Virus record (IMG/VR): IMGVR_UViG_3300030451_004057 | Coordinates: 1-42,365 of that record | DNA from: a virus | Direction: 5' to 3' (one strand) | DNA length: 42,365 bases | Notes under the pieces: model-generated | The model's database searches: none | What the model saw: only the letters and a program-made list of their open reading frames with translations | Told to the model about the DNA's origin: nothing | Part shown: in pieces, positions 1 to 42,365 of the stretch | Position numbering within the stretch: position 1 is the first letter of the stretch | Layout: the number at the start of each line of letters is the position of its first letter | Made by a program: the position numbers and the translations under genes

Positions 1-1701
1 ATAAATAAAAGGGATGCAAGAGTTATTATCAACATTAGCTAAGGGATTAAAATTAAACATTGTGCTATCGGTACAACCATAAACAACCTCTTCACAACTA
101 CCATTATCAGTATTAGCAAAAGGATTATAGTTAAAAGCTAACGGGTCAGTACATCCATATACGTACGCTATACATGTATCACTTGCAGTTGCTTGTGGGT
201 TATAATTATACATTGTTGGGTCCATACAACCGTAAATATAAGCTACACAACCGCCATTATCTACGTTAGCTAGTGAGTTGTAGTTATACATTGTGTCATT
301 CATACATCCGAATATAGCCAAAGTGTTACAGCTATCTTGTATATTTATATCTGTGTAATAACCGTTGGCAGTGTCTACGTGGTAATCCAAATAAGCTGGT
401 GATATACAGCCAGGATAGTAATAACAATCCAAGCTAGTGTTAGCGCTGTCAACGTAGTTAAACGCAGTGCTGTCCATACAGCCAAATATTTTTTCTTCAC
501 AGATATTTCCACAATATGTATTGCCTGTGTATTTTTTAAACGGTATTATAAAAGGTGGTTGTACGCTTAAAGCTGTGTCACCTTCAGGACCTATTAAAGT
601 AAAACCGCACTCAGGAGCTGTAAGCTGTGCTTGTTGTGTTACAAACAGCTTTGCGTATACAGGCGCTGGCGCATATAAGCCTAAATTTTCTACTTGATTA
701 AAAGACTGTGATGTCATATAAAAATCCATAGTATCACCATCTTGCCATATTTCTAATCTAGTACCAACCCAACCGTTACCAGCAAGATCATGTAGTATTA
801 AAGTATAGCCGCAAGAGTCAATGTCTTCCATTGTATTTGCTGTAGGACTGTAGTTATACATTGTACTATCAGTACAGCCATATATTTTTAAAGTTACACA
901 GCTACTGTCATCTATTGTGGCTAGTGGATCATACTCAACATAGTCGTCATCCATACAACCATATACAGGTGGTGGAGGTACACAAGTGTCAGATGTAAAA
1001 ACATGACTTGTGTCATTGCCAAAATTAGCAACATCACCGTAAACTACTGTATCGTTGCCACATTGTATAACATAATAAGATCCATCTTGACCTCCCCATA
1101 AACTACCAGCAATACCATCGCCATAGCTATCATAAATAGTAAAAGTTAATTCACCAACAGGTAAACAGTTGGCTATAAACTGTGGTTGGTAATTAGGCAC
1201 GTTACTATAAGGACCTCCTGATAATAATAAATTACCCAAGCTATCTCTTATGTCCCAAGTTGTTTCACTAGGATATTGATCTAAATTTATATTAACAAGT
1301 GTAGGTACGCAAACAGGTGGTGCGGGTGGTGGACAGGGTAGTATGTGAACAACAGTATCTAGCTGTGTAAATGGTACACCTTGTAATTGTAAATCAAGTA
1401 TCAAACCTTGACAAGCGTTACCCATTTTAAACCACGCAGGCTGTTGAGATGTCCAGCCATCGCCAAAATTGTCTGTAAGTGTTACAGTGTAATATCCAGT
1501 GTCTAGTGGTAGTATAGTATCTAAATATTCATAAGGTGCGCTAGGTTGCACGAAAATGGCCGTATCGCCATTGTCATTAGATACCATAAAGAAATTAGAT
1601 TCAGATGGGCCATAAAAATCAAACATTACTTGAAAATGCACCCAAGATTGTTGCGCTAATATATTTAAAGGTAATAATAGTAGTATTAGTAGTTTTTTCA
1701 T
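1..1701 (-). CDS. Exported Cys-rich repeat protein, adhesin-like (partial, runs off left edge)
   Basis: An uninterrupted minus-strand frame of 567 codons starts at 1701 and leaves the window without a stop. The first 18 residues (MKKLLILLLLPLNILAQQ) form a typical Sec signal peptide with cleavage likely after LA. Three DxxGDGW-like motifs follow near residues 77, 190 and 304 (DNFGDGW, DSYGDGI, DLAGNGW). From about residue 246 there are seven imperfect copies of a Cys-rich unit of the form [YF]GCxDxxxxNYxxxAxxDxxSC. Such units are common in secreted or cell-surface proteins of marine Flavobacteriia. The start overlaps the upstream 44-residue gene in an ATGA arrangement, so it belongs to the late transcript. 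A virion fibre would not need a Sec signal, so an exported surface protein or a host-derived gene is as likely as a tail adhesin. Function is inferred. Confidence 0.85.
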   Translation of the reverse strand, partial: MKKLLILLLLPLNILAQQSWVHFQVMFDFYGPSESNFFMVSNDNGDTAIFVQPSAPYEYLDTILPLDTGYYTVTLTDNFGDGWTSQQPAWFKMGNACQGLILDLQLQGVPFTQLDTVVHILPCPPPAPPVCVPTLVNINLDQYPSETTWDIRDSLGNLLLSGGPYSNVPNYQPQFIANCLPVGELTFTIYDSYGDGIAGSLWGGQDGSYYVIQCGNDTVVYGDVANFGNDTSHVFTSDTCVPPPPVYGCMDDDYVEYDPLATIDDSSCVTLKIYGCTDSTMYNYSPTANTMEDIDSCGYTLILHDLAGNGWVGTRLEIWQDGDTMDFYMTSQSFNQVENLGLYAPAPVYAKLFVTQQAQLTAPECGFTLIGPEGDTALSVQPPFIIPFKKYTGNTYCGNICEEKIFGCMDSTAFNYVDSANTSLDCYYYPGCISPAYLDYHVDTANGYYTDINIQDSCNTLAIFGCMNDTMYNYNSLANVDNGGCVAYIYGCMDPTMYNYNPQATASDTCIAYVYGCTDPLAFNYNPFANTDNGSCEEVVYGCTDSTMFNFNPLANVDNNSCIPFIY

Positions 1702-1832
1702 TTAACTTTATTTTTTCTACTGCCTAAGCGAGATCTACGCCTACCACAGCTGGTTACAGCAAAAGGGTGTTTATGCTGAACATAACCACGCTTAGACTTT
1801 GTAAACATTTTATTTTGCCTTTGGCTGGCCAT
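1698..1832 (-). CDS. Tiny basic protein (44 aa)
   Basis: A 44-codon frame starts at 1832, sharing its A with the stop of the upstream 46-residue gene (TAATG), and ends at 1698 in an ATGA overlap with the large exported protein. The product is strongly basic and serine-rich, with RGYVQHKHPF and CGRRRSRLGSRK segments. The tight coupling on both sides supports it as a real translated gene despite its size. No family is recognised. Basic tiny proteins among phage late genes may be DNA-bound or virion-internal, but nothing here shows that. Confidence 0.6.
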   Translation of the reverse strand: MASQRQNKMFTKSKRGYVQHKHPFAVTSCGRRRSRLGSRKNKVK

Positions 1833-1972
1833 TACTTTTTCTTTTTTGGTACGCAGTTAGGTACAGTTCTACCTCCTTTCTTTTTAGTACCAACCATCAT
1901 ATACCCCTTCCAACAAGGCGTTTTCTTTTTCATTTTTTTTAGTGCGCCGTCAGGCGTTATGTTATAATTCAT
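1832..1972 (-). CDS. Tiny basic protein with VGTKKKGGRTVPNCVP motif (46 aa)
   Basis: This 46-codon frame starts at 1972 and ends at 1832 in a TAATG junction with the next gene. The product reads as a short acidic-polar start, then CWKGYMMVGTKKKGG, then VPNCVP and a Lys tail. The KGY-x-x-VG-x-KKK-GG-x-x-VPNCVP pattern is one I recall from small or C-terminal segments of phage proteins in marine viromes, so it is probably a conserved phage element rather than a chance frame. The two cysteines (20 and 40) could bind metal or form a disulfide. Function is unknown. Confidence 0.65.
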   Translation of the reverse strand: MNYNITPDGALKKMKKKTPCWKGYMMVGTKKKGGRTVPNCVPKKKK

Positions 1973-1983
1973 GTCTTTTATAT

Positions 1984-2223
1984 TTAATCAATTTCGTCTA
2001 TATTACTTCTGTATTCAGGTGCTGATTGATCTTTTTCTGGCACACCTTCTACCGTAGTGATTTGCCCAGTTTTACTTTTGTAAACTTTCTTACCTGAGTC
2101 TTTTGCTTTTTTGTATTTTGGATCATTTGTTACATCTTCACCAAGGTCTTTTGTATTTACTGGTTTTTTCATAAACGGAGCACCAGGCATTTTAAAACCT
2201 TGACTTGCTTTAAATTTAGGCAT
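1984..2223 (-). CDS. Small Lys-rich protein with N-terminal GFKM motif (79 aa)
   Basis: The start at 2223 follows an A-rich leader (AAAAATAAAAAAA) without a Shine-Dalgarno sequence, as elsewhere in this window. The protein is short and hydrophilic: it begins MPKFKASQGFKMPG and ends with an acidic tail. The GFKM segment near the N-terminus recurs in other small proteins here (starts at 36017, 36382 and 40104). No enzyme motif, signal peptide or membrane segment is visible. It lies between two other small basic late genes. A virion-associated or assembly role is a guess based on position. Confidence 0.7.
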   Translation of the reverse strand: MPKFKASQGFKMPGAPFMKKPVNTKDLGEDVTNDPKYKKAKDSGKKVYKSKTGQITTVEGVPEKDQSAPEYRSNIDEID

Positions 2224-2241
2224 TTTTTTTATTTTTAATTA

Positions 2242-2532
2242 TTAACATTTCCAACGTCTACGAGCTGCTTTACCTCTTTCACCTGTCCAACCTTTTGACC
2301 TTGCACAAAAAGATTTTCTACGCTTAGCAGCTTTGCTACCAGGTTTTACTTTGCCCGTTACCGCGGTTTTTAACTTACTACCAGGATTTTTACGTCTATA
2401 TTCTTTAACGCCTTTTGCTGTCATACCCGCGCCTTCTTTTACTGTGCGGAAATTACGACCCTTACCTTTTGTAGTTTTTCTCGGTTCTTTGCTTTTTTTT
2501 CTTTTTAAAAAAGGATTATCTAGTTCAAACAT
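2242..2532 (-). CDS. Conserved basic phage protein (KPGSKAAKRRKSFCARS motif; DUF6321-like)
   Basis: This 96-residue, strongly basic protein carries GAGMTAKGVKEYRR, a Pro-Gly-Ser-Lys-Leu segment near the middle, and KPGSKAAKRRKSFCARSKGW towards the C-terminus. I recognise this pattern as a conserved domain of unknown function seen in many tailed phages; the DUF6321 assignment is from memory and was not checked. The gene shares one base with the preceding thioredoxin-fold gene (TAATG at 2532), so translation is probably coupled. The charge suggests nucleic-acid contact. No catalytic motif is visible. Confidence 0.8.
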   Translation of the reverse strand: MFELDNPFLKRKKSKEPRKTTKGKGRNFRTVKEGAGMTAKGVKEYRRKNPGSKLKTAVTGKVKPGSKAAKRRKSFCARSKGWTGERGKAARRRWKC

Positions 2533-2855
2533 TAAAAGTCACTCATTAGTTGATTATCTATTTCTTCTTGTATCTCTTCTCTTGTGGCTGCCATTTTAAA
2601 ACTTAAATCAGCTTGAAATCTAGCAACCTCTTCTCCATCTTTGAATATAATTATAGTAGGTATAACTGCAATTTTATGTTTTTTAGCTAACTCAGCATTT
2701 TTACCTATATCAACAAACGATATAGTCTTGCAGTCTTTTAGGTCCATGACCCAAGGCACTTCATTAGCTTTATTCCACTCAGCGTTAAACTGAGATACTT
2801 GTATTTGACTAAACATGCTATTACTTAGCAGCATTAGTATTAAGATATATCTCAT
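2532..2855 (-). CDS. Exported thioredoxin-fold protein lacking CxxC
   Basis: The 107-residue product starts with a hydrophobic signal sequence (MRYILILMLLSNSMFSQ) with cleavage likely after FS. The mature part resembles the second half of thioredoxin: a strand, a helix with NAELAKKHKI, then AVIPTIIIFKDGEEVARF, which contains the cis-proline loop (IPT) and the following strand pair. The CxxC active site is absent; a single Cys lies in LKDC. It is therefore unlikely to be a disulfide oxidoreductase and may be a binding or chaperone-like module outside the cytoplasmic membrane. The start overlaps the upstream gene by four bases (ATGA), placing it in the envelope-directed group at this end of the late transcript. 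Confidence 0.75.
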   Translation of the reverse strand: MRYILILMLLSNSMFSQIQVSQFNAEWNKANEVPWVMDLKDCKTISFVDIGKNAELAKKHKIAVIPTIIIFKDGEEVARFQADLSFKMAATREEIQEEIDNQLMSDF

Positions 2856-3130
2856 CTGTCGTATAGTTTGTCTTCTATTTTTTCTAACGTTTCTTTTATT
2901 TCCTCAACGTCTTTCTGCGTGTCCATAATAGTATTGCGTATCATTTGATCTTTCATATCAAACTCCATACGTGTAACTTCTGGGGTAACCACAGGTAATT
3001 CTTTTGCCTCTGCAATATCAGCTTGTAATGTAAACCACATACCAGCTATTGTTGCTATTGCAAAGCCTATTGCGGTTAATGTTTTTATACTTACTTTAAA
3101 ACTAGTATCTTCATTTAATTCTTTTGCCAT
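2852..3130 (-). CDS. Small one-TM protein with coiled coil
   Basis: This 92-residue protein has a short cytoplasmic N-terminus, one membrane segment at about residues 16-36 (TLTAIGFAIATIAGMWFTLQ) and a charged C-terminal helix rich in Glu, Lys and Ile heptads (about 55-92), likely a coiled coil. It overlaps the downstream thioredoxin-fold gene by four bases and follows two lipoprotein genes. Phage proteins of this form include holin- or spanin-like and membrane-anchored scaffold proteins, but no family is recognised. A role in lysis or envelope modification is inferred from topology and neighbours only. Confidence 0.7.
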   Translation of the reverse strand: MAKELNEDTSFKVSIKTLTAIGFAIATIAGMWFTLQADIAEAKELPVVTPEVTRMEFDMKDQMIRNTIMDTQKDVEEIKETLEKIEDKLYDR

Positions 3131-3148
3131 TTGTTGTGTAGTTATAAC

Positions 3149-4237
3149 TTAAAATATTACATAATTTACTCCAAACTTAAAATCGTACCACTCTCTATTC
3201 CAGTATTTATTATATTTAGATTCTATAAAATAACCCAAATTTTTATTTTGTTTAATACCGTATATAAAACCCGCGGAGTAATCATACCATTGTTCTCCAT
3301 TGTTAAAGTTGTGATATGAAAATTCATTACCACTATCATGATGGTACGGCATCAAATTACCCCAAGCGTGCAACCAGGTTTTTTTGCTATATTTATAATA
3401 ATCAAAACCAATTACAATAGAGTGTTGCATAATTCTATCAAGTTCGTTTTTCTTTTTATCAACATAATCAGATAATACTTGTGGTATTACTACAGCTTCC
3501 CAAACTTCAGCGCTTGTAGCTACAACTTCACCATCTGGATTTGTGTATGTTGAATTAGCTACATCTACATTATAACCTTCTTGTAAAGCTAAATAAGTAT
3601 AATGTAAATTACCATTATCTAACATCCACTCAGCAAGCGGATCGTAACCATAAGGCTCTGCTAAACGATGAGCTAAACCTATATTCCAAGATAGATTTTT
3701 ATGTTTTCTATATCTATATCTTTCTGACGCTTCAAAATATTTAACATCTGCAAAGCCATCTTCTAAATATTCTAACTTTAAAGCAAAGAAATTTATGCAA
3801 ACTTCATCTTGACAACCATCATCAGAACTCCACCTTAAAAAATGGTGTTGATCCATGTAGTCTATACCCTCTTGTCTTTTGTAGTCTACTTCAAATAAAT
3901 ACTCTAGACCTCTAACTTTACCAACCGTGGCAGCGTCGCTATAGTTTGATTCAGTTCCATCGTAAAACGTTTGAGCTTTATTTTCGTAACCAAACCTAGC
4001 TATTTTACGAAGACCAACTGTAAAGTTGTAATCATATGGCGTTGATATTGTACTTGTAGATAGACCGTTATCTACTGAAAATACTTTAACATCTGATAAC
4101 GATGTACCACCATTTACTGCAGCATAAAATGTTGAAAATTTTAACAACGATTGCAAATCTATATCTTGTCCACAACAAGTCTTTGGTGTTGAACAAGAAA
4201 CTAAAGTTATTAATATTAGTATAATTAGTTTTTTCAT
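3149..4237 (-). CDS. Lipoprotein, possible outer-membrane beta-barrel
   Basis: The 362-residue product has a lipoprotein signal (MKKLIILILITLVSCSTPK), with lipidation expected at the Cys of VSC. The rest is rich in Tyr, Trp and Phe in alternating polar/aromatic strands, for example HLGY- and WNIGLAHRL-like segments. It ends in FKFGVNYVIF, a terminal aromatic residue as in the C-terminal beta signal of outer-membrane barrels. The gene overlaps the upstream 183-residue lipoprotein gene by four bases. A phage gene for an envelope protein suggests alteration of the infected cell's surface, such as exclusion of other phages, or help with exit. The barrel call is inferred from composition and the C-terminus; the lipoprotein signal is directly visible. 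Confidence 0.75.
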   Translation of the reverse strand: MKKLIILILITLVSCSTPKTCCGQDIDLQSLLKFSTFYAAVNGGTSLSDVKVFSVDNGLSTSTISTPYDYNFTVGLRKIARFGYENKAQTFYDGTESNYSDAATVGKVRGLEYLFEVDYKRQEGIDYMDQHHFLRWSSDDGCQDEVCINFFALKLEYLEDGFADVKYFEASERYRYRKHKNLSWNIGLAHRLAEPYGYDPLAEWMLDNGNLHYTYLALQEGYNVDVANSTYTNPDGEVVATSAEVWEAVVIPQVLSDYVDKKKNELDRIMQHSIVIGFDYYKYSKKTWLHAWGNLMPYHHDSGNEFSYHNFNNGEQWYDYSAGFIYGIKQNKNLGYFIESKYNKYWNREWYDFKFGVNYVIF

Positions 4238-4785
4238 TCTTTTATTTTAATTGTTATATCGTGTGGCGCGTATTCATTACCACCAAAATATGGGTATAAA
4301 TAATATCTACGTATTAAACCCCAATTGCCTTCAGGTCTTCTACGTACGAGTGTAGTATCGTTATCTATTACTATTACATAATAAAACGTTTTTATATCAA
4401 TTGTAGCGTCATAAATTACATCTGGCTCTATAGTTCTTATTGTAGCAGAGCTATGCTTACCTTCTTCATGGCGCAACCAACAAAGCTCAAGTTCACCATG
4501 CATATACCTCCAGCCTAAACGTATAGAGTATTTTTGATGACGTAAGCCAAAATCGCTCATACCGTATATCTTATTTACATCGTCTTGATTTTCTGGTATT
4601 TCGCTAGTATAATAAGCAGATTCATCTAGCATAAATTGAAAACTTATTCTTGAGTTATTTGGGTGATTTATAAAAGTACCAGAGCTATGCTTACCAGCGG
4701 GGATAGTATAAACTCTAAAACCAAGATCATCAACCTCTTTGCTACACGAAACAAATACGAGTAATAATAATAATTTCTTAATCAT
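4234..4785 (-). CDS. Lipoprotein, probably surface-exposed
   Basis: The 183-residue product begins MIKKLLLLLVFVSCSKEVDD, a clear lipoprotein signal with the lipid-bearing Cys in VSC. The residues after the Cys (SKEVDD) are acidic, resembling the lipoprotein export signals that send lipoproteins to the outer face of the outer membrane in Flavobacteriia. The mature part is mostly beta, with many His, Tyr and Arg residues and a final DITIKIKE strand. No family is recognised. It overlaps the preceding giant gene by eight bases and the following lipoprotein gene by four, so all three are probably translated from one message. Confidence 0.75.
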   Translation of the reverse strand: MIKKLLLLLVFVSCSKEVDDLGFRVYTIPAGKHSSGTFINHPNNSRISFQFMLDESAYYTSEIPENQDDVNKIYGMSDFGLRHQKYSIRLGWRYMHGELELCWLRHEEGKHSSATIRTIEPDVIYDATIDIKTFYYVIVIDNDTTLVRRRPEGNWGLIRRYYLYPYFGGNEYAPHDITIKIKE

Positions 4786-7700
4786 GATAGTAACAGAGCC
4801 CTGATTTATTAGTAGTTTTCATTTTGCATCTATTACCGTCTGATTTAATTTTTTTACATTGAACTTGTTTACCGTCTTCTCTTTTTTCTACTTTTTGATG
4901 TACTGTACAAAAGTTTTGCCCTGGCAAAGCAGTGTTGGAACATCGCTTACCTGACTTACTTACCGCAGCACATTGAACCTCTTTATTACCTTCTTCTTTT
5001 TGCTTTTTTTGATCGTCTATATTTTTTTCTATTACAGCTTTGTTTTCTTCTTCTTTTATTCTATCAGTTTCTATTTTCTTTTGTTTTCTTCTTTCTTTAG
5101 CCGCTTCTTTCTTTAACTCTTTAACTTCTTTTTTAGCATCAAGCAAAGCTTGTGGCTGTATGTCAAACGACCATGTACTCCAACCTAAAAGCATAGCTAT
5201 TCTTTCAAGTTTTCTATGATCACTATTCATTGCTTCCCTTACATTCCTAACCTTACCATGTATTCTTGACAGTGGAACATTTGTTGTTGCTTCTATCGCA
5301 GCAAATGCAGCGTCATAAAGAGGGTTATCAATATGAGTTTTAGGCATGTGTTTGATTACATCTTTATTAAACTCCCAAGACTGAAAACCTCCGTATAATT
5401 TTCTAGCTTTAATACCTATTGGAACACCTAAATTTAAAGCTTCAATAACCGTGTAGGCGTGATCTGCCTTATGTCCTTTTGCATCTTCTTCAAGGAATTT
5501 TAACACAGTATTTTTTGCTGTAGCAAACACCGCACCATAAATACCAGAACCTCTTAATATAGTGTCTGCCATGCCATTTGCCACTCTTGCATATTTTTGT
5601 TCGTTTTTAGCTTGTTTTTTCTCATCTTCCTCTTCATCATCACCAAATGTAACTGCAAATAAAGCTTGTTGTAAACTGTAGAATATAGCATTTTGTATAG
5701 CACCATAATACAATATTTTTGATATATGAGTTTTGTCATCACCTCTACGATTTATTAAATCTTGAGCAGCACGTTTCATTAACCTGTTGTACTGCATAGG
5801 CGTGTTTTGAAAAGCAAATATTACTTTACCAAGTGATGAAGCTTGTATTTGTGATATTTTATCTGGTCTAGCAGACTGTTGAGTTTCTTCTGCTATTTCT
5901 TGAAACTCTATAAAAGCCTGTGCTTCAGCATCAGCCCTTGACATGCCTTCTTTAATATACTTGTTTATTCTATTTCTAATAAATGTAGCACCACCAAAAG
6001 CAATTGCAAAACTATCAGCTATTTGCGTAGGTAAAAAACCCTTTTGTAGTAACAAGCCTATTGCTGTTTTTATAGGATTTCTAGAACCTTTAACAGCAGC
6101 TACTAATTCATTAGCATTTACATCGTGCGATAAACCAGCTCTTCTTTGTTTTAAGAAAGGTGAGTTAAATAACATTAAAAAATCTGACCAAAATTGTTTT
6201 TGATTAGCAAAAGCTATACCAGCTTTTATAGGGTTGTTATCAGACCAGTTTATAAAGTTAATTGTAGATAATGTTTGCAGTAGTGATGATCTAGCATTAA
6301 AAAACATTGTTGTACCAATAGAACCATGTACCCAATTCATAAACTTATTCATATGACTATCTCCACCTCGTCTATTTGTACCATTTTTCATACGATAAAA
6401 CATATCTTCTAAAGCAAGCCTGTGGTCTAAACCGTATTCAGCTTCAATTTTATTTAAGTTCTTTTCACTAAATATAGTGTTCCAATTGTCTTCAAACTGC
6501 TGCATTAAATTTTGTCTAGCTCTGTTTGTGGCCTCGTTAAGGTTTGATGTTAAAGTTTCTGATAACCAACCTATATCATCTGGTGTAGTTAAACCCCCAC
6601 CCGTTTCTACTATAGAACCATATTGATCTGCATATAACTTTAAAGCAGCATCACCTTCTACAAGTTTAACTATAGCATTTTTATCAGCTTGACTTAAACC
6701 GGGTAAATCAATACCCGCTTTGTTATAGTTATAAATCATTATAGCTTGTTCTACTGTAAAGTCACTTCCAGGTGCTTTGTCTTTTAAAGACTTTGTTATT
6801 TTTTTGTTAGATTTTTTTAATGCTTTTAAATCTAAACCAACTGATTGTTTTAAAGCATTTACAGCTCTAACAGCTTTGGCATAAGGTGTTATAATATGAT
6901 CATTAAAAAACTTCATATGAGCTTCACCTTTTTTACCTTTACCTAAAAACGGATATATCAAGCCTTTTAAGTCTTCAGCTGATGGTGGTAAGAAAAACTT
7001 CCATCTACCTTTACCTTTACCTCTTTGTCTTGCTTTTGCTTTACTAAACGTTTTTTCTTTTTGTACTCCTCTTGTGTCTTCTATTATTTGATTAAACTCT
7101 TGATCTAAATCTTTTTGATCTTCTTTAACTTGCTCCGATTTACCTTTCATATCAAGCTGATCCATAACATCTTTAACAGCATCTACGTTAGGCAAAGCAT
7201 CGTCTACAAAATAAATATCATTATAACCCTCGCCAAACTTTTCAGCTATCCACACAGCTTTTGCTTCACCTGTACTATTAGCTAAACCAGTTATATTTTC
7301 TAAAGGTATATTAATACCTTTTGATTTTAACCACTCATGTATTGCTATTGCTGAAGCTTGTGGTCTTGCTGTTAATACAAATGTATTTTCTGGGCCAAAC
7401 TTTTCTATTCTGTTTCTAAGCTTTTGCATTAATGGTCCTTCAACACCACCTCTTACGTTTACAAAATCATCAAAGTTAAACTCATAACCATCTTTCATAA
7501 GCTGTGGTCCTTGTATTGGCCACTGCTCACTACTTATTTTTATTTCATTACCTGTTTGTGGGTCTGTGGCTATAACAAAGTTTTCACCTTTTACTATTAA
7601 TGTTTCATCAAAATCAAAAACGCTAGCGCCTCTAGGTGAAACTTTTTTACTTTCCATTATCTCACCTTTACGCTTATTTAATTTAGGTTTATAAACATTA

Positions 7701-10700
7701 TCTCTTGTAGAGGAGTTTGTCTCTATTTTATGCTTTACGCTTTCAATAGCAGAAGTGCTCATTTCCTCTATATTGTTACCATCAACTATGCTTTCTATAG
7801 GTTGTAATAGTACAGGATCTAAATCTTCTGTTTTTGCAAGTTCTGATAAAGTTATAGGGTCAAACAGTCTACTTCCTATAGATGGAGATTTTGTTTTGAA
7901 ACCAGCGGCTGTCATAGCATCGTCCCAAACAGCAGGTATAATATTAACTTCATAGCCGTCAAAAACTTCTTCAATATTTAGTTCGTTGGTGTTTTTATAA
8001 GACTCTATTATTCTTTTATTTATTTCGGCTTTAGATATAGAGTGTTCAAATCTAAGAGCTTCTTTTATTGGTACGCCGTTTTTATTTGCCCAAGCAATAA
8101 TTTTATCAACGTTTTTAACAATACCTCTTACAGGTGCAGCTTTCCTAAGAGCAGAGTTCATTGTAGAACCTAGCGTTGTAATTAAAGCTCCAAACTCTTT
8201 CATTGACATTTCGCCTGCCTGAACTTTTGACCAAGCATTATCTAATATTGCTTTAGCTAAAACTCTAGCATCTTTAGACTGTTGTTCTCTTCTAACACCA
8301 TCTCTATCTTTTATAGCATCAACGGTTTTTTCTTTTAATTGAGTTGTTTTAACAGGAACCCACTCGCTTTTACCGTCCCAAATTTTAACAGTATCACCCT
8401 CTTGTTTTATCCAAGTATTAGTTTCTGGATTTTTAATTATATTAGGATTATCAGTATTGTTCATTAAAGCAAGATGATCCTCCGCGTTTTGTATCGCGTG
8501 GTTACGATTACTAGAATCAACTATTTCACCTTTTTTATTTTTAACTTTTGGTGGTTTACCGTTAACATTTTCAGGGTTATCAATTACATTTAAATCTCCT
8601 GGTTTTTTTGGTACGGCTCTATTATCACCTATTTTACCTGAGCCTCCAAAAGATAATTTAAACGGATCAGACATAACTTGTCTACCCGCTTCAACTTGAG
8701 ACATGCCGTTTTCTATAAGAACGCCAGCGGTTTCGTTTGCAATTTTTCTTAATCTATTTACGCCAGAATAATTACCGTTATCATCTTTTTTAATATATAC
8801 ATCGTTTGTTGCGCCCGTGTAGCCAAGAGCTTTTCTTAAATTAAGATCTGTGTAATACATATCTATTCTGTTTAAAACAAACTCACTAATAGTCATATCA
8901 GTATCTGCTTCAACTTCCATAAACATATTAACGTCTTCTTTAATAAGCTTAGCTATTTTATTTTTTTGAGCTTTTGTTTTTGTATTACCATAAGCATCTT
9001 CTACTATTTTATTAGCTCTTTCAATAGTAACACCTTCTGGCGAGCCATAACTAGCTTCAACTTGTTCTATTATAATATCAAGTGGATCTGCTTGTATTTT
9101 TTGACTAAAACTAATTTCTGATTTACCATCAGATAACTTAGCGGCAAGCTTTTCGCTTAAAGTACCCATTTCTAAACCCTCAAGTCTTACGCTTTGATTA
9201 GCTGATAAAGCTGCTAAATTTAAAACCAATTGTCTTATAGCACCATCAGCACTTGTGCCAGGTCTAAAACTACCATCTTCATTAATACCAAATGTATCTA
9301 AAAAATCAATTGGATCTACTTCAGTTATTTTAGTTTGTCTAGCTTTACCAACACCAGTACCGCTTTGATCTTGACCAGCCATTGCTATTCTACTGCCTTT
9401 ATCATAAAACTTACCAAGAGCACCTTGAGCTATACCAGTAGCCTTACCAGTTCTATCTTCACCTTCTGGTAATAAATCAAACAAAGCTGGATTAAACGTA
9501 CCGTCTTCATTTAAACTTCTACTAAGAATAAGCTCTTGAGCTTGCTGTCTCATAGTATCGTCTAAATCTTGATTAGCTAGTATTCTAGCTGGTTCAATAC
9601 CAAACTCACCCGCTATAACTTCTAAAACACCATACAAAGGGCCTAAAGGTGTTACATCACTTTCTTTTGTTGGTCTTTTTGTCTTACCGTCTTTTTCAAC
9701 TTTAGCAACTTCGCTAATTAATTTTTTAAAATCTTTGTAAAAAGCACCATCAAAATTACCTTTGTAGTTTGATACAACTTCTTTTATTCTTTGTTTACCC
9801 TGGTCTGAAACTTCTAAAACATTATCTACAACTAAACCTGTTACTATTTCTTCAATAGCTTGTTTAGCACCAGGTGATAAATCCATGTTTTCTAAGCGCT
9901 CCATGTAAGCATCTGACTCTGATTGTAGTGTTTCGCTTAAATCACCATAATCGTCATATGTTTTATCAAGAGATGTTATACCTTCTTCTGGTGTGGCTTT
10001 TTGCATTTCAAGTAACACATCACCTTTTGCTCTAAATATAATTGATTTACCAGCACCACCGGATACACCTGTTAACCAACCAAATAAACTTTCGTTAACT
10101 GATGGGTCAAAGTTAGATAATAATCTTTCGCCTAGCTTTTCTTTTACTTTTTGTATAAAATCACGCATAGGCCCTGGATCTAGGTTTATACCAGAAGCAA
10201 TTAATCCGTCTAGTCTAGGTGTACTAGTTATAAAAGTAAATGCGTTCCACTGATCATTTGACTCTTGAAACTCATCTTTTGTTTTATATTTTTTATTACC
10301 GCCTTCATCTTGAACAAACTTATCAAAATCTTTTTTAACTAAAGGATCTTCTTTTAAAACTTGCTTAACGTTTTTAGAAAAATTTATTTCAGATTGCTTA
10401 GGTGCTTTGGCATCTTTAAACATTTTACCTTTAGCGCCTTGAGCTATCATTCTAGCTATTGCTTTGTTTGGCTTGTTGTTTTTAATAGAAACATCATAGT
10501 CTCTCATAAAGTTTTTAACATCTTCAACGGTGTCAAACTTAATATCACGGCCTAAGTAGTTTTGGGCAAAACGTCTAAACACGCCTTTTATTTTTGTAAA
10601 AAAGCTATCGTTGAATTTTATTTGACCTTTACGATACATTTCCATAGCTATAGCCATAGCTTCTTCGCCTTGTTGGTTAACTTTATAACTATGAACTCTT

Positions 10701-13700
10701 TTGTCAAAAAGTGCAGCTGACTCTTTAGACATGTGGACACTTGGGTCAGTTAATATATCTATAACTGCTAAACCTAATTTTTTCCTTGCAGCTGGATCTT
10801 GTTTTAAAGTATTGTGAAAACTAACATGTACAAACTCATGAGAAGCCGTGTTAAACATACCGTCTGTAAGCGCTTCTTTTTTGTTAACAACCATTTCAAG
10901 ACGGTTTAAAGTGCCATCTTCGTTAAACACTGGTTTCATACTACCATAATTAGCAGCGGTACCTTGTATAAGGTTTAACGCGTTCATTACGTCACCTTCA
11001 GTTGACTTCATGTTTTTAGCAATTTCTTTTGCTTCAGCTATTTCTTCAGGCGTTGAGTTAGGGTCGTCAATTACATCTAAAGCTGCTCTTCTAAGACCAT
11101 CAGCCTCCATACCAACATCTTCAACAGCATCTACAGATCTACCAAATGTTGCTTCAGAAACGTCTTCTGCCATCTCTTTTGAGTCTTTAACTTCTCTAAC
11201 TACAAACGGCACACCACCCTGCTCAGCAACTTCTTTTTCATAAGCCTTCATCATTTCCATTTCTTGCTTATAATTTTCGTCAACTACATTAGGCGGGTAT
11301 TTATCTATTATAGTTTGTTTGTCAGAGTTTCTTTTGTCAACTTGTTTTTGAATAGCCTCTATTTCTTCCGTCTTTTGTTCTGGCGTTAAATTTTCATCTG
11401 CCATTACATTTTCAGCTTGTAACCTTGCTTGGTAATTTGCTTTTTCTATTTTTATTAAATCAGCTTTTTCAGAATCGCTTAACAAATTAACTCGTTTAAT
11501 GTCTTGCTCTATCAATGTGTTTGCTTCGTCAACTAATTCAGCATATTCTCGCTCTAGTCTAGCTCTTCTAACTGTAACACCAGAACCATCTCTATCTGCT
11601 AAAGAAGCTATTGATTCAGCTACTTTAGAAATTCTACCAGCTATTTCACCAACTCTTTGATTGTTATCTTTTGTTTGAAAAGGAGCTAATAATCTAGGCG
11701 TTAATCTTACACCTTGTAAACCACCACTAATAAGACCACCACTAACAAAAGACTCTGTAACACCGTCAAATATATCAGCTTCTTTATTACCAGACATTAT
11801 ATCAGCAAAGTTACTACTCATACTAGCTAAACTTTCTGAAAAACCTTCTTCAAGAAATTCTAAACCACTTGATTTAAGGTTGTTGAAAGTAAATATATTT
11901 TTTCTTAAATATGTTTCGTATCCAAGTTTGTAAACATTTTTACCAGCATTTTTAGTTAACGCTTGAGCCGTTTTACCAACAGCGCCAAGTGTAACTCTTT
12001 CAGATAATGCTTCAGCGGCACCACTAAAAGTTGCGTTAGCAACCATAGTACCAAAACTTAAATTATTACCATACAAACCACCACTTCTTAAATACTCTTC
12101 TTTTTCATCTTGCAGTTGTCTATACTTGTTACCAGCTGCAGAAGCACCCATAACAAATAATGAAGCACCTCCAGTTGTTGCCATTAAAATTAAGTTAGGT
12201 ATTTGTTGAGCAAATAAATTAGCACCCCACTCAACAGCATCGCCAAAGCCATCAATGTCTTCAAATGAAACTGGTCTTCTAACTTTGTTTGTTAGATTTT
12301 CTTCTTGCCATCTATCAAGACTATCACCAAACTTATTCCAATTACTTTCATTAGTTGTAATAACTCTACCACCAACTTTTTTTGTTGTTTCGTCATCAGC
12401 AAAAACCCAACCTAAAGGACTACTATTTTTATAAACAGTACGCATGTAACCTTCTAAAACAGGATCGTCAATTTTACTTATAATTTCATCTGGAACTTGA
12501 AAAACCATATCAACAGCATCGCCAATACCTTGTATAAGATCTATAGTTGCATTACCTAAATTTGCAAACCATGTTGTAACTACACCTCTATTTCTACCAA
12601 GCTCTTTAGCTATTGTTACAAGTTCTTGCTCTTCCAAGCCTCCTTTTTGTATTTTAGAAAATAAACTTTTTGAAAGATCTATATACCTATTACCTTCATC
12701 TCGTAAAAAACTATATCTAGCGCCTTTGTTTCTGTACTCAGATATTATATTATTTAAATCTTCTTGAGCTTTATCTATTTCTTCTTGACTATTGTACTTT
12801 TTATTTTTAGCGTCATTAATAATTTTTTCAATATCTGTATCTTCAAAATACTTTACTAAGTCTTTTAGTTCTTTATCTATTTTGTTAAGATCTTCGTTTA
12901 CAATGTCAAACTTTTGAAGAAGGTCTTGGTTTTCTGCTTTTTTCTTATCAGCTCTTTTTACAGCTGCATCACTTAAACTTCTTTCTTCTTTGCTTTCTTG
13001 AAAATATTTTGTTCCAAATTTTTCTTTTTGATATTTAGCTATACGATCTTCAAATGCAGACTTTTCTTTACCAGCTTTAAATTGTTTTTCTATAAAATCA
13101 TTCAGCTCTTTTGTTTTTTCTTCGTCTCCATTTATTTCCGCGGCAACTCTTTGTTCAACTTCTTTAAATTTTTCACTATTTATAACATCAGTTTTCCACT
13201 GTGCTTGTAACTCTTCGCCTGTGTTTTGTTCATCACCAACTATACTATCATAAGCAATTTTTTCATTTGGATTTTCTTCAAAATATCTTTGTAAAGCTTT
13301 ATCTTGTATATGTGTTAGCCTAAGAGTTTCGTGTTGTTGGGCGTCTTTATCTTTTGAGGTTAATCCTTTTTCTTTTAATAAACCCTCTATTCTTTCGTTT
13401 TCTTCATTTAGCTCAGCAGCTTTACCTTGTAAAAAACCTGGGGTAATATCTGATCCAGGTGTTTTTTGAATATTCTGAAAACTTCTTGCCGCAATAACTT
13501 CGTCTTTATTTTTATTATGCTGTTCTATAAAAGCTCTTACTTCGTCGTCAGTTGCGTTTGCTAATTCAGGAACTGCGTTTCTAACGTTGTTTATATATTC
13601 TTTAGCGTTGTTATAAGAGTTGTTTATAACTTCTGTTTCTTCATCAGAAATTTCTCTAGTTTCATCAGCTAATGTATCTAAATATGTTTTAGGCTTTTCT

Positions 13701-13906
13701 TCTTCTTTTTTTTCGTCTTGCTCTTGTACAATGTTTGATATAGCGCTAGAAGCAAACTCGCTTGAAGAATATTCGGGTACCGGTTGATTAACAACCGTTC
13801 TTTCAGGATATTTTTCTTTATAATTACTAATCATTTGCTTAATCTCCTCATCAGAAGATCCTTGCTTAATCATAGTTACAATAAACTTTTGTAATTCCTC
13901 GTTCAT
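4778..13906 (-). CDS. Giant polyvalent virion protein: zincin motif, HAD phosphatase domain, twin zinc-binding modules (3042 aa)
   Basis: This is the largest gene in the window. The first ~450 residues are Lys/Glu-rich helices, followed by a hydrophobic, Gly/Ala-rich region at about 555-760. A zincin motif, SHEFVH, has HExxH at residues 1023-1027. A HAD-superfamily domain has motif I FDFDETL (nucleophile D2098, D2100), motif II LTAR (T2179), a Lys in GEAKA and motif IV FVDDALPN. A long helical region with hydrophobic stretches follows (about 2330-2890), then a Lys/Glu coiled coil, then two Cys/His modules from about 2976 to the end, each of the form C-x(7-9)-C-x(10-11)-C-x(2-3)-H. This mixture fits the polyvalent proteins of phages and conjugative elements, thought to enter the cell with the DNA. 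Its place beside internal virion candidates fits injection. The individual activities are unproven. Confidence 0.85.
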   Translation of the reverse strand: MNEELQKFIVTMIKQGSSDEEIKQMISNYKEKYPERTVVNQPVPEYSSSEFASSAISNIVQEQDEKKEEEKPKTYLDTLADETREISDEETEVINNSYNNAKEYINNVRNAVPELANATDDEVRAFIEQHNKNKDEVIAARSFQNIQKTPGSDITPGFLQGKAAELNEENERIEGLLKEKGLTSKDKDAQQHETLRLTHIQDKALQRYFEENPNEKIAYDSIVGDEQNTGEELQAQWKTDVINSEKFKEVEQRVAAEINGDEEKTKELNDFIEKQFKAGKEKSAFEDRIAKYQKEKFGTKYFQESKEERSLSDAAVKRADKKKAENQDLLQKFDIVNEDLNKIDKELKDLVKYFEDTDIEKIINDAKNKKYNSQEEIDKAQEDLNNIISEYRNKGARYSFLRDEGNRYIDLSKSLFSKIQKGGLEEQELVTIAKELGRNRGVVTTWFANLGNATIDLIQGIGDAVDMVFQVPDEIISKIDDPVLEGYMRTVYKNSSPLGWVFADDETTKKVGGRVITTNESNWNKFGDSLDRWQEENLTNKVRRPVSFEDIDGFGDAVEWGANLFAQQIPNLILMATTGGASLFVMGASAAGNKYRQLQDEKEEYLRSGGLYGNNLSFGTMVANATFSGAAEALSERVTLGAVGKTAQALTKNAGKNVYKLGYETYLRKNIFTFNNLKSSGLEFLEEGFSESLASMSSNFADIMSGNKEADIFDGVTESFVSGGLISGGLQGVRLTPRLLAPFQTKDNNQRVGEIAGRISKVAESIASLADRDGSGVTVRRARLEREYAELVDEANTLIEQDIKRVNLLSDSEKADLIKIEKANYQARLQAENVMADENLTPEQKTEEIEAIQKQVDKRNSDKQTIIDKYPPNVVDENYKQEMEMMKAYEKEVAEQGGVPFVVREVKDSKEMAEDVSEATFGRSVDAVEDVGMEADGLRRAALDVIDDPNSTPEEIAEAKEIAKNMKSTEGDVMNALNLIQGTAANYGSMKPVFNEDGTLNRLEMVVNKKEALTDGMFNTASHEFVHVSFHNTLKQDPAARKKLGLAVIDILTDPSVHMSKESAALFDKRVHSYKVNQQGEEAMAIAMEMYRKGQIKFNDSFFTKIKGVFRRFAQNYLGRDIKFDTVEDVKNFMRDYDVSIKNNKPNKAIARMIAQGAKGKMFKDAKAPKQSEINFSKNVKQVLKEDPLVKKDFDKFVQDEGGNKKYKTKDEFQESNDQWNAFTFITSTPRLDGLIASGINLDPGPMRDFIQKVKEKLGERLLSNFDPSVNESLFGWLTGVSGGAGKSIIFRAKGDVLLEMQKATPEEGITSLDKTYDDYGDLSETLQSESDAYMERLENMDLSPGAKQAIEEIVTGLVVDNVLEVSDQGKQRIKEVVSNYKGNFDGAFYKDFKKLISEVAKVEKDGKTKRPTKESDVTPLGPLYGVLEVIAGEFGIEPARILANQDLDDTMRQQAQELILSRSLNEDGTFNPALFDLLPEGEDRTGKATGIAQGALGKFYDKGSRIAMAGQDQSGTGVGKARQTKITEVDPIDFLDTFGINEDGSFRPGTSADGAIRQLVLNLAALSANQSVRLEGLEMGTLSEKLAAKLSDGKSEISFSQKIQADPLDIIIEQVEASYGSPEGVTIERANKIVEDAYGNTKTKAQKNKIAKLIKEDVNMFMEVEADTDMTISEFVLNRIDMYYTDLNLRKALGYTGATNDVYIKKDDNGNYSGVNRLRKIANETAGVLIENGMSQVEAGRQVMSDPFKLSFGGSGKIGDNRAVPKKPGDLNVIDNPENVNGKPPKVKNKKGEIVDSSNRNHAIQNAEDHLALMNNTDNPNIIKNPETNTWIKQEGDTVKIWDGKSEWVPVKTTQLKEKTVDAIKDRDGVRREQQSKDARVLAKAILDNAWSKVQAGEMSMKEFGALITTLGSTMNSALRKAAPVRGIVKNVDKIIAWANKNGVPIKEALRFEHSISKAEINKRIIESYKNTNELNIEEVFDGYEVNIIPAVWDDAMTAAGFKTKSPSIGSRLFDPITLSELAKTEDLDPVLLQPIESIVDGNNIEEMSTSAIESVKHKIETNSSTRDNVYKPKLNKRKGEIMESKKVSPRGASVFDFDETLIVKGENFVIATDPQTGNEIKISSEQWPIQGPQLMKDGYEFNFDDFVNVRGGVEGPLMQKLRNRIEKFGPENTFVLTARPQASAIAIHEWLKSKGINIPLENITGLANSTGEAKAVWIAEKFGEGYNDIYFVDDALPNVDAVKDVMDQLDMKGKSEQVKEDQKDLDQEFNQIIEDTRGVQKEKTFSKAKARQRGKGKGRWKFFLPPSAEDLKGLIYPFLGKGKKGEAHMKFFNDHIITPYAKAVRAVNALKQSVGLDLKALKKSNKKITKSLKDKAPGSDFTVEQAIMIYNYNKAGIDLPGLSQADKNAIVKLVEGDAALKLYADQYGSIVETGGGLTTPDDIGWLSETLTSNLNEATNRARQNLMQQFEDNWNTIFSEKNLNKIEAEYGLDHRLALEDMFYRMKNGTNRRGGDSHMNKFMNWVHGSIGTTMFFNARSSLLQTLSTINFINWSDNNPIKAGIAFANQKQFWSDFLMLFNSPFLKQRRAGLSHDVNANELVAAVKGSRNPIKTAIGLLLQKGFLPTQIADSFAIAFGGATFIRNRINKYIKEGMSRADAEAQAFIEFQEIAEETQQSARPDKISQIQASSLGKVIFAFQNTPMQYNRLMKRAAQDLINRRGDDKTHISKILYYGAIQNAIFYSLQQALFAVTFGDDEEEDEKKQAKNEQKYARVANGMADTILRGSGIYGAVFATAKNTVLKFLEEDAKGHKADHAYTVIEALNLGVPIGIKARKLYGGFQSWEFNKDVIKHMPKTHIDNPLYDAAFAAIEATTNVPLSRIHGKVRNVREAMNSDHRKLERIAMLLGWSTWSFDIQPQALLDAKKEVKELKKEAAKERRKQKKIETDRIKEEENKAVIEKNIDDQKKQKEEGNKEVQCAAVSKSGKRCSNTALPGQNFCTVHQKVEKREDGKQVQCKKIKSDGNRCKMKTTNKSGLCYYHD

Positions 13907-13918
13907 TAATCGCTATTT

Positions 13919-15112
13919 TTAATTTTCTTGAAGGTTGTTTAATCTATTTCGCTCGTCTTCAGAAAGACCATCTAACATAGTTACATCGCTATATCTTTTT
14001 CCGCTAGTACCTGGTATTATAGGGTTTTGCTCATTAACGTGTCTTTGCTGAGCAAGAGTTATAAATTCAGCTAAATAATATTTTGCTAATTCAAAATTTT
14101 CAGGTTTTTGTAAAAGTTCTTTTATAGCATCTTTATCATTTTTGCTAAACTTTAAAAACTCATCACCTGATATAACCCCATCATTGTTAGCGTCAGCATT
14201 TTTAAGAGTAGTTCCTTCGTGTTCTAGCGTAAGATCAGTTTTACTAATTCTATTCCAATCAGGATGGCTATCAAAAGATTCTAAAAAACTTCCAGTTTCA
14301 CTTAACCCTAAACTACCTTTCATCATTGAATTAATGTTATTTGGAGTAATAATATCTTGATTTTTACTAAAAGTGCTTGCAAAGTTAAACGGTTTTAAAC
14401 TAACCTTGTCTTCTTCTAATGTTTTTGTTAAAGCTAAAATTGCTTCCTTCTGTTTTATTGGCTTTGAGTTTTGAGCCACTAACTTATCAAAGTCTCTACC
14501 GCGCATGGTTATTTTTTTTGATGGATCATCTTGACTATTAAAAGTCATAACCATTTCTCCTTTGTCGTTATATTCAATCTTAAAATCTTCACCTTCTTGA
14601 GAAGTCATTCTACCAATTATATAACTCGCTTCGGGACCCATGTTTTCTGTTGATAACATATGATCGTCATCTTTCAATTTACCTAATGATTCAAAAGAAG
14701 TTTTCCAAGCTTGTTGTTGTATTGCTCTTTCTTTTTGAGTTCTTAATATTTTATCAGCTTTAGCTTGATCTCCGCTAGAAATAGCATCCACGTACTCATT
14801 CCTTTGCTGTTTTTCAATATCCATAAACTTATCATATGTTTCTGGTGTTGACCAAGACGCTCTTGTTCCAAAAGCATCCATACCCGCTTCATACGTAGCA
14901 TTTGCGTCTTCGCCTTTTTTTCTTTGCGCAACTTTATTATCAACTAGACCTTGAACAAAATCTCCAGCTGCATCTGTAATACCACTAATACCTTCTTCAA
15001 TTGCTTTTTCTTTACTACCAGTGTCTAAAGAACGAGATACTCTATTTAATATATCTCCTGATAAACCATAATTTAATGACCTGCTTGCAGGTGCTTTTCC
15101 TTTTGTTGCCAT
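13919..15112 (-). CDS. Structural or internal virion protein with EF-hand loop
   Basis: The 397-residue product is largely helical and charged, starting after an AAATAAAATAAAT leader. Residues 307-318 (DANNDGVISGDE) match the 12-residue EF-hand calcium loop at every key position: D1, N3, D5, G6, I8 and E12. They are followed by FLKF, a normal exiting-helix start. Only one such loop is visible. The gene lies between the candidate internal virion protein and the giant protein, and all three are probably packaged or injected components. The remaining sequence is not recognised. Confidence 0.75.
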   Translation of the reverse strand: MATKGKAPASRSLNYGLSGDILNRVSRSLDTGSKEKAIEEGISGITDAAGDFVQGLVDNKVAQRKKGEDANATYEAGMDAFGTRASWSTPETYDKFMDIEKQQRNEYVDAISSGDQAKADKILRTQKERAIQQQAWKTSFESLGKLKDDDHMLSTENMGPEASYIIGRMTSQEGEDFKIEYNDKGEMVMTFNSQDDPSKKITMRGRDFDKLVAQNSKPIKQKEAILALTKTLEEDKVSLKPFNFASTFSKNQDIITPNNINSMMKGSLGLSETGSFLESFDSHPDWNRISKTDLTLEHEGTTLKNADANNDGVISGDEFLKFSKNDKDAIKELLQKPENFELAKYYLAEFITLAQQRHVNEQNPIIPGTSGKRYSDVTMLDGLSEDERNRLNNLQEN

Positions 15113-15124
15113 ATTTATTTTATT

Positions 15125-15772
15125 TTAAACACCACCTTTTAATTGACCGTATTGAGTAACAAAATCCGTACCAGCACTAATAGCATCTTCAATACCACCG
15201 TACTTCATTTCTAAGCCTTGTTGTTCTTTTAATCTAGCCGCGGCAACTTCATCCGCCGACATGCCCATTAAACTAGACACTTTACCCATTTCAGCTTGTC
15301 TACTAATTAACTCACCTTCCCTTTCAAGACCTTGTATTCTAGAAGCCTCTTTAGCTTCTGCTAATTGATTAGCTGATTCTTGCTTGCCTATTGATACAGC
15401 AGCTTTTTGAGCGTCTAAAGAACCTTGATTAGCTAACGACTGTGCTAATGCGGCTATACCAGAACCGCCTGCAGCACCTCTCATTTGATCTAATATATTA
15501 GCTCGTTGTTGCTCTTGTTGTTGTTTTACAAACTCAGCCTCTTGTTGATTAACAGTTAGATCTTCCATAGTATTTTCCATATCTAAATACGGATTACTAG
15601 TATCTAAACTAGCATATAAAGCTTTATTTTTTTCAAGCTCTAACTTTGCAGCAGCTTGTTCTTTAGCAGCTTTTTCAGCCAAAGACTTACCCTTGATACT
15701 TTTAGCAATACCAAAGCCAATTTTAGTAGCTGCTGTTACACCAGCGACTATACCTACTACTGCAAATGCCAT
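15125..15772 (-). CDS. Putative internal virion protein (Ala/Gln-rich, T7 gp14-like)
   Basis: The 215-residue product has a hydrophobic, Gly/Ala-rich N-terminus (MAFAVVGIVAGVTAATKIGFG), a Gln/Glu-rich helix (about 75-95) and a segment RGAAGGSGIAALAQSLANQG. The latter is typical of small internal virion proteins of podovirus-type marine phages, which are often annotated as gp14-like ejection proteins. No enzyme motif is visible. Its place directly before the EF-hand and giant proteins supports a set of three ejected proteins, as in T7. The family link is from recalled pattern, not an alignment. Confidence 0.75.
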   Translation of the reverse strand: MAFAVVGIVAGVTAATKIGFGIAKSIKGKSLAEKAAKEQAAAKLELEKNKALYASLDTSNPYLDMENTMEDLTVNQQEAEFVKQQQEQQRANILDQMRGAAGGSGIAALAQSLANQGSLDAQKAAVSIGKQESANQLAEAKEASRIQGLEREGELISRQAEMGKVSSLMGMSADEVAAARLKEQQGLEMKYGGIEDAISAGTDFVTQYGQLKGGV

Positions 15773-15775
15773 AAC

Positions 15776-16231
15776 TTATTTATTTTTATTAATATATTGT
15801 TCATATTCTTTGTAGTTTTTAGAAACTATTTCAGTTTCTAATTCATCTATATTTTGTGTGTTTGTTGGGTTTTTGTGTATGTTTACAAAGATACTATCTT
15901 CATGCGCATATATAACTCTTTTTGCACCCGGTTGTGAAACTACATAACAAGGAGCTATGTAATCTTGTTGATCTGTTTCTGTGGTTATAGTTAGCTTACC
16001 TGTTAATAAAAACCAAACGTGTAAGTGATTGTGTATTGCGCCTATAACCGCGCTATTTTTTTGTATATTCATTTGCCTAATGTATATCCCATCTGCAAAC
16101 GAATGTTTTAACGGAAACTCTTCACACCTCATTATTTCACCGTTGTTACTTACAACGCCCTCTTCTCCGTTATCTATCAATAATTTCTCAAGTTCAAGTA
16201 TTTTTTTTCTTGAAATTAATTTGTTGTCCAT
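15776..16231 (-). CDS. Small cupin-fold protein
   Basis: The 151-residue product has the cupin core at about residues 35-120: IHNHLHVWFLLTGKLTI supplies metal-ligand histidines H67, H69 and H71 and the Gly of motif 1, and PGAKRVIYAHEDSIF forms motif 2 with H110. The usual Glu of motif 1 is not obvious, so the metal site may be altered. The length suits a single-domain cupin. The gene lies between two tail-associated genes. Such cupins occur beside tail genes of marine phages, but a substrate cannot be inferred. Its start codon abuts a 10-base inverted repeat of A and T. Confidence 0.75.
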   Translation of the reverse strand: MDNKLISRKKILELEKLLIDNGEEGVVSNNGEIMRCEEFPLKHSFADGIYIRQMNIQKNSAVIGAIHNHLHVWFLLTGKLTITTETDQQDYIAPCYVVSQPGAKRVIYAHEDSIFVNIHKNPTNTQNIDELETEIVSKNYKEYEQYINKNK

Positions 16232-16256
16232 AATATATAATTTAAGTATATATTAT
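16230..16256 (-). promoter_or_regulatory. A/T inverted repeat abutting the cupin start codon
   Basis: ATAATATATA and TATATATTAT flank a 7-base spacer as a perfect 10-base inverted repeat, and the repeat includes the first two bases of the ATG at 16231. In RNA it could fold over the start codon. The palindrome is all A and T, so chance in AT-rich DNA is a real alternative. Confidence 0.3.
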
Positions 16257-16274
16257 AGTTACACTTTTTGACGT

Positions 16275-16637
16275 TTATTTACTGCTTTCAAAAGTGTCAG
16301 CACCTATACTAAATATTTCTGCTTCAGCCGTAGAGTTGTTTCTAAACTTAACATCGGCATAATAACCAAGTATACTACTAAGATTTGCTTTGTTATCTTT
16401 GCTAAAAAACACAAAGTTGTTAACACTGTGATATGTGCCTGGCAAACTAGTATCTACGGTAACAACAGGTGTGCTCGATAAAGGGTTTTGTATTCTTGTT
16501 ATAGTACCTATTTCAGTTACAGGCTGACTATTAACTTTAAAACCAGCTGTTGTTGAAGTTGGTACAGTATAAGCTGTATCTCCTACCTGGCAAGATACGT
16601 TTAATGGTGCTGCAAATGTTAGTGTTATTGTTGGCAT
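16275..16637 (-). CDS. Conserved beta-rich small protein beside the tail protein
   Basis: The 120-residue product is beta-rich and Thr/Ser-rich. It ends with a segment (SILGYYADVKFRNNS, then EIFSIG and a Ser-Ser-Lys end) that I recall from small proteins encoded beside large tail proteins of marine phages. The start shares one base with the stop of the 2548-residue tail gene (TAATG at 16637), implying coupled translation and probably linked function, such as a tail or fibre accessory. No catalytic or signal motif is visible. Confidence 0.75.
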   Translation of the reverse strand: MPTITLTFAAPLNVSCQVGDTAYTVPTSTTAGFKVNSQPVTEIGTITRIQNPLSSTPVVTVDTSLPGTYHSVNNFVFFSKDNKANLSSILGYYADVKFRNNSTAEAEIFSIGADTFESSK

Positions 16638-19600
16638 TATGAAGTTGAAGATATAAAGTTGTCTATAAATATATTTATTGTGTCGTTTTCTGGTATGCTA
16701 GATATTTCTAGTAAACCTCTAACTTTTACGTTTTGCTGATCCATTGCGGCTTCTATAAATCTTACGTTCACACTCGCGCTATTGTTTGTTTTGGAAAACT
16801 CAATATTTGTCGGCGCGGCTATATTAGCTGTTAAAGCAGGTGTAAAAGTTATTGCCGTTGCACTAGATATAGTACTAACAGTATGTGTTGTTCCACCAAC
16901 TGCAAATGTCATACCAGCTATTAAACCTGTTGTAGTGCTTAAATTTAAAGTTGTAACGCCAGAAGAGTGCGATCCTGATGTAGATATTACAGCAGAAGCG
17001 CTTGTTGCAACATCTGAGGCCAATGGTTGTCTACCACCGCTAGAAGTGATACTTAAACTTTTACCCGATCCTGGAGTGACAGTAAGTTCAAATTGTTTTG
17101 CAGTGCTATCATTTCTATTAAAAGCTAAAGAAACACCATCAGTTACTGATACGTTTTGACTTGTCGTAATGTTAACATTTTCTTTGTCAATAGCGGAAAC
17201 CGTTGTGTTGTAAGGAACTCCCGTGCCAGTTATAATCATACCAACCTCAATACCCGACGTAGCTTCATCAAGAGTTAACGCTGTAGTTGAAACACCAGCA
17301 GTTCCACCAGTTGCTAATATGACAGTAGGTCTTAAACTAGAACCTGTAGGCATTGTGGCTGTTGTTGTTACCATACTACCAAAATTGCTAGCTGTATGCG
17401 TAAACGTTCCTAAAGTTAACGTTGCTATACCATCTTGTATTATTTTTGCTTCACCGTGAGCGTTTGGAACATCAGCATGTAGTGTTGATTGTGGTGAACC
17501 AGCGGCTGCAATAATTACATCAAAACGTTTTTTACCGCTAGTGTTTGTTGGTAGCGTAACATTATGTATATTAAAACCTTCTGAACTTATTGTTTGCGTA
17601 CCACTGTTAGTTGAACTAGTTTGAAATACATTATCTGTAAAATTGTAATACCCATTACTAGTTGCAACTGAGTTGCTTTCTAAACCTTGCTGCTCTGTAA
17701 CCTGAATAGTATAACTAGCTCCAACCGTACCACTTACAGACACTGGTGTTGAGTTAGCTGTTGTAGGTGCTGAGCTTGTAAAATTAACAGATTGTATTTG
17801 GTTAGAAGGTAAAGTTGGTATAGCATTTAAAGTTGAGTTAATAACAAATGTGTGGTATAACTTACATAAATGTGATGGGTCAGGATTTAAAGGTGCGTTT
17901 GGTGGTGGTTCATAGTTTATATTTACTGTAAATCCAGTTAATCTACCATCACTATCATAAACAGCGGCATCAATGGTAGTTGAATAATAAGAAGAATAAT
18001 CAAAGCCAGGTTGAACTATATTGTTAGAACTAACGCTTAATCCACCAGAAGTATTTATAGGGCTATAGTAATAACCACTGCCAGCAGAGAAAGTAACTTT
18101 TACAACATGACTCCAACCGCCATCTAAAATAGTAGAGCTTTGATATTTTTGTTTAGTTGGAACAGTAGAACTTCCAGCCACCTCTTGTGTTCTAGATATT
18201 GTAGCTCCATAAGGACTCTGCGCTGGATACGATACAGTTTGATTAGAGTCGTAAGGATGTTTAACTCTAACACATAAATTCCTATTATTATTACTCATTG
18301 AAGTTTCTTCGTCAATATCAATATAATACGTTTTGTTTGACGTAGGAACTGTAAATTGAGGCATAGATATTCTAGCTTGAATAGTGTTTGAGGGATCACC
18401 AGCAATGCCAAGATCAGTAAACTGTACTTGAGTAATACTACCGTCAACATTTCCACCTTGCCATATACCAGAGTTTGAAGAAGTTTCTGATGCACCACCG
18501 ATTTTAAAATCTGTAGCCGAAATAGCGTGAGTAAAAGAACCGTTAAACAGTGGCGATATAATTAAGTCTATAGTTTGCGCGCCAATAGTAGCGCCTACGT
18601 TATAACTATTTGAAACAGAAGTTACGCTAAAAGATCTAATAGATGCGGTATCCCACGCACCACCAGAACCGTCTTCACCCTGATAGGTTGTTGAAGTGTT
18701 ATTAGCCCAAGTTATATCTACTTGACCAGTTTCTGGTTGACCTCCACCACCTCCAGGATTACTATGTACAAAGTCAGCATTACCTAATCCTTGAACAGAA
18801 AACTCTCTTTCATCTAAATTGCTTAGTGTAGTTGCATCACCCGCAATTAAACCAAACCATTTACCTTCTTTTTCTTTAAACTCTACTATATTACCAGTTT
18901 GTTTGTTTGTTATTATAGAGTCTACATACCAACCAGTCTTGGTGTCAAGATTGTAATATTCTCCATCGTTAAAAGTTACAGTGCTAGATCCACCAGAATT
19001 ATTATAAGCAGTTGCGTTAGAAGTTGTAAATTGAGTTATTCTAGCTTGCGTACCTTCGTAATTTAAAGCACCAAAGCTTTTTACTGCTTCTGGCATATCA
19101 TTAAACACAACTGTTACAGTTGAATCATACTGAACTCCGTAAAAATTATTTCTAGTTGTATTGTCGTGGTGTATGTATAGTTGTCCATTTTTAAACGTAT
19201 AATACTCATTATTTAAACTCAAGCCTTGTTCAGGTGTAAATGATTTTAAACTTACCCAACCTCTAGCTTTTTCACTATAAGTTACAGTTGTATATTCAGC
19301 GTTAAGTTGGCTTTGTATGTATCTTTTACCAATAGTTATGTTGTATTCTTTTTTCTTTTCATCATAACTACCTATAGCTATATCAGCATAATCTTTTAAT
19401 AAATCTGTAAAATAATCTTTCATACCTAAATCAGATATTGATCTAACACCTTCGCTACTCATAGCTAGTATTTGACCTCTAGTTATATCTGCAAAATATA
19501 ATTGTTGTGGAGTTGCCGTAAATGACTCTGGGTTTGTTGATATACCGTAGTCGCCAGAGTAAGGAGTTGCTTGACCAAGAACCATGTTATTTGAAGTTAC

Positions 19601-22600
19601 ATTGGCTTTTCCATCAGCGTTAAACAAAGCATCTTTGTTTGTTAATACTTTTAACACCTTGTCTTCGCATAAAGTAATTAAGTCTGTATTTCTTGTGTGT
19701 AGTTTTTGTATACTACCATAAACTGGATTTAAATCTTTAGTAATTTTTTCTGCAGCAATAAATTGATTAGTATTATTAATACCAGAGTTTGAATTATATA
19801 TTCCAGAAAATATTAGCCCGTGTTTTCTTCTTTCTTCTTTTACTGGCTCAGCTAAAACTGTCGATGCTTTAACTCCATTTGCTATTTTAGGTTGATTAAA
19901 ACTATCTCTTATTCTATCGGTTTCTACACCATTACCATAAGAAAAACAGTTAGACCAGTCTAACATATGGTATTGTCTAGTTAATTTTTCAAAACCAACA
20001 GAATCAGCGTCACCATGTAACGTTATTTGAGTACCACTAGTAACTTGGCCATCAACTTTACTACCAACCCAATAATGGTTTCTTTTGTAAAAAGTTATTG
20101 TTTGGTTATCTGCTATAGTTGTGTTAGCAGGTAAAGTTGGTGTAAACGTTATAGTATTAGAATTATTCCAAGAATATATAGTGTGTGTTGTTTTGTCTCC
20201 AGAGCTATTTATAGTTTGAAAAGTAGCACCTATAGGTATATATTCTTCGTTGTTATTACTGTTTAATTCAACAGGCATTAAACCACTTGCTTGGTAATAT
20301 ATGTCTAAATCTACAGATTCTCTTGGTTCAACCTCCCATATAGCTGGACTTTCTGTGAAACTATCTACATTTTCATTACCAGTAATTGGCTCTACTATTT
20401 CTATAATATCAAAATCTTCAAAATCATGTTTTAAAGCTCTAACACTATTGCCAGCTCCTGATATAGTACCTGTTATTGGGTTATAACCACTAACACCGCT
20501 ACCTATAGCAGGTTGTATGCCTATAGTCCATCTTTGTCGCATATTAAACCCTCTATACATATTTCTATGTGGTGAAAGGTTAAGGAAATTAGAACCATCT
20601 TGACAATTTCTTATACCCCAAGAACCAGAATAAGGTGATGTGTTTGTCTTGTATTCGTCTTTACCATGAGGCGTGTTTTGGTAATCATATTCAAATGTTG
20701 TATAAACTGTTTTGTCTGGATCCCTTCTAAATCTAAACTTAGTGCCAGCTGTAACAAGTCTCTGTATAAATTTCCAAGCATCGGCCCTTACGCCACTAGG
20801 ATGTTCCGATAACTTGTGCTTGTATGGTGGGCTCCAATTATTCCTACCTTCCATACCCGACCAAGACAAGTCCATGTAACATCTACTAGTAATACCAGTT
20901 CCTGTAAAGCCCCATATACCTCTTGATATTGCAGGTCCTGTCTGGTTATTGATATTAGCACTAGTTGCAGTTGCTTTTTTATTTGAAGTAAAGTTTTCAT
21001 TACTTTCATACCAAACAGTTTGAGCGTCTACAGAAAGGCCGTGAAAACCTTGCCCGTTACTTCCGTTTACTCTATCACCAGGAACGTGAGCAGGAACACC
21101 ACCATATCCACTCCAAGTATAAGCTGTTGCAGCATCTATAAAGAAAGAGTGTTTAGCAGCAACACCCCTCCAAAATCTTTTAGCTGATGTTGTGTGCCCG
21201 CTAAAAGCGTTTACGTTGTCGCCAAGAGCATAAACAGGATCAGCATGAATAAGGCCAGATGTAAGCCCAAACTTTTCACCACTACTACCTCCCCATTGAT
21301 AAGCCGCGGCTGGACTTCCAGTATAATGGTGTATAAGCTCTGTTGGATGATCTCTTCCAGAACGATTAAAACTTTCTGTTTTTAAAGCTTGTCTATAATC
21401 AGGTGTTATTGGACCTGTAGATGGACCTCCTAAATATCCATTATTATTTATATATCTTACTTGCCAACTATCTTTTATTAAATAATTAGTATCTTCAGAT
21501 TCTACTGTTAAAACATATTTAGCTAAACTTTCGTCTCTAAATATTTTTACAAAAAACCTACCGTCAAACTCAGGTTTATTTTCAATTTTATTTTCTGTTA
21601 ATCTTAATGCTAAGCCAGAAGGGGGATTTATACCGTTTGAAGAATCACCATCACTATCTGTAAACGCCATATCGTTTCCAAATGCACCAAAAATATTTAT
21701 AGTAATATAAGTATTGTCGTCAGAAAGATTCATAACCTCATACTCTTCAGAAGCATTGTCGCTTGTAAAAATTTTTACAAAAAGTTTATCTGGCGTTGAT
21801 ACTAATACTTTTTCACCAAAAGACTCTATAAACGCGCCTCTAGCTACAGTAACTTTATTAAAACCTGGTATTGGATAACCACCAGTTCCAGTGTTATTAC
21901 CAAAGTTTCCTTGAGCTGACGAACTACCAATAACGGTTGTATCACCATGCAACACTGTACCTAACACGACTCTTTGAGTTTTTATAAAATCTGGAGCTTC
22001 GTTTTCAATAGCAATAATTTTATATCTAGCTTTTTCGTAAACAGCCTCGTTAGTTCGATGAGATTTTTTTAATATTAAATAATCATCTTCTATAATTTTA
22101 TTTCTTTCGGCAGAAGGAAAAGATAGCCATATATTACCATCGCTTGCTGGATACCATCTGTCCATAGCCATGTTGTAATATTCAGAAGAAGTTTCTTTAA
22201 CATAAAAAGAAAAGTGTTTTGCCCAGGCTGGTGGATCACTTTGTAATCTACAATATATTCTATTTCTTTTTGTTGAGCAATTTTTTTCTACTTTTATAGA
22301 TGAATTTTTAGAAGTTAAAACTGGTGTTTCTCTACCATATTCATCACTAAAAACTACACCTACTTGATAAGTTCTCATTGATTTGATAGATGGCACAGCG
22401 TATTGTGAATTGACTACATTTTCTATATCTTGCGAATGCTTTGATACTTCCAATACTGGATCGTCAGCGTTATAATTTTGCAAATAATTTGCGTAAATTA
22501 ATCTATTAGCACTTATCTCTTGTGCTCTTGCTAGTCTCGGCACATTATCAAAAGGTCTAAGTAGTTGATTAGACGGTAAAACAGCGTGTATTACATCTGA

Positions 22601-24283
22601 CGTAACATCGTACTCTCCTCTATCATAAGCATTGTTTAATAAATCTGGCCAGCTAGGGTGCTCGTCTTTATACGTTAAAGACTTTACTGTGTAAACCGTT
22701 GGGTTAGTATCTTCTTTGTACAACAAGTCTATACCGACAACATCGTTTGCTACTAAAGTTTCTGGAAAATAATCCTTTAATTTTAAACTTCTTAATCTAT
22801 TTCTCATACCTAGATTATAACCTTTTCTAGGTTCATAATCAAAATCACCGGGCATAAAAGCCAGTTCTGAAAAAGGCGCAAAGCAAGAATATTCACCATC
22901 AGTATATTTATATCTATAAGAAAATCTTACAAATTTAAACTCAAACAAAGGATCTGCGTCTATCATTCTAACATAATAAGGTTCTGAAGACTGCTTAATA
23001 TCATTTGATATTGATAATATTCTAAGTGTAAAATTACTAGTTTGTAATGCGTTAGGATTTGTTACTTGTGAAGATGTAACAACTGCTCGCACCACAGAAT
23101 ACGCTTCTGAAAAAGAAGAATTAGACAACCCCGTATTGTCTGTTAATATTAAAATATCTCCAACTCTATAATCTATAGGATTATCAAACGTAGGTGTAAT
23201 GTCATCACCAGTTGTTTTATTAGAAAAGTCAAAAGTAAGCGATGTATACCTTAAATTAGTAGTGCCACTTGAAGTTACTCTAGGATTTTTTTGATCAGAC
23301 ATTTCCAACGTTAAAGGTTGTGTTGGAGACTTTTTGATTACTGTTATATTTTTTTCCGCAACGTAAGCCGCTTTTTTGCCAGTTCTATCTGTCACAACTT
23401 CTAAATCACCATCGTTATCACTATCAGAAACTAGTCTAGTATGAAAATCGTGAGTGTCACCTTCAAACGTAGCTGTTGTAGGTGTTCCAGCATTAAAACC
23501 GGCTATACCACCACCAACCAAATATTCAGTTCCACCTGTACCTGCAATAGATCTTTTTATACTTATTTTTTTAGGCTCAGTCGCATTATCTGTCCAGAAA
23601 ATAAAATCATCTAAAATATTTATTGCTGTTATTATATTGTTTCTGTCAAAGTTTAAAACTCTTGGCGATGTAAAAAACAGCGAATCACTACTGCTAACAC
23701 TTACGGATTCACTCAAAGTAATAGTCCATCTACTATTACCAGTATCATAAGCAATGTCAGTTACAGTAATATTATCTTCAATACTATAATTTGCATGAGT
23801 AAACTTCATACCTATTCTAACACCAGTTTTATTTATTGTTGCGCTACTGAGGTCTGGTATTTTTATAGTATTAGCGTTGCTTGTTGCTGCTGAAGCTGTA
23901 GTGGTTACATTATAAATATCTACAAAAACGTATTTAGCGCTTTTCTTTAAACTATCATACTCTATTATATAATCTCTCTGTATATCTAAAGCAGCACCTG
24001 TAGTATTGTTTATACCACCTGCTATCATATAATAAAGCTTATCCGTTTCAGGAAGAGCTATCGATCCTATGCATGTTGAAGTTGTTGGTATACTATAAGT
24101 GCCGTCTTCTATAGTATTTCTTAGAGTGTTGCCCAGTAGAGTTTGAGCAGAACCAACGTTTGAGTCGTCTGAAGTAGATATTTGTATATTTAAAGCATCT
24201 CTATACTGGCCGTTTGGAACTAACCTTTCGTCAAGGTCTTTGTTCATTTTGGCCTGAGAGAAGTTACGTTTTAACTCCGGCAT
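16637..24283 (-). CDS. Very large tail protein (stabilisation/fibre type, 2548 aa)
   Basis: The N-terminus (FSQAKMNKDLDERLVPNGQY) is a familiar start of large tail 'stabilisation' proteins in crAss-like and marine phages, often related at fold level to P22 gp10. Residues ~200-260 and ~1480-1680 contain short strand repeats (NILDDFIFWTDN, LITLCEDKVLKVLTN, YNITIGKRY) consistent with a beta-propeller-like body. The last ~850 residues are Thr/Ser/Gly-rich beta modules typical of receptor-binding regions. A short unit of the form G-x-x-x-G-M-x-F/I appears near residues 158, 2351 and 2456. The gene sits directly after the ring proteins, so it probably forms much of the tail hub and fibres and meets the host surface. 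The role is inferred from position and recalled patterns. Confidence 0.85.
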   Translation of the reverse strand: MPELKRNFSQAKMNKDLDERLVPNGQYRDALNIQISTSDDSNVGSAQTLLGNTLRNTIEDGTYSIPTTSTCIGSIALPETDKLYYMIAGGINNTTGAALDIQRDYIIEYDSLKKSAKYVFVDIYNVTTTASAATSNANTIKIPDLSSATINKTGVRIGMKFTHANYSIEDNITVTDIAYDTGNSRWTITLSESVSVSSSDSLFFTSPRVLNFDRNNIITAINILDDFIFWTDNATEPKKISIKRSIAGTGGTEYLVGGGIAGFNAGTPTTATFEGDTHDFHTRLVSDSDNDGDLEVVTDRTGKKAAYVAEKNITVIKKSPTQPLTLEMSDQKNPRVTSSGTTNLRYTSLTFDFSNKTTGDDITPTFDNPIDYRVGDILILTDNTGLSNSSFSEAYSVVRAVVTSSQVTNPNALQTSNFTLRILSISNDIKQSSEPYYVRMIDADPLFEFKFVRFSYRYKYTDGEYSCFAPFSELAFMPGDFDYEPRKGYNLGMRNRLRSLKLKDYFPETLVANDVVGIDLLYKEDTNPTVYTVKSLTYKDEHPSWPDLLNNAYDRGEYDVTSDVIHAVLPSNQLLRPFDNVPRLARAQEISANRLIYANYLQNYNADDPVLEVSKHSQDIENVVNSQYAVPSIKSMRTYQVGVVFSDEYGRETPVLTSKNSSIKVEKNCSTKRNRIYCRLQSDPPAWAKHFSFYVKETSSEYYNMAMDRWYPASDGNIWLSFPSAERNKIIEDDYLILKKSHRTNEAVYEKARYKIIAIENEAPDFIKTQRVVLGTVLHGDTTVIGSSSAQGNFGNNTGTGGYPIPGFNKVTVARGAFIESFGEKVLVSTPDKLFVKIFTSDNASEEYEVMNLSDDNTYITINIFGAFGNDMAFTDSDGDSSNGINPPSGLALRLTENKIENKPEFDGRFFVKIFRDESLAKYVLTVESEDTNYLIKDSWQVRYINNNGYLGGPSTGPITPDYRQALKTESFNRSGRDHPTELIHHYTGSPAAAYQWGGSSGEKFGLTSGLIHADPVYALGDNVNAFSGHTTSAKRFWRGVAAKHSFFIDAATAYTWSGYGGVPAHVPGDRVNGSNGQGFHGLSVDAQTVWYESNENFTSNKKATATSANINNQTGPAISRGIWGFTGTGITSRCYMDLSWSGMEGRNNWSPPYKHKLSEHPSGVRADAWKFIQRLVTAGTKFRFRRDPDKTVYTTFEYDYQNTPHGKDEYKTNTSPYSGSWGIRNCQDGSNFLNLSPHRNMYRGFNMRQRWTIGIQPAIGSGVSGYNPITGTISGAGNSVRALKHDFEDFDIIEIVEPITGNENVDSFTESPAIWEVEPRESVDLDIYYQASGLMPVELNSNNNEEYIPIGATFQTINSSGDKTTHTIYSWNNSNTITFTPTLPANTTIADNQTITFYKRNHYWVGSKVDGQVTSGTQITLHGDADSVGFEKLTRQYHMLDWSNCFSYGNGVETDRIRDSFNQPKIANGVKASTVLAEPVKEERRKHGLIFSGIYNSNSGINNTNQFIAAEKITKDLNPVYGSIQKLHTRNTDLITLCEDKVLKVLTNKDALFNADGKANVTSNNMVLGQATPYSGDYGISTNPESFTATPQQLYFADITRGQILAMSSEGVRSISDLGMKDYFTDLLKDYADIAIGSYDEKKKEYNITIGKRYIQSQLNAEYTTVTYSEKARGWVSLKSFTPEQGLSLNNEYYTFKNGQLYIHHDNTTRNNFYGVQYDSTVTVVFNDMPEAVKSFGALNYEGTQARITQFTTSNATAYNNSGGSSTVTFNDGEYYNLDTKTGWYVDSIITNKQTGNIVEFKEKEGKWFGLIAGDATTLSNLDEREFSVQGLGNADFVHSNPGGGGGQPETGQVDITWANNTSTTYQGEDGSGGAWDTASIRSFSVTSVSNSYNVGATIGAQTIDLIISPLFNGSFTHAISATDFKIGGASETSSNSGIWQGGNVDGSITQVQFTDLGIAGDPSNTIQARISMPQFTVPTSNKTYYIDIDEETSMSNNNRNLCVRVKHPYDSNQTVSYPAQSPYGATISRTQEVAGSSTVPTKQKYQSSTILDGGWSHVVKVTFSAGSGYYYSPINTSGGLSVSSNNIVQPGFDYSSYYSTTIDAAVYDSDGRLTGFTVNINYEPPPNAPLNPDPSHLCKLYHTFVINSTLNAIPTLPSNQIQSVNFTSSAPTTANSTPVSVSGTVGASYTIQVTEQQGLESNSVATSNGYYNFTDNVFQTSSTNSGTQTISSEGFNIHNVTLPTNTSGKKRFDVIIAAAGSPQSTLHADVPNAHGEAKIIQDGIATLTLGTFTHTASNFGSMVTTTATMPTGSSLRPTVILATGGTAGVSTTALTLDEATSGIEVGMIITGTGVPYNTTVSAIDKENVNITTSQNVSVTDGVSLAFNRNDSTAKQFELTVTPGSGKSLSITSSGGRQPLASDVATSASAVISTSGSHSSGVTTLNLSTTTGLIAGMTFAVGGTTHTVSTISSATAITFTPALTANIAAPTNIEFSKTNNSASVNVRFIEAAMDQQNVKVRGLLEISSIPENDTINIFIDNFISSTS

Positions 24284-24286
24284 ATT

Positions 24287-25195
24287 TTAGTGTTTTATAA
24301 TTTTACTACCTCCTCTTAGTATTCTAGCGTATTCTTCTAGTTTAAAGTTTTGTAATCTTAATTTTGTTTTTCTTGTTTCGGCAAATTTTTGCTTTTTAAT
24401 TTCAGCTAACAAACCGCCAGGTGTATCTTTTCTTGATAATAATATATTAAACAATATGTGTTTGTACATTGCTTCTTCAGCAAATTTAGGCACTGGTGTA
24501 CCTTGAAAATCTATACCATCATGAGTGCTGTTGGTAACAATACCATCGCTTATATATTTTAATATTACAGTTTTTCCTGAAATATTAGAACTAAAATGAA
24601 ATTTTCCTGCTTGTTCGTCTATATAAAAACTACCATTAGCTTGGGCATAAGCTGGATCAATACCGTATCTATTACCTTCTAAGTAACTATAAGCGTCTTG
24701 ATCTTGTCTATTTGTACTAATAACGCTAGCTTCTTGTGCCATGTATAAATCCCTTGTGGCAGATGTTTCTGTAAAAGCTAAATCATCATTAGCACCACTT
24801 ATTGTAAAACCACCATCAGCATTTACTGTTTCAGTTATATTTCTAGGGTTTGAAGTTTTATCAGTGTGATATATTATTCTTTCAACACCTGACTCGTCTA
24901 CCCAAGTTAACTTGCAATAATTAATATAATCACCAGGCATTACTAACATTAAAGAAGAAGGTATTTCAACTTCCCAATTTTTTACAACTTTTAAAGTGTC
25001 ATAGCTAAGTTCTTGCAACGCTCTACTAGCGTGAAAAGCTATATCACCAGGATAAACGTTTTCGCATATTTTACCTTTACCAACATATGTTGCGGTAAAA
25101 GATCTTATAATATCTTTTAAAGATAAAAATCTATAATTACCGTGGTCTCCACCACTTGCATAATAAGCTTGTTCTGCGCTTTTATTTAATCCCAT
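24287..25195 (-). CDS. Head-tail connector / tail ring protein
   Basis: The 302-residue protein has FLSLKDIIRSFTATYVG, then AFHASRALQELSYDTLK and a segment IPSSLMLVMPGDYINYCKL. This layout, of short helices holding a hinge and then a beta domain, is recalled from ring or connector proteins of crAss-like and related podoviruses. It lies four bases from the tail protein gene and just after the other ring protein. It probably stacks under the portal as part of the neck or tail tube. No enzyme motifs are visible. Confidence 0.75.
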   Translation of the reverse strand: MGLNKSAEQAYYASGGDHGNYRFLSLKDIIRSFTATYVGKGKICENVYPGDIAFHASRALQELSYDTLKVVKNWEVEIPSSLMLVMPGDYINYCKLTWVDESGVERIIYHTDKTSNPRNITETVNADGGFTISGANDDLAFTETSATRDLYMAQEASVISTNRQDQDAYSYLEGNRYGIDPAYAQANGSFYIDEQAGKFHFSSNISGKTVILKYISDGIVTNSTHDGIDFQGTPVPKFAEEAMYKHILFNILLSRKDTPGGLLAEIKKQKFAETRKTKLRLQNFKLEEYARILRGGSKIIKH

Positions 25196-25198
25196 GTT

Positions 25199-25909
25199 TT
25201 ATTGTTTTTGAGTTTGTGTTTCTGCTGCATTTCTAGAGGCCGCTATTTCAACTAATCCAGGTTTGTTTAGTATTATGCCGGCTAATTCTAATATTTTATT
25301 TACCAATGTGTTTTCTTCAGAAATATGTAACGTGAAGTTTGTCGCAGCACTAGCGTTGTATAAAGCTTTTTCATTAACAACAACATAAGCCCATTCAACT
25401 GCTGCAGGGGCGTTTATAACCTCACAAGTAACACCATTAGCCTCTGGAATACCACTACCATCCATTCTATAAACTTCAATATCTTTTCCATTTAAAGCCG
25501 AGTCAATATATACTGCTTCAAAATTATTTATACTCATAGAATTATGTCTTCCTGATTTTTTATATTGCATTAACTCGTTTCTATCCATTTTGGTACACTC
25601 CATTTCGTCTAAAAATATTTTACCTATTTGGTAATGTGACGGGTAAGTATGGCCCAATGTAACATCTGCCACCGTTGTAAATGGAGCTAGTTTTCTTTCC
25701 AACAATTTAGATATACTAGCCTCACTATATTCTTTTTCTTCTGGTTCTAACCTTTCTCTTTGATTTAAATCATAAAAATAAGACTCAAATATTTCTGTTT
25801 GAGCCTGATTAGCTAATAAATTAAACTCTTGTGGTGTTATATAACCTCTTTGTTCTTTATTAGCAATAGCTAATACTCTTTGATATACTGTGTCTACGCT
25901 TATTGCCAT
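25199..25909 (-). CDS. Ring / head-completion protein
   Basis: The 236-residue product begins with a helical domain containing GYITPQEFNLLANQAQTEIF, a motif I associate with ring or connector proteins of crAss-like phages. A beta-rich middle follows, with a helical C-terminus (NKILELAGIIL). It follows the hairpin at 25930-25953 and precedes the second ring protein by three bases, so the two are likely co-translated and assemble together at the neck. Assignment rests on motif recall and gene order. Confidence 0.78.
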   Translation of the reverse strand: MAISVDTVYQRVLAIANKEQRGYITPQEFNLLANQAQTEIFESYFYDLNQRERLEPEEKEYSEASISKLLERKLAPFTTVADVTLGHTYPSHYQIGKIFLDEMECTKMDRNELMQYKKSGRHNSMSINNFEAVYIDSALNGKDIEVYRMDGSGIPEANGVTCEVINAPAAVEWAYVVVNEKALYNASAATNFTLHISEENTLVNKILELAGIILNKPGLVEIAASRNAAETQTQKQ

Positions 25910-25929
25910 ATTTTTTTTATTAGTAGTTA

Positions 25930-25953
25930 GTAATCGCCCCGTAGGGCGACTAC
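25930..25953 (-). terminator. UNCG-capped hairpin between structural genes
   Basis: In the minus-strand RNA, a 10-base stem (GUAGUCGCCC with GGGCGAUUAC) closes a UACG loop on a C-G pair. One pair is G-U on this strand but would be A-C on the other, so the fold is specific to the minus transcript. No U-run follows. It may therefore be a partial terminator, or an RNA-stabilising or processing hairpin, between the 251-residue gene and the ring-protein gene. Confidence 0.6.
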
Positions 25954-25966
25954 CACTACAGTTAGA

Positions 25967-26722
25967 TTATTTTAATCTTTTTTCAATTTGAGAGTAAATC
26001 TCAACACCTTCATCAGTTTTAAACCAAGCGGCTAAAGCTGAATATGGGTTTTCATCAAACGGTACGTTCATTAATTTTCTACCATTAGATCCCCAAGTAA
26101 ATGTTCTTTGATCTTGTGACAAATTAATTACTTGAGCTTCAACAGCTTTTATACCAACATTTCTAAGCTGAACGTTATCGTCTTGTACTAAATCCATAAA
26201 TAGTTGTGGTCTAGTTTTTGCAAGTATCAACAAGTCTCTTTTAAGTTCTTTAGTACTCATTTCGTTTACAGCAGAACCTTTTTCAACTCTCATAACAGCT
26301 TCCATTTGTTCAATGCTTAAGTTTTGAGCAGCGTTTAAAGCTTCTATTTCAAGCATTATATCTTCAACTTGGTCTTGAGCCTCTCTCACTGTATCGACTT
26401 CAAAGTATTTTTTATTTCTTTGAGGATGATACAAAGATAAAAACTTTTGTAATGTTACATTTGTTTTTGGCACAAATAAAGCACCGTCTCTAAACCAAAT
26501 ATGACCATACCTAATATCACCTTTCATTTCATCAATAAACGGTGTTTTTTGATTTCTTGAATAACATATCTCTCTTTCATATCCTTTTTCTTCATCAAAA
26601 TAATACAGTTGAGTAGATCTTAAATGATAACCAAGAGGTGACATATTAATTAGTACATATGTTCTATCTTTTATTTCCCAAGTATTTTTAACTTGAGCTT
26701 TTTCTTTTTTTGTTTTTTCCAT
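25967..26722 (-). CDS. Conserved structural-module protein (251 aa)
   Basis: The first half has strands and aromatic residues (YVLINMSPLGYHLRS, then EREICYS and PFIDEMKGDIRYGHIWF), followed by a Leu-Gln-Lys-Phe-Leu segment and YHPQRNKKYFEVD. The second half is helical (about 115-200), ending in a WF and Glu-rich tail. I recall this pattern from genes just after the capsid gene in marine phages, where it is treated as a structural protein of unknown role. It stands alone between two hairpins (26752-26777 and 25930-25953), so its mRNA level may be set separately from its neighbours. Confidence 0.75.
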   Translation of the reverse strand: MEKTKKEKAQVKNTWEIKDRTYVLINMSPLGYHLRSTQLYYFDEEKGYEREICYSRNQKTPFIDEMKGDIRYGHIWFRDGALFVPKTNVTLQKFLSLYHPQRNKKYFEVDTVREAQDQVEDIMLEIEALNAAQNLSIEQMEAVMRVEKGSAVNEMSTKELKRDLLILAKTRPQLFMDLVQDDNVQLRNVGIKAVEAQVINLSQDQRTFTWGSNGRKLMNVPFDENPYSALAAWFKTDEGVEIYSQIEKRLK

Positions 26723-26751
26723 AATATAATATATAATAAGATTAGTAAATA

Positions 26752-26777
26752 AAAGCCAGGACCGAAGTCCCGGCTTT
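26752..26777 (-). terminator. Rho-independent terminator after the capsid gene
   Basis: The minus-strand RNA forms an 11-base stem (AAAGCCGGGAC with GUCCUGGCUUU) closed by a UUCG tetraloop on a C-G pair, the very stable C(UUCG)G form, and is followed by UUUUAUUU. It lies 13 bases past the capsid stop codon. One G-U pair is compatible only with the minus transcript. This is a strong terminator and would favour capsid mRNA over downstream genes. Confidence 0.88.
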
Positions 26778-26789
26778 AATTAATTAGTA

Positions 26790-28310
26790 CTAGTAAGTAC
26801 CTGTTGCTTCAATTAGCATAAAGTTGTTAGCACCTTGAGTAACTAAACATCTTTCTGATAAGAAATGCATTTCCATCGCATCTAAATCAGAAGTAGCAGC
26901 TCCAACTGAACCAGTAGTCCAAGTTTTGAAACGTCTGTCTTCCATATTAGAAGCTCTGTATCTTACGTGTAAGAAAGGTCTTTTTAGGTTTTTACCTAAA
27001 GACTGATCGTATACAGTAGTAGTACCAGCAGGAATAAATATTCCTCTAATGTGATTATCTACATCTTTGATACCACCTCTTGTAGCTTTGTCATTTAAGT
27101 ATTTCCAGTCAGACTTGTAGAAGTCATAAGAACCTCTTCTGAAACCAGAGAAACCTAAATTTAACGCCATATCTTCAGAGTTATCAAATACACCGAAAGA
27201 TAAACCACCAGTTGAGTGTGGGTTTAATCCACCAAGCATATCATCAATAGTTAACATAAGATCTCTATCAGCGAATACCATGTACTCTTCAATAGCACCT
27301 TGCTTGTCAAACTCTTTTAATATAGTGTCAAAATCACCTAAAGCTTGTACTGATGTTGCAGCAGCTAATAAACCATCGTAAGCATTACCTCTTGCTTTTA
27401 CAGCTGCAAATAAACCTTCAGAACCAGTTAGTGTATTAGATAAATGAGAAGTTACAGTGTTAGTAGCACTTTCATGCTCAACCATAACCATTTCTAAATA
27501 ATCAGTAAATCTAGCTCTAGTATCACCAGCAGCTTTTAAGTACCATAAGTAACCATTTTGCCCGTCTTCACCAGTAACTTCAACCCAACCAATTTGAGAT
27601 GCATCAGATCCTGAAACCTCATACATATCTTTGATTATAACAGGTTTGTTAGTAAAAGACTTGAACTGTGGCTTATTAGCAGTAGTTCTACCAGTAGTAC
27701 CTTTCGCGTATTCAGAACCATAAACCATTAAACCACAAGTAACGTTACTATTAGAAGCTGAAACGTTGTCAATAGTGTCACCACCATCAGTTAAAGGTTG
27801 TACAGTACACGAAGCGTGAGCTACAGCAGGTGAACCAACGTTAGTAGTACCAACAGCTGTTACATAACCTTTTACAGTTTTGTCAGCGTCAGATAAAATA
27901 ACTAAATCACCAATTCTTACAGCTACATCGGTAACAGCAGAAGCTCCAGCAGCTGAAGCTGTACCATTAACAAAGTTTCCGTCAATATCTTTAACGAATA
28001 TAAAGTTATAAGTAGCAACAGGTGATGATCTCTGTATATTACCTTGGTATGATATGTGTAGTCTTCCTTGTTCTGACCAGACTACTTGATCAGCGGACAT
28101 TGCTTCTTCAGCTCCGACCATTTCTAAAAATCCACCGATAGTTCTGTTTCCAAAAACTTCAGCTTCTTTTTCCATTAAATCTGGTAGGTATTGTTGCGCC
28201 CATCCAGCAGTTGCTGTTGCAGTGAAATCAATATAGTTAGTTGTTAACGCTTGTTGATTCATTGCCGGCACGCTATTTAACGACCCACCAGCCGTCATTG
28301 TAATTGCCAT
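26790..28310 (-). CDS. Major capsid protein
   Basis: The 506-residue protein has the layout of an HK97-type capsid in crAss-like phages: a short N-terminus, then helices with WAQQYLPDLMEKEAEVFGN, a segment MSADQVVWSEQGRLH, a long beta/loop region and a C-terminal FLHVRYRASNMEDRRFKTW. Gene order supports it: TerL, portal, scaffold candidate, capsid. Codons are relatively GC-richer and more regular than in neighbours, consistent with high expression, and a strong terminator follows. It stops at TAG with a TAA two codons later, so read-through would add only two residues. Confidence 0.92.
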   Translation of the reverse strand: MAITMTAGGSLNSVPAMNQQALTTNYIDFTATATAGWAQQYLPDLMEKEAEVFGNRTIGGFLEMVGAEEAMSADQVVWSEQGRLHISYQGNIQRSSPVATYNFIFVKDIDGNFVNGTASAAGASAVTDVAVRIGDLVILSDADKTVKGYVTAVGTTNVGSPAVAHASCTVQPLTDGGDTIDNVSASNSNVTCGLMVYGSEYAKGTTGRTTANKPQFKSFTNKPVIIKDMYEVSGSDASQIGWVEVTGEDGQNGYLWYLKAAGDTRARFTDYLEMVMVEHESATNTVTSHLSNTLTGSEGLFAAVKARGNAYDGLLAAATSVQALGDFDTILKEFDKQGAIEEYMVFADRDLMLTIDDMLGGLNPHSTGGLSFGVFDNSEDMALNLGFSGFRRGSYDFYKSDWKYLNDKATRGGIKDVDNHIRGIFIPAGTTTVYDQSLGKNLKRPFLHVRYRASNMEDRRFKTWTTGSVGAATSDLDAMEMHFLSERCLVTQGANNFMLIEATGTY

Positions 28311-28330
28311 TTGTTTTTAATTTTTAAAAT

Positions 28331-29530
28331 TTATAATTTATTTTTACGTATTTTAACTTTAAAATCGTTAGCGTCATTACCTAATACCTTAAATTTAAGA
28401 CCTCCTACTTGAGCTTGGTCGTGTGAGCCTCTAGGATTTACATTAATGTTTTTATCTCTAGCAACTCTATCTTTTATAGCATCAGCTTTACCTTGCTCAT
28501 AAAAATGTCTTGCAATAGCATCTGGATTCATTGCTGTAAATAAAGATTTATGATAACCTGCCGCATCTGACATTTGATCATTTTTATTCAAAAACTTTTT
28601 GACAAAATTGTTAATATCGCTTTGTGTTTCTTTTACCTCGTTTACATTTTTAACATTAAATCTGTATTTTTTTTCACCAACATTAAAATCAAAACCTTTA
28701 AAGTTTTCATTAAAAACGTTATTTGTTTTATTTAAAAATACATCTTTTTGTTCTTTAGCAATTTTTTGATTTGCCTCCGATTCTTTGTTGTATCTATTAA
28801 AGAAGTTAATTGCTTTTTGTTGTTCAGTGGTCAACTTTGACCCAGCCTTAATTTCTTCATAGTATCTGGACTTTTGCCCGTCCAAATGGGCTTTAGCGCT
28901 GGCAACTTGCTCTTTTAACGCTAATTTTTTTCTTTTAATATCTTTTTCCTCATCTTCTTCCTCGTTATAAGAAAACTGATCTTCCATCATAAAATCTATT
29001 TCATCAGCTGTAAGATGTGGTTTTGTTTGTTTATAATATTCTTTTAATGCCGTGAGATTATCCATGCTAGAATAATCTTGATTAAGACGTACATAATCTT
29101 CTAAGTTACCGCCTGTTTCTTCCATAAAGTCCATAACTTTTTGTAAGTTTTCAGGTATTGCTTTACCAGTTTGTTCAGCTTGCTCAATAGCTTCTTGAAC
29201 TTCTTCAGTTAATTCTTCTGTTTGCTCTTTAACTTCTTCTTCTATTACTTCTTCTAAAACTGGTTGCTCTTCTTGTGTTTCAGCTTCCGGTTGTACTTCT
29301 TCTTGTTTTTCTGTGGTGTCGGCATCTTTAAGCTCTGTAACCACTCCCTCGTCGACAGGGTTGTCTTTTTTAACTTCATCTTCTTTTGGTTTACTTAAAT
29401 CTACCTTTGTTATAGGATCGTTTTTCTTAGCAACTTTCCTACGTCTTTTTACTTTTTGTTTGCCAACCTCATTGTCTACAATAGGTTGTTCTACAGCTTG
29501 TTCAGCTGCTTCTTTTTTATTTTCTTCCAT
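28331..29530 (-). CDS. Putative scaffolding protein
   Basis: The 399-residue product has an N-terminal basic patch (KQKVKRRRKVAKK) and then a long, highly acidic Glu/Lys/Gln-rich stretch to about residue 125. A helical core (NLEDYVRLNQDYSSMDN) and further Lys/Glu helices follow, and the C-terminus is basic. Phage scaffolds are typically charged, helical and encoded between portal and capsid genes, as here. No protease motif is visible, so a fused maturation protease is not supported. Confidence 0.8.
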   Translation of the reverse strand: MEENKKEAAEQAVEQPIVDNEVGKQKVKRRRKVAKKNDPITKVDLSKPKEDEVKKDNPVDEGVVTELKDADTTEKQEEVQPEAETQEEQPVLEEVIEEEVKEQTEELTEEVQEAIEQAEQTGKAIPENLQKVMDFMEETGGNLEDYVRLNQDYSSMDNLTALKEYYKQTKPHLTADEIDFMMEDQFSYNEEEDEEKDIKRKKLALKEQVASAKAHLDGQKSRYYEEIKAGSKLTTEQQKAINFFNRYNKESEANQKIAKEQKDVFLNKTNNVFNENFKGFDFNVGEKKYRFNVKNVNEVKETQSDINNFVKKFLNKNDQMSDAAGYHKSLFTAMNPDAIARHFYEQGKADAIKDRVARDKNINVNPRGSHDQAQVGGLKFKVLGNDANDFKVKIRKNKL

Positions 29531-29547
29531 AATATAATATTATATAA

Positions 29548-31893
29548 TTAATTAATTTGTGGGTTAAACTTATCAAGACCCATTCCACCTCCTAGTATAT
29601 CATTACCTGAAGATTCAAACTTTTTAGTATCTTTACCAGTTTGTTTCATAGTCTCAATATTTTCCTTGCTTTTATTCTCCATGTTTTTTAATTGAGAATT
29701 AAGCTCAAACTCATATTGCATGAGTTCTTTTTTAAGTCTTACTTCTTCTTGTAAGTATTGCATTTTAAACTTAGCTTGAGCTGTTTCTGTTTCAATCATA
29801 GCAGCTGTTTTAGCTTTATTTTTTTGTATTTCAGCTTGAGCCGCAGCTTGCTGTTGTTCCGCGTTAGCTTTAGCTTGGGCCTGAATATTTTGCTGTTGCA
29901 TTTGCTGATCTTTTTCAGCTTTCTTTTTTCTTTTTAATTTTAACAACTGATTTGCAAGTCTCACGTTTCTAACTTCCCTAACATCTATAGCATCGTCTAA
30001 ATCAATTAGTTTTTGAGCTAAAGCTGTTTGTATATTATTTTCAAGCATTTGTTTTTCCTCTTCATCAGGTTCTAATTCTAAAAATATACCAAAATCATAC
30101 AGATGAAGTTCTTTCATTTCTTTTAAAGTCGCAACATTATGAGCACCTATAGCCTGTATAAACGCATCTTTTGTTGGTGAGTATTCTAATATATCAGATA
30201 TTCTTAATGAAAGTTTTTCAGCTATTTCAGCTGTTACAAACATTGATGCCAACAGTATATGTCTTGTTGCTACATTTGAATTAGCAGCAGCAAGTTTTTG
30301 CACGCCAACTAAAGCTCTAGCATCAGGCACACTACCATCTCTAGCTTCATTAAGCCCGGTAGTATCTCTTATCATTTGTAAGTAATAGTTGTATGTTTGT
30401 ATTAAGCTTTGTAGTTTGCCGTTGTTAGAGCTATTAGCTATTTGTTGTATAGGTATTTTGCCAGGATTAGGATCACCTTCTTGCGTCATTGATCTACCGA
30501 TAACAGAACCTGTTTGGAAAAACATGTTTAAAGCTTCTTGTGGATTATAATTTGTACCGTTACCTAAATCTATTTCAGCGAGACCGTCCGCGTCTAAATA
30601 CACACCATCTGGCACCATTTTAGATAATACCTGTTGTAGTTTTAAATGAGTCAATTGAATCATGTCAGCAAAACCAGTTATTCTACTTACTGTACTTTCT
30701 ATAGCGCCATTGTACATACGCGGTGCTACAATGCTATAATTCATTTTAACTTTATTAAAGTCACTTTTATCACGTATCATGTTTTCACACTTATTCCAAG
30801 CTAACAACTTATCAGTACCTAATATTAAAGCACCTTCGTAAACACACTCAACAGCTCTTGATAATCTTTCAAAATTACCTTCTTTGTTTTGCGGTGGATT
30901 AAAAGTGTCTGGTTTACTTATTGCTTTTTCAGCGCCTGTACCAGTTTCTTTTAATTTATAAGTATCATTAGTATAAGTTTTATAATTAAAATACAATATT
31001 TGTACTTTATTTTTATCAGTTGTTTCTCTAAAAGTATATCTACCGCTAGGTCTTTTAGCACTTTTGTTTATACTTTCTAAATCAGCTTGTGTTAAATAAG
31101 GAAACTGCCTTACTAATTCTGGTATTGGTATTGTTTTTACTTCACCAACGTAATATATATCTTCAAAATAAGGCGAATCTGTATAAGAATAAATTAAATT
31201 AGCAGGGTCAACATATTCTACAGTAACACCTTCGCTAAAATTGAAATTGGTTTTTACGCAACCAATACCAAGCACTGTTAAATCATACAATAATCTTCTT
31301 CTTGTTAAATCGTAATTACTACCATCTAATAAACTGTTTATCGCCTGCTCTTCTGCAACTTCTACATTTTGTTTGTAAGTTAGCTGCATATGTAGCATTA
31401 GCTCTTCTTCTGTTTCTGGTAGTTTTTCAGGATCATTTTCATATAAGTTCATACTCATACTAGCTGCTGCTTGATCGTTAAAAGTTTTGGCCTGCATGTC
31501 GTTTAACAAACTTTCCATATATTCAGTACGTTTACTTACACCGTATTGATCTTGTGAATATGCCTTGACGTTAAACAAACGTTCTGACATACCGTTAACA
31601 ACTATATCTACAAATTTAGGTACAATTGGCACTGGTTGCCAGTCTAAATTTAAATAAGACAAATCACCATTGATAGATAATTCGTCTTTATATTTTTGTA
31701 TTGGTTGTTCTCCACGTGCGTATAATCTTAATCTGTGGAATTTAGATTGAGCATCATAGTATTTATTAGAGTGTGTACCATTAAACCATTCTTGTTCAAT
31801 GGCTCTAGCTACTCTTAAACCATAATCATAGCTCGATTTCTCTAAGTCGCTTACAACTTGAGAAGGAAAGTTAACATGTACTGACTCAGCCAT
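29548..31893 (-). CDS. Portal protein
   Basis: The 781-residue protein follows TerL directly and precedes the scaffold and capsid genes. It has an alpha/beta core with a helix-rich central region (FADMIQLTHLKLQQVLSKMV) and the NEARDGSVPDARALVGVQKL segment typical of large portal proteins of crAss-like phages. The C-terminal ~150 residues are a Gln/Ala/Lys-rich coiled coil (the long barrel or tail segment). It is larger than classical portals (around 500 residues) but normal for this group. It forms the dodecameric channel for DNA at one capsid vertex. Confidence 0.9.
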   Translation of the reverse strand: MAESVHVNFPSQVVSDLEKSSYDYGLRVARAIEQEWFNGTHSNKYYDAQSKFHRLRLYARGEQPIQKYKDELSINGDLSYLNLDWQPVPIVPKFVDIVVNGMSERLFNVKAYSQDQYGVSKRTEYMESLLNDMQAKTFNDQAAASMSMNLYENDPEKLPETEEELMLHMQLTYKQNVEVAEEQAINSLLDGSNYDLTRRRLLYDLTVLGIGCVKTNFNFSEGVTVEYVDPANLIYSYTDSPYFEDIYYVGEVKTIPIPELVRQFPYLTQADLESINKSAKRPSGRYTFRETTDKNKVQILYFNYKTYTNDTYKLKETGTGAEKAISKPDTFNPPQNKEGNFERLSRAVECVYEGALILGTDKLLAWNKCENMIRDKSDFNKVKMNYSIVAPRMYNGAIESTVSRITGFADMIQLTHLKLQQVLSKMVPDGVYLDADGLAEIDLGNGTNYNPQEALNMFFQTGSVIGRSMTQEGDPNPGKIPIQQIANSSNNGKLQSLIQTYNYYLQMIRDTTGLNEARDGSVPDARALVGVQKLAAANSNVATRHILLASMFVTAEIAEKLSLRISDILEYSPTKDAFIQAIGAHNVATLKEMKELHLYDFGIFLELEPDEEEKQMLENNIQTALAQKLIDLDDAIDVREVRNVRLANQLLKLKRKKKAEKDQQMQQQNIQAQAKANAEQQQAAAQAEIQKNKAKTAAMIETETAQAKFKMQYLQEEVRLKKELMQYEFELNSQLKNMENKSKENIETMKQTGKDTKKFESSGNDILGGGMGLDKFNPQIN

Positions 31894-31899
31894 ATATTC

Positions 31900-34116
31900 T
31901 TATTTTATTATTTTTGACACGAAACCTTGGTTATTGTATCGTGATATGTTAATGTTTAATTTTTGTTTTTCTATAATAGGGTTTGGTCTGTATAAATTTC
32001 TATTACAAGCCATTACTGCCAAACCACTACTTATAGTTGCGTCATATTTTGTTCTTTTAGTAATATCAAATCTACTCCAATCGTTTAAAGTTCTATTAAA
32101 ATACATATTACCATATGTATCGTCATTTAAATTACCAACGTGCTCTTGTATATACATTTCAATTGCAGCTGCATGAGCTTGCTTAATATCTTCGCTTGAG
32201 TTTGGTATACCACCCACTTCTTTTTCAGCAACAGACAGTTTGTTCCATAATTTATCAGGTCTGTTCATACTAAACCCTCTGTAGCCTCTACGTCTTAAAT
32301 AGTATAATAATCTTGGTTTGTTGTTTTCTGCAAGCATTGGCATGCCATAAAATACTAAAGCCATAAGCACATCTTCAAAAAATATATCAGCTGTCTGCGG
32401 TCTAGCTAAATATTCTAAAAAAAATTGGTTTGGCGGCGCGTCTTCCATGCTAAACTTAGTTAAACCATGCAAAGCTCCTTTAGAGCCTTTACCATCTACA
32501 GTTCCTGATATATCATATGAGTCACAACCAAAAGCGCCCATATGCTCGTTACCAGGGTATTTTATACCGTTTTTTATTATTATATTGTTTTGCAAGTGAA
32601 CATTTGGTGTCCAAGTTATATTAAATCTACCTTTTGGATCTGGATAAAATATTACTTGCGTGTCTTTTATACCGTTAACCCATTGAAAATTACCTTTGCT
32701 AAAACCAATAGACCTATTCATCTCTTCATTGTAATCTATTTGTTCGTATATTTTAACTAAATTAAATATACTATTTTTAGCCTCATCTCTAAATGCATGC
32801 TCTTCAGTTCTTGGAAACTGTCTGTAAAATTCGTTTAAAGCATCTTGATCACTTTTTAAACCTTCAGCCTCATTGTTCCAATGATCAATAATACCATAAT
32901 CTATTAATTCTCCGTCTGGTCCGTATACATCATTATCTGGATTATTAAAGACTGGATTTCCATATTCGTCAATAAATCCTTCGTAGTTCCACTCCATTGG
33001 GATAAAGAGAGAATATAAACCAGACTTTGTCTGTCCATTACGATTTCGTTGAGTGACGTCTGAATCATTGTACAATTTTTTAAAGTTATCTCCTCCTTTG
33101 TCTAACGCATTTGATGTTGAGCCCATCATGCATTTACCTATAATCCTACTACCTAATCGTAAACAAGTTTTTGTAACCCGCCAATTATTTAATATATTAT
33201 CAGGCCTTTCCCATTTACCACTTTCATCATGTACTAGTAATGCTAGTTTTTCACCGTCATAACTATTGTCACCAGTGTTTTTCCAGTCTATTGTTGTATC
33301 TAAACCTTTTAGTTCTTCTAATTTTTCATTAGATGTTATTTTTTTACGAGTAAATTTACTCGCAGGTACTCTATATGCTAATTCTGTTTTTGGCCTATCC
33401 ATACCGTCTTGTATAGGTTTAAAGAAAAAAGGATAATTTACTGATATTGGAACCACCTTGTCAGTAAACATTTTTTTAGCATCTGCACCTGTTTTAGAGA
33501 GTATACCATATCTACTATCACTTGATATTGTAGCTAAATTAACTGTTTCCGCTGAAGACATGAAAGAAAATCCAGACCTACGATTTTTAAGGTAGCACAT
33601 CCCGTAACATCTTTTGTCGGCTTTACAAGCTTCCCAGAATATAAAAAATAATCTATTGGCCTCTCTAAAATCAGGCGCACCTACGTCTATTTTGCTCCAT
33701 TGTAGATACATATAGTGACTCCCAGTTACATAAGTTGCTTTACCATTATTATTAAACCAAAGCCCTTGCTCTCTACGTTTAAATTCTTCATCTATATAAT
33801 CATACCATTGATTTTTTGATTCTTCAGGGTATGATCTCCAGTCAAATATATTTTTTAACTTAGATAATTCTTTTGGATATTCTAATTTTTGCCACTTTTT
33901 TTGTTTGCTAGAGAGCAATTGCACTGGCTTTTGTGGCAATGCAATTCGCAAATTTTGTATCTCAAGTATTTCACCGATTTTACCAGTTTTTGATATAACA
34001 ATAATATCGTGTTCTTTATTATATCCATATTGCCATTTTTTACCTTTATTCATACGAATTATAGTCGTACGTTTAACAGGCTCAATTATTTTAAATAATG
34101 TTTGTTCGTAACTCAT
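31900..34116 (-). CDS. terL: Terminase large subunit
   Basis: The 738-residue protein has an ATPase part and a nuclease part. Near 175-190 the P-loop position reads YLKNRRSGFSFMSS: a basic adenine/phosphate-loop substitute without the classical GxxxxGK[ST]. Walker B is LALLVHDESGKW (D297, E298). The RNase H-like nuclease begins with GCDSYD (near 532), and a later conserved D lies in KYDATISSG near the end. A segment GKATYVTGSHYMYLQWSKID (near 126-144) is characteristic of crAss-like and relative terminases. It cuts and translocates phage DNA into the procapsid. The start overlaps the 92-residue upstream gene by four bases. Confidence 0.92.
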   Translation of the reverse strand: MSYEQTLFKIIEPVKRTTIIRMNKGKKWQYGYNKEHDIIVISKTGKIGEILEIQNLRIALPQKPVQLLSSKQKKWQKLEYPKELSKLKNIFDWRSYPEESKNQWYDYIDEEFKRREQGLWFNNNGKATYVTGSHYMYLQWSKIDVGAPDFREANRLFFIFWEACKADKRCYGMCYLKNRRSGFSFMSSAETVNLATISSDSRYGILSKTGADAKKMFTDKVVPISVNYPFFFKPIQDGMDRPKTELAYRVPASKFTRKKITSNEKLEELKGLDTTIDWKNTGDNSYDGEKLALLVHDESGKWERPDNILNNWRVTKTCLRLGSRIIGKCMMGSTSNALDKGGDNFKKLYNDSDVTQRNRNGQTKSGLYSLFIPMEWNYEGFIDEYGNPVFNNPDNDVYGPDGELIDYGIIDHWNNEAEGLKSDQDALNEFYRQFPRTEEHAFRDEAKNSIFNLVKIYEQIDYNEEMNRSIGFSKGNFQWVNGIKDTQVIFYPDPKGRFNITWTPNVHLQNNIIIKNGIKYPGNEHMGAFGCDSYDISGTVDGKGSKGALHGLTKFSMEDAPPNQFFLEYLARPQTADIFFEDVLMALVFYGMPMLAENNKPRLLYYLRRRGYRGFSMNRPDKLWNKLSVAEKEVGGIPNSSEDIKQAHAAAIEMYIQEHVGNLNDDTYGNMYFNRTLNDWSRFDITKRTKYDATISSGLAVMACNRNLYRPNPIIEKQKLNINISRYNNQGFVSKIIK

Positions 34117-34391
34117 TTTGATCTACCTTCAGCAAAACCTTTAAAAACTCTTTGTTTCTTTTCTTCTGGCTCTTTACCTTCAAGTATATTTTCCTCTTCT
34201 TGTATTCTGTTTAATATTTCAAAAGCGTCAAATATTGCTAGTTTTTTTGTAGCCGCAGCGTTCTTTAATCTATCAGCACTAACATCATCTTCTGTGTTTG
34301 TTATAATTTTTTCTTTAGCAACATTGATTAATTCTTCAACTGCCCTGTGCCCAGCTTGTATTATAAGTTTCTTGGTTTCTTTGATATTCAT
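34113..34391 (-). CDS. Terminase small subunit candidate
   Basis: The 92-residue product is helical and charged, with DRLKNAAATKKLAIFDAFEI in the middle. It overlaps TerL by four bases (ATGA), the usual place of TerS. No helix-turn-helix is plain from the sequence. The start at 34391 lies 56 bases inside the end of the preceding gene, a long overlap for this array, and no later in-frame ATG keeps a sensible protein. TerS is inferred from position and size. Confidence 0.65.
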   Translation of the reverse strand: MNIKETKKLIIQAGHRAVEELINVAKEKIITNTEDDVSADRLKNAAATKKLAIFDAFEILNRIQEEENILEGKEPEEKKQRVFKGFAEGRSK

Positions 34392-34926
34392 ATTTCATTG
34401 TAATAAATTTATTCATTATTCTATAAAGCCTTTCACCATCTACAACAAATTCATATTCATCGTTTGGACAAAAACCAATAACATCACCTTCTTTTAAATA
34501 ATTACTGCTATATTTAACCATTCCCGTTAAAGGTTTTTCTGGATTTAAACTATATTTCCAGTCGTTTTTTAGCGGCTTTACAAAACAATAGCCTTCTAAA
34601 GGCTTCCACTTGTCAAGTCTTTTGTAAGCATATACTTGATCTTGTTGTACAACGTAAGTAGTTTCATTTATAAAACTTCTACTATTTTTTTCTCTACCTT
34701 TAACATCGTACCATCTACGAAATATATTGTGATTAACTATTACAGTGTCTCCCACTTGTATTTCTGTTTTATAGGCTAAGGGTATAGATTTAACTATACC
34801 CTGCCTATTTATAAACTCATGCTTTGATATATCTGTATTTAGTATTAATTCTTTATTACCTACTTCTTTAGTGTTATTGTATCTAGCACCTTTAGGTTCT
34901 ATTATAAAGTAAAATGGACTTTTCAT
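34336..34926 (-). CDS. Tandem GroES-like (co-chaperonin fold) protein
   Basis: The 196-residue protein shows two GroES-like beta-barrel patterns. Domain 1 (about 1-103) has GIVKSIPLAYKTEIQVGDTV, then a long insertion and DQVYAYK. Domain 2 (about 110-180) has GYCFVKPL, LTGMVKYSSNYLKEGDVIGF and ERLYRIMNKFITM, matching the GroES order of strand, mobile-loop region, xGxV...KxGDxVxF and final strand. Ordinary GroES has one domain of about 95 residues. A separate canonical GroES lies at 36819-37076 and GroEL at 37504-39066, so this may be a second cap for the chaperonin or a structural protein built on the same fold. Paired-domain co-chaperonins are rare. Assignment is by eye. Confidence 0.6.
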   Translation of the reverse strand: MKSPFYFIIEPKGARYNNTKEVGNKELILNTDISKHEFINRQGIVKSIPLAYKTEIQVGDTVIVNHNIFRRWYDVKGREKNSRSFINETTYVVQQDQVYAYKRLDKWKPLEGYCFVKPLKNDWKYSLNPEKPLTGMVKYSSNYLKEGDVIGFCPNDEYEFVVDGERLYRIMNKFITMKYEYQRNQETYNTSWAQGS

Positions 34927-35144
34927 TAATACTCTAAATTATACTCAACAGATATTGCCATGTTTTTATTAAAGTCTTTCCAAGGTATTACAGTTCTATT
35001 TTTCTTGATATATATAGAAAATTTATCTTTTTCTTCTATTATGTCGCAAATAGTATGACCACCGTAAACTTCTTGACCAACAGCATAATGCATGGCATCG
35101 TTTTTATAATCCTTACCTACACTAATCTTTCTTATTATCTGCAT
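34926..35144 (-). CDS. Small conserved beta-rich protein (72 aa)
   Basis: The 72-residue product has IRKISVGKDYKNDAMHYAVG at its N-terminus, then GGHTICDII and a C-terminal VIPWKDFNKNM with an EYNLEY end. I recall this pattern from small proteins of marine phages but know no function. It shares one base with the following gene (34926) and overlaps the preceding coiled-coil gene by 23 bases, supporting genuine translation. Confidence 0.7.
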   Translation of the reverse strand: MQIIRKISVGKDYKNDAMHYAVGQEVYGGHTICDIIEEKDKFSIYIKKNRTVIPWKDFNKNMAISVEYNLEY

Positions 35145-35397
35145 TTTCAGGAGGTGTTATAGTACCGTCAGTAATATTAATGTTTACAGTACCATATTCT
35201 TTTTCAAGTTTTTCTTGAATAACTTTAAGCTCATCTTGAACACCAGCATGAGAGTGGAGTAAAGCGTGCTTATTAGTTTCTAATCTACCTATTTCTAAAC
35301 GTAATTCATTTATTTTAGAGACTACCATTTGAACTTCTTTTAAATGTTCCTCACTAATTTTTTCAGGTTTTAAATTTACTAAATTTTCTTCTGTCAT
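35122..35397 (-). CDS. Small coiled-coil protein (91 aa)
   Basis: The 91-residue product is a helix with heptad Leu/Ile spacing (about 15-70: VSKINELRLEIGRLE, then QDELKVIQEKLEKEYG) and an Asp/Pro-rich tail. There is no signal, membrane or enzyme motif. It lies just downstream of the holin-like gene and overlaps the 72-residue gene by 23 bases. It could be an assembly or scaffold-type protein, but its role is not shown. Confidence 0.75.
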   Translation of the reverse strand: MTEENLVNLKPEKISEEHLKEVQMVVSKINELRLEIGRLETNKHALLHSHAGVQDELKVIQEKLEKEYGTVNINITDGTITPPENADNKKD

Positions 35398-35415
35398 TTT
35401 ATTTTATTTTAATTA

Positions 35416-35802
35416 TTATTTTTTTACTTTTTCTAAGCTACGGCCGCCAAAATAAGCACCTATAACTGTAATAAGAACTAATTGCAATAAATCAGTCCAT
35501 TTGTCTTGCACTTGAAACGTTATAAAACCAGCATCAATAAATACTAGTAATACAGTGCTAATTACTAAAAACACAAGAACTAAAGGTCTTATGTTCTTAG
35601 ATAACCATGAGTCTGAGTTCATATCCATCTTCCAACGCTCAGTTACTTGCTTTTGCATTTCAGCCTCATAACCCATTATCATATCTTTAATTTTAGCTTC
35701 TGCAGCTAATTTCTCTTCTTTTGTTGTAGTTAAGTTATCTAATACTCCGCCTACATTTTTTACTAGCTCGGTTGCACCGGCTGAAAATATTTTACTTAGC
35801 AT
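35416..35802 (-). CDS. Holin-like membrane protein (3TM-type)
   Basis: The 128-residue product has an amphipathic helical N-terminus with KEEKLAAEAKIKDMIMGYE. The segment DSWLSKNIRPLVLVFLVIST and the following hydrophobic stretches form two to three membrane passes (about 70-120), with a GAYFGGRSLEK end. This arrangement matches the family annotated as '3TM holins for gene-transfer release', which opens the inner membrane at lysis. The gene shares one base with the following Lys-rich gene (35802). It supports a lysis block, though no separate endolysin is recognised in the window. Confidence 0.82.
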   Translation of the reverse strand: MLSKIFSAGATELVKNVGGVLDNLTTTKEEKLAAEAKIKDMIMGYEAEMQKQVTERWKMDMNSDSWLSKNIRPLVLVFLVISTVLLVFIDAGFITFQVQDKWTDLLQLVLITVIGAYFGGRSLEKVKK

Positions 35803-36017
35803 TATAATTTATTTTTACCTCTTAATTCGTTTAATTGTTTTTTCAACTTAGTTATAGTTTTACCACCTTCCATAGCTGAAACAACTTCGTTTTCAATATC
35901 TGACTTAACAAACTCTATTCTATCTTCTAAATCATTTATTTTTTCCTGTTTATTATCTCCTTTGTATTTATGTGTATCTGGGTTTTCTTTCATAAACCCT
36001 TTCATTTTAAATGCCAT
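35802..36017 (-). CDS. Small Lys/Glu-rich protein with FKM motif (71 aa)
   Basis: The 71-residue product begins MAFKMKGFMKENPD and then becomes a charged helix (INDLEDRIEFVKSDIENEVV, ending KLKKQLNELRGKNKL), likely a coiled coil. The FKM start resembles the N-termini of other small late proteins here. It shares one base with each neighbouring gene (36017 and 35802), so it is a member of the coupled run. Function is unknown. Confidence 0.7.
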   Translation of the reverse strand: MAFKMKGFMKENPDTHKYKGDNKQEKINDLEDRIEFVKSDIENEVVSAMEGGKTITKLKKQLNELRGKNKL

Positions 36018-36382
36018 TATGTTATTTTTTTTTCGTTATTATAAGCTAGTTTTTCCCAAGGCAAGCTTTTACTGCCTTCTCTATGCCACTTACCATTATA
36101 TTTAACTTTACCGTTTTTCCTATGATACGTGTTACTCCCATGCCTTATATAGTCATCGCCATATGATAACTCTCCATTATTCATCCTTTTCATATGGTCA
36201 TATTCATGAGCTATAACCTCTTTATATAGTTTACTACCAGGCTTTACTTTATCATTAACGTGTATAACGTTATTTTTAGTAGCTAAACCTAAAACTCCAT
36301 TATCTAGTTTTGATCTTTTTAAAGTAAAACCTTTATTATTATCATTAATAGATTTTCTACCTGTACCTAGTTTAAATCCCAT
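36017..36382 (-). CDS. Small zincin-type metallopeptidase-like protein
   Basis: The 121-residue product has VIAHEYDHMKRMNNGE, an HExxH site at residues 59-63 (H59, E60, H63) followed by acidic residues that could supply the third ligand. The surrounding pattern of KPGS, then a helix with HEYDH, resembles a minimal zincin. It opens with MGFKLGTGRKS, close to the FKM-type starts nearby. Placed beside a holin-like gene it could take part in lysis or in processing a head protein. Which is not shown, and no peptidoglycan-binding motif is visible. Confidence 0.7.
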   Translation of the reverse strand: MGFKLGTGRKSINDNNKGFTLKRSKLDNGVLGLATKNNVIHVNDKVKPGSKLYKEVIAHEYDHMKRMNNGELSYGDDYIRHGSNTYHRKNGKVKYNGKWHREGSKSLPWEKLAYNNEKKIT

Positions 36383-36822
36383 TATCTGTCTTTATCTTTT
36401 ATCATATCATCTATAGCTTTATTATAAACTTTATCTGTGTATGACTTGTTATTAAAAAATTTACTTCTTTCTGACGTTGGTAAGTCTTCTTCTCCTAATA
36501 ATATCCTATATATTCTACTTATAAGTTGACTACACCTAAACGATGTTTTAAATATAGAGTATTTAATTGTGGTTCTATTACGGTGTCTCCAAGCCTCTAT
36601 CCAACCGTCACGCCTTAAACGCTCCCATCTGTTTTTATCCCATGAATAAGTATACACTCCATTTACAAAATCATTACGAGTAAATCTACCTTTACAGTCT
36701 AAATATATTAACAGCTCTAGATCAGCGTCGGTTATGTTGTAAGTTTTACAAGCCCATTTTCTTACTAATCTATAATACTTAAAAAGGTTTAATTCTCTAA
36801 TATCTTGAGCTGTTAGTATCAT
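36382..36822 (-). CDS. Winged-helix-like DNA-binding candidate
   Basis: The 146-residue product has a helical N-terminus, then LELLIYLDCKGRFTRNDF (helix-turn-helix-like) and SWDKNRWERLRRDGWIEAWR followed by RTTIKYSIF, which could be the recognition helix and wing of a MarR-like winged helix. The C-terminal half is helical and basic. I recall closely similar proteins in marine phages but do not know a studied one. It shares one base with the zincin gene and overlaps the groES gene by four. A transcription-control role is plausible but not shown. Confidence 0.65.
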   Translation of the reverse strand: MILTAQDIRELNLFKYYRLVRKWACKTYNITDADLELLIYLDCKGRFTRNDFVNGVYTYSWDKNRWERLRRDGWIEAWRHRNRTTIKYSIFKTSFRCSQLISRIYRILLGEEDLPTSERSKFFNNKSYTDKVYNKAIDDMIKDKDR

Positions 36823-37076
36823 TCTACTATTACGACGTCCATATCTTTAATTACATGGTAAAGCGTATCTTTTAAACTTAAACCATGACCAGCATGCTTG
36901 TCATAGTAAATAACGTCTTTTTCTTTTATATGCTCGACAAGATTTCCAACTGAAACTACAGTACCTTTTATATATCTATTGTCTTCGTCAATTTTTTCGG
37001 TCATTATAAGACCTCCAACTTTTTTGTGTTCTATTTTGTGTTTCTTTATTATAAGAAACCTGTTTAATGCTTTCAT
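36819..37076 (-). CDS. groS: GroES co-chaperonin
   Basis: The 85-residue protein follows the GroES layout: N-terminal strand MKALNRFLIIKK, mobile-loop region ending in GGLIM (residues 21-25, equivalent to the GroEL-contacting GGIVL), GTVVSVGN (38-45), EKDVIYYDKHAGHGL and a final DMDVVIVE strand. The length is close to bacterial GroES (about 95). It caps GroEL and closes the folding chamber. GroEL is encoded about 430 bases upstream in the same transcript, separated only by the oxygenase gene, so a working phage pair is likely. It overlaps the winged-helix gene by four bases. Confidence 0.85.
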   Translation of the reverse strand: MKALNRFLIIKKHKIEHKKVGGLIMTEKIDEDNRYIKGTVVSVGNLVEHIKEKDVIYYDKHAGHGLSLKDTLYHVIKDMDVVIVE

Positions 37077-37082
37077 ATTAAA

Positions 37083-37517
37083 TTAAATAAAAATTAAAAA
37101 TACTTGTCTATCACCTGTTGTGGGATCAACTTTATGTTCTACATCAGAACTGTGTGCGCATAAATCACCTATACTTCTTTCAACTTCTACAACTTTACCA
37201 TCTTCTTTATAATATGTTTTACCTCCTTCATAATCTGCTTTTAATAAAATAGTACCGCCAAGCTCACACCACATCATGTGATTGTTTGAACCAGTATCAA
37301 CGTGCCAGTCATGACCATCTTTACCTGTTTGTTCTATTTTAAAATAAGACTCATCTTTAACAGTAAAACTAAAATCTATTTTTAATTTATTTATTATTTT
37401 ATCAACTACTTTGTTTTTTTCTTTTAAAACATAGTATTTGTTACCAACTGTTAAAGTACTATATAAATGAGAAATATCTTCTTTGTTTAAAAATGCTTTA
37501 TACTTACTTCTCATCAA
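37083..37517 (-). CDS. 2-oxoglutarate/Fe(II)-dependent oxygenase (prolyl-4-hydroxylase type)
   Basis: The 144-residue protein has the jelly-roll metal triad: HVD at residues 72-74 (H72, D74) and a distal H128 (VEHKVD), with R137 (GDRQVFLIFI) for 2-oxoglutarate. GGTILLKADYEGGKTYY between them is typical of the family's strand pair. Such enzymes hydroxylate proteins, nucleic acids or small molecules using Fe(II), O2 and 2-oxoglutarate, and are common in marine phages. Here the gene overlaps the end of groEL by 14 bases and precedes groES by six, so it is made together with the chaperonin. Its substrate is unknown. Confidence 0.85.
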   Translation of the reverse strand: MMRSKYKAFLNKEDISHLYSTLTVGNKYYVLKEKNKVVDKIINKLKIDFSFTVKDESYFKIEQTGKDGHDWHVDTGSNNHMMWCELGGTILLKADYEGGKTYYKEDGKVVEVERSIGDLCAHSSDVEHKVDPTTGDRQVFLIFI

Positions 37518-39066
37518 CTCTTATATTTGAAATTACACAATCAGCTGATATAATAGTTGAAACTACACTAACAGCATTTTTCAACGCAGATTTAGTTACA
37601 AGTACCGGGTCTATAATACCTGTGCTTATCATATCAACATCTTGACCGGTAACAACATTAATACCGTTACCTTCGTGCAACGGGGTGTAATCATCTATAC
37701 CAGCATTGCTAAGTATTGTTTGATATGGTGATTTTATAGAGTTTAGCAATATAGTTTCACCAATATTATCAGATTTTATTTTTTGCGAAGCATTTAACAA
37801 AGCTACACCACCACCAGGTACAATACCTTCTTTTAAAGCAGCTTTAGTTGCATATATAGCGTCTTCAACTCTATCTTTTTTCTCTTTTAGCTCTACTTTA
37901 GAATTACCACCTACTTTAATTATTCCAACACTACCTGATAGCATAGATAATCTTTGCTCTAACTTTTTCTTAATATAACCATTTTTTTCATTAGAAATAA
38001 GTTTTGACACTTGTTCGATTCGTTCTTGTAAGTTTTCAACATTGTCCGTAGTTGTTATAACTGTTGTATCATTGTCTGTTACCGCGTATTTAGCTTCTCC
38101 CAAACAGCTTACATCTATAAGATCTAAATCGTCACCCATAATTTCATCAATTACTCTAGCCCCAGTTAGTATGGCTAAATCTTCGCATGTATCTTTTTTA
38201 GTAGGACCAAAGCCTGGTAAGTCAATAATATTTATTTTTATATTACCTTTAGCTTTATTCATTAATAACGCCGCTTTTACCTGGTCAGCAACAGGTGATA
38301 CGATGAGTATTGGCCTGTTTTTCTTTATAACAAACTCTAAAAGCGTCTGTATTTTCCTAACATTAGGTATTTCTGACATACATATCAAAACAAATGGGTT
38401 TTCTAACTCACAAACTTGTTTTTCTTTGTTAGTTATATAATATGGAGACTGCAAACCGTTGTTTAACTGTACTCCGTCAACAATTTTTACGTGTGTTTTG
38501 TCGGTTTCAGAACTTTCCATCAAAACAACGCCATTTTTACCGACTTTTGTGTAAGCTTCTGCAATGATTTTGCCTAAACTAGCGTCGTTGTTACAAGAGA
38601 TAGCAGAAACACTGCTTAACATGTCGCTTTTTACCTCTATTTTCACCTCGTCAAGGTATTTATTAACCTTTTCAAGACCAGAGTTTATGCCGTTTTTAAT
38701 ATCTCTTACAGAAACACCAGTTTTTTGTGCTTCTGTAGCCTCTTTTAATAAAGATTGTGCTAAAACAGTAGCGGTGGTAGTACCGTCACCCGCTTCTTTT
38801 ACTGTATTTTGCGCAGCTTCTTTAATTAAAGTGGCGCCTATGTTTTCAACCGGGTCAAATAAGACTACGCTTTGCGCAACGGTTACACCATCTTTTGTAA
38901 TGACCGGTTTGCCGCGTGCATCCTCGTATATTACGCACTTTCCTGAAGCGCCTAAGGTTGATTTAACGGCTTCAGCTAGCTTGTCTACGCCAGCTATTAT
39001 CTTGTTTTTAGCTTGATCGCCAAAGTTTAAGTCTTTGACGATCTCACTAGGTAAGTTATATTCCAT
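37504..39066 (-). CDS. groL: GroEL chaperonin (phage-encoded)
   Basis: The 520-residue protein aligns by eye along all of bacterial GroEL. Nucleotide-binding elements are ITKDGVTVA (D59) and GDGTTTAT (93-100). The ATPase aspartate is in RVEDAIYATKAALKEG (D402), followed by GIVPGGGVAL and GIIDPVLVTKSAL. The apical domain is complete, with SPYYITNKEKQ, ELENPFVLI and a second helix near 235-272, where GroES and substrates bind. It lacks the usual Gly-Gly-Met tail and ends VDEK. At 520 residues it is slightly shorter than the usual ~545. The catalytic residues are intact, so it is probably active. Confidence 0.95.
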   Translation of the reverse strand: MEYNLPSEIVKDLNFGDQAKNKIIAGVDKLAEAVKSTLGASGKCVIYEDARGKPVITKDGVTVAQSVVLFDPVENIGATLIKEAAQNTVKEAGDGTTTATVLAQSLLKEATEAQKTGVSVRDIKNGINSGLEKVNKYLDEVKIEVKSDMLSSVSAISCNNDASLGKIIAEAYTKVGKNGVVLMESSETDKTHVKIVDGVQLNNGLQSPYYITNKEKQVCELENPFVLICMSEIPNVRKIQTLLEFVIKKNRPILIVSPVADQVKAALLMNKAKGNIKINIIDLPGFGPTKKDTCEDLAILTGARVIDEIMGDDLDLIDVSCLGEAKYAVTDNDTTVITTTDNVENLQERIEQVSKLISNEKNGYIKKKLEQRLSMLSGSVGIIKVGGNSKVELKEKKDRVEDAIYATKAALKEGIVPGGGVALLNASQKIKSDNIGETILLNSIKSPYQTILSNAGIDDYTPLHEGNGINVVTGQDVDMISTGIIDPVLVTKSALKNAVSVVSTIISADCVISNIRVDEK

Positions 39067-39086
39067 TTAATTTAATTTAATTTGAT

Positions 39087-39380
39087 TTATTTGAATGTTT
39101 TTACAACTTTTGGCCCTTTTGAAGCCTCTAGTTTTTTAGAGAAATGGTCGATGCTTCCGTCAATTGCTGCTTCAGCACCGTCTATGGTCTCTCTACGTGT
39201 TACATCATGCCATGTATCTTCTTCTACATGTTTACACTCTGTTTGGTAATAACCATTAGGCAGCTGGGTAATTCTCCAGTTACTTTTAGTAGCTAAATGC
39301 TCCCATTGCTCAATAGTTTCTTTACTCGGTTTTTGGTCGCCAGTAGTCATTGTACTGGTCTTGTAATATAAGTATGTCAT
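39087..39380 (-). CDS. Small conserved protein (97 aa)
   Basis: The 97-residue product has WRITQLPNGYYQTECKH, then WHDVTRRETIDGAEAAIDGS and ends GPKVVKTFK. I recall this pattern from small proteins of marine phages without a known function. An alternative start at the Met of TMTTGDQ (residue 11) is possible, since the first ten residues look less conserved in style. No signal, membrane or catalytic motif is visible. It follows the first gene of the minus-strand array and precedes groEL. Confidence 0.7.
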   Translation of the reverse strand: MTYLYYKTSTMTTGDQKPSKETIEQWEHLATKSNWRITQLPNGYYQTECKHVEEDTWHDVTRRETIDGAEAAIDGSIDHFSKKLEASKGPKVVKTFK

Positions 39381-39423
39381 TGGTTTTATTTTTATTGGTT
39401 ATACTTAGGTATAGGGTCTTTCC

Positions 39424-40104
39424 CTATTTTTTATTTATATTTTTTAAACTTCTTTCCATCTCACTTTTTGTAGGCTTGTAGCCTTTTAGTTTTCTAGCAG
39501 AGTCGTATGTTTTATCATATACTTTATCTACCTTGTATGGATTAGTATAATTGTGGTGTATGTAAGCATTAACAGTATCTGATGCTGTAGGTAGATCTTT
39601 TTTAAATACCTTGTCAGCAACATTTTCTGGCATACCACCATCAATAGCTTTTGCTTTAGCAGCAGCTTTCTCTGCAGCAGATGCTTGTAGCATATAATCT
39701 TTTCTTAATAAAGATCCGTTTCTAGCTTTACCGTGTTTAGGTAAGTCATCATACTTAGCCATAGCTTCTGACTTCGTAGTATCTTTATATTTTTTCATAC
39801 CTACATCTTCAAATTTAGGCATTGGATCTTTATATTTAGGCATAGGATCTTTGTACTTAGCCATCATCCTATCCATTTTTATTTCTTTACTCATTGGACC
39901 ATGAGCTTCTGGAGTATTTTGATGAGCAGGTCTTTCTTTATGAACATGTTCTCTTTCTGTACCAGCCAAGTGCGTAACCTTCATTATAGGTTGTGCTACC
40001 TCGTTTGGATCCATTAAGCCATATTTATTAAAACCCTTGTTATCTTTGTATTTTTTATAGGCCCCTTTTGGTTCCATTTTAAAACCTTTGTGTGTTCCTG
40101 GCAT
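39424..40104 (-). CDS. Lys-rich protein with GFKM motif and KYKDPMP repeats (226 aa)
   Basis: This is the first gene of the leftward array. It begins MPGTHKGFKMEPKG and contains short tandem repeats (KYKDPMPKYKDPMPKF, then KKYKDTTKSEAMAKYDD), followed by an Ala/Lys helix (about 130-155) and a basic C-terminus. The composition is Lys/Asp/Pro/Met-rich and probably disordered in the middle. The start follows an AAAAACTAAAACT leader. No enzyme family is recognised. It could be a virion-internal or DNA-associated protein. The GFKM start is shared with other small late proteins in this window. Confidence 0.7.
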   Translation of the reverse strand: MPGTHKGFKMEPKGAYKKYKDNKGFNKYGLMDPNEVAQPIMKVTHLAGTEREHVHKERPAHQNTPEAHGPMSKEIKMDRMMAKYKDPMPKYKDPMPKFEDVGMKKYKDTTKSEAMAKYDDLPKHGKARNGSLLRKDYMLQASAAEKAAAKAKAIDGGMPENVADKVFKKDLPTASDTVNAYIHHNYTNPYKVDKVYDKTYDSARKLKGYKPTKSEMERSLKNINKK

Positions 40105-40235
40105 AGTTTTAGTTTTTATTGTTAATTTTATATCTACTATTATTACATAGTAAACGGATAATTTAAAAGTGTGACATTAGGGTACTACTAAGGATTATTA
40201 ATAGGCTAGTGTCATAAAAAAAGTTGTTGTAAATT

Positions 40236-40325
40236 TTGGGGTGTAGTGTTGCCCCCTACCCTACGCATACCCCCGCCATATGGGAAAGTCCGACTTTCAC
40301 CCCGGGCCCCCTTGTTCTACCGTGC
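40236..40325. other. GC-rich island with palindrome (origin or packaging site candidate)
   Basis: In a genome that is otherwise strongly AT-rich, this stretch has runs of G and C (TTTTGGGG, GCCCCCTACCC, ACCCCCGCC, CACCCCGGGCCCCC). It contains the near-perfect palindrome GAAAGTC-C-GACTTTC at 40284-40298 and a CCCGGG site. It sits exactly at the switch of coding direction. Origin, packaging or regulatory use are all possible; none is proven. Confidence 0.4.
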
Positions 40326-40366
40326 ATATTCATATTATCAAATTATATTAGTATTTATTTTGTATT

Positions 40367-40397
40367 CACAAACATAGTACGAAGTAAAATAGATATT
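40367..40397 (+). promoter_or_regulatory. TACGAA-N7-AGATA element, copy 1
   Basis: ACAAACATAG precedes TACGAA (40378), then seven bases, then AGATA (40391) and an alternating TA tract. It lies 55 bases before a 25-codon frame at 40433. On the opposite strand the same bases read TATGTTTG, which fits the Bacteroidota minus-7 pattern TAnnTTTG, so a leftward late promoter is an alternative. Confidence 0.4.
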
Positions 40398-40432
40398 ATA
40401 TATATATAAAATACATACAATAGAAAAAATAA

Positions 40433-40510
40433 ATGTATAATAAAATAAAAAATAATTTCGTAAACTCGCAGAGTGCGCGCAGTAGCAGTGACAGTGAAAA
40501 TATTATATAA
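40433..40510 (+). CDS. Very short possible leader peptide (25 aa)
   Basis: A 25-codon frame starts with ATG at 40433 after an AGAAAAAATAA leader and ends TAA at 40510. The product is Asn/Ser-rich (MYNKIKNNF, then SARSSSDSE). The only support is the TACGAA element at the same distance upstream as for the next gene. It is of low certainty and may be non-coding leader. Confidence 0.25.
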   Translation: MYNKIKNNFVNSQSARSSSDSENII

Positions 40511-40526
40511 ATAATTATACTACTTT

Positions 40527-40560
40527 TACAAACACAATACGAAACTAAATAGATAATAAT
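40527..40560 (+). promoter_or_regulatory. TACGAA-N7-AGATA element, copy 2
   Basis: TACAAACACAA precedes TACGAA (40538), then seven bases and AGATA (40551), followed by ATAATAATAA. The block matches copy 1 at most of ~30 positions. It lies 58 bases before the ATG at 40596. It is a likely promoter or leader element of the rightward genes. Confidence 0.45.
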
Positions 40561-40595
40561 AATAAACAAAGTTAAACTAATATAAATAAATAAAT

Positions 40596-40817
40596 ATGAA
40601 ATTAAATAGTAAAAGATTTGTGATAAGAAAATCACTAATAGGTAAAAATGCAGTAATAACAGTAAACTTCAAAAATGGTAAAACTGCCACTTATAATCAC
40701 GACAAAGTGTATGAAGTAATGAAAGATAAACTAGAAGAAATGGCGTGTTTTATCAAGTATAAAAGTTATACTGCAACTAACAATGTGCCAGTAGTAGCAA
40801 GAGAAATCTGCGAGTAA
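40596..40817 (+). CDS. Small protein, unknown (73 aa)
   Basis: The 73-residue product has a basic N-terminus (KLNSKRFVIRKSLIGK), then two strands with NFKNGKTATYNHD and a helix with VYEVMKDKLEEMACF. The leader ATAAATAAATAAAT before the ATG is typical of this genome. No family is recognised. It is the first sizeable gene of the rightward, probably early, set. Confidence 0.7.
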   Translation: MKLNSKRFVIRKSLIGKNAVITVNFKNGKTATYNHDKVYEVMKDKLEEMACFIKYKSYTATNNVPVVAREICE

Positions 40818-40840
40818 TAGTAGTAAGTCGAGTTAGTTCC

Positions 40841-40919
40841 ACTTGTTCCCTCGTATAATCAAATATGAACAAGTATTGTAGTCATGGTGCCGAGGTGGGT
40901 TCGATTCCCACGCTATAAC
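40841..40919 (+). other. tRNA-like element (T-arm with acceptor-like stem)
   Basis: GTGGG-TTCGATT-CCCAC at 40895-40911 is a perfect T-arm with the TTCGATT loop. It is followed by GCTATAA (40912-40918), which can pair with TTGTAGT at 40876-40882 over seven positions including two G-U pairs. Just upstream, ACTTGTTC/GAACAAGT (40841-40848 and 40867-40874) forms a perfect 8-base stem with an 18-base loop. There is no normal D-arm or anticodon arm and no CCA. It could be a degenerate tRNA, a tRNA mimic, or a tRNA 3'-end fragment such as an attachment site. Confidence 0.35.
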
Positions 40920-40933
40920 TAAAATATAATAAT

Positions 40934-41059
40934 ATGATAGTAAGAAAAGTAAGCGGACTATGGATAGTTCAAAGAAGACACTCACATCAAATAGTGTTTT
41001 CACATAAAAATGTAATGGAGTGTTATGAATATTTATTCAAACAAGTAAATTACGCGTAA
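40934..41059 (+). CDS. Small basic protein, unknown (41 aa)
   Basis: A 41-codon frame runs from ATG 40934 to TAA 41059. The product (MIVRKVSGLWIVQRRHSHQI, then a helix with CYEYLFKQV) has a beta-strand start like some small host-takeover proteins, but no family is recognised. The A-rich leader (AAAATATAATAAT) and the absence of other frames support it. It follows the tRNA-like element directly. Confidence 0.5.
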   Translation: MIVRKVSGLWIVQRRHSHQIVFSHKNVMECYEYLFKQVNYA

Positions 41060-41093
41060 ATAAAGTTAAATAAATTAAATAAAATTAAATAGT

Positions 41094-41261
41094 ATGGCAA
41101 AAATACAAGCAAACGCAGCAGAAATAGTAATAACAATAGTAGCAATAATAATTCTTTTATGTTCTTGCGGTAGCACACACTCGGTTTGCCCGAGTTATGG
41201 TGTGACTGAGCAACAATTAGGTAAAGATATGTACGCTAATCAAGAGTGGGATAAAGAGTAA
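41094..41261 (+). CDS. Small lipoprotein (55 aa)
   Basis: A 55-codon frame runs from ATG 41094 to TAA 41261. An N-terminal stretch with a hydrophobic core (IVITIVAIIILLCSCGS) carries a lipobox-like Leu-Leu-Cys-Ser-Cys, so lipidation is expected at Cys23 or Cys25. The mature part is short (THSVCPSYGVTEQQLGKDM). Very small lipoproteins of this kind are common in Bacteroidota. In a phage early region it could change the infected cell's envelope, for example to block other phages. Confidence 0.65.
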   Translation: MAKIQANAAEIVITIVAIIILLCSCGSTHSVCPSYGVTEQQLGKDMYANQEWDKE

Positions 41262-41300
41262 TACGAAATAAATACGAATAAAGTAAGATAATATTAATAA
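41262..41300 (+). promoter_or_regulatory. TACGAA-N7-AGATA element, copy 3
   Basis: Two TACGAA hexamers (41262 and 41273) are present. The second keeps the exact 13-base spacing to AGATA (41286) seen in the other two copies and is followed by ATATTAATAAATA. It lies 36 bases before the ATG at 41309 and immediately after the stop of the small lipoprotein gene. Confidence 0.45.
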
Positions 41301-41308
41301 ATATAAAT

Positions 41309-41482
41309 ATGAATAGAATAAAATTCCTTAAAAACAATTACATACAACTAAATGATATACTATATCGACCATACACTATTTGCGAACTAGCAGATACTCG
41401 CTTCGGTCAAGTAGATGAAGATGGTAATTCTTATATCACTGAATGGTTTAACTTTAAAGGTTTCACTTATGTCGCAGAATAA
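41309..41482 (+). CDS. Small protein, unknown (57 aa)
   Basis: A 57-codon frame runs from ATG 41309 to TAA 41482. The product (MNRIKFLKNNYIQLNDILYR, then VDEDGNSYITEWFNFKGF) is beta-rich and polar, with no recognised family. Its end overlaps the next gene by 14 bases. The spaced TACGAA element lies just upstream. Confidence 0.6.
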   Translation: MNRIKFLKNNYIQLNDILYRPYTICELADTRFGQVDEDGNSYITEWFNFKGFTYVAE

Positions 41483-41726
41483 ATTACAACTAACAATAAC
41501 AAAAATAAATAACAGTTACAGTGTAGAAATGCGTGATCACTACAGTAATTACGCTTGTGTGTACGAACCAAGTGTAAAACAAGCAATGCAATATGCGCTA
41601 TATTGGTTTGAAAAAGCAGACGAGCGTGAAGCAGAACATCAAGCAACTAACAAAGCAATGCTAGAAATGATAGCACTTGATCGCAAAGCAGGTATAACTA
41701 CAAATATGAGTGACGGACTAGATTAA
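41469..41726 (+). CDS. Small protein, unknown (85 aa)
   Basis: I place the start at ATG 41469 (MSQNKLQLTITKINNSY). An earlier in-frame ATG at 41415 would add 18 residues that lie wholly inside the previous gene. The product has an N-terminal strand pair (LTITKI, VEMRD) and an Ala-rich helix (VKQAMQYALYWFEKADEREA), and ends with a polar tail. The layout is typical of small phage early proteins of unknown function. It overlaps the upstream gene by 14 bases. Confidence 0.65.
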   Translation: MSQNKLQLTITKINNSYSVEMRDHYSNYACVYEPSVKQAMQYALYWFEKADEREAEHQATNKAMLEMIALDRKAGITTNMSDGLD

Positions 41727-41732
41727 AAGAAT

Positions 41733-41891
41733 ATGAAATACGAGCACGAAATAACTTTTAATGACGAGTCAATACAATACTTACAATCAGAAACTAATTA
41801 CTTATCTGATATAGATAAAGAATTTTTAGAAGAAGTAGGTGTTGACTTATCAACTATAAAAACAATATTAACTTATGAAAACAATATATAA
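41733..41891 (+). CDS. Small acidic protein (52 aa)
   Basis: A 52-codon frame runs from ATG 41733 to TAA 41891. The product is acidic and mainly helical (ESIQYLQSETNYL, then DIDKEFLEEVGVDLSTI). The last 17 bases overlap the start of the next gene, suggesting coupled translation. No family is recognised. Confidence 0.55.
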   Translation: MKYEHEITFNDESIQYLQSETNYLSDIDKEFLEEVGVDLSTIKTILTYENNI

Positions 41892-42365
41892 AGGCGACTC
41901 ACGCTATGAGAAAATATATGAGCAGATGCAACTACTTGGTATTCAAGATGTTAGCACTGAAAGACAAGTAAAAAATGGTACAATAGTATGGCAATTACCA
42001 ATACTATCAGACGCAAGAGGTAGGTACATCGAGTATGCTTCGTTTGCAAGTGGTTATGTACGTAATCAAGGTGTTGACTGTCGTAGTAATTGGCAAATCA
42101 ACAAGTGTAAAATAGGTAAGCGTGAATACAAATATCCTAATGGTTGGACTCACGAGTTTGCTACAAAAGAGCGTATACTAATACCAATAGAAATTGATAG
42201 ACTCGAGTATATGATGAAGTATATTATCAAAAACGAGTTTATTAAGCGTGCAAATACAGTGCAGCAAGGTAATTTTATACCAAAATGGCAACTTGATCAC
42301 CTCAAAGACGCTGAAGAAGACGCAAAGTTTCATAAAAAAAGAGCAGATGAGTACATGGAAAAGTT
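41875..42365 (+). CDS. Unknown protein (partial, runs off right edge)
   Basis: The frame starts at ATG 41875 and stays open for 163 codons to the window edge. The product has MKTIYKGDSRYEKIYEQMQL, a strand region with WQLPILSDARGRYIEYASF, two Cys (GVDCRSNWQINKCKIGKR) and a Lys/Glu-rich helix at the end of the visible part. No family is recognised. The overlap with the preceding gene places it in the same rightward transcript. Confidence 0.7.
   Translation, partial: MKTIYKGDSRYEKIYEQMQLLGIQDVSTERQVKNGTIVWQLPILSDARGRYIEYASFASGYVRNQGVDCRSNWQINKCKIGKREYKYPNGWTHEFATKERILIPIEIDRLEYMMKYIIKNEFIKRANTVQQGNFIPKWQLDHLKDAEEDAKFHKKRADEYMEK

Follow-up and report, generated by a model that had tools for sequence, protein, structure and literature searches.

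Giant reading frame and its neighbourhood

The window, as we call the whole stretch of 42,365 bases analysed here, is a linear virus record and an uncultured fragment. The ORF list and the translation give a reading frame of 3042 aa at 4778-13906 without interruption, while the plus strand across the same span carries many stops. Hence the 3042-residue frame described in the earlier note is real, with the amendment that it lies on the minus strand (Table 1). PHROGs matches in the window include GroEL, GroES, terminase, portal protein and several virion proteins, and PHROGs has no family for the 3042-aa protein. The best match of the terminase is Caudoviricetes sp. MW202828 (62%), followed by Flavobacterium and Cellulophaga phages. 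The gene order is that of the phages phi38:1 and elemo: GroES, the terminase (TerL), portal, structural genes, two smaller proteins and the giant protein last. No match was obtained in tRNA and Rfam searches of the 42,365-base window or in a Phage_Mu_F family search of its record, and the PDB sequence search with the full protein and with profiles returned chance matches only. The phage has its own GroEL (37504-39066, PHROG E 1.7e-135) and GroES (34336-34926, E 6.9e-18) on the minus strand.

Scanning IMG/VR yielded 79 loci that hold relatives of the 3042-aa protein. Motifs were counted over 78 proteins, namely the window protein and those of 77 viral contigs, with one usable ORF per locus; two of these ORFs (L042 and L051) are truncated. 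Adding phi38:1 gp101 makes the set of 79 sequences. The host of the window phage is likely a member of Bacteroidota, since relatives within bacterial genome assemblies are found chiefly in Bacteroidota MAGs, plus a few odd bins.

The phage with the nearest terminase, MW202828 (L082), carries at 741-12320 a syntenic protein of 3859 aa, which contains HEFGH twice and a single Cys and lacks a HAD motif. Its annotation as 'reticulocyte binding/rhoptry protein' is surely a misnomer.

Table 1. Features of the giant protein and of the two adjoining genes; positions are those of the window.
Feature	Residues	Position	Strand	Basis
Whole ORF, putative giant ejection/polyvalent protein	3042 aa	4778..13906	-	ORF list, translation, 79 relative loci
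Conserved ejection-protein region	~507-873	11288..12388	-	hhalign vs phi38:1 gp101, phi18:3 gp123, elemo gp18
Sole near-transmembrane hydrophobic segment	572-590	12137..12193	-	KD 1.56
Likely zincin-type metallopeptidase domain	~975-1165	10412..10984	-	Conserved residues and model secondary structure
HEFVH	1023-1027	10826..10840	-	H1023, E1024, H1027 invariant
Predicted third zinc ligand	E1082	10661..10663	-	Invariant or nearly so
Conserved module, no assigned fold	~1400-1625	9032..9709	-	Repeated local matches in many members
HAD-superfamily domain	~2090-2262	7121..7639	-	AlphaFold model, HAD fold matches, conserved motifs, weak profiles
HAD motif I, DFDET	D2098 (nucleophile), D2100	7601..7615	-	DFD[DEGY]T in 78/78
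HAD motif II (LTARP from 2178)	T2179	7370..7372	-	78/78
HAD motif III	K2216	7259..7261	-	Invariant in alignment A5
HAD motif IV (FVDD from 2233)	D2235-D2236	7199..7204	-	78/78
All-helical C-terminal core	~2290-2943	5078..7039	-	Alignment A1, model, BFVD polyvalent matches
Zinc module 1, C-x9-C-x10-C-x2-H	2979-3003	4898..4972	-	Sub-threshold NCBIfam NF045806, E 2.6e-8
Zinc module 2	3017-3041	4784..4858	-	Sub-threshold Pfam DUF5763, E 0.0012
Putative second ejection protein, Cys-free	397 aa	13919..15112	-	Place of N4 gp51 and phi38:1 gp100; position and composition
Putative third ejection protein, Cys-free	215 aa	15125..15772	-	Place of N4 gp52 and phi38:1 gp099; position and composition

Ejection region and probable virion location

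The family profile of residues ~507-873 aligns with phi38:1 gp101 over 354 columns (hhalign probability 98.7%, E 3e-16), and hhalign gives 97.6% for phi18:3 gp123 and 99.1% for gp18 of Flavobacterium phage elemo. The entries of phi40:1 gp101 ('structural protein'), gp100 and gp099 are annotated 'experimental MS/MS proteomics analysis', and the same annotation stands in the entry of phi18:3 gp123. As the region is homologous to the virion protein gp101 of phi40:1 and the gene position is the same, the virion location of the window protein is, by analogy, well supported indirectly. phi38:1 gp101 has no more than the 507-873 region in common with the window protein and carries neither zincin nor HAD. 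Thus, neither of the two domains is needed for ejection as such.

The two long hydrophobic helices that had been proposed to cross membranes are not borne out. The best 19-residue Kyte-Doolittle window reaches 1.56 and the next one 1.12, the usual threshold being 1.6, so that a single segment comes close to it from below.

Predicted zincin domain

The HEFVH motif of the earlier note is confirmed, and we add to it the downstream E1082. Exactly one HExxH is present in 74 of the 79 sequences and two are present in L023 and L061, while the truncated L042 and L051 and phi38:1 gp101 have none. The motif arises in 1.9% of shuffled copies of the window protein. Around it the identity of the relatives to the window protein is mostly 13-36%, and the catalytic residues stand out against this drift. 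In the AlphaFold model of the N-terminal part, strands 988-994 and 1000-1008 are followed by the HExxH helix (1020-1034) and by a helix with E1082 (1076-1092), with a local pLDDT mostly above 85 at the zincin and an overall pTM of 0.45. HExxH with a downstream Glu on a subsequent helix is the motif arrangement of zincins. Matches to Pfam peptidases in this region are weak and scattered among the members. We conclude that residues ~975-1165 are likely a zincin-type metallopeptidase, as judged from conserved residues and the model. These two lines support the zincin that had been proposed before; an independent fold match did not come out of Foldseek, since the search of the PDB with the 1161-residue N-terminal model returned helical-bundle noise and no zincin among the matches listed.

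Among polyvalent proteins no domain is more common than the zincin, which was proposed to process them (PMC5512222). We rate self-processing first as the role of the domain in the window protein and host proteolysis second. That the protein is an injected effector whose zincin cuts host proteins and not its own polypeptide seems to us somewhat unlikely. The survey of polyvalent proteins, which favours processing of the own chain, gives host targets as the alternative (PMC5512222), and the zincin is the most divergent of the conserved domains (15-36% identity), as if it were chasing varied targets. However, one zincin per giant multidomain chain fits self-processing, and no host target is known.

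A separate protein of 121 aa at 36017-36382 (minus strand) contains HEYDH and is a possible second zincin; it has no Pfam match.

HAD-superfamily domain

The residues D2098, D2100, T2179 and FVDD, assigned earlier to a HAD domain, are found at the positions given for them, and K2216 now joins them as motif III. Motifs I (DxDx[TV]), II (S/T), III (K) and IV (DD) follow each other in the order and spacing of the superfamily. None of the 78 proteins has lost motif I, II or IV, the distance between II and IV is fixed at 53-54 residues, and the motifs are kept in relatives with just 42-54% identity across the HAD and the C-terminal half. The spaced I-II-IV set arises in 0.03% of shuffled copies of the window protein. 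Being kept in diverged relatives and rare in shuffled copies, the motif sets are not a product of chance.

Structure prediction started from an alignment limited to the window and viral contigs. The AlphaFold model of residues 2055-2975 (mean pLDDT 74.4, pTM 0.62) consists of an alternating strand-helix part at the HAD, followed by helices only. Its Foldseek matches in the PDB include the HAD phosphatases 1zjj (probability 0.89), 6aok (0.75), 3kzx, 2go7, 4f72 and 6cgk. The HAD structures among these fold matches have probabilities of 0.25-0.89 and weak E-values (0.6-3), which are expected for a small domain within a long query. Taken together, the strand and helix pattern of the model and the PDB fold matches (E > 0.1) correspond to the Rossmannoid HAD fold.

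Profile searches point in the same direction: DUF2608 has weak matches in 54 of 58 members, Pfam HAD is matched by 10, and others match HAD_2 or Acid_phosphat_B, the best E-values among members being 2.4e-6 for DUF2608 and 0.007 for HAD. No curated Pfam cut-off is reached by these matches, and the window protein matches DUF2608 only, with E 0.0025 and 17.8 bits where the cut-off is 22.6. Motifs, fold matches and these weak profiles all support the HAD core.

In 50,697 phage records the only match to the HAD is one of 24%, from an uncultured phage of 462 kb; the helical core has no significant match. The HAD half is so far a trait of uncultured phages, was found in no isolated phage and is new here. 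The main text of the polyvalent survey (PMC5512222) uses neither 'HAD' for a domain nor 'phosphatase', and our literature search for HAD in polyvalent proteins found no paper among those available to us.

Kinase nested in the HAD of seven relatives

In seven relatives (L031, L032, L039, L049, L066, L067 and L071) the distance between motifs I and II is exactly 278 residues, compared with about 79 in the others. The insert, a P-loop kinase, bears GGAGSGK[SG] or a close variant of it, and the three inserts tested clear the Pfam cut-offs for AAA_33 (E 5e-13 to 2e-10) as well as Zeta_toxin (E 2e-9 to 1e-10). It occupies one fixed site, between HAD motifs I and II. In the C-terminal-region tree, a quick build with SH-aLRT support only, the kinase-bearing members are spread over three places, which takes at least four changes. 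The window protein lacks a P-loop kinase of its own and so does not combine a kinase with a HAD phosphatase as PNKP does.

The obvious parallel to the nested kinase is the kind of kinase-phosphatase protein that repairs the ends of nucleic acids. The repeated placement of this kinase at one site of the HAD suggests that the kinase and the phosphatase share a phosphoryl-transfer substrate. This points towards nucleotides or nucleic-acid ends as the target of phosphoryl transfer. Zeta-type kinases act on UDP-sugars too, therefore the substrate is not narrowed to nucleic-acid ends. The earlier suggestion that the HAD acts on nucleotides or nucleic-acid ends thus receives circumstantial support from the relatives, with no substrate shown.

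Directly after the HAD, extra modules are present in L041 (~2320-2490) and L071 (~2837-3280), between copies of a QAK[IV]xFS-type linker. They look as if added by recombination at this linker.

C-terminal core and polyvalent likeness

The helical core and the HAD are the best conserved parts of the protein. With the C-terminal half as a query, Foldseek against BFVD finds PolyVal ART, MuF C-terminal and large polyvalent protein associated domain entries at a probability of 1.00; the matches also include structural proteins of the phages Gundel_1 (Tenacibaculum) and elemoC (Flavobacterium). No Pfam LPD domain is above threshold in the window protein. As in polyvalent proteins, enzymatic domains, here the predicted zincin and the HAD, are combined in one chain, to which some relatives add the kinase. 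That such a protein enters the cell with the DNA, as proposed earlier, is supported by the virion homologue, the N4-like gene position, the few Cys and these C-terminal matches, from which we infer it.

A recurrent cleavage-site motif, [IV]xFS[KR], was considered at the module borders and rejected, being not enriched beyond two conserved positions. FS[KR] is observed 211 times against 85 expected, apparently owing mainly to these two positions (after the HAD and in IFSKEN).

The ejection job is done without zincin or HAD motifs by phi38:1 gp101 and phi18:3 gp123 (MS/MS in phi40:1 and phi18:3), and the helical core is conserved as well as the HAD. Both facts would suit a structural ejection or tunnel protein only, with HAD and zincin inherited and of use in assembly or folding rather than for reactions inside the cell. 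We consider this unlikely, as HAD motifs I, II and IV persist in 78 of 78 proteins, and HExxH with its Glu in nearly all full-length members, whereas their surroundings are at 15-25% identity.

Cysteine exclusion and C-terminal Cys/His modules

The window protein has six Cys, all within the last 64 residues. They belong to the paired Cys/His modules recognised before, C2979-H3003 and C3017-H3041. Outside the last 100 aa, the 79 sequences have 11 Cys in 215,350 residues, as against 1.03% in the remaining ORFs of these loci. The modules occur in about 29 of the 78 members and are therefore optional; in these members one or two of them account for all or most of the departures from Cys exclusion. 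Zinc, we infer, would hold the thiols of the modules.

The count of Cys is zero in N4 gp50, gp51 and gp52 and in phi38:1 gp099 to gp101. For N4-like vRNAPs the absence of Cys was read as fitness for passing the tail or periplasm (PMC3715699, PMC3915230, PMC2784036). BLASTP of the two Cys-free neighbours of the giant gene against phi38:1 gp100 and gp099 gave nothing significant. The near-total exclusion of Cys from the giant protein and its complete lack in these two neighbours may mark out proteins that are ejected.

The similar size (3042 vs 3500 aa), the zincin motif (HELVH in N4), the scarcity of Cys and the same operon position adjoining two Cys-free proteins would suit a virion RNA polymerase of the N4 type that has diverged strongly. 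This reading is very improbable, since N4 gp50 shows four Pfam domains of the T7-like vRNAP (E down to 1e-97) and the window protein none, and profile comparison of the helical core and the zincin with N4 gp50 is not significant.

At the edge of the record, the frame at 1-1701 (minus strand) opens like a signal peptide and has 25 Cys among its 567 aa, in strong contrast to the Cys-free neighbourhood.

Proposed mechanism

We consider it probable that the protein is a large internal ejection and polyvalent protein of a podovirus-like phage from the neighbourhood of Pervagoviridae, with a self-cleaving zincin and a HAD phosphohydrolase acting on nucleotides or nucleic-acid ends. The computed parts of this explanation are the motifs, their conservation, the HAD fold match, the virion-protein homology, the Cys exclusion and the nested kinase of relatives. 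Ejection of the window protein, self-cleavage, the HAD substrate and the role of the zinc modules enter as proposals in the following steps.

Step 1: The giant protein would be packaged with the genome, go through the tail in the unfolded state and refold in the cell, residues ~507-873 presumably being part of the conserved ejection machinery. Passage through the tail unfolded is the proposed reason for the almost complete lack of Cys. The six Cys would be tolerated in the two terminal modules, able to hold thiols in metal.

Step 2: The single zincin most likely cuts its own polypeptide, in the head or after entry, and would thus free parts of it.

Step 3: The HAD, with its catalytic set intact, would be a phosphohydrolase at work in the first minutes after infection, and its most likely substrates are nucleotides or the ends of nucleic acids. 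Binding of nucleic acid is the probable task of the zinc modules.

Tentatively, we suggest one step further that the virion-injected phosphatase, or kinase-phosphatase in some members, might repair or remodel nucleic-acid ends or nucleotides before the phage expresses any gene, at once countering host nucleases or tRNA cleavage, and that the zincin might free the phosphatase from the ejection scaffold. This is a possibility rather than an expectation.

Three things are new: the HAD half that is constant in the family, the kinase nested within it in some members, and the extent of Cys exclusion. Ejection proteins are among the least understood parts of phages, and here a predicted peptidase and a phosphatase persist in about 80 environmental members, in a chain almost closed to Cys. 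The chemistry that a phage may bring before transcription becomes directly testable with one isolated domain of 170 residues. Cys exclusion may also serve as a simple composition signature for spotting injected proteins in unannotated phage genomes.

Comparison with known systems

The gp101 of the Cellulophaga phages phi38:1/phi40:1 (Pervagoviridae, Callevirus) is likewise the last large gene of the structural operon, shares the ~507-873 homology and has no Cys. However, it is 1691 aa long and has no HExxH, no HAD motifs and no C-terminal zinc modules, and its C-terminal half has no recognisable sequence kinship to the window protein. The gp18 of Flavobacterium phage elemo, a structural protein of 3694 aa, has the same position and no Cys, and both its ejection region (99.1%) and its zincin region (81%) align; unlike the window protein, it has no HAD motif I.

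The N4 vRNAP gp50 is similar in being giant, free of Cys, equipped with one HExxH zincin and placed beside two Cys-free proteins, and it is ejected (PMC5512222). It is an RNA polymerase, whereas the window protein has the HAD and no detectable polymerase. Enzymes of the PNKP type resemble the seven kinase-bearing relatives, as a P-loop kinase and a HAD phosphatase are combined in one protein. However, PNKP has the two in tandem, whereas in these relatives the HAD encloses the kinase; the window protein has no kinase.

Phage polyvalent proteins (Iyer et al. 2017, PMC5512222), which are delivered with the DNA, are multi-enzyme chains with a zincin-like MPTase. The window protein, with its predicted zincin and its probable delivery along with the DNA, is similar to them, and its C-terminal half resembles their PolyVal, MuF_C and large polyvalent domains.

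Follow-up and report, generated by a model that had tools for sequence, protein, structure and literature searches.

In phage T4 the host GroEL is used together with a phage co-chaperonin, gp31, which lacks roof loops, has a mobile loop of 22 residues as against 16 in GroES and serves the ~56 kDa capsid protein gp23, a size at which the GroEL cage is already strained (excerpted text of PMC6318259). Chloroplasts hold Cpn20, with two tandem Cpn10-like domains, beside a single-domain Cpn10, and the native lid of Arabidopsis and Chlamydomonas is most likely a mixed, seven-fold-symmetric ring according to the available part of PMC5780408. Phages EL and AR9 encode GroEL relatives of their own; the AR9 chaperonin is described, in the title of a paper, as single-ring, and PMC7185714 reports no interaction of the EL chaperonin with E. 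coli GroES while leaving it possible that EL encodes a distant GroES. Closer still, GroEL is recorded in 36 environmental genomes of the phage group that includes phi38:1 (PMC5332604, available portion), and the deposited records of Elemovirus, Callevirus (phi38:1, Calle), Maribacter phage Panino and MW202828, which have TerL proteins related to the one described below, already contain a GroEL, a stand-alone GroES and a two-domain (tandem) GroES-like protein. An earlier sequence-only reading of the present DNA had taken such a full set to be unusual, which for this group is not the case. The presence of GroEL in these phages is thus known; what appears to be new is a rebuilding of the parts of the system, and a literature search of partial coverage on elemo phages and GroEL found no report.

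The stretch analysed here (the window, 42,365 nt) comes from a phage with relatives among the known Flavobacteriia phages. GroEL, GroES and the two-domain GroES-like protein are encoded by intact reading frames on the minus strand, exactly where the sequence-only reading had put them. The tandem gene overlaps by 56 nt the gene of a conserved 92-residue neighbor (34113-34391, minus strand), which lies between it and the terminase large subunit gene terL (31900-34116, minus strand; phrog_6681), used as the genomic anchor. Gene orientation and overlaps fit the late structural transcript proposed earlier for the chaperonin genes, the promoter and terminator scan of the window being one of consensus matching only. 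We think it likely that these genes specify a dedicated phage type I chaperonin system with a GroEL ring and two co-chaperonins, a Cpn10 lid without a roof and a tandem protein of Cpn20-like type, a reading built from sequence and structure models: the ATPase residues, the altered groove, the loops, the missing roof hairpin, the GroES-type monomer folds and the recurrence of the trio near terL.

The GroEL (37504-39066, minus strand; 520 residues, 55.8 kDa) matches PF00118 (E 7e-58; 197 bits against a cut-off of 34.3) and phrog_5725 (E 2e-135) and exceeds the cut-offs of the subfamily models PRK00013 and PRK12849. It falls below the curated cut-off of the NCBIfam equivalog TIGR02348 (464.3 versus 582.1 bits) and is therefore a diverged GroEL rather than a standard bacterial equivalog. 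The ATPase aspartates D52, D87, D398 and D495 (E. coli numbering), already noted as intact, are present in 106/106 rows of the viral alignment, in which the window is counted twice. The GroES-binding apical domain is likewise there, but its contacts to lid and substrate are altered. In GroES the I-V-L tripeptide touches GroEL residues L234, L237 and V264 (PMC3514286, in the text available); in the window L237 and Y203 are unchanged, Y199L, V263L, V264M and F204Y are conservative, and L234Q and L259K are polar. The viral rows largely share this set (Q234 in 88, K259 in 82 and M264 in 85 of 106). In the bacterial sample, 80 GroELs of 592 loci listed from a scan with alignment A3, positions 234 and 259 are hydrophobic throughout (L234 in 70 with V, I or M in the remaining 10; L259 in 79 with I in the other), and Y199, F204 and V263 are each found in 80/80, L237 in 79 and V264 in 74. 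The GGM tail, carried by 75 of these 80 sequences, occurs in 0/106 viral rows. The alignments thus describe what we regard as a new form of GroEL, with ATPase residues intact, the lid and substrate groove apparently rewritten and the GGM tail gone. An attempt to scan for bacterial GroELs with single-protein patterns gave no match; the alignment-based scan did find loci.

GroEL is a universal bacterial gene and GC content rises slightly over groEL (0.33-0.36, against 0.29-0.30 in the adjoining stretch), as a recent capture of groEL and groES from a host, contamination or misassembly could produce. The GroEL tree contradicts such a recent host origin, which the sequence-only reading had listed among its possible refutations: 81 GroELs from bacteria and four from other phages split from all 19 rows of the lineage (support 98), and the window GroEL sits on a long stem in a virus-only clade of 11 rows (support 100). 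Its best bacterial identity is 42% among the 80 loci of 592 listed, and the same gene order recurs in many contigs, so that host capture or contamination can be set aside as extremely improbable. The tree is a quick, unrooted build in which the long branches of elemoA and Panino meet and several viral rows, the window included, are of unusual amino-acid composition; we are unsure of the order among the window clade, the MW202828 clade, Callevirus, elemoA and Panino, and the unrooted topology does not show a single capture for all lineage GroELs. The window GroEL is no closer to that of MW202828 (35% identity) than to E. coli GroEL (39%), despite 62% identity between the two TerL proteins; over the deposited relatives named above GroEL identities to the window run from 35 to 41%, and their groove residues differ from the Q/K/M set of the window clade, the MW202828 type having E234 and V259 in place of Q234 and K259.

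The stand-alone GroES (36819-37076, minus strand; 85 residues, 9.8 kDa) matches PF00166 (E 3e-9; 37.2 bits against a cut-off of 21.1) and phrog_3188 (E 5e-12), and its predicted monomer has the Cpn10 fold and aligns structurally with Cpn10 chains. Its mobile loop (VGGLIM) carries the hydrophobic tripeptide in the GGLIM segment of our loop table. It had been called a canonical GroES, a description that holds for its family and mobile loop but not for its roof: the roof-hairpin span is 10 residues in 115/116 GroES rows versus 19 in E. coli. A phage GroES that keeps the mobile loop and, judging from the alignment, lacks the roof hairpin as T4 gp31 does is a second new element of the locus, and the protein is probably a small, open-topped lid. 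The mobile loop is not lengthened as it is in gp31, and in place of the host GroEL used by T4 the window has a GroEL of its own, together with a second, tandem co-chaperonin. The accompanying GroES gene also distinguishes this GroEL from that of EL. A tblastn search of the phage collection with this GroES at E 0.01 gave no match, and since profile searches do detect relatives, tblastn is too weak for this protein.

The tandem protein (34336-34926, minus strand; 196 residues, 23.3 kDa) matches phrog_13932, 'co-chaperonin GroES' (E 7e-18). It has no match in Pfam or NCBIfam and no credible one among PDB sequences (best E 0.15, an unrelated enzyme); the N-domain has a weak hit to the phage GroES profile (E 4e-4, probability 36), while the C-terminal half of its counterparts in Baltivirus, Bacelvirus and Callevirus exceeds the PF00166 cut-off. 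The AlphaFold2 model (pLDDT 81.8, pTM 0.71) has as its best PDB match the Cpn20 chain 7ekq_R (E 5e-5, Z 10.0, 154 residues, RMSD 3.6), aligned over residues 1-180 of the model and thus over both Cpn10-like domains head to tail, which together with the phrog_13932 match upholds the earlier description as a two-domain GroES-like protein. The fold search lists gp31 for this model and for that of the 85-residue GroES. Both Cpn20 domains carry a GG-V-L-L loop in the alignment, whereas in the tandem protein a mobile-loop-like segment (ELIL) is found in the N-domain and none in the C-domain. With 14-16% identity to Cpn20, a loop in one domain only and a viral setting adjoining terL, the protein is termed Cpn20-like rather than Cpn20. 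A predicted fold nearest chloroplast Cpn20 with a GroEL-binding-type loop in the N-half only is, to judge from the model, a third new feature, and a literature search of partial coverage found no description of the tandem phage protein as Cpn20-like.

The co-occurrence of these genes in phage genomes, which the sequence-only reading had marked out for a search, was confirmed: in records of at least 36 kb from the Elemovirus/Callevirus-related lineage, GroEL and the stand-alone GroES are found together in 19/27 and apart in none, and the tandem gene is found in 27/27. The lineage scans returned at least 80 loci each, making lineage size a lower bound. The three genes lie on one strand in 104/105 trio loci. 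In the named relatives the tandem gene is at or just upstream of terL, as in the window, but the position of GroEL varies, being on the opposite strand in elemo and far from terL in Callevirus. At one locus (L092) GroEL and the tandem gene are present and GroES was not found by the local profile; that profile also missed the GroES of Callevirus, which PF00166 does find, and that of E. coli, so that GroES-based locus counts from it are underestimates. Partial distance correlations among GroEL, GroES and the tandem protein given TerL (55 loci) were r 0.37, 0.48 and 0.57, but the portal protein, used as a control at the 40 loci also holding it, correlated as highly with the three (0.44, 0.56 and 0.66). 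Co-evolution beyond shared ancestry thus fails its control and is not used as evidence.

Three Pachyviridae records (Baltivirus/Bacelvirus) have both co-chaperonins and no GroEL, a combination that is also new. Since these phages retain the tandem protein while having no GroEL of their own, phage GroEL need not be its partner. A possible though less favored reading makes the tandem protein a hijacker of host GroEL in the manner of gp31, the phage GroEL and Cpn10 forming a separate private pair; the phi18:3 N-domain loop (ESGLEL), which resembles an ordinary GroES mobile loop, and a phage GroEL groove unlike those of bacterial GroELs are consistent with it. In the window's clade, however, the loop has shifted to the ELIL/ELIV type, and the tandem gene is retained in each of the five named relatives with GroEL that were searched. 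This reading overlaps with the dedicated system favored here, in which the partner of the tandem protein is left open. The lineage thus holds both states, GroEL with two lids in Elemovirus/Callevirus and two lids only in Baltivirus/Bacelvirus, which bears on the question of what leads some phages to encode the complete chaperonin system and others just a lid; cultured members exist, making the question testable.

The tandem gene shares the strand of terL in all 232 loci holding both and lies at most 400 nt upstream in 194. This proximity, the presence of the protein where phage GroEL is absent and the lack of a mobile loop in one domain are also what would be expected of a protein that has put the GroES barrel to another use, in head assembly or packaging, and works with terminase or prohead, leaving Cpn10 alone to serve phage GroEL. 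We find this rather unlikely given that a hydrophobic tripeptide is present in the N-domain loop in 182/198 rows and that, in structure, the protein most resembles a co-chaperonin across both domains; that the phi18:3 record cites similarity only for the tandem protein and MS/MS proteomics for the portal is weak evidence in the same direction.

In the dedicated system that we prefer, ATP-driven phage GroEL rings would capture newly made phage proteins through the lineage-specific groove, the lid would dock through its mobile loop, and the client would fold inside the closed chamber. The phage Cpn10 may be tuned to the phage GroEL, and the tandem protein may act as a second lid for phage GroEL, host GroEL or both, probably as a subunit that fills two places in a ring of seven domains. 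The hypothesis of a folding cage private to the phage and insulated from its host takes concrete form from the rebuilt groove and the roofless lid. More speculative, and improbable as it stands, is a mixed lid as in chloroplasts, in which three tandem proteins and one roofless Cpn10 would make up a ring of seven domains, open at the top and bearing four loops that bind GroEL, seated on a GroEL no longer able to take host GroES into its groove and giving an asymmetric chamber for large capsid subunits; a Cpn20-like lid would then have arisen independently of plastids. As a lid, the tandem protein would show the Cpn20 arrangement in a virus and could be used to study how lids with an even number of domains close a ring of seven.

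Finally, the earlier suggestion of a folding system dedicated to phage proteins stands in part. That many relatives have a GroEL-GroES pair and a second GroES-fold protein in the neighborhood of terL, portal and structural genes is consistent with it, but the giant 3042-residue protein offered as a client is, at 340 kDa, far beyond the ~56 kDa at which the cage is strained; it cannot be encapsulated and was rejected. The clients would be phage proteins such as the virion structural protein encoded at 26790-28310 (minus strand; phrog_13704, 506 residues, 54.6 kDa), a capsid candidate picked out, as our guess, by size and position; an open-topped lid would let the chamber hold a capsid subunit of ~55 kDa, much as gp31 does for gp23.

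The sequence-only reading had placed a GroEL (37504-39066, minus strand), an 85-aa GroES/Cpn10 (36819-37076, minus) and a 196-aa two-domain GroES-like protein (34336-34926, minus) together on this virus. Their coordinates are borne out, and the three ORFs are intact in the 42,365-base virus record (GC 0.29-0.37), in which the minus strand carries every ORF above 150 aa, the majority abutting or overlapping. Leftward from 40104, a 226-aa and a 97-aa protein precede GroEL (39066-37504), followed by a 144-aa ORF (37083-37517, minus) and GroES (37076-36819). Six small genes, one holin-like, separate GroES from the two-domain protein (34926-34336), downstream of which lie, in order, a 92-aa protein, the terminase large subunit (TerL), the portal and structural genes including the 506-aa phrog_13704 protein. 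In the most likely scheme, the phage would produce its own GroEL with a groove diverged from the bacterial type, Cpn10 would travel together with it, and the two-domain (tandem) protein would act as a second lid.

The window GroEL scores above the cut-off for two broad NCBIfam GroEL models and below it for the GroEL equivalog, and is 39% identical to E. coli GroEL and 35-41% identical to the GroELs of MW202828, elemoA, Calle_1 and Panino. In an alignment of 106 viral rows, made up of 105 unique ORFs no shorter than 480 aa with the window added as a second copy, K51, D52, D87, T89, T90, D398 and D495 (E. coli numbering) are invariant in all rows. Excerpts of PMC3514286 describe L234, L237 and V264 as contacted by the GroES I-V-L tripeptide, and passages of PMC7289027 give a wider set of groove contacts. 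The groove positions are nearly fixed in the best 80 bacterial relatives among the matches listed (Y199, Y203, F204, E257 and V263 in 80, L237 and L259 in 79, V264 in 74 and L234 in 70). At 199, 203, 204, 234, 237, 257, 259, 263 and 264 the window carries L, Y, Y, Q, L, Q, K, L and M, and the 106 viral rows show Q234 in 88, M264 in 85, K259 in 82, Q257 in 80, H203 in 70 and L199 in 68, with L237 retained in 103. The MW202828-like clade has a different groove set (E234, A263, A264), and four other phage GroELs (phiKT1024, immuto, a 735-kb phage and DAC16) have mostly bacterial groove residues. The GGM tail is found in none of the 106 viral rows, whereas 75 of the best 80 bacterial GroELs listed carry it.

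The 85-aa GroES retains the mobile loop (GGLIM in the window; AGLIM in 34 and GGLIL in 29 of 116 GroES rows), while the roof-hairpin stretch, 19 residues in E. coli (44-62), is cut to 10 residues in 115 rows and 13 in the remaining one. A structure search with its monomer model (pLDDT 88.8) picks out Cpn10 chains (best E 7e-6) and lists T4 gp31 at rank 32 (E 5e-3); by profile, the solved structure nearest to the protein is that of the Cpn20 subunit in 7ekq (E 1e-12). Portions of PMC6318259 describe gp31 as lacking roof loops and as required for the capsid protein gp23, which at ~56 kDa slightly exceeds GroEL-GroES capacity. A lid that lacks its roof points to a chamber open at the top that could take large clients, an idea already put forward for gp31. 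Of the capsid and the giant 3042-aa protein, both proposed earlier as clients, the capsid candidate (the phrog_13704 protein, 26790-28310, minus) is the likeliest by size and gene neighbourhood; its computed mass is 54.6 kDa, and that of the largest window protein is 340 kDa.

For the two-domain protein, Pfam and NCBIfam gave no match and the PDB no credible one by sequence; it does match phrog_13932 (E 7e-18). The C-terminal half exceeds the PF00166 cut-off in Baltivirus, Bacelvirus and Callevirus relatives (24-34 vs 21.1 bits) and matches below it in 4 of 27 records of at least 36 kb. Foldseek with the AlphaFold2 model (89 sequences; pLDDT 81.8, pTM 0.71) places chloroplast Cpn20 (7ekq_R) first, as the sole match below 0.001 (E 5e-5). 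A second aligner superposes the model on 7ekq_R over 154 residues across both domains in their tentative predicted arrangement (Z 10.0), and the C-domain alone on GroES (Z ~9, 2 Å); in BFVD, the phi18:3 cpn10 ranks second. In 182 of 198 rows, positions 27-29 of the N-domain loop (type RYNN...ELIL) are hydrophobic, and this loop is paired with the GroES mobile loop in a weak profile match (E 4e-4, probability 36); the C-domain has a short loop without hydrophobic residues of that kind. The most probable role of the tandem protein is that of a second lid.

The window's TerL matches 87 phage records, 86 of which bear the name Flavobacterium, Cellulophaga, Tenacibaculum or Maribacter; its identity is 62% to the TerL of MW202828 (from Manatee Spring, 60.9 kb) and 44% to that of Flavobacterium phage elemo. 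A full set of GroEL, stand-alone Cpn10 and tandem gene, the last at or immediately upstream of terL, is present in MW202828, Elemovirus, Callevirus (phi38:1, Calle) and Maribacter phage Panino. The trio is complete in at least 105 loci of the local scan (93 distinct GroES-plus-tandem sequence pairs), on a single strand in 104 of 105, the exception being elemo. Among the loci listed, a local profile finds GroES in 161 of 169 carrying GroEL, at a groEL-groES distance of at most 60 nt in 125 of the 161; the other eight are E. coli, six Callevirus loci whose Cpn10 is detected by PF00166, and L092, a locus with GroEL and the tandem gene.

Across all 26 records of at least 36 kb among the 159 best loci listed, plus the window, GroEL occurs in 19 of 27, stand-alone Cpn10 in those same 19 and the tandem protein in all 27. 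None of the eight without GroEL is a clean absence, because DNA upstream of the tandem gene spans 0.4-5.5 kb in six and 6.4 and 9.1 kb in two, and related records place GroEL as much as ~15 kb upstream. Baltivirus and Bacelvirus (phi19:3, phi18:3, phi46:3; Pachyviridae) have the tandem gene and a stand-alone Cpn10 without GroEL. The phi19:3, phi46:3 and phi18:3 records encode co-chaperonins of 85 and 200 aa, GroEL being absent from the whole record, and are the natural counterpart of the window's set; in phi18:3 the tandem N-domain loop is ESGLEL, close to an ordinary GroES loop. Since relatives without GroEL retain it, the tandem protein may act on host GroEL, on both GroELs, or mix with Cpn10; a co-evolution test could not separate these options because the portal control scored as well. 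Tenacibaculum phage Gundel (Pachyviridae) yielded none of the trio, and phi4:1, outside the TerL relatives examined, has a single Cpn10 and nothing else of it.

In an unrooted, quick IQ-TREE tree of 104 GroELs (bacterial rows from the best matches listed), a branch with support 98 sets all 19 lineage rows apart from 81 bacteria and the four other phages, and the window lies in an 11-row virus-only clade (support 100, stem 1.71 changes per site), which speaks against recent host capture. The tree does not show one capture behind all lineage GroELs, since the window GroEL is no nearer to that of MW202828 (35% identity) than to that of E. coli despite 62% TerL identity, and elemoA and Panino sit on long branches that cannot be relied on. 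The MW202828 gap may mean either that GroEL has diverged fast or that it was replaced within the lineage.

The trio itself is not new: the elemoA and phi38:1 records annotate GroEL plus two GroES/Cpn10 genes, and excerpts of earlier papers report GroEL and GroES in Panino (PMC11590407), 'chaperonin cpn10' among Pervagoviridae core genes (PMC8776804) and, in 36 'group 2' environmental genomes, GroEL homologues related to Cellulophaga phage ones (PMC5332604). In PMC13288928, the GroEL of phi38:1 is one of the phage proteins listed as methylated in infected Cellulophaga, so a relative is expressed as protein. A literature search of partial coverage found no earlier description of the roofless Cpn10, the rewritten groove or the Cpn20-like tandem reading.

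Among neighbouring genes, the 146-aa protein directly after groES (36382-36822, minus), with no family match above a cut-off, is present in all 105 trio loci and at least 176 loci altogether, a constancy equal to the chaperonins' own. The 144-aa ORF between groEL and groES shows a weak resemblance to 2OG-Fe(II) dioxygenases (phrog_61 E 2e-5; NCBIfam E 4e-4, below cut-off) and has counterparts in at least 21 loci. A 121-aa protein (36017-36382, minus; at least 131 loci) has a weak eCIS_core match (E 0.065) and a HEYDH motif, which we take to resemble the HExxH of zinc metalloproteases. Within the chaperonin-terL stretch, a 128-aa protein (35416-35802, minus) is likely a holin, judging from a GTA_holin_3TM match below cut-off (E 6e-4). 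A 397-aa protein (13919-15112, minus) has EF-hand matches below cut-off (best E 6e-4). Two giant ORFs encode 3042 aa (4778-13906, minus; no Pfam match above cut-off) and 2548 aa (16637-24283, minus). In elemoA and phi38:1, large 'structural protein' genes occupy the distal end of this cluster.
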